The translations under genes and the position numbers were made by a program. Under the pieces are notes generated by a model that ran no database searches, was not told the DNA's origin, and saw only the letters and a list, made by a program, of their open reading frames with translations. This document shows positions 1-64,000 of a stretch of DNA of 64,000 nt, in pieces. The number at the start of each line of letters is the position of its first letter. Position 1 is the stretch's first letter. Origin of the DNA: Streptomyces camelliae (lineage in GTDB: Bacteria; Actinomycetota; Actinomycetes; Streptomycetales; Streptomycetaceae); assembly GCF_027625935.1 (NCBI RefSeq), contig NZ_CP115300.1:6820001-6884000 (forward strand), in the 5' to 3' direction.

Positions 1-1
1 G

Positions 2-2395
2 CTCGACGCGATGCACGCGCCGCGCTTCGCCGTCGAGGGCTTCGAGGCGGACGACGTCATCGCCACCCTCGCCACGCAGGCCGAGGCCGCGGGCTTCGAG
101 GTGCTGATCGTCACCGGCGACCGCGACTCCTTCCAGCTGGTCACCGAGAACATCACGGTGCTCTACCCGACGAAGGGCGTCTCGGAGCTGACCCGGTTCA
201 CTCCGGAGAAGGTTTTCGAGAAGTACGGCTTGACCCCCGCCCAGTACCCGGACTTCGCGGCCCTGCGTGGCGACCCGTCCGACAACCTCCCCGGCATCCC
301 CGGCGTCGGCGAGAAGACCGCCGCGAAGTGGATCAACCAGTTCGGCTCCTTCGCCGAGCTGGTCGAGCGCGTCGAGGAGGTCAAGGGCAAGGCCGGGCAG
401 AACCTCCGCGACCACCTGGAGTCGGTCAAGCTCAACCGCGTCCTGACCGAGCTGGAGCGCGAGGTCGAGCTGCCGAAGGCGGTCGCCGACCTGGAGCGCG
501 CGCCGTACGACCGCAAGGCCGTCGCGATGGTCCTGGACACCCTGGAGATCCGCAACCCGTCCCTGCGCGAGCGGCTCTACGCCGTCGACCCCGGCTCCGA
601 GGAGGCCGAGACCACCCCGGTCGCGGCGGAGGGCGTGGAGATCGACGGGGCGGTCCTGGGCACCGGCGAGCTGGCCCCCTGGCTCACCGAGCACGCCGAC
701 CGGCCCCTGGGCGTCGCCACGGTCGACACCTGGGCGCTGGGCACCGGCTCGGTCGCCGAGGTCGCCCTCGCCGCGCCCGGGGGAGCGGCCGCCTGGTTCG
801 ACCCGGCCGAGCTGGACGAGGCCGACGAGAACGCGTTCGCGGCCTGGCTGGCCGGCGCCGACCGCCCCAAGGTGTTCCACAACGCCAAGGGCGCCATGCG
901 CGTCTTCGCCGAGCACGGCTGGAGCGTCGAGGGCGTGACGATGGACACCGCGCTCGCCGCCTACCTGGTCAAGCCGGGCCGCCGCTCCTTCGACCTGGAC
1001 GCGCTGTCCCTGGAGTACCTGCACCGCGAGCTGGCCCCCGCCGCCGCGGCCGACGGCCAGCTCGCCTTCGGCGCGGACGACGGCGCCGAGGCCGAAGCAC
1101 TGATGATCAAGGCCCGCGCGGTCCTCGACCTGGGCGAGGCCTTCGAGGCCCGCCTGGCGGAGGTCGGCGCGGCCGACCTGCTGCGCGACATGGAGCTGCC
1201 CACCTCCGCCCTGCTCGCCCGCATGGAGCGCCACGGCATCGCCGCCGACCGCGCGCACCTGGAGACGATGGAGCAGACCTTCGCGGGCGCCGTCCAGCAG
1301 GCCGTGAAGGAGGCCCACGCCGCCGCCGGCCACGAGTTCAACCTGGGCTCGCCCAAGCAGCTCCAGGAGGTCCTCTTCGGCGAGCTGGCCCTGCCCAGGA
1401 CCAAGAAGACCAAGACCGGCTACACCACGGACGCCGACGCCCTGGCCTGGCTCGCCACCCAGACCGACAACGAACTGCCGGTCATCATGCTCCGCCACCG
1501 CGAGCAGGCGAAGCTGCGCGTCACGGTCGAGGGCCTGATCAAGACGATCGCGGGCGACGGCCGTATCCACACCACCTTCAACCAGACGGTGGCCGCGACC
1601 GGCCGCCTGTCCTCCACGGACCCGAACCTGCAGAACATCCCGGTGCGCACCGACGAGGGCCGGGCGATCCGCCGGGGCTTCGTGGTCGGCGAGGGCTTCG
1701 AGTCGCTCATGACCGCCGACTACAGCCAGATCGAGCTGCGCGTGATGGCCCACCTCTCCGAGGACGAGGGCCTGATCGAGGCGTTCACCTCCGGCGAGGA
1801 CCTGCACACCACGGCCGCCTCCCAGGTGTTCGGTGTCGAGCCCGCCGCCGTGGACGCCGAGATGCGCCGCAAGATCAAGGCCATGTCGTACGGCCTGGCC
1901 TACGGCCTGTCCGCCTTCGGCCTCTCCCAGCAGCTGAACATCGACGCGGGAGAGGCGCGCGCCCTGATGGACGCGTACTTCGAGCGCTTCGGCGGGGTCC
2001 GGGACTATCTGCGCCGCGCGGTCGACGAGGCACGGGCGACGGGCTACACCGCGACCCTCTTCGGCCGCCGCCGCTACCTCCCGGACCTCAACAGCGACAA
2101 CCGCCAGCGCCGCGAGGCGGCCGAGCGCATGGCCCTCAACGCGCCCATCCAGGGCACGGCGGCGGACATCGTGAAGATCGCCATGCTCAAGGTGGACAGC
2201 GCGCTGCGCGCGGCCGACCTGAAGTCCCGCATGCTCCTGCAGGTCCACGACGAAATCGTCCTGGAGATCGCCCCCGGCGAGCGCCAGGCCACGGAGGAGA
2301 TCGTCCGCCGTGAAATGACCAACGCCGTCCACCTCAAGGCCCCCCTGGACGTCTCGGTGGGCGCGGGCGAGGACTGGGAGTCGGCGGCGCACTAG
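2..2395 (+). CDS. polA: DNA polymerase I (5'-truncated by window edge)
   Basis: Family A DNA polymerase for Okazaki fragment maturation and gap filling in repair. The frame is open from base 2, so about 110 N-terminal residues (family about 910 aa) lie outside the window. The visible start is inside the FEN-like 5'-3' exonuclease (GFEADDVIATLA; helix-hairpin-helix GIPGVGEKTAAKW). The middle domain lacks the acidic DxE of proofreading exonuclease motif I (VATVDTWALG at that place), so it is probably inactive, as known for actinobacterial PolA. Polymerase motif A (DYSQIELR), motif B (RRKIKAMSYGLAYG) and motif C (LQVHDEIVLE) are intact. The TAG stop is part of the CTAG target site of the adjacent inverted-repeat element. 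Confidence 0.97.
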   Translation, partial: LDAMHAPRFAVEGFEADDVIATLATQAEAAGFEVLIVTGDRDSFQLVTENITVLYPTKGVSELTRFTPEKVFEKYGLTPAQYPDFAALRGDPSDNLPGIPGVGEKTAAKWINQFGSFAELVERVEEVKGKAGQNLRDHLESVKLNRVLTELEREVELPKAVADLERAPYDRKAVAMVLDTLEIRNPSLRERLYAVDPGSEEAETTPVAAEGVEIDGAVLGTGELAPWLTEHADRPLGVATVDTWALGTGSVAEVALAAPGGAAAWFDPAELDEADENAFAAWLAGADRPKVFHNAKGAMRVFAEHGWSVEGVTMDTALAAYLVKPGRRSFDLDALSLEYLHRELAPAAAADGQLAFGADDGAEAEALMIKARAVLDLGEAFEARLAEVGAADLLRDMELPTSALLARMERHGIAADRAHLETMEQTFAGAVQQAVKEAHAAAGHEFNLGSPKQLQEVLFGELALPRTKKTKTGYTTDADALAWLATQTDNELPVIMLRHREQAKLRVTVEGLIKTIAGDGRIHTTFNQTVAATGRLSSTDPNLQNIPVRTDEGRAIRRGFVVGEGFESLMTADYSQIELRVMAHLSEDEGLIEAFTSGEDLHTTAASQVFGVEPAAVDAEMRRKIKAMSYGLAYGLSAFGLSQQLNIDAGEARALMDAYFERFGGVRDYLRRAVDEARATGYTATLFGRRRYLPDLNSDNRQRREAAERMALNAPIQGTAADIVKIAMLKVDSALRAADLKSRMLLQVHDEIVLEIAPGERQATEEIVRREMTNAVHLKAPLDVSVGAGEDWESAAH

Positions 2396-2729
2396 GGGGT
2401 GTTGTTTGGATCAGGCCGGCCGTGACGAACGGTGCGGACCGGCCGACCCGAGCGGGGTCTGGTGCGTGCAGCTGCACGGCGGAGGAGGCCGTGACATCAG
2501 CCGCTGCCGCGGCGGGCGACGCGATGGGGTCCCCCCGCGCTGGGGGTCCCCCCGCGATGGGGGTCCCTCCCGCGCTGGGGGTCCCTCCCGCGCGAGCGAA
2601 GCCGAGCGTGGGGGAGAAGCCGAGCGTGGGGGAGAAGCCGAGCGTGGGGGAGCCGGCGAGTGACGACAACACCGCAGATGTGCGTGCCAGGGCCCGCGAC
2701 GCCGGGATGATCCAAACGACACCCCCTAG
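2392..2729. mobile_element. MITE-like non-autonomous element with CTAG target duplication
   Basis: Terminal inverted repeats of 18 bp lie at 2396-2413 (GGGGTGTTGTTTGGATCA) and 2708-2725, with one mismatch between the arms. They are flanked on both sides by CTAG (2392-2395 and 2726-2729), which looks like a 4-bp target duplication of the YTAR type used by IS5-group transposases. No transposase is encoded in the roughly 330 bp. The interior has two tandem-repeat arrays. The left CTAG contains the polA stop codon, so the insertion left the PolA protein intact. The IS5-group assignment is inference from the target site and end sequence. Confidence 0.85.
2526..2652. repeat. two adjacent 17-18-bp tandem arrays inside the MITE
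   Basis: Array 1 (2526-2594) has four copies of a unit like GGGGGTCCCTCCCGCGCT. Array 2 (2601-2652) has three copies of GCCGAGCGTGGGGGAGAA, the last partial. The arrays are G-rich then C-rich on opposite strands and can pair as an imperfect hairpin. Long spurious open frames over this region are produced by the repeats. Confidence 0.85.
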
Positions 2730-2737
2730 CCCGCGGC

Positions 2738-2773
2738 GCGGGGGTGGACGGGCGTCGCCTCCTCCACCCCCGC
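2738..2773 (+). terminator. polA terminator hairpin, displaced by the MITE
   Basis: A perfect 11-bp stem (GCGGGGGTGGA at 2738-2748, TCCACCCCCGC at 2763-2773) with a 14-nt loop lies just beyond the right end of the element. Without the 338-bp insertion it would begin within about 10 bp of the polA stop codon. It has no U-tract, which is usual for Streptomyces terminators. Confidence 0.6.
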
Positions 2774-2988
2774 ACAGTTCACCCACGCACGCAGAAGTCG
2801 TTCCGCCGAAGCGGCGCTCAGCCGAAACGGCGCATCCCGGCGGCGCCGGGCCCCCTGCGTCCCCTCACCCCACCCGCCCGACCCACCGGCCCCAGCACGA
2901 CGCAACCGGCCGAACCCCCGCAGGGCCCGTCACTCACGTGGCCCCCGCCAAAACGCCCCCCACCCCCCGCAGCCGCAACACTGCGGGC

Positions 2989-3420
2989 ATGGGTATACGC
3001 ATGCTTCACCGCCGGACGCCCGACGCAGACACCCGGGCCTGGGCGGACATCACCTCGGCGCGGGCCACCATGCCCGCCTCGCCGGTTCCGGCCCTCGCGG
3101 CCCGCGCCAGCACCGCCCGCATCCCTGCCGACCTGGCCGAGACCGTCCGCACGGCCGCCACGGGCCTGCGCCGCGGCCTCGCCGGCCTGACCGCCCGGTC
3201 CGACCACGCCCCGGACTGGCGCCAGTGGGCCGACCTCGCCCGCGGCTACCTCGCCCTCGCGCTCAGCCTGATCCCGAGATCCCGCCCCCGCCAGACCCTC
3301 ACGGTCTTCGTCGCCTCCCTCAGCGAGCGCGAGCGGCCGACCGCCCCTCATCTGCGGCGACCTGCTCACCGGGACCCCCATGACCGGCCGGCGGAGCCGG
3401 GCTCCGACGCCACACCCTGA
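2989..3420 (+). CDS. hypothetical protein, 143 aa
   Basis: No family recognised. Codons have strongly G/C-biased third positions from 2989 onward, supporting a real gene, whereas the longer frame upstream runs through the MITE and is an artefact. The protein is Arg/Ala-rich with a helix-prone middle (LAETVRTAATGLRRGLAGL) and a Pro/Arg-rich hydrophilic tail; no signal peptide or clear membrane segment. No good ribosome binding site precedes the ATG at 2989; a second ATG lies at 3001. The 3' end overlaps the convergent DUF4184 gene by about 100 bp, so one of the two ends may be shorter than drawn. Confidence 0.5.
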   Translation: MGIRMLHRRTPDADTRAWADITSARATMPASPVPALAARASTARIPADLAETVRTAATGLRRGLAGLTARSDHAPDWRQWADLARGYLALALSLIPRSRPRQTLTVFVASLSERERPTAPHLRRPAHRDPHDRPAEPGSDATP

Positions 3421-4198
3421 CCCCGGCGGCATACAGCAGCAGCCCAGGGACCAGCCCCGCGCCCGCCCCGAAGCACAGGGCCGGCACCAGATCCCATAGC
3501 CGGACCGGACCGCCCCCGCCCGCCCCCTCCGCGGCCACCCGCTGCACCGCCCCGGCCACCGCACAACCGCCGATGACCGCACCGGCCCACCACCGGTCCC
3601 GCACGGACAGCACCGGCACCCCCACCTGCTCCCGGCCCGGCAGCCGCCGTAGCGCCCGTACGACGAACACCGCGACCACGGCCGCGCCCGCCACGGACGA
3701 GCCGTACTGCAGCCACGTGAACAGCGGCACGCCCAGCAGCCGGTCCCGCTCGATGGCCGGAATCAGCCGCGTCCCCCACCGCCCGTCGTGCGTGAACGCG
3801 TCCCACACCACGTGGGTCAGCGCGCCCAGCACCGCGCAGACGTACCACCACCCCACCGCGGCGGCCCGCACGCGCGCGCGTGCCGCACCGCAGCGCAGCA
3901 GCTCCGCCGGCCGCCCCTGCCAGGGCCGGGGCAGCAGTGCGAGCAGCGGTTCCCGGACCAGCAGCCACAGCCCCACCAGCACCCAGGCGATGAGCACGTC
4001 GACCGTGACGACTCCGGCGAACGCGTGCGTGACCGCGCCGAATTCCATCCCACCGGGCAGGACACTCGCCGCATAGAAGGGCATGTCGGGCGCGAAGGAG
4101 CCCGCGACGAGCACCGCCGGCAGCAGCGGGCCGTGGCCGGTCCCGTCCCGGCGGACCGCGGGCAGGACGGCCGCCGCATGGCTGAGTGTGAACGGCAA
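3320..4198 (-). CDS. DUF4184 family membrane protein
   Basis: The N-terminus MPFTLSHAAAVLP and the motif APDMPFYA are the hallmark of the DUF4184 family, multi-span membrane proteins of unknown function distantly similar to metal-dependent membrane hydrolases. I see about six hydrophobic segments (around residues 65-85, 115-135, 165-185, 205-220, 235-260). Conserved His and Asp (SHAA, THAF, THVVWDAFTHDGRWG) may bind metal; that is inference. The start is a TTG: only this codon gives the family's conserved N-terminus, and it sits 5 nt after GGGAG. Confidence 0.85.
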   Translation of the reverse strand: MPFTLSHAAAVLPAVRRDGTGHGPLLPAVLVAGSFAPDMPFYAASVLPGGMEFGAVTHAFAGVVTVDVLIAWVLVGLWLLVREPLLALLPRPWQGRPAELLRCGAARARVRAAAVGWWYVCAVLGALTHVVWDAFTHDGRWGTRLIPAIERDRLLGVPLFTWLQYGSSVAGAAVVAVFVVRALRRLPGREQVGVPVLSVRDRWWAGAVIGGCAVAGAVQRVAAEGAGGGGPVRLWDLVPALCFGAGAGLVPGLLLYAAGVRVWRRSPAPPAGHGGPGEQVAADEGRSAARAR

Positions 4199-4298
4199 CA
4201 GGGCTCCCTCGAACGGTCGTCGGCCGGGCCACCGGGGCCCGGCGGACAGGCCCGTTCAGTATGCGGGACCCCACCAGGGTCCCCGGGCGACAACGAGA

Positions 4299-4390
4299 GT
4301 TGGCCAACTGGTAAAAATCGGACGTGAACGGGTGCCTGTGTCAGGTGAGTTGCCGTAGGGTCACCTGCGGCGCCGGCCGGTGCCCGGCCG
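4299..4390 (+). promoter_or_regulatory. structured 5' leader candidate of the lytic transglycosylase gene
   Basis: The 316-bp gap 4199-4514 has no gene. It holds a perfect palindrome GTTGGCCAAC (4299-4308), a 7-bp hairpin CAGGTGA/TCACCTG (4342-4348 with 4361-4367) and a second 7-bp hairpin CGGCCGG/CCGGCCG (4374-4380 with 4384-4390). Actinobacterial cell-wall hydrolase genes are often preceded by ydaO-type c-di-AMP riboswitches. I could not match the conserved core of that class, so the class is left open. Confidence 0.35.
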
Positions 4391-4514
4391 AACACACTTC
4401 GCACAGAGGGAACGGCGCACCAAGGGCAACCGGAACACCGGGTCAACCGTCAGACCAGAGCGAGACAGCCGGACGGAGACGGACGCAGGGGCGTCCACAG
4501 GAGGGGTTCACTCT

Positions 4515-6257
4515 ATGGCGGCGCATTTCGGCAAGCGGCTGCGCAAGGGGGCGGCGACCACCGCCGTGGCCGCGGCAGCGGTCGCGGCTCTGTCCGCGTC
4601 CCAGGCTCCGGGAGCGGCCGGCCAGGACCACGGCAGACAGACGACGGCCGGCGCCTCCACCCCCGTACCGGGCACGGCCTCCGACGGCAACGCCACCGGC
4701 AACTCGCCGTACTACACGGACCTGCCGCCGCTGAACAGCCCCAACCCCAGCCCGAGCCCCAGCTCCTCGCCGACCGCCGGTGCCCCGGCCGCCCAGGGCG
4801 ACACCGAGGCCGGCATCCCGGCGACCGTCCTCGACGCCTACAAGAAGGCCGAGGCCGAACTGCGCTCCTCCAAGCCCGGCTGCAACCTGCCCTGGCAACT
4901 GCTCGCGGCCATCGGCAAGGTCGAGTCCGGCCAGGCCGACGGCGGCCGGGTCACCGCCGACGGCACCACGCTGACCCCCATCCTGGGCCCCGTCCTCGAC
5001 GGCAACGGCTTCGCCCTCATCAAGGACACCGACCACGGGGAGTACGACGGCAGCGCCGAGTACGACCGGGCCGTCGGCCCGATGCAGTTCATCCCGTCGA
5101 CCTGGGCCTGGGCCGGCCGCGACGGCAACGGCGACGGTAAGAAGGACCCCAACAACGTCTACGACGCCGCCCTCGCCGCCGGTCACTACCTGTGCCGCAA
5201 CGGCTGGGACCTCTCGCACGAGGACGACCTGCACAGCGCGATCCTCAGCTACAACAACTCGCAGGACTACCTGAACACGGTCCTGAGCTGGCTGGAGTAC
5301 TACCGCAAGGGCACCCACTCCGTGCCCGACGGCTCCGGCAGCGTGCCCAGCCACCGCAGCGACGACGGCACCAAGCACGCCCAGGCGCCGACGCCGACGC
5401 CTTCGGACCCGCCGAAGAACACGCCCGCTCCGAAGCCGGACCCGAAGCCCGGCAAGCCCGGCGGCGGGAGCGGGAGCCCCACCCCGACCCCGCCGAAGCC
5501 GCCCGCCCCGACGCCCTCGCCGACGCCCACCGACACGGTGGACCACCTGCAGGACGCGGGCACGGCCCAGCTCACCACGATGGCCGGCCACGCCTTCACC
5601 GAGCGGATCTCCACCCGCGCCGAGACCAAGGCCGGCAAGTCCGTGGCCAAGGTGCGGATCCGGTTCATGATCAGCGGCGACACCGACGCCACGTTCACCG
5701 GCGGCGAGACCGTGGCCACGGTCGTCACCGACGCCCAGGGCGTCGCCCTCGCCCCCGCGCTCCAGGCGGGCGAGAAGACCGGCGCCTTCAAGGTCACCGC
5801 GGCCGTCGTGGGCCGCCTGGTCAAGGGCGTGGACTACCCGGCCACCGTCACCGCACGCGCCGCCGACGCCCTGGCCCGCACCAGCGACACCCCGCTGACC
5901 TGCACCCCCGGCGGCGAGTTCGCCGACCAGGTCCAGGTGAAGGCGACGTACAAGGGCGCCGTCGCGGACAAGGTCGCCGCCACCGCCGCCCTGATCAAGT
6001 CGGACACCGACGCCACGGAGAACGACAAGGGCCCCTACTTCAAGGACGCCGACGGCAAGCCCGTACGCACCCTCACCGGCCTCACCACCGACGACAAGGG
6101 CCTGCTCACGCTGCCGAAGCTGTACGCCGACGACACCACCGGCACCTTCCTGCTCCGGATCACCACCACCGGCGGCGCGACGCTCACCGTCGAGCTGAAG
6201 GTCGCCGCCGCCGACACCTCGCCGAGCCCGTCCCCGAGCCCGTCCCCCTCGTCCTGA
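4515..6257 (+). CDS. secreted MltB-like lytic transglycosylase with Ig-like tail
   Basis: Predicted exported muramidase-type enzyme that cleaves peptidoglycan glycan strands. The ATG at 4515 is chosen because AGGAGGGG lies 8 nt upstream and a signal peptide follows (KRLRKGAATTAVAAAAVAALSASQAPGAAG, cleavage near residue 36; shown in two parts: basic KRLRKG, then an Ala-rich core). A Ser/Pro linker (75-90) leads to the catalytic domain (about 100-265): LLAAIGKVESGQ with the likely catalytic Glu137, AVGPMQFIPSTWAWAGRDGN, and a SYNNSQDYL helix. After a Pro-rich stretch (300-365) come two beta-rich Ig-like repeats (about 370-465 and 480-570) and a Ser-Pro tail. The C-terminal modules probably hold the enzyme in the wall; that is inference. 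Confidence 0.88.
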   Translation: MAAHFGKRLRKGAATTAVAAAAVAALSASQAPGAAGQDHGRQTTAGASTPVPGTASDGNATGNSPYYTDLPPLNSPNPSPSPSSSPTAGAPAAQGDTEAGIPATVLDAYKKAEAELRSSKPGCNLPWQLLAAIGKVESGQADGGRVTADGTTLTPILGPVLDGNGFALIKDTDHGEYDGSAEYDRAVGPMQFIPSTWAWAGRDGNGDGKKDPNNVYDAALAAGHYLCRNGWDLSHEDDLHSAILSYNNSQDYLNTVLSWLEYYRKGTHSVPDGSGSVPSHRSDDGTKHAQAPTPTPSDPPKNTPAPKPDPKPGKPGGGSGSPTPTPPKPPAPTPSPTPTDTVDHLQDAGTAQLTTMAGHAFTERISTRAETKAGKSVAKVRIRFMISGDTDATFTGGETVATVVTDAQGVALAPALQAGEKTGAFKVTAAVVGRLVKGVDYPATVTARAADALARTSDTPLTCTPGGEFADQVQVKATYKGAVADKVAATAALIKSDTDATENDKGPYFKDADGKPVRTLTGLTTDDKGLLTLPKLYADDTTGTFLLRITTTGGATLTVELKVAAADTSPSPSPSPSPSS

Positions 6258-6273
6258 CCGCACGCGGACCAGC

Positions 6274-6309
6274 AGGGCGCCCTTCCCGCACCGGCGGGGA
6301 GGGCGCCCT
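6274..6309 (+). terminator. strong terminator after the lytic transglycosylase gene
   Basis: A 16-bp stem (6274-6289 with 6294-6309, one G-T pair) and a 4-nt loop start 17 bp after the stop codon. No U-tract, as usual in this genus. Confidence 0.8.
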
Positions 6310-6433
6310 CGTTCGTGCGTGCACCGCTGTTCTCATCTCACCGTCCCGTTGCTACGGTGCCGAACCTGACGCTCCATCAGAACTCTCTTACGGCAACGAC
6401 CGTCAGGAACCGTCCGTCCGCCGGGAGGCCCGT

Positions 6434-6568
6434 ATGCGCGCCCTGATCGCCGCCGCGACCGGTCTCGCCCTCGCCCTCGCCCTGGTCCTGGCGATGACCG
6501 CCATGGGCACGCCGACGGGCGGGACGTCCCCCAAGCCGCTGCTGACGACGGTGCCCGCGCACCCGTAG
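6434..6568 (+). CDS. SPW_0924 family microprotein, 44 aa
   Basis: A 44-residue protein beginning MRALIAAATGLALALALVLA and ending in TSPKPLLTTVPAHP. This matches the small Streptomyces SPW_0924 family as I remember it: an uncleaved or cleaved hydrophobic N-terminus followed by a short conserved tail. Function unknown; it should be membrane-anchored or exported. GGGAGG lies 6 nt before the ATG. It is 28 bp upstream of the DUF3068 gene on the same strand and is probably co-transcribed with it. Confidence 0.8.
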   Translation: MRALIAAATGLALALALVLAMTAMGTPTGGTSPKPLLTTVPAHP

Positions 6569-6596
6569 CCGCGCCCGACCGGGAGGGAGGCCCTCC

Positions 6597-7589
6597 ATGC
6601 GCCGCAAGGCAAGCCTGGTCCTGCTCGCCTGCGCCGTCTTCTGCGCGGCGCTGTCCCCGCTCATGCGCTGGTACGCCTTCCCGCGCCTGGCCAGGATCCC
6701 CGCGAACCAGTACCAGGACATGGTCCTGGAGGCCAAGGACGCCACTCTCCTCGACTACGGCACCATGCGGGCGAAGAAGGTCCCCGAGGTCACCATCGTG
6801 CAGACCCTCAAGGGGAACGTGGAGGCCGCGAAGAAGATCGAGAAGACCGCGGGGCGGCCCGTCGTCGTCTGGGACAGCCTGTCCTACGTCCAGGGCCCCG
6901 ACGGCAAGATGGTCTCCAAGGTCCCCGAGCGCTACATCTTCGACGCCCACACCCAGGACCCCGTGCACGCCACCGGCGAGACGGTCGACGGCGACCCGGT
7001 CACCCGCCAGGGCATCGAGTTCAAGTGGCCCTTCCTGACGCAGAAGCGCGACTACGAGTACTTCGACGCGCAGACCCGCACCACCAGCCCCATCCACTAC
7101 AAGGGCACCCGGACCTTCCGCGGCCTGACGGTCTACTGCTTCGAGCAGACCGTCCCCTGGACCAAGGTCCCCATGCCGAAGACCATGCCGGTCCAGGGCA
7201 TCACACCGGAGACGGTCGCCAAGACCGGCACCACCCGCTGGTACAGCACGGTCCGCACGTTCTGGGTCGAGCCCGTCACCGGCGCGCCCGTCTACGGCGA
7301 GGAGGACCACAAGGAGGAACTGCGCGGGGGCACCCTCCTCGGCAGCCGGGACAGGGTCACGGCGTTCGCCGGGGACGTGAAGATGCGCGAGGACTACATC
7401 GAGCACACGGTCGCCCTGGTCGAACACAACCGCACCCTGGTCCTGCTGCTCACCTCGTACATCCCCTGGGGCTCGCTGATCCTGGGTCTGCTCCTCCTGG
7501 CTCTCTCCTTCTACCTGGAGGCCCGCTCCCGCCACCCGGAGGACCCGGCCCCCGCGGAGGCGACGGAACCCGAACCGGTCAGCGCCTGA
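6597..7589 (+). CDS. DUF3068 domain protein (porin PorA-like annotation)
   Basis: A 330-aa envelope protein with one N-terminal membrane helix (LVLLACAVFCAALSPLM), a large outside domain of about 260 residues and a C-terminal helix (LVLLLTSYIPWGSLILGLLL) before a short acidic cytoplasmic tail. This layout and motifs such as TTRWYSTVRTFWVEPVTGAPVYGEE define DUF3068, a family sometimes labelled PorA-like; a porin role is not established here. The start is backed by GGGAGGGAGG. The last 11 bp overlap the convergent hrpB gene. Confidence 0.88.
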   Translation: MRRKASLVLLACAVFCAALSPLMRWYAFPRLARIPANQYQDMVLEAKDATLLDYGTMRAKKVPEVTIVQTLKGNVEAAKKIEKTAGRPVVVWDSLSYVQGPDGKMVSKVPERYIFDAHTQDPVHATGETVDGDPVTRQGIEFKWPFLTQKRDYEYFDAQTRTTSPIHYKGTRTFRGLTVYCFEQTVPWTKVPMPKTMPVQGITPETVAKTGTTRWYSTVRTFWVEPVTGAPVYGEEDHKEELRGGTLLGSRDRVTAFAGDVKMREDYIEHTVALVEHNRTLVLLLTSYIPWGSLILGLLLLALSFYLEARSRHPEDPAPAEATEPEPVSA

Positions 7590-10200
7590 GCCGCGCGTTG
7601 GTGTGCCGGGTGGGCTCGGCGGCGGCCGGGTCCTCGGGCCACGGGTGCTTCGGATACCGCCCGCGCAGCTCCGCCCGTACGCCCTTGTAGCCGTCCTTCC
7701 AGAAGGAGGCGAGGTCGGCTGTGACGGCGGCGGGCCGGCCGGCGGGGGAGAGCAGGTGCACCAGCAGCGGCACCCCGGCCACGGCCGGCGTCGTGTCCAG
7801 CCCGAACATCTCCTGGAGCTTGACGGCGAGCACCGGCTGCTCGGGGTCCTCGTAGTCGATCCGGATCCTGGACCCGCTGGGTACGGCGATCCGCTCCGGC
7901 GCCAGCTCGTCGAGCCGCCCGGCCTCCCCGCTCGCCCAGGGCAGCAGCCGTGCGAGCGCCTGCCCGGCGTCGATCCGCGCGAGATCCGCCCGCCGTCGGG
8001 CCCTGCCCAGCTCCGGCTCCAGCCACTCGTCCACGCGCGCGTGGAGCGCGTCGTCGGACACGTCCGGCCACGGATCCCCGAGCCGCGCCCGCAGAAAGGC
8101 CAGCCGCTGCCGCAGTACCCGCGCCTCCGGCGACCACCGCAACAGCTCCAGCCCCTCCTGCCGGAGCCCTCGAAGCAGGGCACCGCGTACGAGAGCGGGG
8201 TCGGCGTCCCGCAGCGGCCGTACGGCCAGCTCGACGGCGCCCAGCCGTTCGACCCGCCGGGCCACGACGTCCCCGTCGGCCCAGCGCACCTCGTCCCGCT
8301 CACTCAGCAGGGACCGGGCGGCGGCACGGGCCACGTCCTCCGCCACGGCCGCCCCGAGCCGCACGCGCGCGTGCCCGTTCCCGGTGGGCCGATCGGCAAC
8401 GGCGACGACGATCCACGCAGCGCCCCGCAGCGCGGACCCGCCCGCCAACTCGGCCCGGGTCCCGGAGGCCATGAGATACGACCCACCGTCGAACTTGGCG
8501 ACCCGCTCGGGAAAGGCGAGCGCGGCGACGAGCCCGACCACCCTGTCCTCCCCGGCACCGGAACCGGCACCGGAACCGGCACCGGCCCTGCCGGGCGTTG
8601 CGGCCGAGGAGGAAGCGGCGGCGTCGGTCGATCCCGGGGTGGAAGCGGCTGTGTCGTCAGCGCGCCGGGCCGAAGGGGGTTCTGCGTTCACCTGGGCGGG
8701 CGGGTGGGAAAACTCCGTGGAGACGGCCCGCAGGCGCCGTACCTCCGCGGCCCACCGCCCCGCGTAGGCGTCACCCCCACGCCGAGCCCGCCGCAAAGCT
8801 CCGCCGAGGTCATCCCCGTAATCCCGCGGCACCTCCTCAGAGAGCAGGGCGACCACCTCCGCCCCCTCCCCGGCCGTGTCCAGCAACGCCCGTCCCAGCC
8901 GAGGGTGCACACCCAGCCGAGCCAGCCGCACACCGACCTCCGTGGCCCGCCCGACGGAGTCGACCGCTCCCACCGCCGCCAGCGCGGAGCGCGCCGCCGC
9001 CATCGCCCCGCCCGGCGGCGGATCCAGCAACGCCAGCCCGGAGGCGTCGGGATCGCCCCAGCAGGCCGCCTGAAGGGCGAACGCGGTCAGATCGGCCAGC
9101 TTGATCTCGGGCGCCGGAAAGGCCGGCAGACGCCCGTCCTCGGCCTCCGTCCAGCACCGGTACACCGCACCTGGCGCCTCACGCCCCGCACGCCCCGCCC
9201 GCTGCCGTCCGGCCGCCCGCGACGCCCGTACCGTCGTCAGCCCGCTCAGCCCGCGCGCGTGGTCCACCCGGGGTTCGCGCGCCAGCCCCGAGTCGACGAC
9301 CACCCGCACCCCGGGCACGGTCAGCGACGACTCGGCGACGGACGTGGCCAGCACCACCCGGCGCCGCCGTCCGCCCGCCAGCACCGCGTCCTGCACGGCG
9401 GCCGGCGCCCGCCCGTGCACCTGGAGCACCTCGACGTCCCCGAGCTCCCCGAGCTGCCCGGCCACGCGCGCGATCTCGCCGACGCCGGGCAGGAAGCACA
9501 GCACGTCGCCCGCCCGCTCGGCCAGCGCCCGCCGCACCACCGACGCCACGTGCGCCGGCAGCGCCGGATCGACCCGCATCCCGTGCGGCGGCCGTAGCGG
9601 ACGCGGCGGGGGAGCCCACACCACCTCCACCGGATGGGACACACCCGCCGCCTCCACCACCGGCGCCCCGCCGAGCAGCCGTGCCCAGCCCTCCGCGTCC
9701 GTGGTCGCGGACGCCGCCACGAGCCGCAGCTCCGGCCGCAGCGTCTGCCGTACGTCCCACAGGAAGGCGGCCGCCGTGTCGGCGTCCAGATGCCGCTCAT
9801 GGCACTCGTCGAGCACGACGGCGTCGACGCCCGGCAGCTCCTGGTCGCGCTGCAGCCGCTGCAGCAGCACACCGGTCGTCACGACCTCCACGCGCGTGTG
9901 CCGCCCCACGGCCCGCTCGCCGCGCACCGTGAAGCCCACGCTCTCGCCGGGCTTCTCGCCCAGCAGCCACGCCATGCGCCGGGCCGCGGCCCGCGCCGCG
10001 ATCCGCCGCGGCTCCGCCACCACGACCCGCCGCGCCGGACCGCCGCCCACCAGCCCCGCCAGCACCAGCGGCACCAACGTCGTCTTGCCGGTGCCGGGCG
10101 GCGCCACCAGGACGGCCGTACCGTCACTCTCCAGGGCGTCGATCAGGGCGGGCAGGGCGGCACGCACGGGCAGCGCGTCCAGGGCGTCGTAACGGATCAC
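7579..10200 (-). CDS. hrpB: ATP-dependent RNA helicase HrpB
   Basis: An 873-aa DEAH-box helicase. Visible motifs: Walker A (APPGTGKTTL, residues 33-42), motif Ia (VVAEPRRIAARAAARRMAW), the DEAH-box variant DECHERH, motif III (SATTDAEGWARLL), and the late motifs VVVDSGLAREPR and SRAAGRQRAGRAGREAPG. The C-terminal part holds the HA2-like and HrpB-specific regions, the latter ending in the WKDGYKGVRAELRGRYPKHPWPEDP block characteristic of HrpB. A GTG at 10200 is taken as start because upstream sequence in that frame is antisense to the methyltransferase gene. A Gly/Ser-rich insert of about 40 residues near 530 is not typical. The biological role in actinobacteria is not well defined. Confidence 0.92.
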   Translation of the reverse strand: MIRYDALDALPVRAALPALIDALESDGTAVLVAPPGTGKTTLVPLVLAGLVGGGPARRVVVAEPRRIAARAAARRMAWLLGEKPGESVGFTVRGERAVGRHTRVEVVTTGVLLQRLQRDQELPGVDAVVLDECHERHLDADTAAAFLWDVRQTLRPELRLVAASATTDAEGWARLLGGAPVVEAAGVSHPVEVVWAPPPRPLRPPHGMRVDPALPAHVASVVRRALAERAGDVLCFLPGVGEIARVAGQLGELGDVEVLQVHGRAPAAVQDAVLAGGRRRRVVLATSVAESSLTVPGVRVVVDSGLAREPRVDHARGLSGLTTVRASRAAGRQRAGRAGREAPGAVYRCWTEAEDGRLPAFPAPEIKLADLTAFALQAACWGDPDASGLALLDPPPGGAMAAARSALAAVGAVDSVGRATEVGVRLARLGVHPRLGRALLDTAGEGAEVVALLSEEVPRDYGDDLGGALRRARRGGDAYAGRWAAEVRRLRAVSTEFSHPPAQVNAEPPSARRADDTAASTPGSTDAAASSSAATPGRAGAGSGAGSGAGEDRVVGLVAALAFPERVAKFDGGSYLMASGTRAELAGGSALRGAAWIVVAVADRPTGNGHARVRLGAAVAEDVARAAARSLLSERDEVRWADGDVVARRVERLGAVELAVRPLRDADPALVRGALLRGLRQEGLELLRWSPEARVLRQRLAFLRARLGDPWPDVSDDALHARVDEWLEPELGRARRRADLARIDAGQALARLLPWASGEAGRLDELAPERIAVPSGSRIRIDYEDPEQPVLAVKLQEMFGLDTTPAVAGVPLLVHLLSPAGRPAAVTADLASFWKDGYKGVRAELRGRYPKHPWPEDPAAAEPTRHTNARLRR

Positions 10201-10265
10201 GCCCCCAGTGTCGTACGACGCGAAACGCACCCCACGCGCGCGTACGCGAAGGAAGACGTCAGGGG

Positions 10266-11102
10266 TCAGTCCCTCCTCCAGCCTTCGGCCGGGGGGACCG
10301 CCATCTCGCTTCGCTCGCACACGAAGATCGCCGTGCCCGGGATAAGACCGCCGCGCAACGGGGACCAGCCGCCCCACTCGGAGGTGTTCCAGACCGGCCA
10401 CTCCGGCTCCACCAGGTCCACCAGCCGGAAGCCCGAGGCGACGATGTCCCGTACGCGGTCGCCGATGGTCCGGTGGTGCTCGACGTACACCGCGCGGCCC
10501 TGCTCGTCCTGCTCGACGTAGGGCGTGCGGTCGAAGTAGGAACCGGACACCGACAGGCCCTCGGGGCCGGGCTCGTCCGGGAACGCCCAGCGGATCGGAT
10601 GCGTCACCGAGAAGACGAACCGGCCGCCCGGCCGCAGCACCCGGCGTACCTCGCGCAGCACCAGCCGCGGGTCGGCGACGAACGGCAGCGCCCCGTACGC
10701 CGAGCACGCCAGGTCGAAGGAGCCGTCCGCGAAGGGCAGCGCGCCGGCGTCCGCACAGACCAGGGGAAACGATCCGCCGATCCGCAGGGCGTGCTGGAGC
10801 TGGCGGTGCGAGAGGTCTAGCGCCACCGGACGGGCGCCCTGGGCGGCCAGCCAGCGCGCGCACTGGGCCGCGCCCGCGCCGATCTCCAGGACCTCCTTGC
10901 CCTTCAGCTCCTCCGGCGGGCCGAGCAGCTCCGCCTCCACCTCGTCCAGGCCCTCCGGGCCCCACACGAAGCGGTCGTCACCGAGGAAGGTGCCGTGCTC
11001 GACCTGGTACTCGTCCGCGTTGCGGTCCCACCAGCCCCGGTTGGCCCGCGCGCTCTCCGCGACTCCGGCGTCACGCCGCGTGGCCTCCGAAGAGGAGTCC
11101 AC
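10266..11102 (-). CDS. class I SAM-dependent methyltransferase
   Basis: A 278-aa methyltransferase of the Methyltransf_11/25 type. SAM-binding motif I is VLEIGAGAAQCARWLAAQGA (about residues 71-90), acidic motif II is ALDLSHRQL, and later motifs are FDLACSAYGALPFV and LREVRRVLRPGGRFVFSV. The N-terminus (WWDRNADEYQVEHG) is typical of Streptomyces homologues next to rpsA. Substrate unknown. It diverges from rpsA across a 405-bp gap. Confidence 0.88.
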   Translation of the reverse strand: MDSSSEATRRDAGVAESARANRGWWDRNADEYQVEHGTFLGDDRFVWGPEGLDEVEAELLGPPEELKGKEVLEIGAGAAQCARWLAAQGARPVALDLSHRQLQHALRIGGSFPLVCADAGALPFADGSFDLACSAYGALPFVADPRLVLREVRRVLRPGGRFVFSVTHPIRWAFPDEPGPEGLSVSGSYFDRTPYVEQDEQGRAVYVEHHRTIGDRVRDIVASGFRLVDLVEPEWPVWNTSEWGGWSPLRGGLIPGTAIFVCERSEMAVPPAEGWRRD

Positions 11103-11280
11103 CGCGTTGTCGGGGTCGTAGGCTTCCGGCTCTTGGATGATCGGCTCCCTCGTCGTACTCTTCCGTCCAACCCGTCAGGGGGTCCGTCATGGACGGGGTC
11201 CCCTCAGGCACGCGTGGCCTCGTGGGACGTTTCTTCTGCCGGGAATGCGGCGATCCGCCCTCGTCGTGCGCCTTCGCGCA

Positions 11281-11309
11281 TTGACCATGCCCGCCTGCCC
11301 CCGTATGCT
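11281..11309 (+). promoter_or_regulatory. rpsA promoter, HrdB (sigma-70) type
   Basis: TTGACC (-35, 11281-11286) and TATGCT (-10, 11304-11309) are separated by exactly 17 bp and match the vegetative consensus well. The start point should be near 11316, giving a leader of about 190 nt before the rpsA ATG at 11508. The remainder of the gap 11103-11280 has no gene that I can support. Confidence 0.8.
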
Positions 11310-11389
11310 ACAAGTTGCGCTGCGGGCCTGCGCACCTCAGACGTAGCAGGCTGCGCTCGCATCTGTTGTATGTCCCCTCGGTTGTCGAG

Positions 11390-11415
11390 GCGCCACCAGC
11401 GGTTTTGTGTGGCGC
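11390..11415 (+). promoter_or_regulatory. hairpin in the rpsA leader
   Basis: GCGCCAC (11390-11396) pairs with GTGGCGC (11409-11415) around a 12-nt loop containing GGTTTTG. It lies inside the predicted 190-nt untranslated leader. In E. coli, S1 represses its own translation through leader structure; whether this hairpin plays such a part here is unknown. Confidence 0.4.
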
Positions 11416-11507
11416 TTCCTTGGCTGTCCGGCTTCATCAGAGCGAAACGGGCTCCCGGCGTAAGCAGTACCTACGACTTCAATGTCCGTACCGGAGCCCT
11501 TTCCCAC

Positions 11508-13001
11508 ATGACGAGCAGCACCGAGACCACCGCCACCACCCCGCAGGTAGCGGTCAACGACATCGGTAACGAGGAAGCCTTCCTCGCAGCGATCGACGAG
11601 ACGATCAAGTACTTCAACGACGGCGACATCGTCGACGGCGTCATCGTGAAGGTCGACCGGGACGAGGTCCTGCTCGACATCGGTTACAAGACCGAAGGTG
11701 TCATCCCGAGCCGCGAGCTCTCGATCAAGCACGACGTCGACCCGAACGAGGTCGTCGCCGTCGGCGACGAGATCGAGGCCCTGGTCCTCCAGAAGGAGGA
11801 CAAGGAAGGCCGCCTGATCCTCTCGAAGAAGCGCGCCCAGTACGAGCGTGCCTGGGGCACCATCGAGAAGATCAAGGAAGAGGACGGCATCGTCACCGGT
11901 ACCGTCATCGAGGTCGTCAAGGGTGGTCTCATCCTCGACATCGGCCTCCGTGGCTTCCTCCCGGCCTCCCTGGTCGAGATGCGCCGCGTCCGCGACCTCC
12001 AGCCGTACGTCGGCAAGGAGCTTGAGGCCAAGATCATCGAGCTGGACAAGAACCGCAACAACGTGGTCCTGTCCCGCCGTGCCTGGCTGGAGCAGACCCA
12101 GTCCGAGGTCCGCCAGACGTTCCTCACGACCCTCCAGAAGGGTCAGGTCCGCTCCGGTGTGGTCTCCTCGATCGTCAACTTCGGTGCCTTCGTGGACCTG
12201 GGTGGCGTCGACGGTCTGGTCCACGTCTCCGAGCTGTCCTGGAAGCACATCGACCACCCGTCCGAGGTCGTCGAGGTCGGCCAGGAGGTCACCGTCGAGG
12301 TCCTCGACGTCGACATGGACCGCGAGCGCGTCTCCCTGTCGCTGAAGGCGACCCAGGAAGACCCGTGGCAGCAGTTCGCCCGCACCCACCAGATCGGCCA
12401 GGTCGTACCCGGTAAGGTCACGAAGCTGGTGCCGTTCGGTGCGTTCGTCCGCGTGGACGAGGGCATCGAGGGTCTGGTCCACATCTCCGAGCTGGCCGAG
12501 CGCCACGTGGAGATCCCGGAGCAGGTCGTCCAGGTCAACGACGAGATCTTCGTCAAGGTCATCGACATCGACCTGGAGCGTCGTCGCATCAGCCTCTCGC
12601 TGAAGCAGGCCAACGAGTCCTTCGGTGCGCACCCGGAGGAGGTCGAGTTCGACCCGACCCTCTACGGCATGGCCGCGTCGTACGACGACCAGGGCAACTA
12701 CATCTACCCCGAGGGCTTCGACCCGGAGACCAACGACTGGCTGCCGGGCTACGAGAAGCAGCGCGAGGAGTGGGAGCGCCAGTACGCCGAGGCGCAGGCC
12801 CGCTTCGAGCAGCACCAGCAGCAGGTCATCAAGTCCCGCGAGGCCGACGCTGCCGCTGCCGCCGAGGGTGGCGGCGAGGCCGCGGCTCCGGCCGCGACCG
12901 GTGGCTCGTACTCCTCCGAGGGCGCGGACACCTCCGGTGCGCTGGCCTCGGACGAGGCGCTGGCCGCGCTGCGCGAGAAGCTCGCCGGTGGCCAGAGCTG
13001 A
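11508..13001 (+). CDS. rpsA: 30S ribosomal protein S1
   Basis: A 497-aa protein with four S1 RNA-binding domains at about residues 38-108, 126-192, 211-280 and 296-366. The last two have the canonical SIVNFGAFVDLGGVDGLVHVS / LVPFGAFVRVDEGIEGLVHIS pattern (shown split across the two domains). A charged, Ala-rich tail follows. This four-domain form is the normal actinobacterial S1, shorter than the six-domain E. coli protein. The ATG at 11508 starts the conserved N-terminus MTSSTET; GGAG lies 11 nt upstream. Codon use is that of a highly expressed gene. The open frame extends further upstream but across the promoter. Confidence 0.97.
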   Translation: MTSSTETTATTPQVAVNDIGNEEAFLAAIDETIKYFNDGDIVDGVIVKVDRDEVLLDIGYKTEGVIPSRELSIKHDVDPNEVVAVGDEIEALVLQKEDKEGRLILSKKRAQYERAWGTIEKIKEEDGIVTGTVIEVVKGGLILDIGLRGFLPASLVEMRRVRDLQPYVGKELEAKIIELDKNRNNVVLSRRAWLEQTQSEVRQTFLTTLQKGQVRSGVVSSIVNFGAFVDLGGVDGLVHVSELSWKHIDHPSEVVEVGQEVTVEVLDVDMDRERVSLSLKATQEDPWQQFARTHQIGQVVPGKVTKLVPFGAFVRVDEGIEGLVHISELAERHVEIPEQVVQVNDEIFVKVIDIDLERRRISLSLKQANESFGAHPEEVEFDPTLYGMAASYDDQGNYIYPEGFDPETNDWLPGYEKQREEWERQYAEAQARFEQHQQQVIKSREADAAAAAEGGGEAAAPAATGGSYSSEGADTSGALASDEALAALREKLAGGQS

Positions 13002-13034
13002 ACGCTAGCCGCTGGGCTTAGCCGATAGCTGGTC

Positions 13035-13070
13035 CTGAGGGGCCGTACCTTTCGAGGTGCGGCCCCTCAG
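13035..13070 (+). terminator. rpsA terminator
   Basis: CTGAGGGGCCGTACC (13035-13049) pairs with 13056-13070 as a 15-bp stem with one G-T pair and a 6-nt loop, 33 bp after the rpsA stop codon. Confidence 0.85.
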
Positions 13071-13173
13071 CCGTCTTCCGGGGTGTTCGAGATCGCTGAT
13101 CAGCGGCGTGTCATGGGAATGCCCGTGTTCCAGGGCGCGTTGACCAAGAGGAACACGAGGAGGAGCGGTCACA

Positions 13174-14112
13174 GTGCTTGATCCGCAGGGTTTGTACGCA
13201 TGGGAGCCGAAGGGCCTCGCCGTTGTCGACATGGCGCTCGCCCAGGAGTCGGCCGGCCTTGTCATGCTCTACCACTTCGACGGATACATCGACGCGGGCG
13301 AGACCGGCGACCAGATCGTCGACCGGCTGCTCGACTCACTGCCCCACCAGCTCGTCGCCCGATTCGACCACGACCGGCTCGTGGACTACCGGGCCCGCCG
13401 GCCGCTGCTGACCTTCAAGCGCGACCGCTGGACCGAGTACGAGGTCCCGGCCATCGAGGTCCGCCTCGTCCAGGACACCACGGGCGCCCCCTTCCTGCTG
13501 CTGTCCGGACCCGAGCCGGACGTGGAGTGGGAGCGCTTCGCGGCGGCCGTCCAGCAGATCGTGGAGCGGCTCGGCGTGCGCCTGTCCGTGAACTTCCACG
13601 GCATCCCCATGGGCGTCCCGCACACCCGCCCGGTCGGCCTCACCCCGCACGGCAACCGCACCGATCTCGTCCCCGGCCACCGCAGCCCCTTCGACGAGGC
13701 CCAGGTGCCCGGCAGCGCCGAGGCGCTGGTGGAGTACCGCCTCAGCGAGGCCGGGCACGACGTCCTGGGCGTCGCCGCCCACGTCCCGCACTACATCGCC
13801 CGGTCCGCGTACCCGGACGCCGCCCTGACCGTCCTGGAGGCCATCACGGCCGCCACCGGACTGGTCCTCCCGGGCGTCGCGCACGCGCTGCGCACCGACG
13901 CGCACCGCACGCAGACGGAGATCGACCGGCAGATCCAGGAGGGCGACGAGGAGCTCACCGCGCTCGTCCAGGGCCTGGAGCACCAGTACGACGCCGCGGC
14001 GGGCGCCGAGACCCGGGGCAACATGCTCGCCGAGCCGGTGGACATTCCGTCCGCCGACGAGATCGGGCGGGAGTTCGAGCGGTTCCTGGCGGAGCGGGAA
14101 GGCGACAACTGA
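13174..14112 (+). CDS. PAC2 family protein
   Basis: A 312-aa member of the PAC2 (proteasome assembly chaperone 2-like) family that is conserved in actinobacteria. Seen: [28 protein letters not shown] at the N-terminus (quoted in part: [13 protein letters not shown]), [13 protein letters not shown] and [20 protein letters not shown]. The exact bacterial role is not established, though actinobacteria do possess 20S proteasomes. A GTG start follows AGGAGGAG by 6 nt. It stands between rpsA and coaE as in other Streptomyces. Confidence 0.88.
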
Positions 14113-14157
14113 CCTCAGCCGGTTCCGCTGTCAGCGGCAGGGCCTAAGCTACCGCTC

Positions 14158-14793
14158 ATGCTGAGAGTAGGCCTGACCGGTGGCATCGGTGCCGGCAAGA
14201 GCGAGGTGTCGCGGCTGCTCGTGGAGCACGGGGCCGTGCTGATCGACGCGGACCGCATCGCGCGCGAGGTCGTGGCGCCGGGCACCCCGGGCCTCGCGGC
14301 CGTGGTCGAGGCCTTCGGTACGGACGTCCTCGCCACCGACGGCAGCCTGGACCGGCCCCGGCTCGGCTCGATCGTCTTCGCCGACCCCGAGAAGCTCGCC
14401 GTCCTCAACTCGATCGTGCACCCTCTGGTGGGCGTGCGCTCCCGTGAGCTGGAGGAGGCCGCGGCCGCCGACGCCGTCGTGATCCACGACGTACCCCTGC
14501 TGACCGAGAACGGCCTGGCGCCCCGCTACGACCTCGTGATCGTCGTGGACGCGAGCCCCGAGACCCAGCTCGACCGGCTGACGCGGCTGCGCGGGATGAC
14601 CGAGGAGGACGCACGCGCGCGGATGGCCGCGCAGGCCACGCGCGCACAGCGCCGGGAGATCGCGGACATCGTGATCGACAACGACGTCCCCCTGGACACG
14701 CTGCACAAGCGGGTCGCGCAGGTGTGGGACGAGCTCGTACGCCGGGCCCGCGAGGAGTCCGCGGAGTCGTCCGCGGGATCATCCACGGAATAG
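14158..14793 (+). CDS. coaE: dephospho-CoA kinase
   Basis: Last step of coenzyme A synthesis: ATP-dependent phosphorylation of the 3'-OH of dephospho-CoA. P-loop GGIGAGKS at residues 8-15, then the conserved [24 protein letters not shown] and [11 protein letters not shown], and the lid [21 protein letters not shown] (quoted within 20 residues: [19 protein letters not shown]). Length 211 aa is normal; some actinobacterial CoaE have an extra C-terminal GrpB-like domain, which is absent here. Confidence 0.96.
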
Positions 14794-14843
14794 CGGCCCG
14801 CTGTCCGCGCGTTGAACTGCCGGAGTGAGGGAAGGACTCAGCC

Positions 14844-15224
14844 GTGCCCGAGACCAGCGGTTCCACCGGACGTACTCCGGAAACGCATGTGATCGACTTC
14901 CGTGCAGCCGAGCATCTGCTCAACTCACGGGACCCACGCGGCGCGGTGAAACTGCTCGACGGAGTCATCGCCGCGCACCCCGAGAACACCGCCGCCCGCC
15001 TGCTGCGCGCGCGTGCCTTCTTCGCGGCGGCGCAACTGCGGCCCGCCGAGCTGGAGTTCACCATCGTGCTGGAGCGCGAGCCGGACAACGCGTTCGCCCA
15101 TTTCGCGCTGGCCCGCACCTACGAACGCCAGGGCCGCCCCGAGCAGGCCAGACGCCACTTCCGGCTGGCGGCCGCGCTCGACCCCAACCCGGAGTATCTG
15201 AAGGCGGCACGCTTCGACGACTGA
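14844..15224 (+). CDS. tetratricopeptide repeat protein
   Basis: A 126-aa protein made of about two and a half TPR units (AVKLLDGVIAAHPENTAARL, PAELEFTIVLEREPDNAFAH, RTYERQGRPEQARRHFRLAA). TPR domains bind peptides or partner proteins; the partner here is unknown. GTG start at 14844. It lies 50 bp after coaE on the same strand and is likely in the same transcript. Confidence 0.88.
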   Translation: MPETSGSTGRTPETHVIDFRAAEHLLNSRDPRGAVKLLDGVIAAHPENTAARLLRARAFFAAAQLRPAELEFTIVLEREPDNAFAHFALARTYERQGRPEQARRHFRLAAALDPNPEYLKAARFDD

Positions 15225-15291
15225 GCGGCCCGTCACGGGTGACGACCGAGCAGGCCTTCCCGGGTGCCGGTGCGCCGGCGCTGCGGGCCGG

Positions 15292-15615
15292 TCATGGATG
15301 CCGGTGCCTCGGCGGGCGCCGGAACGGCGGTCGCGTCTCCCGCGGCCGGTACGGCGGCCCGTCGTCCGGCGGCTGATACGGCGGTATGTCACGGCCCGGC
15401 TGGTAGTGCGGGCCCTGCCGCATGTGGCGAACGATCATGGTCAGGTCGGCGGTGACCACCAGCCACAGCACCGCGCAGGCCGCCGCCCAGCCGGGGCGTC
15501 CGGCGAGCGCGAACGCCGCCGTGCCGAAGATCGACCAGACCAGCCCCCACACGCTCAGCCAGAAACGCGCCCGCAGCGCACTGCGCGCGGTCGTCGGTTC
15601 ACTGCCCGTACGCAT
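15292..15615 (-). CDS. DUF6343 family small membrane protein
   Basis: A 107-aa protein, MRTGSEPTTARSALRARFWL at the start, with two membrane helices (SVWGLVWSIFGTAAFALAG and AACAVLWLVVTADLTMIV) and a Pro/Arg/Tyr-rich tail. This is the DUF6343 layout as I recall it. The start is the ATG at 15615, with AAGGAGG about 12 nt upstream; no closer in-frame start is available. Function unknown. Confidence 0.75.
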   Translation of the reverse strand: MRTGSEPTTARSALRARFWLSVWGLVWSIFGTAAFALAGRPGWAAACAVLWLVVTADLTMIVRHMRQGPHYQPGRDIPPYQPPDDGPPYRPRETRPPFRRPPRHRHP

Positions 15616-15701
15616 GGGATCACCACTCCTCCTTGCAACGTACTCTTCGGTGACGACGTTCACCAACGCCCCTCGTCCGACGTTCGCCGAAGGGGGATCC
15701 A

Positions 15702-16610
15702 GTGCTGCCGGACGCCGACGACCTGCCCGAACTGCTCCTCGACCTGGCCGTGCCGCACGAGGACATCAACGTCCTGGTGGCACGACGCAGCCGGATCACC
15801 GGCGACCCGGGCGTGCTGCGGCTGCTCAGGGAGTGCGTGGAGGAACTGTTCCACGACCCGGCGGAGCCGGGCCGCGCCCCTGACCTCGCCGGGCTCCTCG
15901 ATGCGGCACCGGCCGAGCTGAGCCAGGTCTTCCCCGCGTACGTCTTCATCGCCGCGGTCCCGCGCACCCTCGCCCGGCACCGGGAACGCGGTATTCCGCC
16001 CGAGGTCTCCCGGCGCACCCTGGCCGACCTGGGCCGGCACATGGCACTGCACCGCAGCCGGCACGGCACGACCGGCGTGTCGGTGCGGGGCTGGCTCGTC
16101 CGGCACTTCCGCGGCGAGCTGTTCCAGCTGGGCCGGCTGCAGTTCGAGCGGGCGCGGCTCGGGGAGCGCACGGCGCCGGTGCTCGCGGCGGCCGGACTGA
16201 CCGCGGCACCCGGCACGCCCTGCCTGAGCCTGCACATCCCGGACCACCACGGACCGCTCACGCCGTCCGCCTGCGACCGCTCCCTGGCGTGGGCCCGGGA
16301 CTTCTTCGCCCTGCACTTTCCCGAGGAGCGGCCGGTGGCGGCGTTGTGCCACTCCTGGCTGCTCGACCGGCAGTTACGGTGTTATCTGCCCGCCGGCTCC
16401 AACATCGTCCGGTTCCAGGACCGGTTCCGCACCGTGCGAGAGGACACCGAACCGGCCGACACCGAGCCCGTCCGGTTCGTCTTCGGGGACCCCGGCCTGC
16501 CGGTGGCGGAGCTGCCGCGGCACACCTCCGTGGAGCGGGCGGTGGGGGACCATCTGCGGGCGGGCGGTCACTGGTACATCGGGCATGGCTGGTTCCCGTT
16601 CCCCGGCTGA
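15702..16610 (+). CDS. acyltransferase domain-containing protein with TTA codon
   Basis: A 302-aa protein with an N-terminal helical domain and a GNAT-like C-terminal half, matching the family annotated in Streptomyces as acyltransferase domain-containing protein. Visible blocks: RRTLADLGRHMALHRSRHG, PCLSLHIPDHHGPLTPSACD, CHSWLLDRQLRCYLP, SNIVRFQDRF. Substrate unknown. Codon 225 (16374-16376) is TTA, read only by the bldA tRNA in Streptomyces, so translation is probably tied to development. GTG start with a GGGGG stretch upstream. Confidence 0.75.
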   Translation: MLPDADDLPELLLDLAVPHEDINVLVARRSRITGDPGVLRLLRECVEELFHDPAEPGRAPDLAGLLDAAPAELSQVFPAYVFIAAVPRTLARHRERGIPPEVSRRTLADLGRHMALHRSRHGTTGVSVRGWLVRHFRGELFQLGRLQFERARLGERTAPVLAAAGLTAAPGTPCLSLHIPDHHGPLTPSACDRSLAWARDFFALHFPEERPVAALCHSWLLDRQLRCYLPAGSNIVRFQDRFRTVREDTEPADTEPVRFVFGDPGLPVAELPRHTSVERAVGDHLRAGGHWYIGHGWFPFPG

Positions 16611-16696
16611 ACAGCGCGGGGCGGAGGTGCGTCACTCGAAAGGGTGAACTGGCGCGGGAGGGGAACGGGCGTGCGGGAGCGGGCCGTTGTTCGGGC

Positions 16697-17392
16697 ATGA
16701 CGGTCGAAATGCGTGAGGGACACGAAGGCACCGGACCCGGAGCGATCACCCCGGACGGCTGCGCGGTCGAGCTGTACGAGCGGCTGCCGGTGGGCGACGA
16801 GCCGGACATCATCGCGGCGGCGGTACCGGCCGGGGCGCACATCCTGGAGCTCGGCAGCGGAGTGGGCCGCGTGACCCACCCCCTGATCGAGCGGGGCTTC
16901 ACGGTCACGGCGGTGGACGAGTCCGCCGACATGCTGACCCGGATCCGCGGGGCGCGCACGGTGTGCGCCCCCATCGAGGAACTGGACCTGGGCGGCGAGA
17001 AGTTCGACGTCGTGATGCTCGCGTCGTTCCTCGTCCACGCCGGCGACGAGGAGGTCCGCAGAGGCCTGCTGCGCACCTGCGCCCGGCATGTGGCGGAGGG
17101 CGGCTGCGTGCTCATCCAACGGGAGGGCGAGGACTATCACACGAACGTGCCCAGGGAGCGGGTCCACCCGAGCGGCTTGACGATCCGGATCGCCTCGGCG
17201 GAGCCCGTCGGCGAAGGGGTGAACTCGGTCCACGTCGAGTACGTGTTCCCGGACACGGTCTGGACCCAGACGTTCCTGGCCCGGCCCCTGACGAAGGAGC
17301 AGTTCGAGTCGGCACTGGAGGAGGCGGGACTGGAGGTGGACACGTATCTGACACCGGACAGGGTGTGGGTGCGGGCCGTACCCAAGGCATAG
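16697..17392 (+). CDS. class I SAM-dependent methyltransferase
   Basis: A 231-aa methyltransferase: motif I is ILELGSGVGRVTHPLIERG (about 51-69), followed by VTAVDESADML, FDVVMLASFLVHAGDEEVRR and GGCVLIQREGEDYHTNV. Substrate unknown. The upstream part of the open frame overlaps the preceding gene out of frame, so I use the ATG at 16697; it lacks a good ribosome binding site and the start could be the ATG at 16709. Confidence 0.82.
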   Translation: MTVEMREGHEGTGPGAITPDGCAVELYERLPVGDEPDIIAAAVPAGAHILELGSGVGRVTHPLIERGFTVTAVDESADMLTRIRGARTVCAPIEELDLGGEKFDVVMLASFLVHAGDEEVRRGLLRTCARHVAEGGCVLIQREGEDYHTNVPRERVHPSGLTIRIASAEPVGEGVNSVHVEYVFPDTVWTQTFLARPLTKEQFESALEEAGLEVDTYLTPDRVWVRAVPKA

Positions 17393-17457
17393 CGGGCGTC
17401 CACCGCTGCCTCACCGGGAGCGGTGCACCGTGCTCCGGCAGCCCGGCCGGGGACGGA

Positions 17458-18264
17458 TCAGCGCCCCCGGGAACGCCCGCCCGATCCACCGCGCCCGCCT
17501 GACGCACCGGCGTCACCCCGCCCACCGGATCCGCCCGGCCCGCCGGGGCCACCGCCACGGCTCGCGCGGCCACCCGCTCCGGCGGACGAGCCACGTCCGC
17601 CGGATCCGCCGGACTTGGTACGGCCGCCCTGCCCGCCCGTTCCACCAGCCCCACTGGATCCGCCCGGTCCACCCATCCCGGCGAAGCCTCCGGGGCCGGC
17701 GCCGAAGCCTCCGGGGCCGGTGAAGGGGCCCGGAGTGCCGAGGCTGCGGAGGCGTTCCATCTCGCGGCGGTCTCGCTTGGTGGGGCGGCCGGTGCCTCGG
17801 TCGCGCAGGCCGGCGGGGGCCACGGACTCGCGGGGCGGGGGCGGCGGGGAGTTGTCGATGTAGCACTGGACGGCCACGGGTGCGCCGACGCGCTTGCGGA
17901 TCAGGCGCTTGACGATCACGACGCGTTCCCGGCCCTCGTGCCGCAGGCGTACCTCGTCGCCGACGCGCACGGCGTAGGCGGGCTTCACCCGCTCACCGTT
18001 CACATGCACATGGCCGCCCCGGCAGGCGGTGGCGCCCAGGGAACGCGTCTTGATCAGACGTACGGCCCAGATCCAGCTGTCGATCCGGACCGTTTCCCCG
18101 GTCGCCGGCCCCGCGGCCTCGGCGGCGGCCACCGCGGCGGCGATCTTGGGATCGAGGGGCCGGCCGCCTGACGTACCGGAGTCGTCGGGGTGCTGGGCGG
18201 GGCTCACGCCGTCCGGTCCGCCGGTTCCACGGTTCAGGTTGTCGTCCGCATCCTCGGAAGCCAT
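17458..18264 (-). CDS. S4-domain RNA-binding protein with Gly-rich tail
   Basis: A 268-aa protein. The middle (about 55-130) is an S4 domain of the Hsp15/RlpA-like type: RIDSWIWAVRLIKTRSLGAT, ACRGGHVHVNGERVKPAY, VRVGDEVRLRHEGRERVV. Bacterial Hsp15 binds stalled 50S subunits carrying peptidyl-tRNA, so a ribosome rescue or rRNA role is likely. The C-terminal 80 residues are almost only Gly, Ser, Arg and Ala with RGG-like pieces; such tails often bind RNA without fixed structure. The tail is encoded by repetitive GGN codons and may vary in length between strains. Confidence 0.88.
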   Translation of the reverse strand: MASEDADDNLNRGTGGPDGVSPAQHPDDSGTSGGRPLDPKIAAAVAAAEAAGPATGETVRIDSWIWAVRLIKTRSLGATACRGGHVHVNGERVKPAYAVRVGDEVRLRHEGRERVVIVKRLIRKRVGAPVAVQCYIDNSPPPPPRESVAPAGLRDRGTGRPTKRDRREMERLRSLGTPGPFTGPGGFGAGPGGFAGMGGPGGSSGAGGTGGQGGRTKSGGSGGRGSSAGAGGRASRGGGPGGPGGSGGRGDAGASGGRGGSGGRSRGR

Positions 18265-18434
18265 GAACCGACCTTAACGCCCCGGGCCGGTTGCGCCGGA
18301 CGCGTTTTCCAGGGGGCGGGGAAGCGGTGCGGGGCTGTCCGTGCAGATCAGGGGCCTCATGGGGTGTGGGGCCGCTTTCACCCGGGCTGCGTCGGGGAGG
18401 GAGGGGCAGGAGTCGGGGGGCATACCGTGGCCTT

Positions 18435-19127
18435 ATGGACGTCAGCTGCGCTCTCGCCCGGCTCGACCGGCGCGTCACGGAGTGCCGGGCCTGTCCCCGG
18501 CTGGTGGAGTGGCGTGAGGAGGTGGCCCGGACCAAGCGGGCCGCGTTCGCCGACTGGACGTACTGGGGGCGGCCGGTGCCCGGCTTCGGCCCGGCCGACG
18601 CCCGGCTGCTGATCATCGGGCTGGCCCCCGCCGCGCACGGAGGCAATCGCACCGGCCGGATGTTCACCGGCGACCGCTCCGGAGACGTGCTCTACCAGGC
18701 GCTGTACGACGTGGGGCTCGCCTCGCAGCCGACCTCCGTCAGCGCCGGCGACGGACTGGAGCTCTACGGTGTCCGTGTCACCGCGCCCGTGCACTGCGCG
18801 CCGCCCGCCAACAAGCCGACCACCGGCGAGCGCGACACCTGCCGCCCCTGGCTGGTCCAGGAGCTGAAGCTGCTGCGCCCGACGCTGAAGGCTGCCGTCG
18901 TCCTCGGCGCCTTCGGCTGGCAGGCCGCGCTGCCGGCGTTCGCCGAGGCGGGCTGGAGAGTGCCCCGGCCCCGCCCGGTCTTCGCTCACGGCACCCGGGT
19001 CGCGCTCGACGACCTCGACCTCTTCGGCTGCTTCCACGTCAGCCAGCGCAACACCTTCACGGGCAGGCTCACCGCCGAGATGCTGCGCGAGGTGCTGAGC
19101 ACGGCGGCGAAGACGGCCGGCCTGTGA
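18435..19127 (+). CDS. type-5 uracil-DNA glycosylase (UdgB)
   Basis: A 230-aa iron-sulfur uracil-DNA glycosylase that removes uracil and related deaminated bases from DNA. The block LAPAAHGGNRTGRMFTGDRS is diagnostic of family 5, and HVSQRNTFTGRLT is its C-terminal active-site motif. Four cysteines in the expected spacing (Cys17, Cys20, then VHCAPPANK and DTCRPW) probably hold a [4Fe-4S] cluster. Family 5 lacks the catalytic Asp of family 1, consistent with the Ala in LAPAAHGG. The start is ATG 18435. Confidence 0.92.
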   Translation: MDVSCALARLDRRVTECRACPRLVEWREEVARTKRAAFADWTYWGRPVPGFGPADARLLIIGLAPAAHGGNRTGRMFTGDRSGDVLYQALYDVGLASQPTSVSAGDGLELYGVRVTAPVHCAPPANKPTTGERDTCRPWLVQELKLLRPTLKAAVVLGAFGWQAALPAFAEAGWRVPRPRPVFAHGTRVALDDLDLFGCFHVSQRNTFTGRLTAEMLREVLSTAAKTAGL

Positions 19128-19150
19128 TGGCCGACCTCAGCCGCCGACCT

Positions 19151-19248
19151 TGAGCCGCCCCCTACGACAGCCGTCTGCTCGGCCGCCCCGTACGACCGCC
19201 GTCCCCTGAGCCGTCCTGTACGACCGTCGTCCCCTGAGCCGCCGACAG
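19151..19248. repeat. degenerate 28-bp tandem repeat in a 375-bp gap
   Basis: Three copies of a unit like TGAGCCGTCCTGTACGACCG + TCGTCCCC lie at 19151-19178, 19179-19206 and 19207-19234, with a partial fourth. The rest of the gap 19128-19502 is C-rich, with short repeats of CCCCAGTCCCCG type and GGCCGGCCCCGCCAC; I see no gene in it. Confidence 0.65.
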
Positions 19249-19502
19249 CGACCGGGCCACCCTCGGCCGGCCCCACTGGCCCCTGCACCCTCGGTCCCGT
19301 CGGCTGGCCATCCTTGCCCCAGTCCCCGCCGCCCCAACGCCCGTCGCCTCAGCCGCTGTCGGCCCCGCCACCCGCGCCCCAGTCCCCGTCGACTCCGTCC
19401 CTGCCGGCCCCAGCCCCCTCGCTCGGCCCCGTCACGCCTCGGCAGTCCCCGCCTGCTCAGGCCACGGCCGGCCCTGCCACGGCCGGCCCCGCCACCGTCG
19501 GT

Positions 19503-20180
19503 TCAGTCCCTGCCGGATTGGTCTCCCTCTGCCGGATCCATGCCGAACAGATGCCGCACCGTCGACCGATAGTTGGCGCGGACGTGGTCGAGGGCGTGGG
19601 TGCGGGCTCGGGCCGGGTCGCCGGAGGCGATCGCTTCGTACAACTCGCGGTGTTCGGTGAGGAGTTGGGGCCACTCCTCGTTGCGCCGGGTGAGCCAGCG
19701 CAGGCGGCCGTCGACCGGCTCCATGACCGAGATCAGCAGGCTGTTGCCGGCCAGGGCGCGGATGCGGTCGTGGAAGCGGGTGTTGATGTCCGTGATCGCC
19801 TCGGCATCGCCCTCCTTCGTCGCCCGCGCCGCCTGCTCCAGCAGCTCCCGCAGCTCCGCGAGGGCCTCCGGAGTCACTCGGGTCGCCGCCAGCCCCGCCG
19901 CGTAGACCTCCAACGCCTCGCGCAGTTCGAAGAGTTCCCGGACGTCGGTCGGCGTCAGCCGGCGTACGACCGTGCGGCGGGCGGACTCGAAGAGGACGAA
20001 GCCCTCGGCGACGAGCGCGCGGATCGCCTCCCGCACCGGCACCCGCGAAACGCCGAACCGCTCGGCCAGCTCCCGTTCGACGAGCCGGTCACCGGGGGCC
20101 AGGCGCCCGGCGATGATGTCCTCCCGCAGGCTCGCCAGGACCCGTTCGCGCACCGCGCCCAGGGGTTCGATCTTCGTCAT
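19503..20180 (-). CDS. GntR/FadR (FCD) family transcriptional regulator
   Basis: A 225-aa repressor. The N-terminal winged helix has RLAPGDRLVERELAERFGVS and RVPVREAIRALVAEGFV; the C-terminal FCD ligand domain (about 85-210) shows the metal-site pattern (D..FH in DINTRFHDRIRAL, then EHRELYEAI and HALDHVRANY). Divergent from the NCS1 permease, with a perfect palindrome of FadR-type spacing between them. It therefore likely represses the permease-racemase operon until a purine- or hydantoin-related ligand is present; the ligand is inference. Confidence 0.92.
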   Translation of the reverse strand: MTKIEPLGAVRERVLASLREDIIAGRLAPGDRLVERELAERFGVSRVPVREAIRALVAEGFVLFESARRTVVRRLTPTDVRELFELREALEVYAAGLAATRVTPEALAELRELLEQAARATKEGDAEAITDINTRFHDRIRALAGNSLLISVMEPVDGRLRWLTRRNEEWPQLLTEHRELYEAIASGDPARARTHALDHVRANYRSTVRHLFGMDPAEGDQSGRD

Positions 20181-20270
20181 GGGCCCATCTTCGCCGAAGC
20201 GAGGGGTCTTTTACCGGGCTGTAACGGCAACGACATCGGTGCGAATGCTTGACGAAGGCACCATGTCGGC

Positions 20271-20288
20271 AGTTTGGTATACCAAACT
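20271..20288. promoter_or_regulatory. operator palindrome for the GntR regulator
   Basis: AGTTTGGTATACCAAACT is a perfect 18-bp palindrome that contains TGGT-N2-ACCA, the core spacing of FadR-subfamily operators. It lies 38 bp before the permease GTG and 91 bp before the regulator start. A -35-like TTGACG stands at 20249-20254, so bound repressor would cover the -10/+1 region. Confidence 0.85.
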
Positions 20289-20325
20289 CGCCGCCGTCCT
20301 CCGTCCCCTCGCTCATGGAGGCCCC

Positions 20326-21786
20326 GTGTCCCTCGCTGATCGCGCCGAAGCCACCGGCGCCACCGCGTTCGTCCCCGACCCCCGCCTCGTCAACGAGGAC
20401 CTCGCCCCCGCCGCGCAGCGGAACTGGAAGGTCTTCGACCTGTTCGCCATGTGGATGTCCGACGTCCACAACCTCGGCAACTACACCTTCGCCGCCGGTC
20501 TGCTGGTCCTCGGCATGAACGTCTGGCAGGTCTTCACGGCCCTGCTGGCCGGTTTCGTGCTCATCTACGTCGGCATGAACCGGATGGGGAAGATCGGCCA
20601 GCGCCACGGTGTGCCGTTCCCTGTGGTCAGCCGCATCAGCTTCGGCGTCTGGGGCGCCAACATCCCGGCGCTGATCCGGGCCGTGATCGCCATCATGTGG
20701 TACGGCATCCAGACCTATCTGGCCTCCGTCGCCGTCAACGTGATGCTGCTGGCCGCCTGGCCGGGCCTCGTCTCCCTCACCCACCACTCCTTCCTCGGCC
20801 TGGACGCGCTCGGCTGGATCTCCTTCCTCTCCCTCTGGCTGATCCAGGCGCTGATCATCACGCAGGGCATGGAATCCGTACGGAAGTTCCAGGACTTCTG
20901 CGGTCCCGCGATCTGGCTGGTGATGATCGCGCTGGCGGTCTGGGTCCTGGCCAAGGCCCACTGGAGCATCTCGCTCACCTCCACCCCGCACCCGGTGTCC
21001 ACCGGCGAGCAGTGGCGTCAGTGGTTCGGCGCGATCGGCCTCATCCTGGCCACCTACGGCACGCTGATGCTCAACTTCTGCGACTTCTCCCGCTTCACAC
21101 CCGACTACAAGACCGTCCGGCGCGGCAACTTCTGGGGCCTGCCCATCAACTCAACCGCCTTCGTCGTCGTCTCGGTGATCGTCACGGCGGGCTCACTGAA
21201 GGCGTTCGGGCAGGCCATCACCGACCCGGCGGAACTGGTCGCCAAGGTGGGCAACACCTGGGTGCTCGTCGTGGCCGCGTTCACCTTCGCGGTGGCGACC
21301 ATGGGCGTGAACATCGTCGCCAACTTCGTCTCACCGGCGTACGACCTCGCCAACGTCTGGCCGCAGAAGATCACCTTCAAGATCGGCGGCATGATCAGCA
21401 CGGTGGCCGCCCTGCTCGTCACCCCCTGGAACCTCTTCTCGAACCCGACCGTCGTCAACTACTTCCTCGGCGGCCTCGGCGCCTTCCTCGGCCCGCTGTT
21501 CGGCGTGATCATGATCGACTACTACTGGGTCAAGCGCGGCAAGGTCGACGTCGACGCGCTGTTCGACGCCCGGCCGGGCAGCCCCTACCACTACCGCAAG
21601 GGCGTCAACCCCAAGGCGCTGTGGGCGTTCCTGCCCTCCGCCGCGGTCGCCGCCGTGCTGGCGCTGGTGAAGAGCTTCAGCGATGTGGCGCCGTACTCCT
21701 GGTTCATCGGCACCGCACTCGCCGCCGCCCTGTACGCGGCGCTGTGCCGGCGGCAGCGCACGGATCTCACGGCGCAGGAGGCCTGA
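20326..21786 (+). CDS. NCS1-family nucleobase/hydantoin:cation symporter
   Basis: A 486-aa, about 12-helix importer of purines, pyrimidines, allantoin or hydantoins. The N-terminal NEDLAPAAQRNWKVFDLFAM and the first helices with WMSDVHNLGNYTFAAGLL match NCS1 (Mhp1/PucI-like), as do SFGVWGANIPALIRAVIAIM and DFSRFTPDYKTVRRGNFWGL. GTG at 20326 follows GGAGG closely and gives the normal short N-terminus; the longer frame runs through the promoter. The racemase gene begins 5 bp after its stop, so substrate is probably allantoin or another hydantoin. Confidence 0.92.
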   Translation: MSLADRAEATGATAFVPDPRLVNEDLAPAAQRNWKVFDLFAMWMSDVHNLGNYTFAAGLLVLGMNVWQVFTALLAGFVLIYVGMNRMGKIGQRHGVPFPVVSRISFGVWGANIPALIRAVIAIMWYGIQTYLASVAVNVMLLAAWPGLVSLTHHSFLGLDALGWISFLSLWLIQALIITQGMESVRKFQDFCGPAIWLVMIALAVWVLAKAHWSISLTSTPHPVSTGEQWRQWFGAIGLILATYGTLMLNFCDFSRFTPDYKTVRRGNFWGLPINSTAFVVVSVIVTAGSLKAFGQAITDPAELVAKVGNTWVLVVAAFTFAVATMGVNIVANFVSPAYDLANVWPQKITFKIGGMISTVAALLVTPWNLFSNPTVVNYFLGGLGAFLGPLFGVIMIDYYWVKRGKVDVDALFDARPGSPYHYRKGVNPKALWAFLPSAAVAAVLALVKSFSDVAPYSWFIGTALAAALYAALCRRQRTDLTAQEA

Positions 21787-21791
21787 CGGAC

Positions 21792-22508
21792 GTGCGGATC
21801 ATCGTCACCAACTGCAACACCACGCGGGAGATGACCGACGAGATCGTGCGAGGTGCCCAGGCCACCGCGAGCCCGGGCACCACCGTGACCGGTCTGACCC
21901 CCGCCTGGGGCCCGGCCTCGGCCGAGGGATGGCTCGACAGCTATCTCTCGGCCGCGGCCGTCCTCGACACCCTGCGCACCTACGACGGGCCGCCGTACGA
22001 CGCCGTCGTCCTGGCCGGATTCGGTGAGCACGGCCGGGAAGGCGTACGAGAACTGGTGGACGTCCCGGTCGTGGACATCACCGAGGCCGCCGCCCACCTC
22101 GCCTGCCTCCTCGGCCGCCGCTACGGCGTCGTCACCACCCTCGACCGCTCGCGCGGCCAGATCGAGGACAGCCTGGAGACGGCCGGCGTGGCCCGCAACT
22201 GCGCCGCCGTCGTCGGCACCGGCCTCGGCGTCCTCGACCTGGCCGACGACCCCGGGCGTACGGAGTCCGCGTTCCTGTCGGCGGCCGAGCGGGCCCGCGA
22301 CGCCGGCGCCGAGGTGCTGGTCCTGGGCTGCGCCGGGATGACGGGCCTGCAGCGCACGGTGGGCGAGAAGCTCGGTCTGCCGGTGGTCGACGGCGTCGCG
22401 GCGGCGGTCCGGCTCGCGGAGTCCCTGGTGGCCCTGGGCCTGAGGACGAGCCGGGCGGGCAGCTACGGCAAACCCTTGCCGAAGGAGAGGAGGTGGGGGC
22501 GGCCGTAG
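21792..22508 (+). CDS. Asp/Glu/hydantoin racemase family protein
   Basis: A 238-aa member of the cysteine-dependent racemase superfamily, starting VRIIVTNCNTTREMTDEI as in hydantoin/allantoin racemases. GTG start with AGGAGG 10 nt upstream. The second catalytic Cys is present in VLVLGCAGMTGL (Cys180). The first, normally in a CFGDPG-type motif, is replaced: the sequence reads VVLAGFGEHG, with Gly76. Loss of one of the two acid-base cysteines should prevent normal two-base racemisation, so the protein may do a related one-base reaction or have another role. Translationally close to the permease. Confidence 0.85.
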   Translation: MRIIVTNCNTTREMTDEIVRGAQATASPGTTVTGLTPAWGPASAEGWLDSYLSAAAVLDTLRTYDGPPYDAVVLAGFGEHGREGVRELVDVPVVDITEAAAHLACLLGRRYGVVTTLDRSRGQIEDSLETAGVARNCAAVVGTGLGVLDLADDPGRTESAFLSAAERARDAGAEVLVLGCAGMTGLQRTVGEKLGLPVVDGVAAAVRLAESLVALGLRTSRAGSYGKPLPKERRWGRP

Positions 22509-22527
22509 AAGTGAGCCGGGCGTCGGG

Positions 22528-22986
22528 TCAGGCCTGGGGCCGCCAGACGTACCGCACATCCGGTTCCCGTTCCTCGTTACCACTCCCGTCGGTGAACTCG
22601 ACGGCCGTGAATCCGTGCCGCTCGTAGAACCGGTGGGCGGGCTTGTTGACCTGGAAGGTCCACAGGGTCAGCCCGCCCGGAGCGCGCTCCTTGGCCAGCG
22701 CGACGAACCGGTCGCCGATCCCGCGCCCCCGCCAGTCCGGGTCCAGGTACAGCTGGGACAACTCCCCTTCGCGCAGCACCATCACGCCGACGATCCCGGC
22801 ATCGGCCGCCTCCGCCACCCAGGTCTCCCGCAACGGCACGACGACGTCCCGGAAGTGATTCCGTACGTCGTCGTCGGAGCGCGGCCGGACGACGGTGGGC
22901 AGCGCGGCACGGAACGACCGCAGCCACACATCGGCGGCGGCCCCGGCGTCCGCCGCCCCCGCCCGCCGGAGAACGACGTCACTCAT
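22528..22986 (-). CDS. GNAT family N-acetyltransferase
   Basis: A 152-aa acetyltransferase. The acetyl-CoA motif A is LYLDPDWRGRGIGDRFVALA (R/Q-x-x-G-x-G/A), followed by LWTFQVNKPAHRFYERHGF, the usual GNAT C-terminal strand-helix. Substrate unknown. Its ATG overlaps the stop of the RidA gene by 4 bp, so the two are co-translated. Confidence 0.92.
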   Translation of the reverse strand: MSDVVLRRAGAADAGAAADVWLRSFRAALPTVVRPRSDDDVRNHFRDVVVPLRETWVAEAADAGIVGVMVLREGELSQLYLDPDWRGRGIGDRFVALAKERAPGGLTLWTFQVNKPAHRFYERHGFTAVEFTDGSGNEEREPDVRYVWRPQA

Positions 22987-23399
22987 TCCCGCCCCGCCCC
23001 CTCCAGCACCACCGCCGTGGCCGTGATCTCCACCAGCTGCCCGGGGTACCCGAGGCAGGCGACGCCGATCAGCGTGGACGAGTGCGGCCCCGCGCTCAGG
23101 CCCGAGGCCTCGACCACGTCCCACACCGCCGACAGCACGGCGGGCTCCGCGCTCACCACGTACACATCGGTCACGACCACATGCGCCAAGTCGCTCCCCA
23201 CGGCGTCCAGTTGCTCCCGCAGATTGGCGATCACCTGCTCGGCCTGCCGCACGGCGTCCCCCGGTCCCACCAGCTCCCCCCGAGCGTCGAGCGGCACGGA
23301 CCCGGCGAGAAAGGCAAGCCTGGTGCCGGCCTCCACCACCGAGGCGTGCGCGTAGGTGGGCGGCGGGAAGAGGCTGGGCACGGTCACTCGGCGGATCAT
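22983..23399 (-). CDS. RidA family protein
   Basis: A 138-aa member of the RidA/YjgF/UK114 family; classical members hydrolyse reactive enamines and imines from PLP enzymes. Seen: LAFLAGSVPLDARGELVGPG, QAEQVIANLREQLDAVGSDL, and the end VACLGYPGQLVEITATAVV. The canonical RidA arginine in the C-terminal GxxxxRxxV-type block is not evident (the place reads STLIGVACLGYPG), so it may belong to a Rid subgroup without that activity. Confidence 0.87.
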   Translation of the reverse strand: MIRRVTVPSLFPPPTYAHASVVEAGTRLAFLAGSVPLDARGELVGPGDAVRQAEQVIANLREQLDAVGSDLAHVVVTDVYVVSAEPAVLSAVWDVVEASGLSAGPHSSTLIGVACLGYPGQLVEITATAVVLEGAGRE

Positions 23400-23435
23400 G
23401 ACGGCTCCTCGGGCAGTGGCTCGACAACCTCCCGA

Positions 23436-25703
23436 TCATCCGCGCCCGGCAGCGCCGACGCATCCCGATTTCTCGGCCTGGAGAAGCGGGCCGAGGAAGC
23501 GGCTGGGTTCGCCGTGCCAGAAGATGGCGAGCGCGTCCCGGGAGCGCGTGGCGGCGACGAACAGAAGCGACCGTGCGCGCTGGATCTCCCGTCGATGGCG
23601 CAATGCGTCGGAGCGTTCCATCTGGATGACGGCCTCGCGGGGGACAAGACCTTCGCTCACACCGGCGATGATCATGCGCTGATACTCAAGCCCCTTGAAC
23701 CGGAACATCGTTCCGATGTGTACTCCTTCGTCTCCGCGTGGGCCGTCCGGGCCGATCTCGACGGCCCTGATCCCGGCACGGGCCAGGGTGACCGCAACCT
23801 CCTGCGCCATTGCGTTGGTCGGCACACAGATCGCGATCTGCTCCAGCGGGATGTCGGACCATTCCGCGAGCAGTTCCGCCACCGCCGCACGCTCCGAGTC
23901 CCAGTCCGGACTCGGGTGCAAGGTGGGTCGGCCGCCGCTGAGGACGGACCGGTATCCGCCGAGTGATTCCTGGTCGCCGTCGAGGTCGTCGAACGACTCG
24001 CCTTCCAGCACCCCGAGAGCGGATCCCAGAATCTGCCGGGTGGTGCGGTAGCTGAGGGTGAGCTTGGCGGACCGGCCTCGGATGTTGACGCCGAGGCTGC
24101 CCAAGGTCACCTGGTTGTTGTAGATCCGCTGGTGGGTGTCGCCGACGAGGAAGATGTCGTTGCGGTCCCGCGCGACCATGGCGCGCAGCATCTTCCAGTG
24201 TCCTGGCCGCAGGTCCTGTGCCTCGTCCACCACGATGTGCCGGTAGCGGTACCGCAGCCATCCGGCGGAGCCGTCCTGGAGATGTACGTTGTCGCGACCG
24301 CCGGCCTGTTCTCGCTGCTTCTCGACTCGCAGGATCCGCAGCTCCCGTTCCATCTCCAGACGTGCGGCGCGCTCGGCCACCTGTGCCCACGTCTGACGGC
24401 CCAGCCGGTCCAGGCGCTGGGTGAACTTCTCCGCCAGCTGCCAGATCTCGGCCCGCTCGGCTCGGGTGATGTTACGGCCCCGGCCTGCGCGCCGGGCCCG
24501 GAAGTACTCGGTGCGAGAGGCCACTGCCTGACCGAGGATGACCTGAGTCCACTCGTCGTGCAGAAACTCCGCGTCCCAGGCCGACTCACCCAGCTCGTCG
24601 AGCATGGCACGCCACTCGCGCAGCACCTGGTTGTCGTCGACCGTCTGTTTGGCGTTGCCGGGCTCGGCCTCTCGCACCACGCGCAACGCCAGCTGGTCGA
24701 CATGGCTGATCTCCACGCGGTCGAGCAACTCCTCGCCGCCCAGCTCCATGAGGCGGGCCCGGAGATCCGCCGCGAGATTCTTGTTGTACGTCGTCAGGAG
24801 AACCGGCTTGGTACGGCCCGGGGGAAGCTGCTGGACCAGATGCCTGACCCGGTGCAGGGCGACGATGGTCTTTCCGGTGCCGGGACCGCCTCCCACCCGG
24901 GCGGGACCGGAGTAGTCCCGCTCCACCAGCTTGGCCTGCGTCGGGTGCAGGAAGACTTTCCAACGGCCGAAGTCCTTGCCTTCCAGGGCCTCACGGAGAG
25001 CCTCGTCCGTCGTCGTGACCATGGTCGCCGGACGTTCGGCGGCAGCCTGGAAGTCTTCCGTGTCCACCGGCTCCGGCGCGGCGACGGGGGCCGTCACCTG
25101 TTCCAGAACCTCGTCGTAGCTCTTGCCGTCGAACAGCGAGAGCAGGATCTCGCCGGTCAGCTGGGGCGCGTACTCGACGAGCCCGAGGAGCTGTTCCTCC
25201 GTGGTGAGGGTCCGGACCACCGGAACGAGGGGCTCGGCGACACCCAGGCCGATGAGCTGCTGGTCGGTGAAGAGCGCGAACAGCGGCGGGGCCTGCGCCG
25301 GCTCCGGCGGTGCCGCGGCCGCCGCCGGTGCGGGCGCACTTCTGCGCAGCACGCTCTCCTCGACCACTTGGAGGTCGACGTACTCGATGGCACCGGTGAC
25401 CTGGTTGATGCCGTACGAGAGCCGGTCGAGGTTCTCGTAGACCTCCTTGCGGTGCTTGACCGAGACGATCAGCCAGTCGTCGTCGGAGAGGCGCAGCAGC
25501 AGCGCGCGGTACTCGTCATTGACCCGGGCCGACCACAGCCTGCTGTCCCCGCGGAGCTGTTTGAGCGCCAGACCCGTGGCTCGGGGGTTCGCCTTGAATT
25601 TGTGCTGGAAGTCGTAGAGAGCGCCCTTGACCGCACGAGGGAGTCTGAGGATCTCCTTGTCGGCCTTGTCGAGCAGACGAAGAGTCACACGCGCGGTGTT
25701 CAT
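23436..25703 (-). CDS. RelE/ParE-like domain fused to UvrD/Rep-type helicase
   Basis: A 755-aa superfamily-1 helicase. Residues about 1-110 look like a RelE/ParE toxin fold (KGALYDFQHKFKANPRATGL, LRGDSRLWSARVNDEYRALL, LIVSVKHRKEVYENL). A linker rich in Ala/Pro follows (120-140). The helicase core has Walker A GGPGTGKTIVALHRV (272-286), motif II VVDEAQDLRPGHW (about 490) with the UvrD-type DEAQD, FLVGDTHQRIY and TLSYRTTRQI, and ends in the SF1 motif FVAATRSRDAL. It overlaps the upstream 2300-aa helicase gene by 4 bp (ATGA), so both proteins should act together. A toxin-like domain on a helicase suggests RNA or ribosome sensing, but it may be only a binding module. Confidence 0.85.
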   Translation of the reverse strand: MNTARVTLRLLDKADKEILRLPRAVKGALYDFQHKFKANPRATGLALKQLRGDSRLWSARVNDEYRALLLRLSDDDWLIVSVKHRKEVYENLDRLSYGINQVTGAIEYVDLQVVEESVLRRSAPAPAAAAAPPEPAQAPPLFALFTDQQLIGLGVAEPLVPVVRTLTTEEQLLGLVEYAPQLTGEILLSLFDGKSYDEVLEQVTAPVAAPEPVDTEDFQAAAERPATMVTTTDEALREALEGKDFGRWKVFLHPTQAKLVERDYSGPARVGGGPGTGKTIVALHRVRHLVQQLPPGRTKPVLLTTYNKNLAADLRARLMELGGEELLDRVEISHVDQLALRVVREAEPGNAKQTVDDNQVLREWRAMLDELGESAWDAEFLHDEWTQVILGQAVASRTEYFRARRAGRGRNITRAERAEIWQLAEKFTQRLDRLGRQTWAQVAERAARLEMERELRILRVEKQREQAGGRDNVHLQDGSAGWLRYRYRHIVVDEAQDLRPGHWKMLRAMVARDRNDIFLVGDTHQRIYNNQVTLGSLGVNIRGRSAKLTLSYRTTRQILGSALGVLEGESFDDLDGDQESLGGYRSVLSGGRPTLHPSPDWDSERAAVAELLAEWSDIPLEQIAICVPTNAMAQEVAVTLARAGIRAVEIGPDGPRGDEGVHIGTMFRFKGLEYQRMIIAGVSEGLVPREAVIQMERSDALRHRREIQRARSLLFVAATRSRDALAIFWHGEPSRFLGPLLQAEKSGCVGAAGRG

Positions 25704-28700
25704 CGGTGGGGCTCCCCCAGAGTCGTTCCGTTGCTGCGCTGATCACGATGCTCGGCAGGCATCGATGGTTGTACGACGAGTCGGCGGGCCAGCTCTTCGG
25801 CGGTCCAGTCGGTGGCGGGCCGCACGTCCCAGCCGGCCGCGCCGAAGGCCCGGTCCCGGTCCTGCGCTTCGTAATCGGGTTCCGCTTCGCCCGTTTGCGG
25901 CGCCAGCACCACACCGATCTTCTGCTCCGGCCAGGCGAGTTCGGCCATCCAACCGTGCTCGTCGAGTTCGAACCCGTCGACGGGGGCGGGCACACCGCGC
26001 GTGGCGAGCGAGACCGCCAGCAGCTGAAGGCCGGGTTCGTCCGGATCCAGGTACTCAAGGACGGTGTCCCAGCCGGAGCCCGTCGCCGCGGAAGGCCGTG
26101 CCTGCTCGACCGACTGCTCGGAGTCGACGGCGGGAAGGGCGTTCTCACCGTCCTGCTCACGGACGAGGTGCTCGGTCGGCGTGGGAACACCGATGACCGC
26201 GCCGAGATCGACCCGGGTGGAGGCGAGCCACCCGGAGCCACCCGTGACGGCGAGGCCGTCCGGCGAGAAACCGTCGAGCCGGCTCGTGGTCAACTGCGCG
26301 CTGTCCCCGCCTCCGTGCTCCAGGAACTGCAGCAGGTTGCTCCAGTACAGCCACGCGCGCCAGCGTTCCTTGTGCGCCTGGGAGCCGGTGAGGGCCGAGG
26401 GGGTGTCGTCCAGGATGGTCAGCGCCGTCCAGGAGGGGGGCTTGCGCCGCCCGTCGGCCACCGCGACCACCCGGCAGTCCGAGCGGTCCACCGCACTGAG
26501 CACGCGCAGGGGACCGCCCGCTCCGGAGAGCGGCGCACCCTGGAGCGCGGCAGTCACCTGGGCGCCCACGGCGTCGCCGGACACGGCCGCCGATTCGGGC
26601 CGAGCCCCGGTCAGGCCGGCGACGGCGGCCTCCGCGCGGGCCAGCCACACGTCCCCTTCAGGTGAGCGGAGATACGTCAGCAGCGTCTCCGCCGGGTTGA
26701 CCCAGACGGTCTCGGCGAGTTCGCCCGGCAGGCCCCGCCGTACCTTGGCGTAGTAGTCGCGGGCCTGGCGTCTGCCCTGCTCACCGTAGGGCTGCCACAC
26801 GGGGTCGGCCGGACCCGGGGGCACGGTGCCCGTGTTGTACACCCGTGTGCGCCACTCCTTCACGTCGTAGTACGTCAGCTGGAAGACACGCAGTCCGTCG
26901 GCCCGGAGCCGGGTGCGCTTCGCGGCGTCGTCGGCGAGGCGGTTGTGGCGGGCCGTGGCATGGAACTCGAATCCGTCCAGGTACAGCGCCAGTCGGGGGC
27001 CAGGTGCGTCGAGCCGTTCGAACAGCACGTCCGGCCGGGTCCCGTCGAGAGCGCGTTGCTGGGACACCCGCCAGCTCAGGGTCGTCCCGGCCGGGCCGGT
27101 CAGCCGCAGGTCGAGCGAGTACGTACCCGCCGTCGTCGTGTAGGCGTCCGCACTGGCCCGGGAACCGGGCCGGCGGGCCCACTCCCGGAGCGTGTCGATG
27201 AACATGACCTCAAGGTCGCTCTCGGCCTGACGCTCCAAGGGGATGGTGTGCGTCGCCACGACCGGGGAGGTCTTCCAGAGCTCCCCGGTCTCGCCGAGGA
27301 GCTCGTCGAGCATCTGCCGTACTTCGTTGCGGCTCACCCGGTCGTAGTCGCCCGCGGGGACACGACGGAGCAGGCAGCGGTGGCAGCCGTCCATGCCCTT
27401 CTCGATGCAGGCACAGCTCTCGATGGTCTCCCTGGCCTTGAGGAGCACCTCACGGAACCCGTCGGCCGAGGCGAGGCGGTGCAGGTAGCCGGTGCCGCCC
27501 GGCAGCCGGTCGTAGACCACGAGGAAACGCCGGGGCCAGTCGGCGTCCCCTCCGTCGGGCATGGACGCGGCGGCGATGTCGATGTGGTCGGGGTCTCCGC
27601 CGTACCGGGCGGCGATCCCCACGAACAGGGCAGCCGTGAACGAAGCCAGCCGTTCCCTGGCGCGGGCCACGGACGCGGGGAGCAGGATGCGCACGGCTTC
27701 GGTGACCAGTTCGTGGGCGAGGAGCAGGGGGATGTCCTCGCCCTTGCCCTGTCCGCCGCCGGCCGCCCTCGTCTTGCGGCGCGGACACCACAGCAGATGG
27801 TGGGCACTGGCCCTGCTGGATGCGGCCAGGGACTCGGTGAGGGCGTCATGGGGCTGGTCCACCACCGGACGGCCGTCGGCGGTCGTCCCGCCGCAACCGG
27901 TGCACACGTAGAAGGGATTGATGCGCACGTCGTCGCCGGCGAGGGGCACGGTGCTGCTGCCGTCCTGGCGGTCCAGGCCCAGATTCAGCGTCCGGACGAC
28001 GGCGCGCCGGGTGAAGTCGACGCCGAACACGGCCGTGTCGTGCCGCCAGGAGCCCGACGCGAGATGCACCGGGTCGATGTCGACGGTCGTGAGCATGGCG
28101 TACCGGCGCCGGTCGCGTTCGTCCTTGTCGTCCCGGACGCGGGCGTCGTCCCGTTTGTCCCGGGCGATCACCCGCCGTGGTTCCAGGACGTACTGGACGC
28201 ACCCGGCATCGGCGATCTCCCGGCCGCCGCAGCGGGGACAGGGCGACGTGTCCGCCTTGGCGTTCTCCGTGCGTACGTACCCGCACGCCGGGCACAGCCG
28301 CCACACCGACCAGGCCCGGCGCTCCGGGCTTCCGATGTCGAGGGCGCGGACGACGTGCCGGTAGCCGTTGACGTAGAAGCTGTTGCCCGGAGCGAGCTCG
28401 GCCAGGGCGAGCCGGCGTGATCGCTCGTAGTCGCGCACCTCGCTGCGGTACGTCTTCTTCGTGCCGGCGGCCTCGCTGTCGCCCTCGGTCTCCTGCTCGG
28501 TCCAGTAGAGCGTCGCCTCCAGCTGGGTCGTGGTGTCGGTGAGGCTGTAGTTCGGCAGCAGCCCCAGGTCGACGAGTGCGCCGTGGGCGCCGGCCTGGCT
28601 CAGCTCGCGCAGCAGATCACCGGTGGTGCGGCGCTCGGCCAGCAACTCGCGGTACTCCCGGTCCTGTTCGGGATCGGAGCGGACAAGGCCGTCCATGGCG

Positions 28701-31700
28701 GTGTCGATGGCCGCGATCCTGCGCCGCAGTTCCTCACGCCGGGACGTCCAGTCCTCCTCCGCCTCCTGGAGGGAGCGGACGATGCCGCCGGTCGCGTACG
28801 CCCGCAGTTCCTCGGCAGCGTGCTCGGTGACCCCGGTCCCGTCCGGTCCGGCTGCCGGAAAGAGGCCGAGGAAGTCCTCGACCAGCGCGGCGCCATGGGT
28901 GAGCGCCGCGTCCGCGAGGTCCTGGCACCAGCCTGTGGTGCCGAAGAGCGCGGACACCAGCCGGGGCGCGGGCTGCAGCCGCTCGCCGTCCGCGGTGGCG
29001 AGCGCTCCCCGGGCGGCCAGGTCCAGCAGGTGCGCCGTGTACTGGCGGCGCAGGATCTCCACCGCGGACAGGTAGCAGCCGGGCGGGACGATGTCACCGG
29101 CGATCATCTCGCGGGGTTCGTCCAGGTAGTACAGGTCCCGCGCCCGCCGCCCGCCGAAGGCGACCACCAGGGCGTTGCCCGTCCGGCGTCCGGCGCGGCC
29201 GGCCCGCTGTACGTAGTTGGCGGGGCCCTTCGGCAGCGAGCCGAGGAGTACGGCCGACAGATCGCCGATGTCGATGCCGAGTTCGAGCGTGGGCGTGCAG
29301 GAGAGCACATTGGGGTCGGTGTAGTGGGTGCCGTCGCGGAAGGTCCGCTCGACCCGCTCGCGCTGCGGTCGCGTGAGCATGCCGGTGTGCTCGGCCGTCA
29401 CCACGCGGAAGGTGCCTCCGGTCAGATACAGCCGCCGGTAGTAGTCGTTCTGGTAGTCGCGTTCGCGGGAGCCGCCGAACCCCCCGGAGCTGCCGGTCAG
29501 GCTCAGCGTGACGTCGTCCTGCGGCGGCCTCAGTACCCCCTTGCACCGGTAGCGGGGGCAGGGGTGCCCGTACCAGCGGGTCTTGCGCTCGGGCGGTACG
29601 ACCTGCTCCCAGCCGCAGTCCGGGCAGCTCACGAAGGCCTTGTTCACGACGGCGTCGTCCAGCAGGCGCACCTCGACATGGCCCGGCTGCAGGCCGTACA
29701 CCCTGGTCGCCCGGTCCTGCGCGGTGCGGACCGCGAGGACACCGTCCTCCGCCAGCACCGGCAGCAGCCGTCGCAGGTACTCGTTCGCTCCGTTCGCGTC
29801 CAGGCCGAGGCAGCGCCGGGTCCAGTCCTGGTACCAGCCGAGCCGGCCGGTGGCCGTGTCGAAGGTGGACCTCTCCTTGGGGGCGTCCAGCAGGAACCGG
29901 GGCGCGGCCACGCCGTCGGGGAACGCGGGCATGCCGTCGGGGCGCCCACCCCACACCTTGAACCGGGTGACTCCGGCATCCCGCATCCACGGATCGAGCC
30001 ACCGGTGCCGTATGCCTCCGCGCAGCCGGATCCGCTCCAGCAGTCCCCGGACGAACGCGAGATAGCGATCAGGGGTGGGCAGATCACCCACCGCCACCAG
30101 CTGACCGGGCAGGGTCAGATGCAGGTCACGGGCCAGCAGGGCGACCTTCTCCGGATCGCGCAGCGCGACCTCGGCCGCCACGGTCCGGGTCAGCTCCAGG
30201 GTGCGGCCCTGGCGGGAGCGCAGGCCGAACTCCATCACTGTCGCGAACGCCAGCCGCTCGCCGATGAGCTTCCAGGTGCGGGCGTCGCCCGTGCCCCGCC
30301 CGGACAGCAGCCGGTCCACCCCCGGCTCGTCGTGCAGGTCCGGCGGCACGACGGCGGTCAGCGCCTGGGGATCGTCGACGGCGTCGAGCACGTTGCCGAT
30401 CAGGTCGTTCAGCGCCAGCGGCAGCGGTGAGTCGGCGAGGGTGTGGGCGAGCAGGGACCGCAGCGAGAACTTGTACGAAGCGTTGGCCACGTATCCCGCG
30501 CGGTGAGCGGCGTCCTGAGTGGAGTCGTTGAAGAGAAGCGTCTTGCGTTCTTCCGGTACGAGGGCGATGTCGCCGCCGGTGAACAGCTGGGTGACGGTCG
30601 CCGAGGCGAGCGCCGCGAGAGAGGTGCCGAGGAAGCGGATGCCGTTGTCGGTGTTGCACGCGGGGCAACGGTCGTCGACAGCGGCTCTGTCAGCCGACTT
30701 CTTGTCGGTGATGGCCAGCGCGAACCAGCCGTCCTGCAGCTCTTCGCGGTCGGCGGCCGTGGGCAGCCGGTACCTGCCCTGTGCGCCGTCCAGCACGACG
30801 ACGGAGAGCGGATCGACACCGCTGCCCCGCCCCGAGGACGGCCGGGCGCCGGTCAGCGCGTCGAGCGCCTCGTCCCGCTCGGCGGCGGTGGCGGCGATGA
30901 AGTACCGGATGCGCCGCTTGTCCCGGCCCACGCCCGCGCGCCACACCCGGTCCTGTGCCATCACCAGCTGCTGTGGATCCGCCTCCGGGGACAGCGCCGC
31001 CCATCCGGAGCGACCGCAGGTGCGGCAGTAGACGGCGGGCAGGTGCACGGCGGCCGGTCGTACGGCGGTGTCGGCCCCCGGCTGTGCCTGGGCCCGCCGG
31101 GCGTCGCCCGAGGGCCATCCGCCCGACGAGCGCTCTGCGTCCTCGCCCTCGGCTCCTGCGGGCGCGGCGGCGAGCGCGGCACGGCGGGCGGCGGTGCGGT
31201 CGTCCTCGTACCAGCGGAACTCGGGGTTCGGCCCGACGCCGCGCAGCACCCGTGTGACCGGCCGCACCCACAGGTGGGCCTCGATGTGCAGCAGCGGGCG
31301 CGGCCGCTTCTCGCCGGAGTCCGGATCCCGGGCGGCCGAGAGCAGCGCCACGAACCGGGCGAGGGCCTGAAGAGCCAGCCGGGGGTTCTCCCGCGCGGTA
31401 CGCCCCCATGCGTACCCGAACCGGCTCATGCGGTCCCGCAGTTCCCACTCGCTCAGCGGCTCACCGTCCAGCAAGGACAGCACACCGTGGGTGAAGTCAT
31501 GCCGCTTCAGCAGTCTGCCGAGCTGGAAGGCGTCGAGTCCGCGCCGCCCGAGCAACCGCTCCGCGAGCCCGTCGAGATCGAGCAGGTCCGGCCGGGCCTC
31601 CACTCCTGGACCGCCCGAGCACTCGATCACCTCCTTCGGGGAGGGAGGCTCGGGCAGTTCGTAATCGACCTCGCCGGTGAACTGGCCCGCGGTCATCCGC

Positions 31701-32602
31701 TCCTCGCCGATCACCGCGTCCGCGGCGAAGGGCACACCGAAGACCTGGCCCGCCACATCGAGGATGCCGCCCTGCTGGCTGCCGGACACGTTCTCGCCCA
31801 GGGTCGCGGAGGTGGCCACCGGGCAGATTCCGCCGAGCGGCCGCCCGGGCCGGTCCTTTCCGGTGGCCTTCGCCAGCCGCCGCAACAGCATCGCCACGTC
31901 CGTGCCCTGGGCACCGTCGTACGTGTGGAACTCGTCGAGCACCACGTACGTGATGTCCGCGCCCTCCCACAGCGGCCGGTCCTCGCCGCGCTGCAACAGC
32001 AGGTCGAGCATCTTGTAGTTCGTGATCAGCACATCCGGCGGCGAGACCCGCATCTCCTCACGCCGGGTCATCACCCGCCGGAAGTCCGTGTCGGGCCGGT
32101 CGCCGATGTAGAGGCCGGCGGTCACCTGGGCCAGCTCCGGATGCGCCAGGTACTCGCCGATGCGGCCCGCCTGGTCGGTGGCGAGCGCGTTCATCGGATA
32201 CAGCAGCACGGCCTTGACCCCGCCCCGTCCCTCGGCCTTCTGCCTGCGGCAGTGGTCGAGCACGGGGACGAGGAAGGACTCCGTCTTGCCGGACCCGGTT
32301 CCCGTGGTGATCAGCGTGGGAGCCGCGGGCCCCCGCAGTGTGCTGAGCCGCTCCCAGGCCTTGGCCTGATGCCGGTACGGCGGGAAGCCGGGCGTCCACT
32401 CCAGATGCTGCCGCCAGCCGTCGTCCGCCGTGTGAAAGGGGGTCCGGATCCGGAGATACGGTCCGCGGAAGATCCCCGTCTCGGGGTGGCTGAGAAACCG
32501 CTCCAGGGCGGCGCGGGTCACCGAGTCGGTCAGGGCGTAGGTCGTCGTGAGGTATTGCGTCAGACTGCCGCGCACCTGCGCGGCGGCCAGGGTCGGCCGC
32601 AC
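25700..32602 (-). CDS. giant DEAD/DEAH helicase with DUF1998 and nuclease-like C-terminal domain
   Basis: A 2300-aa protein. N-terminal superfamily-2 core: Walker A TTGTGSGKTESF (99-110), YPMNALATDQAGR, LDEFHTYDGAQGTD (DExH, about 222-235) and later TLELGIDIGDLSAV and YVQRAGRAGRRTG (about 1100-1130). Zinc-ribbon cysteines CPACGYVRTE and CPRCGG lie near 1440. DUF1998 (about 1620-1740) ends in CACIEKGMDGCHRCLLRR. Beyond it (about 1850-1915) RPDVLFERL, LALYLDGFEFHA and KRTRLRADGLRVFQLTYYDV look like a PD-(D/E)xK/Vsr-like nuclease. GTG start after AAGGAG. Large helicases with DUF1998 occur as Druantia DruE, and DISARM splits the same parts between DrmA and DrmB. Here all are in one chain. Antiphage role is inference. 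Confidence 0.85.
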   Translation of the reverse strand: MRPTLAAAQVRGSLTQYLTTTYALTDSVTRAALERFLSHPETGIFRGPYLRIRTPFHTADDGWRQHLEWTPGFPPYRHQAKAWERLSTLRGPAAPTLITTGTGSGKTESFLVPVLDHCRRQKAEGRGGVKAVLLYPMNALATDQAGRIGEYLAHPELAQVTAGLYIGDRPDTDFRRVMTRREEMRVSPPDVLITNYKMLDLLLQRGEDRPLWEGADITYVVLDEFHTYDGAQGTDVAMLLRRLAKATGKDRPGRPLGGICPVATSATLGENVSGSQQGGILDVAGQVFGVPFAADAVIGEERMTAGQFTGEVDYELPEPPSPKEVIECSGGPGVEARPDLLDLDGLAERLLGRRGLDAFQLGRLLKRHDFTHGVLSLLDGEPLSEWELRDRMSRFGYAWGRTARENPRLALQALARFVALLSAARDPDSGEKRPRPLLHIEAHLWVRPVTRVLRGVGPNPEFRWYEDDRTAARRAALAAAPAGAEGEDAERSSGGWPSGDARRAQAQPGADTAVRPAAVHLPAVYCRTCGRSGWAALSPEADPQQLVMAQDRVWRAGVGRDKRRIRYFIAATAAERDEALDALTGARPSSGRGSGVDPLSVVVLDGAQGRYRLPTAADREELQDGWFALAITDKKSADRAAVDDRCPACNTDNGIRFLGTSLAALASATVTQLFTGGDIALVPEERKTLLFNDSTQDAAHRAGYVANASYKFSLRSLLAHTLADSPLPLALNDLIGNVLDAVDDPQALTAVVPPDLHDEPGVDRLLSGRGTGDARTWKLIGERLAFATVMEFGLRSRQGRTLELTRTVAAEVALRDPEKVALLARDLHLTLPGQLVAVGDLPTPDRYLAFVRGLLERIRLRGGIRHRWLDPWMRDAGVTRFKVWGGRPDGMPAFPDGVAAPRFLLDAPKERSTFDTATGRLGWYQDWTRRCLGLDANGANEYLRRLLPVLAEDGVLAVRTAQDRATRVYGLQPGHVEVRLLDDAVVNKAFVSCPDCGWEQVVPPERKTRWYGHPCPRYRCKGVLRPPQDDVTLSLTGSSGGFGGSRERDYQNDYYRRLYLTGGTFRVVTAEHTGMLTRPQRERVERTFRDGTHYTDPNVLSCTPTLELGIDIGDLSAVLLGSLPKGPANYVQRAGRAGRRTGNALVVAFGGRRARDLYYLDEPREMIAGDIVPPGCYLSAVEILRRQYTAHLLDLAARGALATADGERLQPAPRLVSALFGTTGWCQDLADAALTHGAALVEDFLGLFPAAGPDGTGVTEHAAEELRAYATGGIVRSLQEAEEDWTSRREELRRRIAAIDTAMDGLVRSDPEQDREYRELLAERRTTGDLLRELSQAGAHGALVDLGLLPNYSLTDTTTQLEATLYWTEQETEGDSEAAGTKKTYRSEVRDYERSRRLALAELAPGNSFYVNGYRHVVRALDIGSPERRAWSVWRLCPACGYVRTENAKADTSPCPRCGGREIADAGCVQYVLEPRRVIARDKRDDARVRDDKDERDRRRYAMLTTVDIDPVHLASGSWRHDTAVFGVDFTRRAVVRTLNLGLDRQDGSSTVPLAGDDVRINPFYVCTGCGGTTADGRPVVDQPHDALTESLAASSRASAHHLLWCPRRKTRAAGGGQGKGEDIPLLLAHELVTEAVRILLPASVARARERLASFTAALFVGIAARYGGDPDHIDIAAASMPDGGDADWPRRFLVVYDRLPGGTGYLHRLASADGFREVLLKARETIESCACIEKGMDGCHRCLLRRVPAGDYDRVSRNEVRQMLDELLGETGELWKTSPVVATHTIPLERQAESDLEVMFIDTLREWARRPGSRASADAYTTTAGTYSLDLRLTGPAGTTLSWRVSQQRALDGTRPDVLFERLDAPGPRLALYLDGFEFHATARHNRLADDAAKRTRLRADGLRVFQLTYYDVKEWRTRVYNTGTVPPGPADPVWQPYGEQGRRQARDYYAKVRRGLPGELAETVWVNPAETLLTYLRSPEGDVWLARAEAAVAGLTGARPESAAVSGDAVGAQVTAALQGAPLSGAGGPLRVLSAVDRSDCRVVAVADGRRKPPSWTALTILDDTPSALTGSQAHKERWRAWLYWSNLLQFLEHGGGDSAQLTTSRLDGFSPDGLAVTGGSGWLASTRVDLGAVIGVPTPTEHLVREQDGENALPAVDSEQSVEQARPSAATGSGWDTVLEYLDPDEPGLQLLAVSLATRGVPAPVDGFELDEHGWMAELAWPEQKIGVVLAPQTGEAEPDYEAQDRDRAFGAAGWDVRPATDWTAEELARRLVVQPSMPAEHRDQRSNGTTLGEPHR

Positions 32603-32799
32603 GACGTGCTCCTTCGTCCCAGGTCAGTGTACGGGTCAACCGTATAGCGGAGGTCTGACAGCGTCTCCCGGTTCACCGCTTCCGCTGCGGGAATCCAGGA
32701 TCGCTTCTGGCCGGAATTGCTCTCTTTCGTGACAAAGAATGCCCGGTCACCCTGTGACCAGGGGCGATGGGCGATTCAGCGGGGCGAGGGGGAGCCGCG
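32603..32799. promoter_or_regulatory. divergent promoter region with palindrome GGTCAC-N3-GTGACC
   Basis: This 197-bp gap separates the leftward helicase pair from the rightward beta-family/UPF1-like pair, so it must carry both promoters. A perfect palindrome GGTCACCCTGTGACC sits at 32745-32759, only 41 bp before the beta-protein ATG, with a related TTTCGTGACAAAG just upstream (32726-32738). No confident -10/-35 set was found on either strand. Confidence 0.5.
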
Positions 32800-33897
32800 A
32801 TGGTCGAGCCGTTGTACGTACCGGTCCTGCCCGCCCGGCGGAATGCCTGGGAGGCCTATGAGCGACTGGATTTCTCCGTACGAGGGCGGATCGCGCCGCT
32901 GTGGACGCTGGTGCCGCGCATCGGGCCGGAGCGCACCCGTGGCGTGCCCTCCACGCCGAAACCCGACCCGGACAACGACCGGGCGACGCTGGACAGTTGG
33001 CTCACTCCCCGCACGGACCGGCTGATCGAGGCGATGGACGGCCTGCCCGGTTGGCTGGACGCCGTCCATGTCGAAGGCAGTATCCACGGCGCCGCGTCGG
33101 GCTTGTGGCGACTGGCGACCCGAAGCCGCCTGCGCCTGGTGACCGGCCCGGAACGGGACCCCGCAATCCAGCGTTACACGGCCGACCTGGCCGCTCTGAG
33201 TGAACGCGGCATGGGCATACGCGTACTGGTGGACGCCCCGCCCGACGAACCCCGGTCGAACGAACTGCTGGCCCTGCTCAACCGGCTCCGCCTGCCTCCG
33301 TCACTGACGGACCTCATCCTGGACCTCGGAGCGGTCACGGACGCGGGCGAGGCCGGCAAGACGGCCGTCGCGGCTCTCGACGTGCTGGGCACGCTCCTGC
33401 CCTGGCGCACGGTCGTTCTCACTTCCGGGGCCTTCCCCCGCATGTACGACAGCCCCGGCACGGAGCTCCATATCGCTGAGCGGTACGACCGGCAACTCCA
33501 CCAGACGGTGCGCGCGGCCCGTCCGGCGTTTCCGGGCACCGTGGTCTACGGGGACTACTCGGCGGAGCACGCGTTCAGCGCGAACATCCCCCATGTGCGA
33601 GAGTCCGGACCGCCCTGGGGGCTGATGCGCTACACCGGGCCGGACACCTTTCTCATAGGGCGCGTCCCCACCAGAGGCGGCGGCGGAGACCGCATCGACC
33701 GTGTCCGCGCCATGGCCCGCCGGATCACGGAGTCGGCGGTGTTCCGGGGCGCGGACTGCAGCGACGGAGAACGGTGGCTGATCGCGTGTGCGCAGGGGGA
33801 GGGGGCCAAGGGCTCGGGCAGCGCGGAGACCTGGATCAAGGTGGGGCACGTCCAGCACATGAACTTCGTCATGAACCAGCTCCTGCACGAGGCGTGA
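32800..33897 (+). CDS. beta family protein
   Basis: A 365-aa protein that I assign to the beta-protein family (named after a phage T4 protein; Pfam Beta_protein). Seen: LYVPVLPARRNAWEAYERL at the N-terminus, LTDLILDLGAVTDAGEAG, WRTVVLTSGAFPRMYDSPG, VYGDYSAEHAFSANIPH and the end WIKVGHVQHMNFVMNQLLHE. Such proteins are repeatedly found beside restriction or helicase genes in defence islands; a biochemical role is not known to me. ATG 32800 is preferred over the upstream GTG/ATG because GGGGGAG lies 6 nt before it. Confidence 0.75.
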   Translation: MVEPLYVPVLPARRNAWEAYERLDFSVRGRIAPLWTLVPRIGPERTRGVPSTPKPDPDNDRATLDSWLTPRTDRLIEAMDGLPGWLDAVHVEGSIHGAASGLWRLATRSRLRLVTGPERDPAIQRYTADLAALSERGMGIRVLVDAPPDEPRSNELLALLNRLRLPPSLTDLILDLGAVTDAGEAGKTAVAALDVLGTLLPWRTVVLTSGAFPRMYDSPGTELHIAERYDRQLHQTVRAARPAFPGTVVYGDYSAEHAFSANIPHVRESGPPWGLMRYTGPDTFLIGRVPTRGGGGDRIDRVRAMARRITESAVFRGADCSDGERWLIACAQGEGAKGSGSAETWIKVGHVQHMNFVMNQLLHEA

Positions 33898-33994
33898 CCG
33901 AAAGGGATTCGCTCTCGACGGGCCCCACGTAGAGTCGCCTGGTCGGCTGGTGAAACGCTCGCGGAAAGCGTTCGGGTTGAACTCGGGGGAACGT

Positions 33995-36900
33995 ATGGCG
34001 CAGGGCAAGAAGCCCTATCCGGTGACCGAACTGCTGGCCGCCGTGCGGTCGGAAATTCAGGCGGAGCGCCGCAGCGACGGAAACGACGCACAGAAGGTGG
34101 CGCTCTCCGGCGGCCGCCTCGTGTCATCCGGGGCCGGACGCTTCGAGTATCTCTTCGTCTGCAAGAAGTGGCACGAGTCGCTGGACGGCGCCCCGGTGCT
34201 TGTCCGGGCATCGCACTCCCGCGGTCCCTGGTCGACGGCGGAAGCGTCCCGGATGCCCGACGGGACCGTGCGGCTCAGCACCGCGGAGAGCCTCGGTGAC
34301 TCCGTGCGTAATGCCCAGATCAGGAAAGACGATTCCGCGGGAATGGCCGTCCTCGCCGAGCGTCTGGAGTCGGCCGGAGAAGCCGACAGTCCGATCCGCA
34401 CGGAAAGCGCTGGATGGCTCGTCGGTCAGGGGGATCCACAGACCGCGCGTGATCCCGATCCGAGCCGGTGGATCGCGAACTGGCGGAGCCTGAGGCTGAA
34501 TTCACGCCAAAGGCTGGCCATCGAGCAGGCGCTGGCAAGCCAGATTCTCTTCCTGTGGGGGCCGCCGGGAACGGGTAAGACGGACGTTGTGGGGCATATC
34601 GTCGAGGGGAGCTTCCGACAGGGACACAACGTGCTTTTCCTCGCTCCGACGAAGGTGGCGGTGGACCAGGCGCTGGAACGCATCTGCGATCTCCTCGCCA
34701 CCCAGGAGGGGTTCGCCGAGGGGCTGGTGCAGCGGTCCGGCGACATCGAGGTGCCCTCTTTGCGTGAGCGGTACGGCGAGTACGTCGACACGGCGCAGAT
34801 CACCGCCCGGGTCTCGGCCCAGCTGGACGAGGCGCTCACGGAGGCGACGCAAACACTCAAGGACGTCCGGGCTCTCATCACTCTCCACGACGATGTGACG
34901 TCTCTGACCGAACAGTTCGCGACAGCCCGTGCAGCTCATACCGCTGCCAGGACACAGAGTGCGGCCGCCGAGCAAGAGGCGCTGCAAGGCGAGGCACACG
35001 TCGCAGAGACGCGCCTGAAGATCAGTCGGCTCGGAACACCTGGCGGCCTCTTCGCCAAGCGCAAAGAGACTCAGCTGGCCGACCTGCGGAACGAACTCGT
35101 GCAGGCCGACGCTGCGATCCGAGGCGCCCGGCAGCGAAACGGCGAGGCCAACCGCCGGGCGAGCCAGGCCGCCCAGCAGATCGACGAGTTGAGCGGGCGT
35201 CTTGCCGCCGCCAGGGCACGCCTTACCGGAATCCCCGACCGGGCCGCGCTCGCACAGCAGGCGGAGGCCGCACAGAAGCTGCTGGACGAGCTGGACCAGC
35301 AGCGCAGGAAGATCCAGGACACCGTGCGTGCCAAGTGCCGGGTCATGGGAGCCACCGTTGCGAAGGCGGTCCAGTCGCGAAAACTGCTGGACCGTGTGGA
35401 CGTCGTCGTGATCGACGAGGCAGGCATGGTGGATCTGCCGTCGGCGTGGCTGGTCGCGGGCCTTGCCGGAAAGCGGGTGGTCGTCGCGGGGGACTTCCGG
35501 CAGCTTCCCGCCGTCACCAAGGGGGAGAGCGACCGAAAGGCGACGGAGGAGGAGCGCGCGCACTCCCGGCAGTGGGCGTCCCTGGACGCCTTCCACGCCT
35601 CGGGTCTGGTCGCCGGGTCAGGGGCGGTGCGACAGGACCCCAGGCTCGTGTCCCTGGACACCCAGTACCGCATGCGCGAACCGATCTGCGACGTGGTGAA
35701 CGTCGTCGCCTACCCGGACGCCCCGCTTAGGACAGGCCGGGACGACCGAAGCCGCATCCCCGTCAACTCGCTGGTCGATTCCGCGGTCATCCTCATCGAC
35801 ACCTCGAAGCAGCGGATCGCGGGCCCCGACAACAAGGCCAACACGGTCAATGAGGCGGTCGTCCACGAACTCGTCCGCGGACTTCAGTACGAGGATGTCC
35901 TTCCCGCCCGCAAGTGGGACAGCACGGAGCTTTCGCACGGTGAGCGCGCCACGGACCGGTTGGCTGTCATCGCCCCGTACCGCGCCCAGGTCAAGGCGTT
36001 GCAGGGTAGTCTCAAGTACCGCTTCGGGGAGGAGTACGAAGGCCTCGTCGACACGATCCACCGGTTCCAGGGCAGCCAGCGTCCGATCGTCATCTTCGAC
36101 ACCGCCGTCGGCGCGGGCAAGGATCCCGGCTTCTTCTACAAGGGATCCGGGCTCTCCTCCCACACCTGCCGGCTTCTGAACGTCGCCCTCAGCCGCGCCC
36201 AGGACCACCTGATCGTCGTGGCCGACCTCGCCCATCTGCGCCAACATCTGGCACCGCACAGCGAGGCCCGCGTCATGCTCGATCATCTGGAGAGCCACGC
36301 CCAGGTGATGTCGGCCGATCAGCTCGTCCCTATCCGGGACGCCGCCCAGCTCTCCGCCCTCACCGAGGAGGAACTGCAGCGGCCGGCCTTCTTCCCCGCG
36401 GACGAGGTCCACAAGGCCGTGGCGTGGGACATCGAGCGGGCGACGACCAGCATCGAGATCTACTGCCCCTTCCTCGACCCGAATCCGGTCCGCAAGTGGT
36501 CCGTGCTGCTCGGCCGACGGGCCGGCGACGGAGTCCGCGTGGTCGTCTACACCCGCGCCGCCGAGGAACAACGGGACGATGCCGCGGCCGAGCGCCACCA
36601 GCAGCGGATCGATGAACTCCGGGCGCAGGGCTGCGAGGTGGACTTCCGCGAGCGCATGCACGAGAAGGTGCTCATCCTCGACGGCACCGTTCTCTGGCAC
36701 GGCTCGCTCAACTTGCTCGCGAACACCGGTCCCACCGACCTGATGATGCGGTTCACGGACCCCACGTCCTGCGAGCGCGTCAGCCGTGTCATCGAACGGG
36801 CTCGTAAGGACAAGCCGGCGTGGAACCCGCGCGTGTCGGGGGGCCGAGGTGCCCTGTCGGGCGGAGTCTCCAGCGCCTCACGGGGCACGGCCGATGCCGC

Positions 36901-37087
36901 CGCCCCGTCGGCGAGCGGCATTAGCCCGGGTGCCGTAGTCAACGGACGTCTCTACCTCGACGTCCCGTTCGCTGAGAAGGACGAGGCCAAGAAGTTGCTC
37001 GGTGCCAGGTGGGACAAGCCGAACAAGCTCTGGTATGTCGATGCCGCCCGTGTCACACGCGAGCAGGCACGCCGCTGGCTCCCCTGA
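33995..37087 (+). CDS. UPF1-like SF1 helicase fused to PLD nuclease and DUF5710
   Basis: A 1030-aa multidomain protein. The helicase has Walker A WGPPGTGKTDVVGH (188-201), a long coiled-coil insert (about 270-450, Gln/Glu/Ala-rich), motif II VVIDEAGMVDLPSA (DEAG, about 470), VAGDFRQLPAV, LDTQYRMREPI and YRAQVKALQ...FQGSQRPIV. After about residue 790 comes a phospholipase-D-type nuclease domain with one HKD motif MHEKVLILDGTVLWHGSLN (about 888), and at the C-terminus a DUF5710 module (about 982-1025, YLDVPFAEKDEAKKLLGARW and NKLWYVD). A single HKD implies dimerisation for cleavage. DISARM DrmC is a separate PLD protein; here it is fused to a helicase. Start: ATG 33995 after CGGGGGA. Confidence 0.88.
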   Translation: MAQGKKPYPVTELLAAVRSEIQAERRSDGNDAQKVALSGGRLVSSGAGRFEYLFVCKKWHESLDGAPVLVRASHSRGPWSTAEASRMPDGTVRLSTAESLGDSVRNAQIRKDDSAGMAVLAERLESAGEADSPIRTESAGWLVGQGDPQTARDPDPSRWIANWRSLRLNSRQRLAIEQALASQILFLWGPPGTGKTDVVGHIVEGSFRQGHNVLFLAPTKVAVDQALERICDLLATQEGFAEGLVQRSGDIEVPSLRERYGEYVDTAQITARVSAQLDEALTEATQTLKDVRALITLHDDVTSLTEQFATARAAHTAARTQSAAAEQEALQGEAHVAETRLKISRLGTPGGLFAKRKETQLADLRNELVQADAAIRGARQRNGEANRRASQAAQQIDELSGRLAAARARLTGIPDRAALAQQAEAAQKLLDELDQQRRKIQDTVRAKCRVMGATVAKAVQSRKLLDRVDVVVIDEAGMVDLPSAWLVAGLAGKRVVVAGDFRQLPAVTKGESDRKATEEERAHSRQWASLDAFHASGLVAGSGAVRQDPRLVSLDTQYRMREPICDVVNVVAYPDAPLRTGRDDRSRIPVNSLVDSAVILIDTSKQRIAGPDNKANTVNEAVVHELVRGLQYEDVLPARKWDSTELSHGERATDRLAVIAPYRAQVKALQGSLKYRFGEEYEGLVDTIHRFQGSQRPIVIFDTAVGAGKDPGFFYKGSGLSSHTCRLLNVALSRAQDHLIVVADLAHLRQHLAPHSEARVMLDHLESHAQVMSADQLVPIRDAAQLSALTEEELQRPAFFPADEVHKAVAWDIERATTSIEIYCPFLDPNPVRKWSVLLGRRAGDGVRVVVYTRAAEEQRDDAAAERHQQRIDELRAQGCEVDFRERMHEKVLILDGTVLWHGSLNLLANTGPTDLMMRFTDPTSCERVSRVIERARKDKPAWNPRVSGGRGALSGGVSSASRGTADAAAPSASGISPGAVVNGRLYLDVPFAEKDEAKKLLGARWDKPNKLWYVDAARVTREQARRWLP

Positions 37088-37133
37088 CGTGCCGGGCGCG
37101 CTCCGTTGGCGCTTGTCCGGCAGATCGGCCGGG

Positions 37134-37340
37134 TCATGCCTGGCGGCTCCGCTGACGCTGACAAGCGCTTTGCGTGTCGGCGGACGCCGTGCTGTGCACG
37201 CCGCCGGGACCGACGTACAACACCTTCGGGTTGTTGTGCGGGCCGTAGCCGTAGGCCTGTCTCGGTGCAGATCACGTACGCCTTGGAGCCGTTGCTCACC
37301 CTTTGGTTCACCTTGGCACCGGGGATGTGAAGGCCGGGTC
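37134..37340 (-). pseudogene. possible frameshifted gene remnant
   Basis: The 322-bp gap 37088-37409 contains, on the reverse strand, two adjacent pieces in different frames. Both have strongly G/C third positions and plausible protein-like sequence: first GAKVNQRVSNGSKAYVICTE, then YGPHNNPKVLYVGPGGVHS, ending at the TGA at 37136-37134. Joining them needs one frameshift near 37247. I do not recognise the family. It could also be chance in a high-GC sequence. Confidence 0.3.
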
Positions 37341-37409
37341 CCAATCAGCTCGCTGCGGGCATGCCGAGTGCGAGCGGAAGGTCCAGCGTGCCCGCGTCCG
37401 GTGAGGTGT

Positions 37410-38342
37410 TCAGCGCGCCCTGCGTGGCACACCGTCCTCCAGCCGCTTGCGACCGATGTAGCCGATGCGGATCTTGCCCTCCTCGGTGATCAGCCGGAAG
37501 TGGATACGCCCAGGCCTGGGCCGATAGCGCGTGTGCAGGCTGAACAACTCCCGGGTCCCGTCGAGGTCGGTGAAGTGACAGAGACCCAGGTTGATACGGG
37601 TGTCGCTCTCGGGTACGACCTTGACGGCCCAGACCGGCTCAGACTCCCCGGGGCGCCATGCCTCCGCGGCGGCGTTGAGGCGGAGCAGTTCCTCACGGAC
37701 GGAGGGCACGGCCACGCCCGGCAGGTCCCTGAGGTTCTCTTCCACTCCGGGGACGAACTGGAGGTACGGGAAGAGGTCGTTCCGCTGGTCCCACAGATCC
37801 GCACCTGTGATTGCGGAGGCGGCGGCTGTCTCGCGGATCCATTCCTCGTGCTCCTCGACGTGTGCGTGTGCCGAGGCGTGTCTGATGTCCGCTGTGTCCT
37901 GGACGTATCCGTCCTCGTCGAGGAGCTCGTAGTCCACCTTGAGCCAGGAGGCTTCCCAGCAGGGAGCTGAGGGGAGGCTGACGGCGGGCGAGTTCATGAT
38001 ATGGGCGGCCGCCAGGCCGAGCGCCGGCTTCCCTTCGTGGCGGTACTCGCTCTCCTGGTCGTCCGGAGGTTTGGGCAGTACGCCGGAGAGCGGTGCCTTG
38101 CGCTGGAGCACCTGGCGCATGAAACGCCAGGCATCCCGGCTCTGCGGTTCGTTGCGCCACTTCTGCAGGTAGTAGCCGGGCGCGATCTCCAGGTCCTCCA
38201 GCCGAACCTCGCTCACCAGGGTCGTACCGCGGTGGATCTGCCAGATGCGTTGGCACACCTTGACGAAGTCGAGCATGGCCTGGCGGGCCTCGTCCTGCGT
38301 GCAGTCCGAGTCGCAGGACCTCTCGTTGAAGAAGATCAGCAT
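37410..38342 (-). CDS. unrecognised 310-aa protein of the DUF262/DUF3696 operon
   Basis: No family recognised. The protein is soluble, rich in Trp, Glu and Arg, with no membrane segment or P-loop. N-terminus MLIFFNERSCDSDCTQDEAR carries two close cysteines; later blocks are VCQRIWQIHRGTTLVSEVRL, SYLQKW-like GYYLQKWRNEPQSRDAWRFM and the C-terminal FRLITEEGKIRIGYIGRKRL. The start is the ATG at 38342; the longer frame would overlap the upstream ATPase region. It is the last gene of the run and lies 59 bp after the DUF3696 ATPase. Position suggests it is the effector or target-specific part of that module; this is inference. Confidence 0.7.
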   Translation of the reverse strand: MLIFFNERSCDSDCTQDEARQAMLDFVKVCQRIWQIHRGTTLVSEVRLEDLEIAPGYYLQKWRNEPQSRDAWRFMRQVLQRKAPLSGVLPKPPDDQESEYRHEGKPALGLAAAHIMNSPAVSLPSAPCWEASWLKVDYELLDEDGYVQDTADIRHASAHAHVEEHEEWIRETAAASAITGADLWDQRNDLFPYLQFVPGVEENLRDLPGVAVPSVREELLRLNAAAEAWRPGESEPVWAVKVVPESDTRINLGLCHFTDLDGTRELFSLHTRYRPRPGRIHFRLITEEGKIRIGYIGRKRLEDGVPRRAR

Positions 38343-38401
38343 GTGTGACGCGCCCCCCTGGCGTGCGAGACAGACTGATGACGGCCGAAGTACCTGGGCG
38401 G

Positions 38402-39553
38402 TCAGCCGAGGAGCTGGTCGAGCGTGTGGTCCGTCTCGTCGAAGAACCCCTTGGGCCATTCGGACAGCATGCCGTCCTCACCGACGGCGGGAGAGACGAT
38501 CTCGACATCCGCTCCATTGCCACGGAAGTAGTGAACCGCCGTGTCGGACGCCTTCAGCCGTCCCTGTTTGACCGCGAGACGCGTGCCGTCGAGGACGTGG
38601 TCGCTGTGCGTCTCCACGATCACCTGGGCCCCCGCCGACGCCGCGGCGGCGATCAGGGCGGCCATCCGGGCCTGACCACGTGGGTGGAGATGCGCCTCAG
38701 GGTTTTCCAGGAGGATCAGGCTGCCGGGCGCAGCGGTGAGACAGGCTACGACGATCGGCAGGGCGTAGGTGAGGCCGAACCCGACATTGGTGGGCCGGCG
38801 CCGGCTGGATGAGTCCAGACCGGCCGTGCCGCCGAAGCCGTAGCTGAGCCGGACCGAGTCGGTCCCTGGGATCTCCGTCGCCTCCAGGTTGACCCCCGGG
38901 CACAGTTCCTGCATCCACGCCCCAACCTGGTCCAGGAAGGTGTGTGCGCGTGCTTCGGGGTGCCGCAGGGGTCCTTCGGGCACGAGATCCTGGGCATGGT
39001 GTCGCAGGAAGTTGACGGTGTGCTCGCCGCGCGAGCCGAGGAAGCCCCGTCCGATGGCCTGGTGGTGTGACCTGGGATAGCTGGTCGCCGGGACGATGCG
39101 GTCGGCCTTGAGGTACTGGAAGCGGCGGGAGAAGAGCGGGATCTCGCCCCAGAGGGCTGGGTCCACCGTGCGGGTACGGCGCAGGGGCAGCACGTCCTCC
39201 TCGGAGACGTACCGCGCGGACCACTCGTACATCTGCCCGTCCGCCATGCGGAAGCCGACAGTGATCAGGGGGTCCGGCTCGCCCTCCGCACGCACGAAGT
39301 CCTCGTGGAGCACATCCTGTCCGGTCCCGAGCTCGACCAGGTCGCCGTCGAGGAGGAAGCCCCCGCGCTCGTCCGAGTCGCCGTCGATGGAGAGGAGCGT
39401 GCCCGAGTCGTACGACTGGCGCAGCAGGGCGAGGGACTGCAGGACCGTGCTTTTGCCGGACGAGTTGAGGCCGGTGAGCAGGGTGACCGGGGCGAGCGGG
39501 ATGTGGGCCGAGCGGAAGGCCTTGAAGTTGGTCAGCGACAACTGGTCGATCAC
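38402..39553 (-). CDS. AAA/SMC-like ATPase with DUF3696
   Basis: A 383-aa ABC/SMC-type ATPase. Walker A TLLTGLNSSGKSTVLQSL (about 24-41), Walker B LILLENPEAHLHPRGQARM (about 288), D-loop/H-loop region VIVETHSDHVLDGTRLAV, and a C-terminal DUF3696-like segment (SPAVGEDGMLSEWPKGFFDE). Homologues are annotated DUF3696 and occur in defence islands. Its ATG overlaps the DUF262 gene stop by 4 bp, so the two products are co-translated and probably interact. Confidence 0.88.
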   Translation of the reverse strand: MIDQLSLTNFKAFRSAHIPLAPVTLLTGLNSSGKSTVLQSLALLRQSYDSGTLLSIDGDSDERGGFLLDGDLVELGTGQDVLHEDFVRAEGEPDPLITVGFRMADGQMYEWSARYVSEEDVLPLRRTRTVDPALWGEIPLFSRRFQYLKADRIVPATSYPRSHHQAIGRGFLGSRGEHTVNFLRHHAQDLVPEGPLRHPEARAHTFLDQVGAWMQELCPGVNLEATEIPGTDSVRLSYGFGGTAGLDSSSRRRPTNVGFGLTYALPIVVACLTAAPGSLILLENPEAHLHPRGQARMAALIAAAASAGAQVIVETHSDHVLDGTRLAVKQGRLKASDTAVHYFRGNGADVEIVSPAVGEDGMLSEWPKGFFDETDHTLDQLLG

Positions 39554-40863
39554 TGTGCGATACCCCTGTTGTTGGAGAGAACGCCCCGAAAGAGCTCACT
39601 GACCCTCTCGAATCGGGTGTACACCTTGGCGCGGTCGCCGGTGCCGACGGATACGGCGCGTTCGAAGTACCGGTCGGTCATGAGCTGCTGGAAACCCTCG
39701 ACCACCTGCTCCCGGGCCGCTACCAACCTGTGCCGCTCGGCGTCAGAGAGCTCGGCCAGGTTCACTGCCACGGCTTCGAAGATCGCCTTGTTGACGGGGG
39801 AGCGCCGAGTCTGACCTGGGTAGAGCTTGCGGAAGGCATGTCCGTCGAAGATCGCCTCGGCCGTCCGCATGGCCTGTGTGAAGTCTCTCGCGTGCGCGTC
39901 CCGTTCCTCCTGGGACAGCCTGTTGATCTGCCGCATGGTGAGCGCGAGGAACTGGTCGAAGTCCTGGGCCTTGAAGGAGTCGGGCGGTGTGAGGCGGAAG
40001 GCCAGAGTGCGCAGCACCATCTCGCGGTCGGCCATGCGTTCGCTGTAGACGCCGTTGCTGGTGGCCGACTTGAACGCCTCCGACTCGGCGAGCGAGGAGA
40101 GCAGCTGACGGGCCGGCCCAGGGATGAGCGCATGCCGGATCTCCTGCCGGGTGAGCGGGAGACCGCCGGTATTGATCCGGGCGAAGATGTTGAACTTGAC
40201 CGCTTCCGGAGTGCCGGGCCGGATGACATGGATGACGACCTGTGTCTCGTTCAGGCGGATCTGCAGCCGCCCGGTCAGGTCCTTGTATCCCTTGCCCTCG
40301 AAGTCGTCCTTCAGGTACTCCAGGCCGCGCAGCCGAAGCGGCCCCTTGTCGATGCCGGCCACCTCGGCGAGCGCCTCGGGCGCGATGAACCGGGCGATGG
40401 CGGTCAGCCGCTGGATGCCATCGACGATGGCCCACGAGCTGTCCTGGGTCCAGTCGCTGTCGTCCAGCTCGGCCGCGTAGAAGGAGGGGATCGGAATCCG
40501 CAGCAACAGCGACTCGATCAGCCTGCTCTGCTGCTCGTCCGACCAGATCCCGGCACGGCGCTGGAAGTCGGGAGCGAGATCGATCATGCGGTTGCTCAGC
40601 CGGGACATGAGCAGGTTGATGGTCGGATTACTGGTCTGGATCTCGATCTTGGAGGGGTCGTACGGCGCCGTGATCCGGTCCGCCGCGTCCTCGGCCTCGC
40701 TGTCGGGAAGCTCCAGCTCGACATCGGTGCTCCGGCCGTCGGCGCCGACCTCGACCTGGAACCCTCCGCTGTCCTCGGCGTGAGCGTGGTCCAGATAGCG
40801 GCTGAACAGCGACTGCTGCTCCCGCGCCACCCCACGGCTGCCGATGCTGTCCTCCGACGACAT
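39550..40863 (-). CDS. DUF262 (ParB/GmrS-like) protein
   Basis: A 437-aa protein with a DUF262 domain in the middle (about 70-290): LAPDFQRRAGIWSDEQQSRL, LRIPIPSFYAAE, WAIVDGIQRLTAIARFI (the DGQQR-type motif, here DGIQR), FNIFARINTGGLPLTRQEIR and HALIPG. DUF262 is the ParB-like nucleotidase fold found in GmrSD type IV restriction enzymes, SspE and BREX BrxU. The HNH nuclease domain (DUF1524) that usually follows is absent, so cleavage would need a partner. RBS GAGG before ATG 40863. First gene of a tightly spaced trio. Confidence 0.88.
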   Translation of the reverse strand: MSSEDSIGSRGVAREQQSLFSRYLDHAHAEDSGGFQVEVGADGRSTDVELELPDSEAEDAADRITAPYDPSKIEIQTSNPTINLLMSRLSNRMIDLAPDFQRRAGIWSDEQQSRLIESLLLRIPIPSFYAAELDDSDWTQDSSWAIVDGIQRLTAIARFIAPEALAEVAGIDKGPLRLRGLEYLKDDFEGKGYKDLTGRLQIRLNETQVVIHVIRPGTPEAVKFNIFARINTGGLPLTRQEIRHALIPGPARQLLSSLAESEAFKSATSNGVYSERMADREMVLRTLAFRLTPPDSFKAQDFDQFLALTMRQINRLSQEERDAHARDFTQAMRTAEAIFDGHAFRKLYPGQTRRSPVNKAIFEAVAVNLAELSDAERHRLVAAREQVVEGFQQLMTDRYFERAVSVGTGDRAKVYTRFERVSELFRGVLSNNRGIAQ

Positions 40864-40972
40864 GTTTCCTCGCGTCCCGTCTCCTGGTCGGAATGACCCT
40901 GTGCTCTCCGTCTCGATTCTGCCTGATGGGGGACTGATGGGCGGCGTGGGCGCGGGGCTGCCACCGGGCTGG

Positions 40973-41632
40973 TCACGTCCACTGTTCGAGTTCGGCCGCG
41001 AAGTCGGCGTACGAGCGGTTGCGGCTCGGATCGCACTGGGTGAGCAGGTTGTGTGCCACGGCCGCCTTCATGACCTCAGGTGCGTCGCTCTCCCGGTACG
41101 GGGGCTGGGTCAGCTGGGCCTTCAGGCGTTCCTTCGAGCCCTCCGCTATGGCACCGAGATCGCGCCTGCGGTCCTGGTCGGACAGTCGCCACCCAGGTCT
41201 GACCTTCTCAAAGGCTTCGGGGAACAGCATCAGCCAGGCTTCCATCTCGTCGGCGGCCAGCGCGAGGGCCGTGTCGCAGCCGAAGGTCTTCTGCAGGCCG
41301 CCGGCGAGCTGCTTGCGGCGCTCGTCGTAGCGTTCGTCTATGACGGCGTCGAGGTCCACGTGCACGACGATTCCGGCGAGTTGGGCCTGGGCCTTCTGGG
41401 CCAGACCGTTGGCGAGCATGCGCAGCTTGTCGAGCCGGGGGACCAGTTGGCCCTGCGCCTTGCTGAGCGCCATCTTCGTCTTTATCTCGACGAGCTTCGG
41501 GCGCCTCGTCCTGGGCCACGGTCCCAGGGCAGGCACGAGATGCTTCAGTACATCCCTGTCGTTCTGCCCTTCCCCCGCGATGACGATCACCGACTTCGCA
41601 GGAGCGGCACCGCCCCGCTTGTTCGACGCCAT
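40973..41632 (-). CDS. TOPRIM-like partner of the ATPase (DUF4276/RloB class)
   Basis: A 219-aa protein. The N-terminal half has the TOPRIM-type acidic pattern: VIVIAGEGQNDRDVLKHLV (conserved Glu) and GIVVHVDLDAVIDERYDERR (DxD). Middle block ALAADEMEAWLMLFPEAF is typical of DUF4276/RloB-like proteins. The start ATG at 41632 overlaps the ATPase stop codon as TAATG, a strong translational coupling; the longer upstream start is less likely. In PARIS (AriA-AriB) and AbiL an SMC-like ATPase works with a TOPRIM-fold effector; this pair has the same architecture but the specific family is uncertain. Confidence 0.8.
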   Translation of the reverse strand: MASNKRGGAAPAKSVIVIAGEGQNDRDVLKHLVPALGPWPRTRRPKLVEIKTKMALSKAQGQLVPRLDKLRMLANGLAQKAQAQLAGIVVHVDLDAVIDERYDERRKQLAGGLQKTFGCDTALALAADEMEAWLMLFPEAFEKVRPGWRLSDQDRRRDLGAIAEGSKERLKAQLTQPPYRESDAPEVMKAAVAHNLLTQCDPSRNRSYADFAAELEQWT

Positions 41633-42855
41633 TACCGTCCTCCGCCCAGCGCCCCCGAGAACCACAGCTCGCCCAGGGGCAGCCCCTCGGACGCCTCGAC
41701 CACCTCGTGGATCAGCTCCGTGCTGGTCGCCGGGATCCGGGAGGCGCCCTTCTCGTCCCGCTCGCAGATCACGACCTCCTCGGGCACGAGCTGGTCGACG
41801 AGGACCGGGGCGTGCGTGGTGGCGATCAGCTGCGTCCGCTCGCTCGCCTCGCGCATCCGCTCGGCGACCAGCTCAAGGGCGTGCGGATGCAGTCCGTGGT
41901 CGATCTCCTCGATGCACGTCAGCACCGGTGGGTTCGGATCGTGCAGGAGGGCGAGCAGACACAGGATGCGCACGGTGCCGAAGGAGGCGTCCGCGAGGCT
42001 GGTACGGCCGCGCAGGTTGCGCTCCTTGAGCTGGACACCGACCCGGTCGGAGTGCCCACGGCTGGGGAGTACGTCGATGTCCTCGACGGACGGCACCAGG
42101 GCGGTGACGTCCTCCAGCAGCCGGGACCAGGCCTCGGCGTCCTTGCGGAGTTCCAGGAGGAAGTCGGCGAGGTTGGAGGCGTCGTTGGCCAGGAGCTGCC
42201 CCGGGAACCCGACCGGCGAGGGGCGCCTCGCGGCACGTACGTCGGCGTCGAAGACCCGTACGTCGGTGAGATGCTTCGCCAGCCCGCGTATCGCGGTCGC
42301 GGAAGGACCGCCGGCGGGCAGGGGAAGGGTGTCCGCCTGGAGTCCGGTGGCCATCCGGGGGATCTCGGGCGGGCGGGACGGCTGCTCGCCAGGTACGGCG
42401 CTGTCGACGGCCGCCGTGTCCTGGAAGAGGTCGAAGGCTGACTCCGCGCCGGGTTCGGTATGCAGAACGAACCGCTCCCTGCGCGAGAAGTGGTACCGGC
42501 CACGGCTGTCACCCGCCACCCGTCGGCGGAGCAGGCTGAGGGTGTACTCGTCCGGGAACCTCTCGGAGGCGTGCTCGCTCCACAGTCCTTCGAGACTGAT
42601 GTGCATCCCCGAGAGGGTGTGGTCGCCGCCCCGGTAGGCGATCTCCTCGTATCCGCCCCGTGCGTCCAGCGTGGCCTCGATTCCGGCCCTCGCCACGTCC
42701 GCGAGGAACTCGAACACCCTGAGAACGTTCGACTTGCCCGCCGCGTTGGGTCCGACCAGGACGGCGAGGGGCCCCAGGGGCAGCTCCATCCGGGTCAGCG
42801 TGCGGAAGTTCTCCACGCGGAGTCGCAGAAATCGGCTGTCCAAGCGGCGCGCCAA
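41632..42855 (-). CDS. SMC/OLD-type AAA ATPase
   Basis: A 407-aa ATPase: FLRLRVENFRTLTRMELPLG at the start, Walker A VLVGPNAAGKSNVLRVFEF (33-51), a long helical middle, signature-like region SLADASFGTVRILCLLALL, Walker B VLTCIEEIDHGLHPHALELV and H-loop QLIATTHAPVLVDQLVPEE. No TOPRIM domain of its own; the next gene supplies it. The start is uncertain: TTG 42855 gives the longest N-terminus with a weak GGAACGGA upstream, and TTG 42840 is an alternative. The 120 bp upstream to 42976 hold no gene I can see. Confidence 0.85.
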   Translation of the reverse strand: MARRLDSRFLRLRVENFRTLTRMELPLGPLAVLVGPNAAGKSNVLRVFEFLADVARAGIEATLDARGGYEEIAYRGGDHTLSGMHISLEGLWSEHASERFPDEYTLSLLRRRVAGDSRGRYHFSRRERFVLHTEPGAESAFDLFQDTAAVDSAVPGEQPSRPPEIPRMATGLQADTLPLPAGGPSATAIRGLAKHLTDVRVFDADVRAARRPSPVGFPGQLLANDASNLADFLLELRKDAEAWSRLLEDVTALVPSVEDIDVLPSRGHSDRVGVQLKERNLRGRTSLADASFGTVRILCLLALLHDPNPPVLTCIEEIDHGLHPHALELVAERMREASERTQLIATTHAPVLVDQLVPEEVVICERDEKGASRIPATSTELIHEVVEASEGLPLGELWFSGALGGGR

Positions 42856-42975
42856 TCCGTTCCGGGGCCAGGGGGCTTGCGCCCGTGGCCAGGGGCAGTA
42901 GCGAGGGCAAGGATATCGGCGGAAGATCGACCGCCTTCACGAAATCTCCGAACAGGGCGGGAGTTTGACGGCCGC

Positions 42976-43392
42976 TCAGTCATCGAGGACCTCCGCCCAT
43001 ACGGTCTTGCCGGGCGCGGAGGGGCGAGGGGCCACGCCCCACTTGTCGGCCAGCGCGTCCACGAGGAGGAGCCCCCGGCCGGACTCGGCGCCGGGATCCT
43101 CCTGCGGGCGGGTGGGGCACGGAAGCCGTTCGCCTCGGGTGTCGGACACCTCGATACGGAACGTGCCGTCGACGTACGTGAGTTGCAGGTGGAAGTCGCG
43201 TCCGGGCACGTGTCCGTGGCGTACGGCGTTCGCGGTGAGCTCGGCCGTGATGAGGGTGAGCGTGTCGTTGAGCGGGGTGGCGTAAGGGTGGCCCCACTCG
43301 TTCAGTCGGTGCGAGACGAGACGGCGGGCGAGGCGGGCACCGCGCGGGGTGGAGGTGAACCGCATGGCGAACTCATGAGTTTCCGACTTCAT
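42976..43392 (-). CDS. RsbW-like ATP-binding protein (HATPase)
   Basis: A 138-aa GHKL ATPase of the anti-sigma/serine kinase type that is abundant in Streptomyces. N-box ITAELTANAVRHG (about 63-75) and G-box GRGLLLVDALADKWG. Usually encoded next to DUF5753 HTH regulators and DUF397 proteins, as here, where it diverges from such a pair. The partner and signal are unknown. No clear ribosome binding site before the ATG at 43392. Confidence 0.88.
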   Translation of the reverse strand: MKSETHEFAMRFTSTPRGARLARRLVSHRLNEWGHPYATPLNDTLTLITAELTANAVRHGHVPGRDFHLQLTYVDGTFRIEVSDTRGERLPCPTRPQEDPGAESGRGLLLVDALADKWGVAPRPSAPGKTVWAEVLDD

Positions 43393-43416
43393 GCGGTTAA
43401 CGGTGGTGCACAGTGA

Positions 43417-43427
43417 GTAACGTTTAC
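43417..43427. promoter_or_regulatory. candidate operator GTAACGTTTAC in the divergent spacer
   Basis: GTAA-N3-TTAC lies in the 138-bp region between the ATP-binding protein and the DUF5753 regulator; a nearby GTTAAC (43395-43400) shares the half-site. Autoregulation by the HTH protein would be usual for this family. The motif is short, so confidence is low. Confidence 0.3.
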
Positions 43428-43530
43428 AGGGGTGAACTGCTGACGCCTTGCGGGCTGTACGGGGCGGTGGTCTGCCTGTACGCGGGGTGGGGCGTGACCG
43501 TTCGGGTACGGGGATGGAAGGAGCCGGGGT

Positions 43531-44367
43531 GTGAGTGAGGAAGTGCGGGCGCCGGAGGGCGAGTACGAGGTCGGTACGGGCATCCTGGTCGTCTTCGGGC
43601 GGCAACTGAAGCTGTTCCGGGAGCGGGCGGGGCTGGACCGGGCGACGTTCGGGTCGATGGTGGGGTACTCCGCGTCGACCATTGCTTCCTTCGAGCAGGG
43701 GAGGCGGATTCCACCGCCCAAGTTCATCGACCAGGCGGATGAACTGCTGAGTGCGGGTGGGGTGTTGAGTGCCAGTAAGGAGGAGGTGGCTCGGGCACAG
43801 TATCCGGCGTTCTTTCGGGATGCGGCGCGGTTGGAGGCAGAGGCGGTTGAGCTCCACGTGTACGCCGCCCAGGCTGTACCGGGGCTCTTGCAGACGGAAG
43901 AGTACGCGCGAGCCGTGTTCACCATGCGGCGTCCGCTGCTGGACGAGGAGACGGTCGTGCAACGTGTCGCAGCGCGGCTGGCCCGACAGGAGATCTTCTC
44001 CCGGGTGCCGATGCCCACCATCAGCTTCGTCATCGAGGAGTCGGTTCTACGGCGCCCGCTGGGCGGCTGGTCGGTGATGCGGGGCCAGCTGGAGCAGATG
44101 CTTCTGATCGGGCAACGGCGCAACGTCGAGATCCAGGTCATGCCGACGGAGCGGGAAGAGCATGCTGGGCTGGCTGGTCCGTTCACCTTGATCGAAACCA
44201 AGGAAGGGCGGAGGATCGCGTATGTGGAGGCGCACAAGGACAGCCGTCTCTACACGGAGCGGAAGTCGGTCCGCGCGTTCGAGGAGCAGTACGGGATCCT
44301 GCGGGCCGAGGCTCTCACTCCGCGAGAATCGCTGGCCCTTATTGAGAAGTTGCTAGGGGAGACATGA
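43531..44367 (+). CDS. XRE-type HTH regulator with DUF5753 (WhiJ-like)
   Basis: A 278-aa protein with an N-terminal helix-turn-helix (about 25-80: RERAGLDRATFGSMVGYSAS, TIASFEQGRRIPPPKF) and a C-terminal DUF5753 domain (about 95-270: AQAVPGLLQTEEYARAVF, VIEESVLRRPLGG, VQVMPTEREEHAGL-like IQVMPTEREEHAGLAGPFTL). WhiJ-type regulators of this class modulate Streptomyces development together with small DUF397 partners. GTG start at 43531. Its stop overlaps the DUF397 start by 4 bp. Confidence 0.93.
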   Translation: MSEEVRAPEGEYEVGTGILVVFGRQLKLFRERAGLDRATFGSMVGYSASTIASFEQGRRIPPPKFIDQADELLSAGGVLSASKEEVARAQYPAFFRDAARLEAEAVELHVYAAQAVPGLLQTEEYARAVFTMRRPLLDEETVVQRVAARLARQEIFSRVPMPTISFVIEESVLRRPLGGWSVMRGQLEQMLLIGQRRNVEIQVMPTEREEHAGLAGPFTLIETKEGRRIAYVEAHKDSRLYTERKSVRAFEEQYGILRAEALTPRESLALIEKLLGET

Positions 44368-44546
44368 GCGTCGAAGCGCTGACCTGGGTCAAGAGCAGCT
44401 ACAGCAGCGGCGAAGGCGGCGAGTGCGTCGAGGTCGCCGCCACCTCGGACGCTGTGCACGTCCGTGACTCCAAGGACACGAGCCGACCTGCACTGACCGT
44501 GGAGCCCGGCACGTGGAGCGCGTTCGTGGAGTTCGCTGCGGTCTGA
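44364..44546 (+). CDS. DUF397 protein
   Basis: A 60-aa protein with the family pattern LTWVKSSYSSGEGGECVEVA, VHVRDSKD and TWSAFVEF. DUF397 proteins are thought to be small partners (antitoxin-like) of DUF5753 regulators. ATGA overlap with the preceding gene. Confidence 0.93.
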   Translation: MSVEALTWVKSSYSSGEGGECVEVAATSDAVHVRDSKDTSRPALTVEPGTWSAFVEFAAV

Positions 44547-44556
44547 CAACGAGAGA

Positions 44557-44587
44557 GCCCTCGGCGCGTACGTCACGTGCCGAGGGC
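44557..44587. terminator. bidirectional terminator between DUF397 and the methylase gene
   Basis: GCCCTCGGC (44557-44565) pairs with GCCGAGGGC (44579-44587), a perfect 9-bp stem with a 13-nt loop containing GCGTACGTCACGT. It stands between two convergent genes whose stop codons are only 47 bp apart. Confidence 0.75.
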
Positions 44588-44593
44588 CCTTCG

Positions 44594-47500
44594 TCATGCC
44601 GAGGCGGGTTCCGGTGGTGACCAGCGGCCGGCGGCGATCTCCGCGTCCAGGCGGGCCTGGAAGTGCGCGTGCGCGGCCCGCATTTCGGCTTCTCGGTCGG
44701 CCTTGTAGAAGGGGGCCTGGTAGCCCTCGGGAGGCTCTACATGGGCAGGGTCAGACAAGTGCTGAAGGAGTGCTTCGTACGAAGATTTGTTTTGCCTATA
44801 TCCATACGCGTACGGATCCGCTGCAATTCGGCGACCATTTGCATCAAAGTACATCGAATCCTCACGATTCATGAGAATTGGATACCTTGACCGAAAAATA
44901 GCAACGAGCTGCTCCGCGGTAATGCCGAACCAGACGGCTACCAGGGCGTCCAGTTCCACCAGGGCGGCCCGGCGCTGATACTCCGACCGCAGGGGGGAAT
45001 CTGCATTCCAGCGTGATGTGAGGTCGGCTGCAATGGGTCGAAGGTTAAGCCATCCATTATAGGCCCATTCTTCCTTTTCTAGTCGTGCTGGATTGCAAAG
45101 GTCTTCCCATAGTGTGGAGTAGGCGTCCGTGATGACATTCAGGCGCAGCGCTCGGATTAGCAGCGCATCGGCGAGCGGGTGATTCGGGTCGGCAGCTGGC
45201 ATCTTCTCCATGTCGGTTGTTTGGAAGTTTGACCTACCGGAGAGGCGAAGCAGGTAGTCCATCGGCAGAGAAGACCACATTCCGGCCTGCAATACCGTGA
45301 GTCTCGGATCTGGCCACGCGACACAGAAAATACTGTCGTTGTGGGTCGGTCCGGGAGGGATAATTGCAGCGAATAGGCTTCTCTCTGTGCTCTTTGGGTC
45401 GATTACCCTTCTCCAGGCCAGTCTAAAGAATTCGACAGGCTTGTGTGTATCAGATTTCGAGGGCCAGGACTCCTGTTGGCTCACGAGTTCCTCTATCGCA
45501 CATGCTGGCGCGAAGAGTGTCCTGGGGATTGATTTCGCGTGAATATTTTTAATGTCCCACGGAGACCAATCCTTGGAGTTCTTCATGGGCATGTTTGGCT
45601 GTTTCGAAAACGGCGTGGAGGCGGAGATGTGGGACCCCTGGAGAATCACCTCGTGCCAACTGTCGGGCTGGTGAAGGACATCTCTTATAAGTCCCTTCTT
45701 TTTTGCGGCATTCACGTCGAACCCTCTGCTGAACCATGGGCTTGCCTCACCAATTCTTGCGGGGGCCGCGGAGAGGGCAGAGATTACTCCCTGTTCGGCG
45801 CTCGTGATGGGGTATCGCAGTGGAGTCTGGGACACCGGGTTCTGGGTATCGCCATCAAGGCGACGCCATTGGGCGAGTTGATCCCTGGTTACCCGAACAA
45901 TCCTGCTGCGATGTGGGCGTCGATCCCAATCCCCGCGGAATTTTTGCCCAGGCATCTCGCCGGTTCCGTCATGCCTCAAGGATTCAATTAGCGTCTCCGC
46001 GCTATATAGCTGGCTCAGGTTGAGGAAGTCAATATCTTTAGGGTGTCCGTAGATGTGGATTCCGAATTCAAGGGTTCGACCAGCCTCAAAGGCCCAGTTT
46101 CCTGCGTTAACAAAGCTTGCATGAACTAGGAGCCTGGAGTAAGCGGCCTCGCGGATGCCGCCTTCCTTGACACCATCGAAGTGGGTGTCCTGGTGAATCA
46201 GGCCGATAATTCCTGCCTGGTCTGAGTGTTGCCAAGTTGCCTGCATGAAGACGCGGTAAAGATTTGGGCGCGTTCCGCCGGAAAGCGGGTAAGTGCATGC
46301 CGAGCTAAGGAACGTCCCGATTCCAGAGTTCTGGCTCAATTCGGAGAGGTAATAGGTGTCGTTTGAGTTGAGAACTTCCGCTTTGCGTAGACGTTTCTCC
46401 TCTGTGGTGGGGTCTTCTGCCAGTTTGAACCAAGGTTCAAACTCCGCGAGAACTGCGTCTTCAAGCCAATCAGGCCGCACCCAAGGCGGATTCCCCACCT
46501 GCAAATCAAACCCACCCGCCCGCGCAAACACCTGCGCGAACTCCAACTCCCAATGAAAGAACCCCTGCTGCCCAGCAACATCCCGAGCAACCCCCGCCCA
46601 TGGATACCGCTCCTCCAAATGATGAGCCGGATCCATACCCATCAAATCCGGCAGCCCATCCTCATACGGCTCAAGCTCATCCAGCCGCTCGAACTCGGAG
46701 ATCAGCGAGTCCGAAGGCACATCCCGGCGCCCCAGCAACGACTCCGCGAAGTCCAGCCAGTCGTCAAGGTCGGCCAGCGGAATCACAGCGCGGCGCTGCT
46801 CACCCACCGCCTCCTTCCGGCGCCCACTGCGCCGCTTGTCCAAGTCACCCCGGGTCAGTTCGACCTGCTTGGCCTCGACCCCGAAACCAGGCAGCGCATC
46901 GGCCTCCCACGACATGAGCACATCCGCGCCCGAGGAGGACTCGAACGCCCCCGACTGCTCCAGCTCGACGACCCGCCGGTACCGCTCATCGCTCCCGTCA
47001 AGGAGCGCAGCGCTCTGCACGGGCCAGAACCACAGCGCACACCACGCGTCCATCAGCGTCTTCAGGCGCCAGTAAGGCGTGTCGACGGCCTCAAGATCCG
47101 CCAGGACCTTCTCCCGCTGCACAGCCACCTCAGGCGACCGCAGCCAATCACCCTCCGCGCCCCACACCTCGATCCGCCGCGAGATGTCCCGCTCGGAGAT
47201 CTCCAGGCGTCGTACGACCAGCCCCCACAGGTACTCGACCCGCCGGGCCAGCCCCTGCAACCGCTCGGTCTGCTTCTTGGACGGTGACTTGGTGACGGCC
47301 TTCCGCCACGCACCCAGGGCCTTGGCCCCCTCAGGGGCCAGCGCCTTCGCCTCCTTCTCGGCCGCGACCGAGCCCCACTCCTTCGCGGGCAGCAGGAAGT
47401 GATGAACAGCCCCCTCCGGAAGCCCCTCGCCCGCCTCCGTCAACGGGAAGCGCTCCGGAGTGGCCCCCAGCCAGCCCCCCTTCTTCAGTCTCTCGGCGGC

Positions 47501-49654
47501 ATACACCTCCCTCCGGCCGCCGATCAGCGAGTTACCCCTCCTCAAATGCAGCCCGAACCACGGCGCCTCCATCCCCGGATGCATCGTGTTCAGCCACAGC
47601 GAGACCTCGGCCAGCTCCACAGCCGTCGAGTTCAGGTCCACGCCGTACGAGTTGTGCAGCGCGATGTACGCCTTCGCCTTCTGCAGCTCGACCGCGTACT
47701 TCTCGGTGTCGATGGCGACGCCCAACTCGTCCTGCCGGCGCCGCAGATACTCCGCCGCCACCTGATTGATGGCCTCGTTCAGGAACGCGCCCGAGCCGAG
47801 CGCAGGCTCGCAGATCTTCCAGTCCAGCAGTTCCCGTGCCTCGGTCACCTCACCGTCCTGGTCCAGGCGGTGCTGCAAGGCGAGCTGCACCGTGACCTTC
47901 GTCAGCGACTCGGGCGTGTAGTACGACGCAGAGGTCTGCCGGTCGCGGCCGGAGAGGCGGTAGACGAAGGAACCGGGGCGGTATCGGACCCGCACCTCCT
48001 CGCCGGTCTCCTCGTCCCGGCGCCGGACGAAGACAGAGTCCGGGTACTCGTCCGCCTTCGATGCGGGCACCAGCCAGGAGCCGTCCTTCGAGTAGCCGCC
48101 CTTGGCGACCTCGTACAGCTCCTCGTCCGCCACGAAGCCGGAGTACGACATCAGGCCCTCGTACACGGCACCGAGCTGGTTGATGCCGAGCTGGGCGTAG
48201 GAGATGAAGCCGCCGCGCTCGCCCTTCCTGCCCCGGGTGAGCATCAGCAGGCGCAGGACGCGGTACAGGGTGGCGTTGCGCAGGCGGGTGTCGACGTACA
48301 CCGGCTCGCCGGTCTCGTCCTCGTCGAAGCGCGGGTCCACCACCGAGCGCCGGCCGATCAGGCGGATCGACTCCGGTTCGAAGAGCTTGGAGTGCAGGGG
48401 CTCGAAGCGCAGGCCGATGTCCTCCGATACGACGTCGTCGACGGTCTCGGCGGCTGCGCCATGCGTCCGGCGGGAGCGGTAGCCCTCCTGGACCATGCGG
48501 AAGAGCAGGTCCAACGAGTCGTACAGGTACGTACCCTCGCGGGCCTTCTCGCCCACCAGATCCCGCTCCGCCACCAGCTCGCCGAGCCGCCCGAGGCCGT
48601 ACCCCTGGTGGTACTCGGGGTAGTCCGACGGCAGGATGCCCAGTTCGGGGCGGGCCTCGGCGTAGAGGAGGAACAGGATGCGGTACAGGTAGCGCAGCGA
48701 CTCACGTGTCAACTGCTTGGACAGTTCCGGGAGTTCCGCGATCTCCTCCGGGCGGAGGCCCTTCGCGCGGATGCGGTTCAGTACCTCGTTCGCGATCAGC
48801 TCCACCGACAGCCGAAGCCCGTCGCGCAGGTCGCTCGACACGCCCACCGCGTGCTTCGTCGACTTGTCGACCAGCGTGGCGAGCGGGTTCTCGCCGCCCT
48901 CCTCCGGCGTCCGCAGGGAGTCCGCACCGAACAGGGCCGCCAGGGTGTCGAGTTCGCCGCCCGCACGGGTGTCGTTGCGTTCCAGCGCCGCGTCCAGGGA
49001 GGCCGCCAGGTAGCGGCCCTCGCCCCACACCGTACGGTCGGCCAGGATCACCACACCGCCGACCAGCAGCAGGACGTACCGTGGGGGTTCCTCGGTCGCG
49101 AACAGGAACGACGCCAGTTTCGAGCCCGTCGTGATCTCGGTGGAGGCGTCGACGGCCAGGGGATGGAGGAGGCGGCCGGGGCCCGCCGGGTCCAGGGCCG
49201 CGTCCGGTTCCGCCGCCCAGCCGCAGTCCAGGGCGACCAGGCCCGGCTCGGCGTGGGCCACCTGGATCTCGTAGGTGTGGTCCGCGCGGTCCACCGTCAG
49301 CGTCTGCGGCTTCGCGTCGTAGCCCAGGGCTCGCAGGACGTCGGCGTTGAGGGCCGCCGCCCGCTCACGCCAGGACGGGGCGTCGTAGGTCGTCGCGTCG
49401 TCGTCCGGTTCGGCCGCAGCCTCCGCGAAGGACGCGCGCGCCCGGAAGTAGGGGCGGCGCAGCTCGCGCAGGCCCAGGCGCGGTGTCACCGGGAGGGCGT
49501 CCTCGGCGTCCGTGCCCTCTGCCGGGCGGGCGGCCGCCTCCTCCCGTTCCTTCCAGGTCGCGAGCAGTCCGGCCTTGAGGTCCTTCGGGAAGACCTCGGC
49601 CAGGTAGTGCGCGGAGAAGTAGTCGCCGCGGTTGACGAGGGAGTCGTACGACAT
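44594..49654 (-). CDS. PglX/DrmMI-like adenine-specific DNA methylase
   Basis: A 1686-aa class I adenine methylase. The N-terminal 560 residues are helical and resemble the type IIG/PglX N-part. SAM motif I is ICEPALGSGAFLNEAINQVA (about 610), target motif IV is QVGNPPWVRPDW (about 1055), and helices around GVDLNSTAVELAEVSLWLNT lie between. There is no visible PD-(D/E)xK nuclease. The C-terminal part after NPPW (about residues 1065-1630, DNA 44770-46460) should include the target recognition domain. It is AT-rich with codons such as ATA and AGA, unlike the rest. It starts 29 bp after the SNF2 helicase, as drmD-drmMI do in class 1 DISARM; PglX of BREX is the other relative. Confidence 0.87.
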   Translation of the reverse strand: MSYDSLVNRGDYFSAHYLAEVFPKDLKAGLLATWKEREEAAARPAEGTDAEDALPVTPRLGLRELRRPYFRARASFAEAAAEPDDDATTYDAPSWRERAAALNADVLRALGYDAKPQTLTVDRADHTYEIQVAHAEPGLVALDCGWAAEPDAALDPAGPGRLLHPLAVDASTEITTGSKLASFLFATEEPPRYVLLLVGGVVILADRTVWGEGRYLAASLDAALERNDTRAGGELDTLAALFGADSLRTPEEGGENPLATLVDKSTKHAVGVSSDLRDGLRLSVELIANEVLNRIRAKGLRPEEIAELPELSKQLTRESLRYLYRILFLLYAEARPELGILPSDYPEYHQGYGLGRLGELVAERDLVGEKAREGTYLYDSLDLLFRMVQEGYRSRRTHGAAAETVDDVVSEDIGLRFEPLHSKLFEPESIRLIGRRSVVDPRFDEDETGEPVYVDTRLRNATLYRVLRLLMLTRGRKGERGGFISYAQLGINQLGAVYEGLMSYSGFVADEELYEVAKGGYSKDGSWLVPASKADEYPDSVFVRRRDEETGEEVRVRYRPGSFVYRLSGRDRQTSASYYTPESLTKVTVQLALQHRLDQDGEVTEARELLDWKICEPALGSGAFLNEAINQVAAEYLRRRQDELGVAIDTEKYAVELQKAKAYIALHNSYGVDLNSTAVELAEVSLWLNTMHPGMEAPWFGLHLRRGNSLIGGRREVYAAERLKKGGWLGATPERFPLTEAGEGLPEGAVHHFLLPAKEWGSVAAEKEAKALAPEGAKALGAWRKAVTKSPSKKQTERLQGLARRVEYLWGLVVRRLEISERDISRRIEVWGAEGDWLRSPEVAVQREKVLADLEAVDTPYWRLKTLMDAWCALWFWPVQSAALLDGSDERYRRVVELEQSGAFESSSGADVLMSWEADALPGFGVEAKQVELTRGDLDKRRSGRRKEAVGEQRRAVIPLADLDDWLDFAESLLGRRDVPSDSLISEFERLDELEPYEDGLPDLMGMDPAHHLEERYPWAGVARDVAGQQGFFHWELEFAQVFARAGGFDLQVGNPPWVRPDWLEDAVLAEFEPWFKLAEDPTTEEKRLRKAEVLNSNDTYYLSELSQNSGIGTFLSSACTYPLSGGTRPNLYRVFMQATWQHSDQAGIIGLIHQDTHFDGVKEGGIREAAYSRLLVHASFVNAGNWAFEAGRTLEFGIHIYGHPKDIDFLNLSQLYSAETLIESLRHDGTGEMPGQKFRGDWDRRPHRSRIVRVTRDQLAQWRRLDGDTQNPVSQTPLRYPITSAEQGVISALSAAPARIGEASPWFSRGFDVNAAKKKGLIRDVLHQPDSWHEVILQGSHISASTPFSKQPNMPMKNSKDWSPWDIKNIHAKSIPRTLFAPACAIEELVSQQESWPSKSDTHKPVEFFRLAWRRVIDPKSTERSLFAAIIPPGPTHNDSIFCVAWPDPRLTVLQAGMWSSLPMDYLLRLSGRSNFQTTDMEKMPAADPNHPLADALLIRALRLNVITDAYSTLWEDLCNPARLEKEEWAYNGWLNLRPIAADLTSRWNADSPLRSEYQRRAALVELDALVAVWFGITAEQLVAIFRSRYPILMNREDSMYFDANGRRIAADPYAYGYRQNKSSYEALLQHLSDPAHVEPPEGYQAPFYKADREAEMRAAHAHFQARLDAEIAAGRWSPPEPASA

Positions 49655-49682
49655 GACGGAATGGACCTCGGGGCTCGGGTGA

Positions 49683-52556
49683 TCAGTCGGTGGAGTCGAG
49701 GACGGCGAGGACGCGGAGCATCGGGCGGCCGGTGGTCAGGAGAGAGTCGGCCAGACCGGCCAGGTCGGTCTTGGTGCGCTCGCCCGCCAGTGTCGGCTGC
49801 TCCCACGTACCGAGACGCTGCTTGTACTTCTCGATCGGGTCGGCCAGCGCCTTGTCCCAGGCGGCGCTGTGCCGGCGCAGAAAGCGTTCGGCCGCCTCCA
49901 GGGCGCCCGGGATACCCGAACTCAGCAGGTGAAGGTCGTGGTCGTGCAGCGGGTTGGCCATGGTCGGGCCGACACCCGCGCGGCGCAGTATGCCCACCAT
50001 GTCGTCGGTGACCTCGCCGCGCTGCACGGCCATCCACTTCACCACGGTCGGCCGGCCCAGCGCGTTCGAGAAGATGCCCTGGACGAGGTAGGTGGGAGCG
50101 TCGACGTCCGCCGTGATGACCGGCGCCTCCTGACGGCCGAGCCGCACCAGCACCTTGTCCGTCAGCCACTCCACCACCGGGTGGAGGTCGGTGAGGAGCG
50201 AGATCTCCGGCCAGCTGGACGAGGACGACTCCCGGGCCCGGACGAGGGAGAGGTCGGCGAGCTTGCGGTTCAGCGTGACCAGCAGGCGTTCGTGCAGGCG
50301 CTGTTCGCGTCGGTAGTCCGGCGGCAGTGACTTCATGCGGTGGACGAGGTCGGACGGCGGCCGGAAGGAGATCAGGCCGGTCTCGGCGTCCTGGTCCAGC
50401 TCCAGCTGCCGCTGCGCGTCGGGGAAGACCTCGCGGATCGCGTCGTCGATGAAGTCCCGTGTGCCGGCGAACAGGCGCGGTACGTCCGCCGGGGCGGGCG
50501 GAACCGTGCCGTGGGGGTCGTCGGACGCGTCGGGCGCGTCGGGATCGCCGGTGCCGTCGCCGACCGCGCCGAAGAAGTCCGCCAGGAAGTCGGTGCCGGT
50601 GTCCTCGTCCACGGCGGCCTGCGCCGTGGCGTCCAGCGACTCGTCGACCGTACGGCCTCGCAGCAGGTCCTGGATCAGCGACTTCTCCTCCGCCTCCGCG
50701 CGGTAGAGACCGGAGACCGCCTCGGCCGTGCCCAGGCTGCGGTGCGCCTCGTCCTCGCGTTCCAGCAGGCGCTCGGCGACCGTGCGGTCGTCCTTCGCGC
50801 CGTCCGTCTCGCTGGTGAGGATCAACGCCCGGAACTGCGGCTGGTGGGCCTGTCCGTAGCGGTCGATACGGCCGTTGCGCTGCTCGATGCGGATCAGCGA
50901 CCAGGGGACGTCGTAGTGGATGAGGTGGTGGCACTGGCGGTGCAGGTTGACACCCTCGGATGCCACGTCACCCGTGAACAGCAGACGTACCGGCGTGTCC
51001 GCCAGGCCGAAGTCCTCGACGCATTGCATCTGCTGTTCGTCGGAGAGGCCGCCGTGCATGACGCGCGCGGCTTCCCGCTGGGCCCTGCCCTTGAAGCCGA
51101 GAGCCGCAGGGACCTTCTCCCGCAGCCACTCCAGGGTCTGCACGCGTTCGGAGAAGACGACGACCCGGGTGTCGCTCTGCGGCCCGACGCCGATCTCCCG
51201 CAGCTGTCGCACCAGAGACTCGAACTTCGCCGAGTCCGTCTCCGTCATGACGAACGCCAGGTCGCTCAGACGCCGGAGCGCGGCGAGCTCGGCGTCCGGC
51301 GCCGGGTCCTCCTTCGCCTTCAGCGTCCTGATCCGGGCGTCGACCGTCGCGGCCAGGGCCACGTGCGAGGAGAGGAAGGACTTGAGGAGCGTGTACGGGA
51401 AGAGGCGGCTCTCGCTCACCGACGGCGTGCCGTCGTCCCGCGGGAGCCACACCTGTGCCAGCTCCTCGAAGATCTTCTCCTCGGCGGGGGTCGCCGCACA
51501 GTGCACCGAGACGCTGGGACCGCGGTCCGCCCACTGTCCCCTCATCTGCTCGCGCACCTCGGGGCTGATCTTCGTACGCCGGATGAAGAGGTGCTCGATG
51601 TCCTTCGCCTCGTAACGCTCCGGGTCGCGGATCGCGGCAGGGTCGAGCAGGGAGATCAGCTCGGCGAAGGAACGGGCGTCGCCGTTGTGCGGGGTGGCCG
51701 AGGCGAGGATCAGGGCGTCGGTCTGCGGGGCGAGCAGCCGGGCCAGCTGATTGCGCAGCGAGCCGCGGTTGATGAGATTGTGGGACTCGTCGATCACGAC
51801 CGCGTCCCAGGTGATGCGCTCCAGATGATGCTTGTACTGGTCCGTGTTCTTCAGGGTGTCGATGGAGACGATGACCCGCTTGAAGTACGTGAACGGGTTG
51901 CGGCCGGCCGGGATCTCCCGCTGAATGCGTTCGATGCCGACCGAGTCGAGACGGATCAGCGGAATCGCGAAGCGGGTCCACAACTCGTGCTGGAACTGCT
52001 CCAGGACGTGCTGGGGGGTCACGACCAGAATGCGTTCGCCGCGGCCCCGGCGGATCAGCTCCGCGAGCGTCAGCCCGATCTCCAGCGTCTTGCCGAGGCC
52101 CACCACGTCGGCGATGAGCATGCGCGGACGCAGGTTCCTGCCGGACAACGCCAGCTGCGCGGGCCGGTGCTGATACGGCAGCGCGTCGAGGAGAAAGGTG
52201 TCCGCGAGGGCCAGTCCGCGTTCGGACTGCGGAAGCGGCGTCTTGCGCAGAATGGCCTCCAGGAAGAGGCGGCTGCGCCGGAAGTTCGGGGAGTCGTCGG
52301 AGGCCAGCCTGGTCCTGCGCGGATCCATCAACTGCACGTCGTCGAGCTTGGTGAAGAAGACGGCTTCCTGGTCCCGCACGAACTCCGAGACACCCACCGC
52401 CTCGATACGGTCACCGTCGTGGGCGGTGTGCCGGACGTTGCGGACCAGCCACTCCTCGTCGCGGACCTCGATCTGCGAGCCGGGCGGATACTTCGCGTCC
52501 CCTTCATCGCTGCTGAGAGGAACGGTCTCAGCAACGCCGGACGGCTCGACGGTCAC
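49683..52556 (-). CDS. SNF2-family helicase (DrmD-like)
   Basis: A 957-aa superfamily-2 DNA translocase. Q-like motif LPYQHRPAQLAL, Walker A IADVVGLGKTLEIGLTLAEL (148-167), motif II VVIDESHNLINRG (DESH), motif III ILASATPHNGDA, and C-terminal motifs VVVFSERVQTLEWLRE, LLFTGDVASEGVNLHRQC and RIEQRNGRIDRYGQ. Sequence type and size fit the SNF2-like DrmD of class 1 DISARM. GTG start. It lies 57 bp after the kinase gene and just before the methylase gene, so it is the middle gene of an operon. DrmA, DrmB and DrmC are not next to it. Confidence 0.88.
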   Translation of the reverse strand: MTVEPSGVAETVPLSSDEGDAKYPPGSQIEVRDEEWLVRNVRHTAHDGDRIEAVGVSEFVRDQEAVFFTKLDDVQLMDPRRTRLASDDSPNFRRSRLFLEAILRKTPLPQSERGLALADTFLLDALPYQHRPAQLALSGRNLRPRMLIADVVGLGKTLEIGLTLAELIRRGRGERILVVTPQHVLEQFQHELWTRFAIPLIRLDSVGIERIQREIPAGRNPFTYFKRVIVSIDTLKNTDQYKHHLERITWDAVVIDESHNLINRGSLRNQLARLLAPQTDALILASATPHNGDARSFAELISLLDPAAIRDPERYEAKDIEHLFIRRTKISPEVREQMRGQWADRGPSVSVHCAATPAEEKIFEELAQVWLPRDDGTPSVSESRLFPYTLLKSFLSSHVALAATVDARIRTLKAKEDPAPDAELAALRRLSDLAFVMTETDSAKFESLVRQLREIGVGPQSDTRVVVFSERVQTLEWLREKVPAALGFKGRAQREAARVMHGGLSDEQQMQCVEDFGLADTPVRLLFTGDVASEGVNLHRQCHHLIHYDVPWSLIRIEQRNGRIDRYGQAHQPQFRALILTSETDGAKDDRTVAERLLEREDEAHRSLGTAEAVSGLYRAEAEEKSLIQDLLRGRTVDESLDATAQAAVDEDTGTDFLADFFGAVGDGTGDPDAPDASDDPHGTVPPAPADVPRLFAGTRDFIDDAIREVFPDAQRQLELDQDAETGLISFRPPSDLVHRMKSLPPDYRREQRLHERLLVTLNRKLADLSLVRARESSSSSWPEISLLTDLHPVVEWLTDKVLVRLGRQEAPVITADVDAPTYLVQGIFSNALGRPTVVKWMAVQRGEVTDDMVGILRRAGVGPTMANPLHDHDLHLLSSGIPGALEAAERFLRRHSAAWDKALADPIEKYKQRLGTWEQPTLAGERTKTDLAGLADSLLTTGRPMLRVLAVLDSTD

Positions 52557-52613
52557 GGGGCTGCCTCCTGCGCGAGAACGGGGGTGTCGGCGGGGTCGGG
52601 TGTCAGTCGGATG

Positions 52614-53822
52614 TCAGAACTTGGCTCGTTGAGCGTAGGTCTCACGCAGCTGTTGGGCCACGCGCCTGGCCTGCGCGGAATGACCCACTCGCGGTGGGCG
52701 CGGCCGCTGCGGAGGGTGCGGCCGTTGCGGGGGGTGCGGAGGGTGCGCAGAGTGCGCAGGGTGCTCCCTCACCGTCGGGGTGTAGGGGACGGCTGATGGG
52801 GGTGCCGGCTCGGCGGGGGCGGGTGGGCCGGGCTGCTGGGGAGCCGTGACTGTGGGCAGGTCCTGAGGGGAGGGGGCGGGGGGCGCCGGGGCGATGGCCG
52901 GAGACGTCGTGGCCGTCGTGGTCGTCGTAACCGTCGTGGTCGCCGTGGTCGCCGTGTACGTGGTCAGGCGGCGGCGCGCCTGTGCGACGGTGAGCCCCTC
53001 GTTCTCGATGACGGCGCGGCACTGCTGCACGACGCCCTGCAGGGTGGGCCGGGCGTTCGGGTCGTAGGCCAGCATGGCGGTCAGCAGAGGGACCAGCTGG
53101 TCCGGGACACCGGTCAGGTCCGGCTGCGCGTCGGCCTTGGTGATCAGATGGAAGAGAGCGTGGATGTTCTCGGCCTGGAACGGGTAGTGGCCGGTCGCCG
53201 CGTACAGCAGCACGGCACCGAGCGCATAGACGTCGACCGGCGCGAGCAGGGGCTTGATGCCGTTCGCCTGCTCCGGTGCCATGCAGGTGGGCGTGCCGAG
53301 GACCGTGTTGGGGGCGGTCAGGGAAGCGCTGGACTCCGTGAAGACCGCGAGTCCGAAGTCGATGATCTTCGGGCCGTTCGGACCGAGCAGGATGTTGGCG
53401 GGCTTGAGATCGCGATGCAGCAGGCCCTGCTTGTGCACGCCGGAGAGTGCCTCGGCGAGGGTGGCGCCGAGCGAGGCGACCAGCGCCGCGGGCAGCGGTC
53501 CGCAGTCGGCCACGTGTCGGCGCAGGTCCGGGCCGTCCACGTATTCGGTGGCAAGCCAGGGCTGGTCGGCCCCGGGGTCCGCGTCCATGAAGGCGGCGAT
53601 GCGCGGACCCCACACGGTCTTCAGCACCTCCACCTCCTGGGCGAAGCGCAACCGGGTCTCCGAGTCGACCACCGCCGGCTTGATGACCTTGACCGCCGCG
53701 GGCTCACCACCTGGTGACTCGCCGAGGTACACCTGTCCCATACCGCCGTGACCGATGCGGCCCAGCAACTCGAAGTCACCGAGCCTGACCGGATCCTCCG
53801 GGCTCAGCGGCGCCGCGTTCAC
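52614..53822 (-). CDS. soluble Hanks-type Ser/Thr protein kinase
   Basis: A 402-aa kinase. Gly loop GRIGHGGMGQVYLG (21-34), catalytic Lys45 in AAVKVIKPA, HRDLKPANILL (136-146), DFG (155-157), TPTCMAPEQANG and VDVYALGAVLLYAATG. The kinase domain ends near 280. A Thr-rich stretch (TTYTATTATTTVTTTTTATT) and a Pro/His-rich tail follow. There is no membrane helix or PASTA domain, so it is cytosolic. It leads the operon with the SNF2 helicase and the DNA methylase. In BREX type 2 (Pgl) the kinase PglW accompanies PglX, so a signalling or activation role in defence is plausible. PglY and PglZ are missing. Confidence 0.9.
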   Translation of the reverse strand: MNAAPLSPEDPVRLGDFELLGRIGHGGMGQVYLGESPGGEPAAVKVIKPAVVDSETRLRFAQEVEVLKTVWGPRIAAFMDADPGADQPWLATEYVDGPDLRRHVADCGPLPAALVASLGATLAEALSGVHKQGLLHRDLKPANILLGPNGPKIIDFGLAVFTESSASLTAPNTVLGTPTCMAPEQANGIKPLLAPVDVYALGAVLLYAATGHYPFQAENIHALFHLITKADAQPDLTGVPDQLVPLLTAMLAYDPNARPTLQGVVQQCRAVIENEGLTVAQARRRLTTYTATTATTTVTTTTTATTSPAIAPAPPAPSPQDLPTVTAPQQPGPPAPAEPAPPSAVPYTPTVREHPAHSAHPPHPPQRPHPPQRPRPPRVGHSAQARRVAQQLRETYAQRAKF

Positions 53823-53956
53823 GTGAGTCCCGTCCTTTCGCCCTGGTCATGCGGTGTGCGCAAGGCGTAACGGTAGTCCAAGCGAGGGAAGACCGTGCCG
53901 AGAGGTGCAGGAAATGTGCGGAACGATGTGATCCGCTTGATCGGACTTCACCGTCC

Positions 53957-54000
53957 CCTGCGCACGCAGGGCTCGCGGCCTCCTGCGCACGCAGGGCTCG
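53957..54000. repeat. 19-bp direct repeat with internal palindrome
   Basis: CCTGCGCACGCAGGGCTCG occurs at 53957-53975 and again at 53982-54000. Each copy contains the hairpin CCTGCG-CA-CGCAGG. They lie between the divergent kinase and nucleotidyltransferase genes, in the 226-bp region that must carry both promoters. Confidence 0.8.
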
Positions 54001-54048
54001 ACGGAATTTCGGGAGCGGGCTTCGGGGTGGCTGCGGCAGGCTGAGGGC

Positions 54049-54813
54049 ATGGACCAGTCGACCGACTCCCGGTTTCTCGCCGCCACCGCCGACCGCCTCG
54101 CCGCCCTGCCCACCGTGCAGGCCGTCGCTCTCGGCGGCTCCCGGGCCCAGGGCACCCACCGCCCCGACAGCGACTGGGACATGGCGATCTACTACCGCGG
54201 CCCCTTCGACCCCGATGACCTGCGGGCCGTCGGCTGGGAGGGCGAGGTGTCCGAGGTCGGCGGCTGGGGTGGCGGGGTGTTCAACGGCGGGGCCTGGCTG
54301 AACGTCGACGGGCGCCGGGTCGATGTGCACTACCGGGATCTCGACGTGGTCGAGCACGAGCTGGCGGAGGCCGAGGAGGGACGGTTCCGGGTGGAGCCGC
54401 TGCTCTTCCATCTCGCCGGCATTCCCACGTACCTGCTCGTGGCCGAACTCGCCGTCAACCAGGTGCTCAGGGGCACCCTTCCGCGCCCGGCGGGCTACCC
54501 GGACAAGCTGCGGGTCAGCGCCGCCGAGCGCTGGCACGGCACCGCTCGCGTCACCCTCGGCTACGCCAAGGCCAACCACGCCCCCCACGGCCGGCTCACC
54601 GAGACCGCCGGAGCCATCGCCACCGCCGCCACCCAGGCCGCGCACGGGGTGCTCGCGGCGCGCGGGGAGTGGGTGACCAACGAGAAGCGGCTGCTGGAGC
54701 GGGCCGGGCTGCGAGGGATCGACGCCGTCGTGGGCGGGCTGCGGGCCGAACCGGCCGCCCTGCTCGGCGCCGTGGCTCAGGCGGAGGAGGCCATCGCGGC
54801 ATCGCGTTCATGA
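54049..54813 (+). CDS. nucleotidyltransferase domain protein
   Basis: A 254-aa protein of the NTP_transf_2/aminoglycoside-type nucleotidyltransferase fold. Active-site motif ALGGSRAQGTHRPDSDWDMA (GS...DxD) at about 26-45 and a third acidic strand RVDVHYRDLDVVEHEL. The C-terminal helical half is as in other Streptomyces homologues (DUF4037-like annotations). Substrate unknown; it could adenylylate small molecules or proteins. Its stop codon lies in the first unit of a 13-bp tandem repeat. Confidence 0.85.
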   Translation: MDQSTDSRFLAATADRLAALPTVQAVALGGSRAQGTHRPDSDWDMAIYYRGPFDPDDLRAVGWEGEVSEVGGWGGGVFNGGAWLNVDGRRVDVHYRDLDVVEHELAEAEEGRFRVEPLLFHLAGIPTYLLVAELAVNQVLRGTLPRPAGYPDKLRVSAAERWHGTARVTLGYAKANHAPHGRLTETAGAIATAATQAAHGVLAARGEWVTNEKRLLERAGLRGIDAVVGGLRAEPAALLGAVAQAEEAIAASRS

Positions 54814-54913
54814 AGTGCGTGCATGAGGTACGTGCATGAGGTGCGTTTGCGAGGTGCGTGCATGAGGTGCGTTGGCGAGGTCCGTGCATGAGGTGCGTGC
54901 ATGAGTTGCGTTC
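54810..54913. repeat. 13-bp tandem repeat, eight copies
   Basis: Eight consecutive 13-bp units of consensus ATGAGGTGCGTGC, slightly diverged, fill 54810-54913. The first unit overlaps the nucleotidyltransferase stop codon (TGA 54811-54813). The array may differ in copy number between strains. Nothing else is seen up to the next gene at 55072. Confidence 0.92.
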
Positions 54914-55071
54914 ATAAAGAAACCGGTCCACTCGGCACCTTTCACATGGGTGAAACCTGATCGCCCGGTTCGCACGGCAAACCCGCCCTACCGTGGAAGC
55001 ACAGCCCACCCGGCCGCCGTCGTCCGAAGGCACCCCCATCCCCACCCCGCCCTCGTACGAACAGGAGCCCC

Positions 55072-57030
55072 GTGTCCCGGCCCGCCGCACCCCTCTGGCT
55101 CGCCCACGCCCTGCGCACCCAGCGCGGTCCCGTGCCCTGGAGCGCGGTGACCCGGGGTGCGCTCGCCGCCGGACCCCTGCTGCTCGCCGGGGTGCTCGCC
55201 GACCGGCTGCCCAGTGGCGTGCTCGCCGCCATCGCCGCGATGCTCGCCGGCATCAACGACCGTCCCGGCAGCCGGCGCGCCTCCGTCAAACGGCTCGGGG
55301 TGCCCGCGCTGGCCGGTGGCCTCGGGCTGCTCGTGGGGACGTACGCCGGGCAGGGCCTGACCGCCGTACCGCTCACCCTCGTGCTCACCCTGCTGGGGCT
55401 GGCCGCCGGCGGCATCAGCGCGGTCGGACCCGTCGCCTCCGCCGCCGGTACGCAGTTGCTCGTCGCCGCGGCCCTCGGCGCCGGGATGCCCGCAGCCATC
55501 AGCGGCTGGCAGCGGGCGCTCGCCTTCCTCGCCGGCGCCGGGTGGCTGATCCTGCTGCGGCTCGCGCTGCCCACGCCCGGCTCGCTCGCCGGGGACTTCC
55601 GGTTCGACGGGGAGCGGGAGGCGGTCGCCGATGTGTACGACGCCGTCGCCGCCCTTCTCGACGCCGTGGGCGGTGACCACGCCACCGCCCGGCGGGCCGC
55701 GCTCACCGCCGCCCTCGACCACGCCCAGGACGCCCTCGCCGGACCCCGGCTGCGCCGGTACGCCAGTTCCGCCGCCGAGCGCCGGCTGCACGCCCAGTAC
55801 GCGGCCGCGCTGCCCCTCGCCGAGGCCGCCACCGCCCTGTACTGGGCCGGAGAGCCCATCGCCGCGCGGGCGGCGGAGGGCCCCCGGCGGCTCGCCGCCG
55901 CCGTCCGTGGCAACACCGGCACCGGCCCGCTGCCCGCCCCGCACCGCTCGGCGCCCGCCCTGCGGGCGCTGGACGACGCCCTGTTGCACGCCGCCGAGGC
56001 CTTCGACCGGGCCGAGAGCCGTGACCACCGGTTGCTCGCTCGCCGGCAGAGCCCGAAGGACGTGGTCCGGGCCGCGTTCGGCACCGGCGGGCGCGAGTAC
56101 GGGCTGCGTGTCGCCCTCTGCTTCGGGGCCAGCGCCGCCATCGCCCAGGCGCTGCACCACGCCCGCTGGTACGGGCAGCACCAGCACTGGTACTGGCTGC
56201 CCGCCACCGCCGTCTTCCTCGTCAAGCCCGACCTCGGGCCGCTCGCCTCCCGGGTGCTGTGCCGGGCCGCCGGAACCGTGCTGGGCGCCCTGGTGTTCGC
56301 CGGGCTCGCCGCGCTGCTGCCGCACCCGGCGGGGCTGATCGCGCTGGTCGCGGTCTGCGGGGCGCTCGTCCCGGTCGCCACCCGGCACTTCGCCGCGCTG
56401 ACCGCCGTCGTCACCGTCCTCGTCCTCGCGCTCGTCATGGTCGGCGGCGAACCGCAGGCCTCCGTCACCTCCGTCAGCCGCATCGGCGAGACGCTGCTCG
56501 CCTGCGCGCTCGTGCTGGTCGTCGGGCACCTGCCGATGCCGGGGGAGCGCGGTGGCGGGGTACGGGCCCGGCTCGCCGCGGCCGGAAACGCCGCGCACGC
56601 CTACCTCGTGCACGTCCTCGGCGAGTCCGGTGACCGCACCGAGCGCGAGTCCGTCGGCGATCGCACCGAGGGTGAGTCCGTCGGCGATCGCACCGAGGGT
56701 GAGTCCGTCGACGCTCGCGCCGAGGGTGAGTCCCTCGACGCTCGCGCCGAGCGCTGGGCACTGCGCCGTGAGGCCTACCGCACCCTCGCCGAGGCCCGCA
56801 CCGCCATCGCCCTCGCCGCCGCCGAACTGCCCGCGCTGGCCCGGCACACCGCGGGCACGGACGCCGTCGCGGACGTCCTGGAGCGACTTGTCGACACGAC
56901 CACCGCCTGTGCCGTCCACCTCGACGACACCGGCCGGCTCACCCCCCGGCACATCCGCCAACTGCGGGAGGCCCTGACCGAGCTGGAGCTTCAGGGAATC
57001 GAGGCACCCCCGCTGCCCGCCGCCGCGTAG
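55072..57030 (+). CDS. FUSC family membrane protein
   Basis: A 652-aa protein with the FUSC (fusaric acid resistance-like/aromatic acid exporter) layout: two bundles of hydrophobic helices (about 30-180 and 345-490), a soluble region between them and a helical cytoplasmic C-terminus. Motifs include LAAIAAMLAGINDRPGSRRA and YWLPATAVFLVKPDLGPLAS. Function in efflux is inferred from the family. A run of nine-residue repeats (GDRTEGESV type, five copies, DNA 56632-56760) precedes the last helical region. GTG start with AGGAG upstream. Confidence 0.88.
   Translation: MSRPAAPLWLAHALRTQRGPVPWSAVTRGALAAGPLLLAGVLADRLPSGVLAAIAAMLAGINDRPGSRRASVKRLGVPALAGGLGLLVGTYAGQGLTAVPLTLVLTLLGLAAGGISAVGPVASAAGTQLLVAAALGAGMPAAISGWQRALAFLAGAGWLILLRLALPTPGSLAGDFRFDGEREAVADVYDAVAALLDAVGGDHATARRAALTAALDHAQDALAGPRLRRYASSAAERRLHAQYAAALPLAEAATALYWAGEPIAARAAEGPRRLAAAVRGNTGTGPLPAPHRSAPALRALDDALLHAAEAFDRAESRDHRLLARRQSPKDVVRAAFGTGGREYGLRVALCFGASAAIAQALHHARWYGQHQHWYWLPATAVFLVKPDLGPLASRVLCRAAGTVLGALVFAGLAALLPHPAGLIALVAVCGALVPVATRHFAALTAVVTVLVLALVMVGGEPQASVTSVSRIGETLLACALVLVVGHLPMPGERGGGVRARLAAAGNAAHAYLVHVLGESGDRTERESVGDRTEGESVGDRTEGESVDARAEGESLDARAERWALRREAYRTLAEARTAIALAAAELPALARHTAGTDAVADVLERLVDTTTACAVHLDDTGRLTPRHIRQLREALTELELQGIEAPPLPAAA
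56632..56757 (+). repeat. in-frame 27-bp tandem repeat in the FUSC gene
   Basis: Four full 27-bp units (56632-56658, 56659-56685, 56686-56712, 56713-56739) and a partial fifth encode GD/DA-R-T/A-E-G-E-S-V/L repeats. Being a multiple of three, copy-number change would keep the frame. Confidence 0.9.
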
Positions 57031-57156
57031 CCGCGTAGCCGTGCAGTCGTACGGCGGACTCGCGCAGTCATATGGCGGACCCGCGTGCTGCTTGTGCGGC
57101 TGCGAGCCACCGCTCACCTCGAAATTCCTTAACTCGTACGTGAGTTGGAGTACTGC

Positions 57157-58380
57157 ATGCCTACGCCCGCCAGGTCAGGTGCACGAGACCTGACGCCGCG
57201 TAGGCTGATGCGCATGGAACTCGCGGACGGCCTCATCCATCACCCCTACGACGTCTACCGGCGCCTGCGGGACACCGCCCCCGTGCAGCGCATCGCCGGA
57301 CCCGACGGCACTCCCGCCTGGCTCGTCACCCGGTACGAGGACGTCCGGGCCGCGCTCGCCGACCCGCGGCTGTCGCTGGACAAGCGGAGTGGTGTAGCCG
57401 GTAGGTACAAGGGCCTGTCGCTGCCGCCCGCGCTCGACGCCAACCTCCTCAACATGGACCCGCCCGACCACACCCGCATCCGGCGCCTGGTCGGCCGGGC
57501 CTTCACCCCGCGCCGCGTCGAGCAGCTCCGCGCGCCGATCCGCCGTACCGCCGACCGGCTCCTCGACGCGCTCGGGCCGCACGGCAGTACCGACCTGGTC
57601 GCCTCCTACGCCGCCCCGCTGCCCATCACCGTCATCTGCGACCTGCTCGGCATCCCGGAGGGGGACCGGCTGGACTTCCGGCAGTGGACCGACTGTCTCA
57701 CGGCCCCCGACCCGGCCCGCCCGGACGCCTCGAAGGAGGCCATGGCATCGATGCTGGGCTTCCTCACCCGGCTCGTCGCCGCCAAACGCGAGGAGCCGGC
57801 CGACGATCTGCTCTCCGACCTGATCGCCGTACGCGACGACGGCGACCGGCTCGGCGAGGAGGAGCTGATGTCGCTGGCCTTCCTCATCCTCTTCGCCGGG
57901 TACGAGAACACGGTCCAGCTCATCGGCAACTCCGTGCTGGCCCTCCTCCAGCACCCGGACCAGCTCGCCGCCCTGCGCAAGGATCCGGCGCAACTCCCGG
58001 CGGCGGTCGAGGAGTTCGCCCGTCATGAGGGTCCGATGCTGTTGGCCATGCGCCGGTTCCCGGTCGAGGACGTGACGATCGCCGGGGTGACCATCCCGGC
58101 GGGCGAGACGGTCTGGGTCTCGCTGTCCGCCGCCAACCGCGACCCGGACCGCTTCCCCGACCCCGACCGGCTCGACCTCTCCCGCGACGCCGCCGGGCAT
58201 CTCGCCCTCGGGCACGGCATCCACTACTGCCTCGGCGCTCCGCTGGCCCGCGCGGAGACGGAGATCGCCCTGGCCGCCCTGCTGGAACGCCTTCCCGAAC
58301 TCGCCCTGGCCGACACCGAACTGTCCTGGCGTCCGTCGATGCGTGCCCGGGGGCTCAGGGCCCTGCCCGTGACCTACTGA
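57157..58380 (+). CDS. cytochrome P450
   Basis: A 407-aa soluble class I P450. I-helix ILFAGYENTVQLIG (AGxEN variant), K-helix EEFARH (ExxR as E-F-A-R) and heme-binding loop LALGHGIHYCLGAPLARAET with the Cys ligand. The loop has LGHG where FGxG is usual. Also MDPPDHTRIRRLVGRAFTPR, common in Streptomyces P450s. Electron donor and substrate unknown; no ferredoxin gene is adjacent. The ATG at 57157 is used because GGAG lies 6 nt upstream; ATG 57208 is an alternative. Confidence 0.93.
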   Translation: MPTPARSGARDLTPRRLMRMELADGLIHHPYDVYRRLRDTAPVQRIAGPDGTPAWLVTRYEDVRAALADPRLSLDKRSGVAGRYKGLSLPPALDANLLNMDPPDHTRIRRLVGRAFTPRRVEQLRAPIRRTADRLLDALGPHGSTDLVASYAAPLPITVICDLLGIPEGDRLDFRQWTDCLTAPDPARPDASKEAMASMLGFLTRLVAAKREEPADDLLSDLIAVRDDGDRLGEEELMSLAFLILFAGYENTVQLIGNSVLALLQHPDQLAALRKDPAQLPAAVEEFARHEGPMLLAMRRFPVEDVTIAGVTIPAGETVWVSLSAANRDPDRFPDPDRLDLSRDAAGHLALGHGIHYCLGAPLARAETEIALAALLERLPELALADTELSWRPSMRARGLRALPVTY

Positions 58381-58458
58381 AAAATCTTCGCGCCCGGCGA
58401 TGAGTTCCGCCCCCGGCGACGGTCACCATCCCGAACCGACCGTCGGACAGGAGGGCCC

Positions 58459-59109
58459 ATGTCGCTTCCGGAGATCGTCTCGCGCGAGCAGTGGCGCGTG
58501 GCGCGCGAGGAGTTGCAGCGCGAGGAAGAGGCGGTCAGACGGGCGCGCGCGGAGCTGAGCGCGCAGCGGCGGCGGCTGCCCATGGTCGAGGTCGACACGG
58601 AGTACGTCTTCGAGGGCGGCGACGGCAAGGCCACGCTCCTCGACCTCTTCGAGGGACGGGCCCAGCTCGTCGTGCACCACTTCATGTTCGCGCCGGAGTG
58701 GGAGGCGGGCTGCCCCTGCTGCTCGGCCTTCCTCGACCAGCTCGGCCATCTCGCCCATCTGCGCGCCCGGAACACCTCGTTCGCATCCGTCTCCCGGGCC
58801 CCGTTCACCCGGTTCCTGCCGTTCAAGGCACGGATGGGCTGGACGGTGCCCTGGTACTCGTACGTGCCGTCCTACGGCGACTTCAACCGCGACTTCGAGG
58901 CCACCGTGGAGTCCGACCAGGGCCTGGCCGAGCGCCCGGGCATCAGCTGTTTCCTGCGCGACCACGACCGGGTCTTCCACACCTACTCGGTCTTCGAGGA
59001 CGGGCTGGACGGCGCCTGCACGCTCGCCGGTCTGCTCGATCTCACCGCGCTGGGCCGCAGCCCCGCCGGCAGCGACCGGCTGCGCCTGCACGACGAGTAC
59101 GACGGCTGA
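58459..59109 (+). CDS. DUF899 thioredoxin-like protein
   Basis: A 216-aa member of the DUF899 family, a thioredoxin-like fold. N-terminal helix (EIVSREQWRVAREELQREEE) then RRRLPMVEVDTEYVFEG, VHHFMFAPEWEAGCPCCSAF with a CxCC cysteine group, and PWYSYVPSYGDFNRDF. Biochemical role unknown. RBS AGGAGGG upstream of the ATG. Confidence 0.9.
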   Translation: MSLPEIVSREQWRVAREELQREEEAVRRARAELSAQRRRLPMVEVDTEYVFEGGDGKATLLDLFEGRAQLVVHHFMFAPEWEAGCPCCSAFLDQLGHLAHLRARNTSFASVSRAPFTRFLPFKARMGWTVPWYSYVPSYGDFNRDFEATVESDQGLAERPGISCFLRDHDRVFHTYSVFEDGLDGACTLAGLLDLTALGRSPAGSDRLRLHDEYDG

Positions 59110-59284
59110 CACAGCGGGTGACGTTCGAGGACATGGCGTGTCCGGCTCATGTCGCAAAGTGAGCGGATTCTCGTGGTCCGCGCCGAACGGGTGTCGGTAA
59201 TGTCTCAGTCCCGTCACTCGGCGAGGCGATTCCGTTCTCCAGGGCGTTAACTCCTCTCAGAGCGACGCTTTCTGGAGGTGCGAG

Positions 59285-59458
59285 ATGGTGAACGGGCGAA
59301 CGGTGCTCGAACGCTTTCCCGCCGGTGGTCCGCGGGGGTCCCGGCCCGCTGAGGAGTTCGCGCACGCCCGGCGTCTGGAAGGCCTGCCCGCCGAGGTCGT
59401 CATGGACCTCGCGACGGACATGTTCCTGGTGATCGTGCGCGGCGACGGCGCTGAGTGA
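59285..59458 (+). CDS. 57-aa microprotein
   Basis: A small frame with a good ribosome binding site (GGAGG 8 nt before ATG 59285). It starts MVNGRTVLERFPAGG and ends GLPAEVVMDLATDMFLVIV + RGDGAE. No Cys and few Ser/Thr at the C-terminus, so a lanthipeptide core is unlikely. Function unknown. It is convergent with the ABC exporter gene, with stops 6 bp apart. Confidence 0.6.
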   Translation: MVNGRTVLERFPAGGPRGSRPAEEFAHARRLEGLPAEVVMDLATDMFLVIVRGDGAE

Positions 59459-59464
59459 GCCGGC

Positions 59465-61462
59465 TCAGGCGGGCTTCGGCGCCGGCACCCGGGCCGTGAA
59501 CTGGTCCGCCTGGAGCGCGTACAGCTCGGCATAGACACCGCCCCTGGCCAGCAGCTCCTGCGGGGTGCCGGACTCCACCAGGCGCCCCCGCTCCAGCACA
59601 TGCACCAGATCGGCGTGCCGCACCGAGGCCAGCCGGTGGGTGATCAGCACGACCGTCTGCCCGCTGCCCGCCAGCGCCCGGATCTTCTCGAACACCTCCA
59701 GCTCGGCCCGTGCGTCCAGCGCCGCTGTCGGTTCGTCCACGATCAGCAGCCGCCCGCGCCGATACGCGGCCCGGGCGATGCCGAGCCGCTGCCACTGGCC
59801 GCCGGACAGCTCGTGCCCGCCGCTGAAGTTGCGGGCGAGCAGGGTGTCCAGGCCGCGCGGCAGACCCGCGACCACCTCCTCGGCCCCCGCCTCGGCGACC
59901 GCCGCGGCCAGGGCCTCCTCGGTCAGGGGCGCGGAGGAGCGGCCGACGGCCACGTTCACCCGGGCGGTGAACGGCCAGCGCTTGAAGTCCTGCGCCACCA
60001 TCGCGACACGCTCGGCGAGCAGCCGCCGGTCGGCCCGCGCCGCGTCGACGCCGTCCCACAGGATCCGGCCCCGGTCCGGGACGTACAGGCCCGCGAGCAG
60101 CTTGACCAGCGTCGTCTTGCCCGAGCCGTTCTCGCCGACGAGCGCGATGATCCGGCCGAGCGGCAGGCTGAGGGTGACGTCGTCCAGAGCGGGGCGTACC
60201 GGGTCGCCCGGACGGGCCGGGTCGCCCGGACGGGCCGAGTCGCCCGGACGGGCCGGGTCGCCCGGATAGCTGAACGTGACGTTCTCGAACCGGATCTCCT
60301 TCGGATCCTCCGGCAGGGCCTCGCCGCCCGTCGGGACGGCCCGCTTCGCCGCCTCCGCGTAGAGCCGGTGCAGATCGCCCACGAACAGGGCCTCCTCGTG
60401 CAGCTGGTTGATCTCCAGGACCAGCGTGTCCAGGCTCGACGCACCGGTACGGATCGCGATCACGGCCGTACCGGCCACCGACAGGGCCATCGCACCGGCC
60501 AGCAGAAGTGCGCCCAGCGTGGCGTACGTCGCGAGCGTGGCGAGGCCCGTCCAGCCCGCCGCGATCAGGCCGGTCCGCGCGGCCAGCCGGGACAGCCGGG
60601 CCTGTTCCGCCTCCGCCGTCTCCGACATGGACCGGAAATGGCGCAGCAGGAACGGCCCGACCCCGTGCACCCGGATCTCCGGAGCGGCGGCGGGCTCGGT
60701 GAGCAGGTTGCTGATCAGCCGGCCGGCCCGGGCGTGCTGCACCCAGGTGTGAAAGGACTCGTAGCGCCGGCGCGCGTTGGTCAGCGCGCCCCAGGCGCTG
60801 GGCAGGGTCATCGTGACCAGCAGCGGCAGCAGCACCGGATGCAGCACCGCCAGCACGCCGGCCGCCGCGATCAGCGAGATCAGCGCGCTGATCACCCGGG
60901 TGCCGTAGGAGATCATGCGGCGGGCGGACTCGGCGCCGTACTGGGCCGTGTCCAGCAGCTTGTGGAAGGCGTGGTCCTCGATCGCGGCCAGCTCCACGTT
61001 CGCCGCCCGCTCCAGATACAGCTCGGTCGCCACCCGCTCGACCTTCGGCTCCAGCCGCCCCGTGGCATAGGTGGAGGCCGCCCGCAGCAGGGCGTTCACC
61101 AGGGACATGGCGGCCACGGCGAACAGGGCGGGGGCGGCCGAGCGCAGCCGCTGCCCGACGTCGGGGCCGGCGAGCAGCTCGCGGAGCACGCTGTTCACGG
61201 CCAGCAGGATCACCGCCTGGGCGGCGCCGCGGACGGCCTCGGCGGCGAGTACGACCCGTGCGGCGCGGGCGTCCGCCTGCAGGGCCAGCCGGAGACTGGA
61301 CGCCAGCATGCCGGGCAGCCGCACCACCATCGCGCGGAAGCTCAGCTCCAGGAAGGCGTCCGCGTGCTCGTTCCACCCCATGTCGTACCGCAGCGGCCCC
61401 CCGAACAGCAGCCGCTCGGACTCCGACACCACGGGCTCAGCCGCGTCCCGCCGCTTCCCCAC
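59465..61462 (-). CDS. ABC exporter, fused permease and ATPase
   Basis: A 665-aa half-transporter: membrane domain (about 70-360, roughly six helices) then ATPase with Walker A ALVGENGSGKTTLVKLLAG, Q-loop MVAQDFKRWPFTARVNV, signature HELSGGQWQRLGIARA, Walker B LLIVDEPTAALDARAEL and H-loop VLITHRLASVRHADL. Likely works as a homodimer. Substrate unknown. A 24-residue insert of GDPARP repeats (DNA 60201-60266) sits just before the ATPase domain, in FSYPGDPARPGD..., where a short loop is usual. Confidence 0.93.
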   Translation of the reverse strand: MGKRRDAAEPVVSESERLLFGGPLRYDMGWNEHADAFLELSFRAMVVRLPGMLASSLRLALQADARAARVVLAAEAVRGAAQAVILLAVNSVLRELLAGPDVGQRLRSAAPALFAVAAMSLVNALLRAASTYATGRLEPKVERVATELYLERAANVELAAIEDHAFHKLLDTAQYGAESARRMISYGTRVISALISLIAAAGVLAVLHPVLLPLLVTMTLPSAWGALTNARRRYESFHTWVQHARAGRLISNLLTEPAAAPEIRVHGVGPFLLRHFRSMSETAEAEQARLSRLAARTGLIAAGWTGLATLATYATLGALLLAGAMALSVAGTAVIAIRTGASSLDTLVLEINQLHEEALFVGDLHRLYAEAAKRAVPTGGEALPEDPKEIRFENVTFSYPGDPARPGDSARPGDPARPGDPVRPALDDVTLSLPLGRIIALVGENGSGKTTLVKLLAGLYVPDRGRILWDGVDAARADRRLLAERVAMVAQDFKRWPFTARVNVAVGRSSAPLTEEALAAAVAEAGAEEVVAGLPRGLDTLLARNFSGGHELSGGQWQRLGIARAAYRRGRLLIVDEPTAALDARAELEVFEKIRALAGSGQTVVLITHRLASVRHADLVHVLERGRLVESGTPQELLARGGVYAELYALQADQFTARVPAPKPA
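60201..60266 (-). repeat. in-frame 18-bp tandem repeat in the ABC exporter gene
   Basis: Units GGGTCGCCCGGACGGGCC at 60201-60218 and 60219-60236, a variant at 60237-60254 and a partial at 60255-60266. They encode GDPARP repeats between the first strand of the ATPase domain and Walker A. Confidence 0.9.
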
Positions 61463-61616
61463 CGCCCACCTCCCGGCGCGTCACCGACCGCCACTATCCC
61501 CAGGCGGACCGACGGCGGGCAGGGCGCGCGGGGGAGCGAGGGGGGCGTACGAGGGGTACGGGAGGGGCCGTCGGCCGATCAGCCGACTGAGGCAGCCGAC
61601 CTGAAAGGGCGCGGCG

Positions 61617-62099
61617 TCACGACCCGAGCAAGCGCAGCGGCTGAGCCCGAGACCAGTCCGGCGCCGTCCCCAGCGCTCGGCACATGGCCAGGTACAGCGG
61701 AATCGGCGGGGTGTACGGCACCGTGCCCTCGGGGCGATGGATGAGCCGGGCGGGCACGGTGACCAGGGCGCCGGGGGCGTACTGGGCGGGAGACGGCCAG
61801 GGGAGCGCGTAGTCGGAGTCTGCCGGAACGATCCACCACCACTGCGCGCCGTCGGTGTACACACAGCCCAGCCGGGGCAACCGCGGTACGACGAGCGGGC
61901 CGAGCCGGTCCGGCACGGCCACCGCGTCACAGCCGAGCGGGGCCGTCATGCCCTCCGGGAGCAGCAGCCGTCGGGGCGCGTCCGGGACGGGCCGCCGGCG
62001 CTGCATCCGGACGAGGGTGTCGAGACCGATCGGACGCTCGGCGGCGGGCGCATCGGTGTCGTTCTGGTCCGCGCCGGTGATGTCGGGTCCGCCGGTCAC
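61617..62099 (-). CDS. conserved hypothetical protein, 160 aa
   Basis: A soluble Pro/Arg-rich protein. Block PIGLDTLVRMQRRRPVPDAP near the start, then GPLVVPRLPRLGCVYTDGAQ, WWWIVPADSDYALPWPSPAQ and RLIHRPEGTVPYTPPIPLYL. Homologues are usually linked to RsbW-like ATPase genes in Streptomyces. The GTG start at 62099 overlaps the upstream gene stop as GTGA (4 bp), which fixes the start. Confidence 0.82.
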   Translation of the reverse strand: MTGGPDITGADQNDTDAPAAERPIGLDTLVRMQRRRPVPDAPRRLLLPEGMTAPLGCDAVAVPDRLGPLVVPRLPRLGCVYTDGAQWWWIVPADSDYALPWPSPAQYAPGALVTVPARLIHRPEGTVPYTPPIPLYLAMCRALGTAPDWSRAQPLRLLGS

Positions 62100-63202
62100 G
62101 GCCGTTCCCCGGCGCGGTGCTGTTCGGGAGCCCGGTGCAGCGGCTGGTGCCAGGGGCGGTCCGGGGGCCGGTGCCGGTGCGGCTCCGGCAGGCCGCCGTG
62201 CCGGCGCGGCTCGGGTATCCCGTAGCCGTACTGCTCGGCTGCCTGATACATCCGCTGCTCCGGCAGCATGTGGCGGTGCTGCCACTCGGGCGCCTGGGAC
62301 AACGAAGGCTCCGCGGCTCCGTGCGTGTGGCGTGCCTCGTGTCCGAGCTGTTCCCCGGTCCCGTGCGTGGGGTTTGCGTCGTGCCCGAGTTGCGCCCCGG
62401 TCCCGTGCGTGCGGTGTGCCTCGTGACCGAGTGGCTCTGCAACCCCGTGTGTGCCGTGGGACTCGTGACCGAGCGGCTCTGCAACCCCGTGTGTGCCGTG
62501 GGACTCGTGACCGAGCGGCTCCGCAACCCCGTGTGTGCCGTACGTCCCGTGTCCGCGTGGCTGCGTGACCGCGTGCCCGCCCGGGACGGCCTGTTCCGTG
62601 TCCTCATGGCCGGTCCCCGTCGGTTCGTCCTCGCGGGAGTCGTCCGGACGGTCCGGCTTGGGGCGGGCGCCCCAGCCGAGGTCGTTGCAGGGGTCGGCGA
62701 TGCCGGGGGCGGCGTCGGTCTGCCGCGGCAGGTCGGCCCAGACGAGCAGGCCGGGGCCGTGCTCCTGGGCACCCCAGGCCCGGCACAGCGCGTCGACGAG
62801 AAACAATCCCCTCCCGTGCTCCTCGTCCGGTCGCTGCGGGGACGGGTGGGGTTCGCCGGGAGCACAGCCCTCGTCACTGACGGATATACGCACGATGTTG
62901 TCGTGATCGTGCAGCTCGCACACGACACGGCTGCTCGCGGTGTGCACGATCGCGTTCGTGACCAGCTCGGATATGACCAGGGCTGCGCTCTCGCAGGTGT
63001 CCGCGCACACCGACCAGCCGGTGAGCCGGGCCTGCGCCAGGCGTCTCGCCTGAGCGACGGAACCCGGATGTGCGGCCAGCTCGAAGCGGAACCGGCGCTC
63101 GGCAGCGTCCCGCTGAGGGGCTGCTCCCGACGCGGCACCGAGACCGGAACGGTCTGCGGCGGCGTCTGTTCCTAAGGGCGCGGACGGAATCACGCTTGCC
63201 AC
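62096..63202 (-). CDS. RsbW-like ATP-binding protein with His-rich repeat tail
   Basis: A 368-aa protein. The N-terminal 150 residues are a GHKL ATPase (LVISELVTNAIVHTASSRVV, DEEHGRGLFLVDALCRAWGA). The C-terminal half is low complexity, with about six copies of a 14-residue unit of GHESHGTHGVAEPL type (DNA about 62308-62573) followed by more His/Arg/Pro-rich sequence. Such His clusters could bind metal; this is inference. GTG 63202 after GGCGGGG is taken as start; GTG 63193 is an alternative. Divergent from a DUF5753 regulator, the usual partner arrangement. Confidence 0.83.
   Translation of the reverse strand: MASVIPSAPLGTDAAADRSGLGAASGAAPQRDAAERRFRFELAAHPGSVAQARRLAQARLTGWSVCADTCESAALVISELVTNAIVHTASSRVVCELHDHDNIVRISVSDEGCAPGEPHPSPQRPDEEHGRGLFLVDALCRAWGAQEHGPGLLVWADLPRQTDAAPGIADPCNDLGWGARPKPDRPDDSREDEPTGTGHEDTEQAVPGGHAVTQPRGHGTYGTHGVAEPLGHESHGTHGVAEPLGHESHGTHGVAEPLGHEAHRTHGTGAQLGHDANPTHGTGEQLGHEARHTHGAAEPSLSQAPEWQHRHMLPEQRMYQAAEQYGYGIPEPRRHGGLPEPHRHRPPDRPWHQPLHRAPEQHRAGERP
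62308..62573 (-). repeat. 42-bp tandem repeats encoding His-rich units
   Basis: About six 42-bp units encode GHE(S/A)H-x-THG-(V/T/A)-x-x-(P/Q)-L. The two middle copies are almost identical at DNA level, so recent expansion is likely. Confidence 0.88.
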
Positions 63203-63218
63203 TATCTCCCCGCCGTGA

Positions 63219-63254
63219 ACACTTGGCAAGTGTCACTCTGAAAATTGCAGAGTG
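63219..63254. promoter_or_regulatory. paired inverted repeats in the divergent spacer
   Basis: ACACTTGGCAAGTGT (63219-63233) is a perfect 15-bp palindrome around a central G. It abuts CACTCTG-N7-CAGAGTG (63234-63254), a perfect 7-bp inverted repeat. They lie 17 bp above the ATP-binding gene start and about 180 bp before the HTH gene. Probable operator for the DUF5753 regulator. Confidence 0.65.
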
Positions 63255-63434
63255 CTGTGTGACTTGGTCAGGGGCCGTGGCACACTGCTCGCAACAGCAC
63301 GTCGAGCGGCGCCAATTGAGGGCATCGAAGGCCCGCCCGGTCTTCGAATGAATCTTCGAACGGCGCCGCAGGGCTGTCGGGAAACATGGCTGTGCGGCTC
63401 TCGGTGGAGTGAGGCTTTCGGTGGAGGTGGCAGC

Positions 63435-64000
63435 GTGAGCGAGCCGCGGTCCGCGCCGACGGTGGGCCAGGTGGTCCTCGGCCGGCGCCTGTTGGACCTG
63501 CGGGAACGCGCCGGGCTGAAGCGCGAGGAGGCCGCCCGCGTCCTGCGTGTCGCGCCCGCCACCATCCGCCGTATGGAGATGGCCGAGGTCGCTCTCAAGA
63601 TCCCGTACCTGCAACTGCTGCTGAAGGCCTACGGCGTTCCCGACGACGAGGCCGACCTCTTCGTCCAACTCGCCGAGGACGCCAACAAGCCCGGCTGGTG
63701 GCAGCGGTTCCACGACATCCTGCCGGGCTGGTTCTCGATGTACGTCAGCCTGGAGGGCGCGGCGAGCCTGATCCGTTCGTACGAGCCGCACTTCGTCCCG
63801 GGCCTGCTCCAGACCGAGGACTACGCGCGCGGTGTGCTCACGTCCGGTGCCATCGGCCAGACCAGCCCGGACGACATCGAGCGGCACGTCGCACTGCGCA
63901 TGCAACGCCAGGAGTTGCTCACCCGTCCCGACGCCCCCCGATTCTGGGCGGTGATGGACGAGACCGCCCTGCGTCGTCAGGTCGGTGGCCCGGAGGTGAT
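63435..64000 (+). CDS. XRE-type HTH regulator with DUF5753 (3'-truncated by window edge)
   Basis: Open from a GTG at 63435 (GGAGG 7 nt upstream) to the end of the window, 188 codons seen. HTH at about 12-70 (RRLLDLRERAGLKREEAARV, LRVAPATIRRMEMAEVALK), then the DUF5753 start (IRSYEPHFVPGLLQTEDYAR) and ERHVALRMQRQELLTRPDAP. Family length about 280 aa, so about 90 residues are missing. Divergent from the His-rich ATP-binding protein, giving a second regulator/ATPase pair like the one at 43-44.5 kb. Confidence 0.93.
   Translation, partial: MSEPRSAPTVGQVVLGRRLLDLRERAGLKREEAARVLRVAPATIRRMEMAEVALKIPYLQLLLKAYGVPDDEADLFVQLAEDANKPGWWQRFHDILPGWFSMYVSLEGAASLIRSYEPHFVPGLLQTEDYARGVLTSGAIGQTSPDDIERHVALRMQRQELLTRPDAPRFWAVMDETALRRQVGGPEV

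Follow-up and report, generated by a model that had tools for sequence, protein, structure and literature searches.

A kinase gene precedes a split ARMADA type II defense locus in Streptomyces camelliae

Do adjacent genes for a protein kinase, an SNF2 helicase and a DNA methylase in Streptomyces camelliae make up a compact defense system of their own, or are they part of something larger? The genes lie in a 64,000-nucleotide stretch of contig NZ_CP115300.1 (positions 6,820,001 to 6,884,000; hereafter the window), and the original prediction put them forward as a candidate new, compact relative of BREX and DISARM in which the kinase may control the effector. ORF ends and a domain search bore out the three minus-strand frames and their identities, listed here under the gene names used below:

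52614..53822, minus strand: kinase gene, 402 aa, GTG start (ORF call and Pfam protein-kinase domain)
49683..52556, minus strand: armA, 957 aa, GTG start, SNF2/Helicase_C domains, a BrxHII/RapA/DrmD-like SNF2 helicase
44594..49654, minus strand: armB, 1686 aa, ATG start, Eco57I/N6-methylase domains, a PglX-like adenine methylase

The Ser/Thr protein kinase matches Pfam PF00069 (1.3e-42), and Lys45, which had been proposed as its catalytic lysine, is that residue. The methylase has the predicted NPPW motif, starting at residue 1055, along with GSGAF at 620 and a Pfam Eco57I match (3.6e-11), and the helicase carries Walker A GLGKT at 153 and Walker B DESH at 256. The kinase and helicase genes are separated by 57 bp, as claimed; the helicase-methylase gap is 28 bp by ORF ends (49655-49682), not 26 bp.

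The trio did not prove to be self-contained, as partner genes were found at 23436-32602:

25700..32602, minus strand: armC, YprA-like helicase, 2300 aa; DEAD, Helicase_C and MZB/DUF1998 domains (Pfam)
23436..25703, minus strand: armD, GajB-like UvrD helicase, 755 aa, with an N-terminal RelE-like domain

Judged by sequence, the trio is the front half (armA-armB) of an ARMADA type II system plus a kinase, and its core has already been described. The E. coli armABCD system comprises four proteins, all of which are reported to be required, and its protection is direct rather than abortive (Bell et al., 2025 preprint, PMC12458937); in E. coli, ARMADA does without the kinase. The window shares with ARMADA type II these four proteins, their order and strand, the catalytic motifs, and the fusion of RelE to UvrD in ArmD, but differs in having a kinase gene before armA, a 12 kb insert between armB and armC, and only 29-36% identity to the E. 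coli proteins (ArmA, 36% over 838 aa; ArmB, 32% over about 1672 aa; ArmC, 29% over 2019 aa, 664 bits; ArmD, 33% over about 749 aa). The E. coli plasmid cluster used in these alignments, L082, which pairs with the window's four proteins along most of their length, matches seven of the eight residues mutated by Bell et al. by published number (ArmA K136/D236, ArmB N971, ArmC K110/D234, ArmD K266/D454); the check covered these seven, ArmB G605 being the eighth of the set. In ArmD, the UvrD domains are recognized by Pfam, and a model of residues 1-120 resembles RelE (Foldseek E 1.4e-5; pLDDT 67 for the best model and about 40 for the other four), with a weak Pfam match to ParE_like (E 0.094). The C-terminal region of ArmC, where ARMADA type II is expected to have a Vsr-type nuclease, carries a candidate nuclease motif (DGFEFH, from residue 1876) that is absent from 16 of 45 frames.

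Our main reading, to which we assign a probability of about 80% with inferred gating by the kinase included, is that the kinase-preceded armA-armB pair forms the front half of ARMADA type II and that armC-armD lies 12 kb downstream, past a slot for cargo genes. Of the original proposal, the relationship to DISARM and BREX and the linked kinase survive; the compact three-gene system and the new core do not. The proposal had also named a complete DISARM, with its other parts among the helicases at 23-37 kb, as the finding that would undo it. A larger DISARM-related system with helicases at 23.4-32.6 kb is indeed present, but the helicase at 34-37 kb is not part of it and its type is ARMADA II, not DISARM.

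The arrangement recurs among relatives. In one set of 35 loci (the G loci), armA, armB and armC are co-stranded in 34, and armD follows armC in 27, with the fetched stretch ending in or just after armC in seven others; one locus, G537, is decayed, with a broken methylase and no ArmC within the fetched stretch. The window has A-B-(12 kb)-C-D on one strand, keeping the published order but not its contiguity. Exceptions to this order are a cyanobacterial plasmid (L236), which reads C-D-A-B by annotation, and the rearranged G836.

The kinase gene lies immediately upstream of armA in all 31 loci of a same-genus sample, in 70/70 of those loci in another set that have the helicase and readable upstream DNA, and, in a sample drawn from the class, in 25 of the 42 loci that could be read. 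In an ArmA tree, the kinase-bearing systems form a single clade (44 rows vs 23, SH-aLRT 98). The predicted linkage of the kinase in relatives holds inside this clade and is absent outside it; clades that lack the kinase turn up in the same bacterial class, in the same family and even under the same genus code. Distances between kinases track those between ArmA proteins (r = 0.96; 0/999 permutations as high), and monophyly of 47 kinases against 29 kinases from their own genomes was not rejected (p-AU 0.54). The active site is conserved among 103 ARMADA-linked kinases, with K45 kept in 102 and D138, N143 and D155 each kept in all 103; the positions of T169 and T177 are likewise Ser/Thr in 103/103.

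These observations bear on the strongest alternative, in which a hitch-hiking or host-type kinase has become attached to the operon and plays no part in defense. In its favor, E. coli, Nostoc, Martelella and many Actinomycetes have ARMADA II with no kinase. Against it stand the invariant presence of the kinase in same-genus loci, its co-divergence with ArmA, its conserved catalytic residues, and two genomes with two systems each, in which the kinases are as divergent from each other as the ArmA proteins are. We consider a hitch-hiker unlikely.

Less likely again, with only a slim chance, is that the kinase, helicase and methylase are self-contained after all and that armC and armD are mere neighbors. 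The tight spacing of the trio and the 12 kb separating armB from armC in the window would fit, as would two orphan armB loci (L031 and L034). However, armC lies co-stranded downstream in all but one of the G loci and, in 17 of these 34, abuts armB or overlaps it (spacing of about -3 to +10 bp); E. coli needs all four arm genes, according to the preprint text (PMC12458937); and the orphan loci lack the helicase and kinase as well, in strains that each carry the trio elsewhere (L026 and L006).

The locus is easily misread because its top matches in PADLOC 2023 are a type IIG enzyme, DrmD, DruE and GajB, and because the halves of the operon can lie up to 20.7 kb apart. A class 1 DISARM (DrmD, DrmMI, DrmA, DrmB, DrmC) has in common with the window the pairing of an SNF2 helicase with a PglX-like methylase and a YprA-family helicase, but the window has the helicase and DUF1998 fused in ArmC, no adjacent DrmC, and an additional ArmD and kinase. 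The helicase could be DrmD, its top PADLOC match (264.2 bits, above a match to one DrmA model at 189.5 bits), and the methylase DrmMI, whose models follow at 169.8 bits, with distant DrmA and DrmB supplying the remainder. PglY, PglZ, DrmA, DrmB and DrmC had been predicted to be missing nearby, and a PADLOC scan of 18 ORFs (8 + 10, covering about 22.5-54.6 kb of the window) gave none of them as a best match, but the genome does hold a DrmA-DrmB pair some 1.1 Mb off, at about 5.745-5.750 Mb, where a scan of five neighbors gave no DrmD, DrmM or DrmC at 1e-20. We regard this DISARM reading as highly improbable: the NCBIfam DrmD match reaches 285 bits against a cut-off of 610, the methylase scores 1000.7 bits with the PADLOC model REase_MTase_IIG, and relatives link the trio to ArmC, which is only weakly similar, and locally so, to the genome's DrmA (36 bits).

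Two further systems resemble parts of the locus. The Druantia type III (DruH-DruE) model DruE3 is the top PADLOC match of ArmC, at 289 bits, but with one E. coli DruE as the yardstick, ArmC is by pairwise alignment score far nearer to E. coli ArmC than to DruE, which aligns in two helicase-region pieces of 124 and 75 bits; DruH is not among the PADLOC matches listed for the scanned neighboring ORFs. MADS, like the window, combines a methylase system with a kinase, and Mad6 is the top PADLOC match of the kinase (199 bits), with an NCBIfam MAD6 score of 112.9 bits, below the cut-off of 460; the other MADS genes differ from those of the locus. For a relative of BREX type 2 (Pgl) with a kinase resembling PglW, the chance is negligible: a kinase alongside a PglX-like methylase and a BrxHII match for the helicase (163 bits) favor it, but it had already failed on PglZ, which has no match in the whole genome (a control search was positive in 2 of 14 genomes), PglW scores 54 bits where the cut-off is 990, and the 402-residue kinase lacks the architecture of PglW, with its 1400-1600 residues, NERD domain and two kinase modules (PMC12839542).

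Returning to ARMADA type II, the kinase has a Pro/Ala-rich linker and a C-terminal tail, LRETYAQRAKF, and no hydrophobic segment was found after residue 270. A hydropathy scan detected a membrane segment in 0/103 ARMADA-linked kinases vs 13 of 29 paralogs, and an R..YA motif lies within the last 40 residues of 96/103 (92 of 99 distinct copies) vs one of the 29 paralogs. The tail deviates in the basal clade (G435, G457, G519, G564b) and could alternatively be an inherited relic; two kinase frames (L057 and L063) are broken. A scan of the Arm proteins for features specific to the kinase-bearing clade revealed no inserted domain and only four Ser/Thr columns (ArmA T82 and T837, ArmB T588 and S820) and five Tyr columns, all in ArmB, and therefore no convincing phosphosite.

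Our best reading is that the window encodes a phospho-controlled subtype of ARMADA II, in which we infer that the kinase acts on ARMADA. ArmB would mark host DNA by N6-adenine methylation, and ArmA, ArmC (through its helicase and a putative C-terminal nuclease region) and ArmD would attack unmarked invading DNA. The kinase would dock on an Arm protein through its conserved tail and phosphorylate it, gating assembly or restriction, for example by holding ARMADA back until infection. A fuller version, which is speculative and more doubtful than this outline, is a five-protein kinase-ARMADA in which a eukaryotic-like kinase was gained once and kept, the R..YA helix docks on one of the Arm proteins (perhaps ArmD, through its RelE domain, in the manner of an antitoxin helix), phosphorylation switches the system on or off, and the armB-armC junction is a standing slot for defense genes under XRE/DUF397 control.

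What had been suspected to be an orphan trio becomes a testable five-gene system, adding a kinase to ARMADA, described in 2025 with four proteins. The word kinase does not occur in the main text of PMC12458937, whose supplementary tables may list one, or in the available text of PMC13192584, and our literature search, which took in the accessible parts of these and of PMC12904381, found no tie of a kinase to ARMADA. If the kinase does gate ARMADA, modification-based immunity in Actinomycetes would have a phospho-switch outside Pgl.

In the window, the following genes occupy the 12 kb that separate armB from armC:

44364..44546, plus strand: DUF397 protein, paired with the XRE regulator (Pfam PF04149, 4e-22)
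43531..44367, plus strand: XRE/DUF5753 regulator (Pfam PF19054, 8.8e-53)
41632..42855, minus strand: HEC-01A ATPase, embedded cargo (PADLOC 541 bits)
40973..41665, minus strand: HEC-01B, embedded cargo (PADLOC 238 bits)
37410..40863, minus strand: NsnABC, embedded cargo: NsnA 39550-40863 (GmrSD_N/DUF262; Pfam GmrSD_N), NsnB 38402-39553 and NsnC 37410-38459 (PADLOC 446, 393 and 346 bits)
33950..37087, plus strand: Mokosh-like helicase, embedded cargo, with a PLD domain, a C-terminal DUF5710 (Pfam) and no kinase domain match (PADLOC MkoA 198, MkoC 154 bits)
32767..33897, plus strand: Beta_protein (PADLOC PD-Lambda-2_C, 58.5 bits), embedded cargo (Pfam PF14350, 3.3e-43)

The junction is best read as a slot for extra, defense-related genes, and the probable role of the XRE/DUF397 pair is to control how the locus or its cargo is expressed. 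The gap is a place to seek new defense genes; in a scan of ten cargo proteins, PADLOC gave nothing at 1e-6 for eight. A DUF397 match lies inside the gap in 17/17 expanded G loci.

The three genes originally predicted as a compact BREX/DISARM relative lie in this 9.6 Mb, three-contig genome as three minus-strand ORFs, and domain searches confirmed the kinase, helicase and PglX-like methylase assigned to them. The predicted 57 bp gap between kinase and helicase stands, and that between helicase and methylase is 28 bp rather than 26.

52614-53822, minus strand: kinase ORF (ORF reading, domain match)
49683-52556, minus strand: helicase ORF, armA (ORF reading, domain match)
44594-49654, minus strand: methylase ORF, armB (ORF reading, domain match)
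Downstream of the methylase, on the strand opposite to it: XRE/DUF5753 and DUF397 (domain matches)
Farther downstream of the methylase: HEC-01AB, NsnABC, Mokosh-like helicase-PLD protein, Beta protein (PADLOC/domain matches)
Downstream of this cargo (25700-32602, minus strand): 2300-aa DEAD/Helicase_C/MZB protein, armC; best PADLOC match DruE
Downstream of armC (23436-25703, minus strand): 755-aa UvrD protein, armD; matches GajB

Contrary to the proposal of a compact system, the trio does not stand alone. DruE-like and UvrD-like genes adjoin or closely trail the methylase in 8 of 79 methylase loci, from Micromonosporaceae and Streptosporangiaceae (L046, L049, L052, L056, L062, L067, L071 and L072), with both genes inside the 9-kb flank in five of these. 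The core of the locus is a known system, ARMADA type II, all four arm genes of which are needed in E. coli according to the main text of its description (PMC12458937). Because an E. coli plasmid cluster (L082) carries, with unchanged numbering, seven of the eight residues mutated there (ArmA K136 and D236, ArmB N971, ArmC K110 and D234, ArmD K266 and D454; the comparison covered these seven, with ArmB G605 outside it), we used it as the ARMADA reference. Alignments of the window's proteins to their E. coli counterparts gave 36% identity over 838 residues for ArmA, 32% over 1672 for ArmB, 29% over 2019 (664 bits) for ArmC and 33% over 749 for ArmD. Druantia fits less well: DruE of the same E. 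coli strain matched the window's ArmC in only two helicase-region pieces, of 124 and 75 bits. The ArmC C-terminal region may be a nuclease: a DG..[FY]H motif in it is common to the window and E. coli, and is absent in 16 of 45 ArmC-like frames. A predicted model of ArmD residues 1-120 matches RelE toxins (best E 1.4e-5; best-of-five pLDDT 67, others about 40).

We sampled relatives at the level of the phylum (ArmA matches in 8/396 genomes, loci around them fetched) and the genus (30/199 genomes, 32 places; G419, which begins inside the gene, was left out). Among 35 fetched loci (G series), armA, armB and then armC lie on one strand in 34, and armD follows armC in 27; in seven, the fetched DNA runs out within armC or just past it. 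In G537 the methylase is broken and armC is absent from the fetched stretch, and in G564a the methylase is split into two frames. Half of these 34 loci (17) have armB and armC abutting or overlapping (about -3 to +10 bp); in the other 17, the two genes are separated by 1.9 to 19.7 kb, with a DUF397 match inside every one of these gaps. The spacing is 12.0 kb in the window and 7.9 to 20.7 kb in seven named relatives picked as such, one of which, n25, duplicates locus G432. Cargo varies over 24 gaps, including Nsn, HEC-01, Mokosh-like, caspase-domain and unnamed proteins; one protein family, whose single scanned member is HATPase_c_2, occurs in 13, and 8 of 10 cargo proteins scanned had no PADLOC match at 1e-6. 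The window's Mokosh-like protein (33950-37087) combines helicase, PLD and DUF5710, with no kinase match in the domain search; the gap of other loci holds a Mokosh-like protein that starts with a caspase domain (L009:16630-20550).

Other arrangements were also seen. A Cylindrospermopsis plasmid (L236), outside Actinomycetota, has the order C-D-A-B, with armC-armD assigned from annotation by position and size. A Tsukamurella plasmid (L084) carries UvrD, helicase-related and DUF1998 genes directly before armA, its armC being annotated as two genes, and in two E. coli records (L233, L234) a STY4851 family and DEAD/DEAH helicase pair, Druantia III-like by annotation, lies directly upstream of armA.

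The kinase lies directly before the helicase in 70 of the 79 methylase loci (in L057 and L063 its frame is broken); of the other nine, seven are truncated where the contig begins and two (L031, L034) have neither helicase nor kinase. It was present in all 31 same-genus loci read, a set overlapping the 79 (four kinases identical), and in 4 of 8 from the phylum. A class sample (42/394 genomes, 44 loci) had the kinase in 25 loci and none in 17, with two cut; of the 38 newly fetched, armC was visible in 29, eight stopped short of armC with the fetched DNA ending before armB or no more than 6.6 kb beyond it, and G836 was rearranged. No kinase lies directly before armA in L082 or the Nostoc, Martelella, Tsukamurella and Mycobacterium records by six-frame search, and the annotation of two E. 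coli chromosomes and of Cylindrospermopsis shows none there either. Nostoc has kinases of another gene group 7-12 kb upstream. Of 5426 E. coli genomes, 520 contain armAB DNA, with neighbours inspected in only three of those records. The kinase-bearing, split form of ARMADA II is new as far as the searchable literature tells; 'kinase' has no occurrence in the main text of PMC12458937.

When 67 ArmA rows were placed in a tree by a quick search, a single branch (SH-aLRT 98) set the 44 with a kinase apart from the rest; another tree did the same for 46 of 55 rows (support 96). Two genus codes hold both kinds (g276: G838 with kinase, G909 without; g290: G901 with, G752 without), and the trait therefore tracks the descent of ArmA more closely than it does taxonomy. 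Distances between kinases and between ArmAs have a correlation of 0.96 (n=102; 0/999 permutations as high), a value that common descent could produce by itself. Two genomes that each carry two systems say more: in both, the kinases (37% and 39% identity) differ no less than the ArmAs (48% and 50%). Against 29 of 37 listed kinases of the window's own genome, the only source of comparison kinases for the trees, the free tree needed two changes and one clade appeared in 36% of bootstrap trees; keeping the 47 ARMADA kinases in one group cost nothing in fit (p-AU 0.54; log-likelihood higher by 1.2).

Across 103 kinases (99 distinct; 29 paralogs for comparison), 102-103 retain the catalytic lysine and the residues of HRD, DFG and APE, and all have Ser/Thr at two positions of the activation loop. 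Hydropathy, scanned in a simple way, showed a membrane segment after residue 270 in none of the 103 and in 13 of 29 paralogs. Past a Pro/Ala-rich linker that is hypervariable, the last 40 residues hold an R..YA motif in 96/103 (92/99 distinct) versus 1/29 paralogs; of the seven exceptions, L057 has a frame that stops early, L042 and L045 carry the variant LALAY, and G435, G457, G519 and G564b have another tail. Because this tail is conserved behind a hypervariable linker, with the active site conserved, the sequences suggest a docked, working kinase. No added domain was found in ArmA or ArmB of kinase-bearing systems.

In two Streptomyces plasmids (L237, L238), genes for an ATP-binding protein, an XRE-type helix-turn-helix regulator and DUF397 lie directly upstream of the kinase, so the regulator set accompanies the system in two arrangements; G519 likewise has an XRE/DUF397 pair directly before the kinase. 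S. coelicolor XRE/DUF397 pairs that were tested are reported to be regulators, none of them toxin-antitoxin (PMC10364602). L031 and L034 hold armB and an XRE/DUF397 pair, and their strains have the trio as well (L026, L006); such an orphan armB may be either decay or a modification-only guard.

Elsewhere in the window's own genome (L192, about 5.745-5.750 Mb of contig C1), PADLOC matches DrmA (814 bits) and DrmB (232 bits) as a pair, which is adjoined by a UvrD of GajB type and a protein like TmtA; none of five scanned neighbours matched DrmD, DrmM or DrmC at 1e-20. Divergent from the window's kinase is an MntA-like nucleotidyltransferase (54049-54813), kept in the close relatives L001, L005 and L058.
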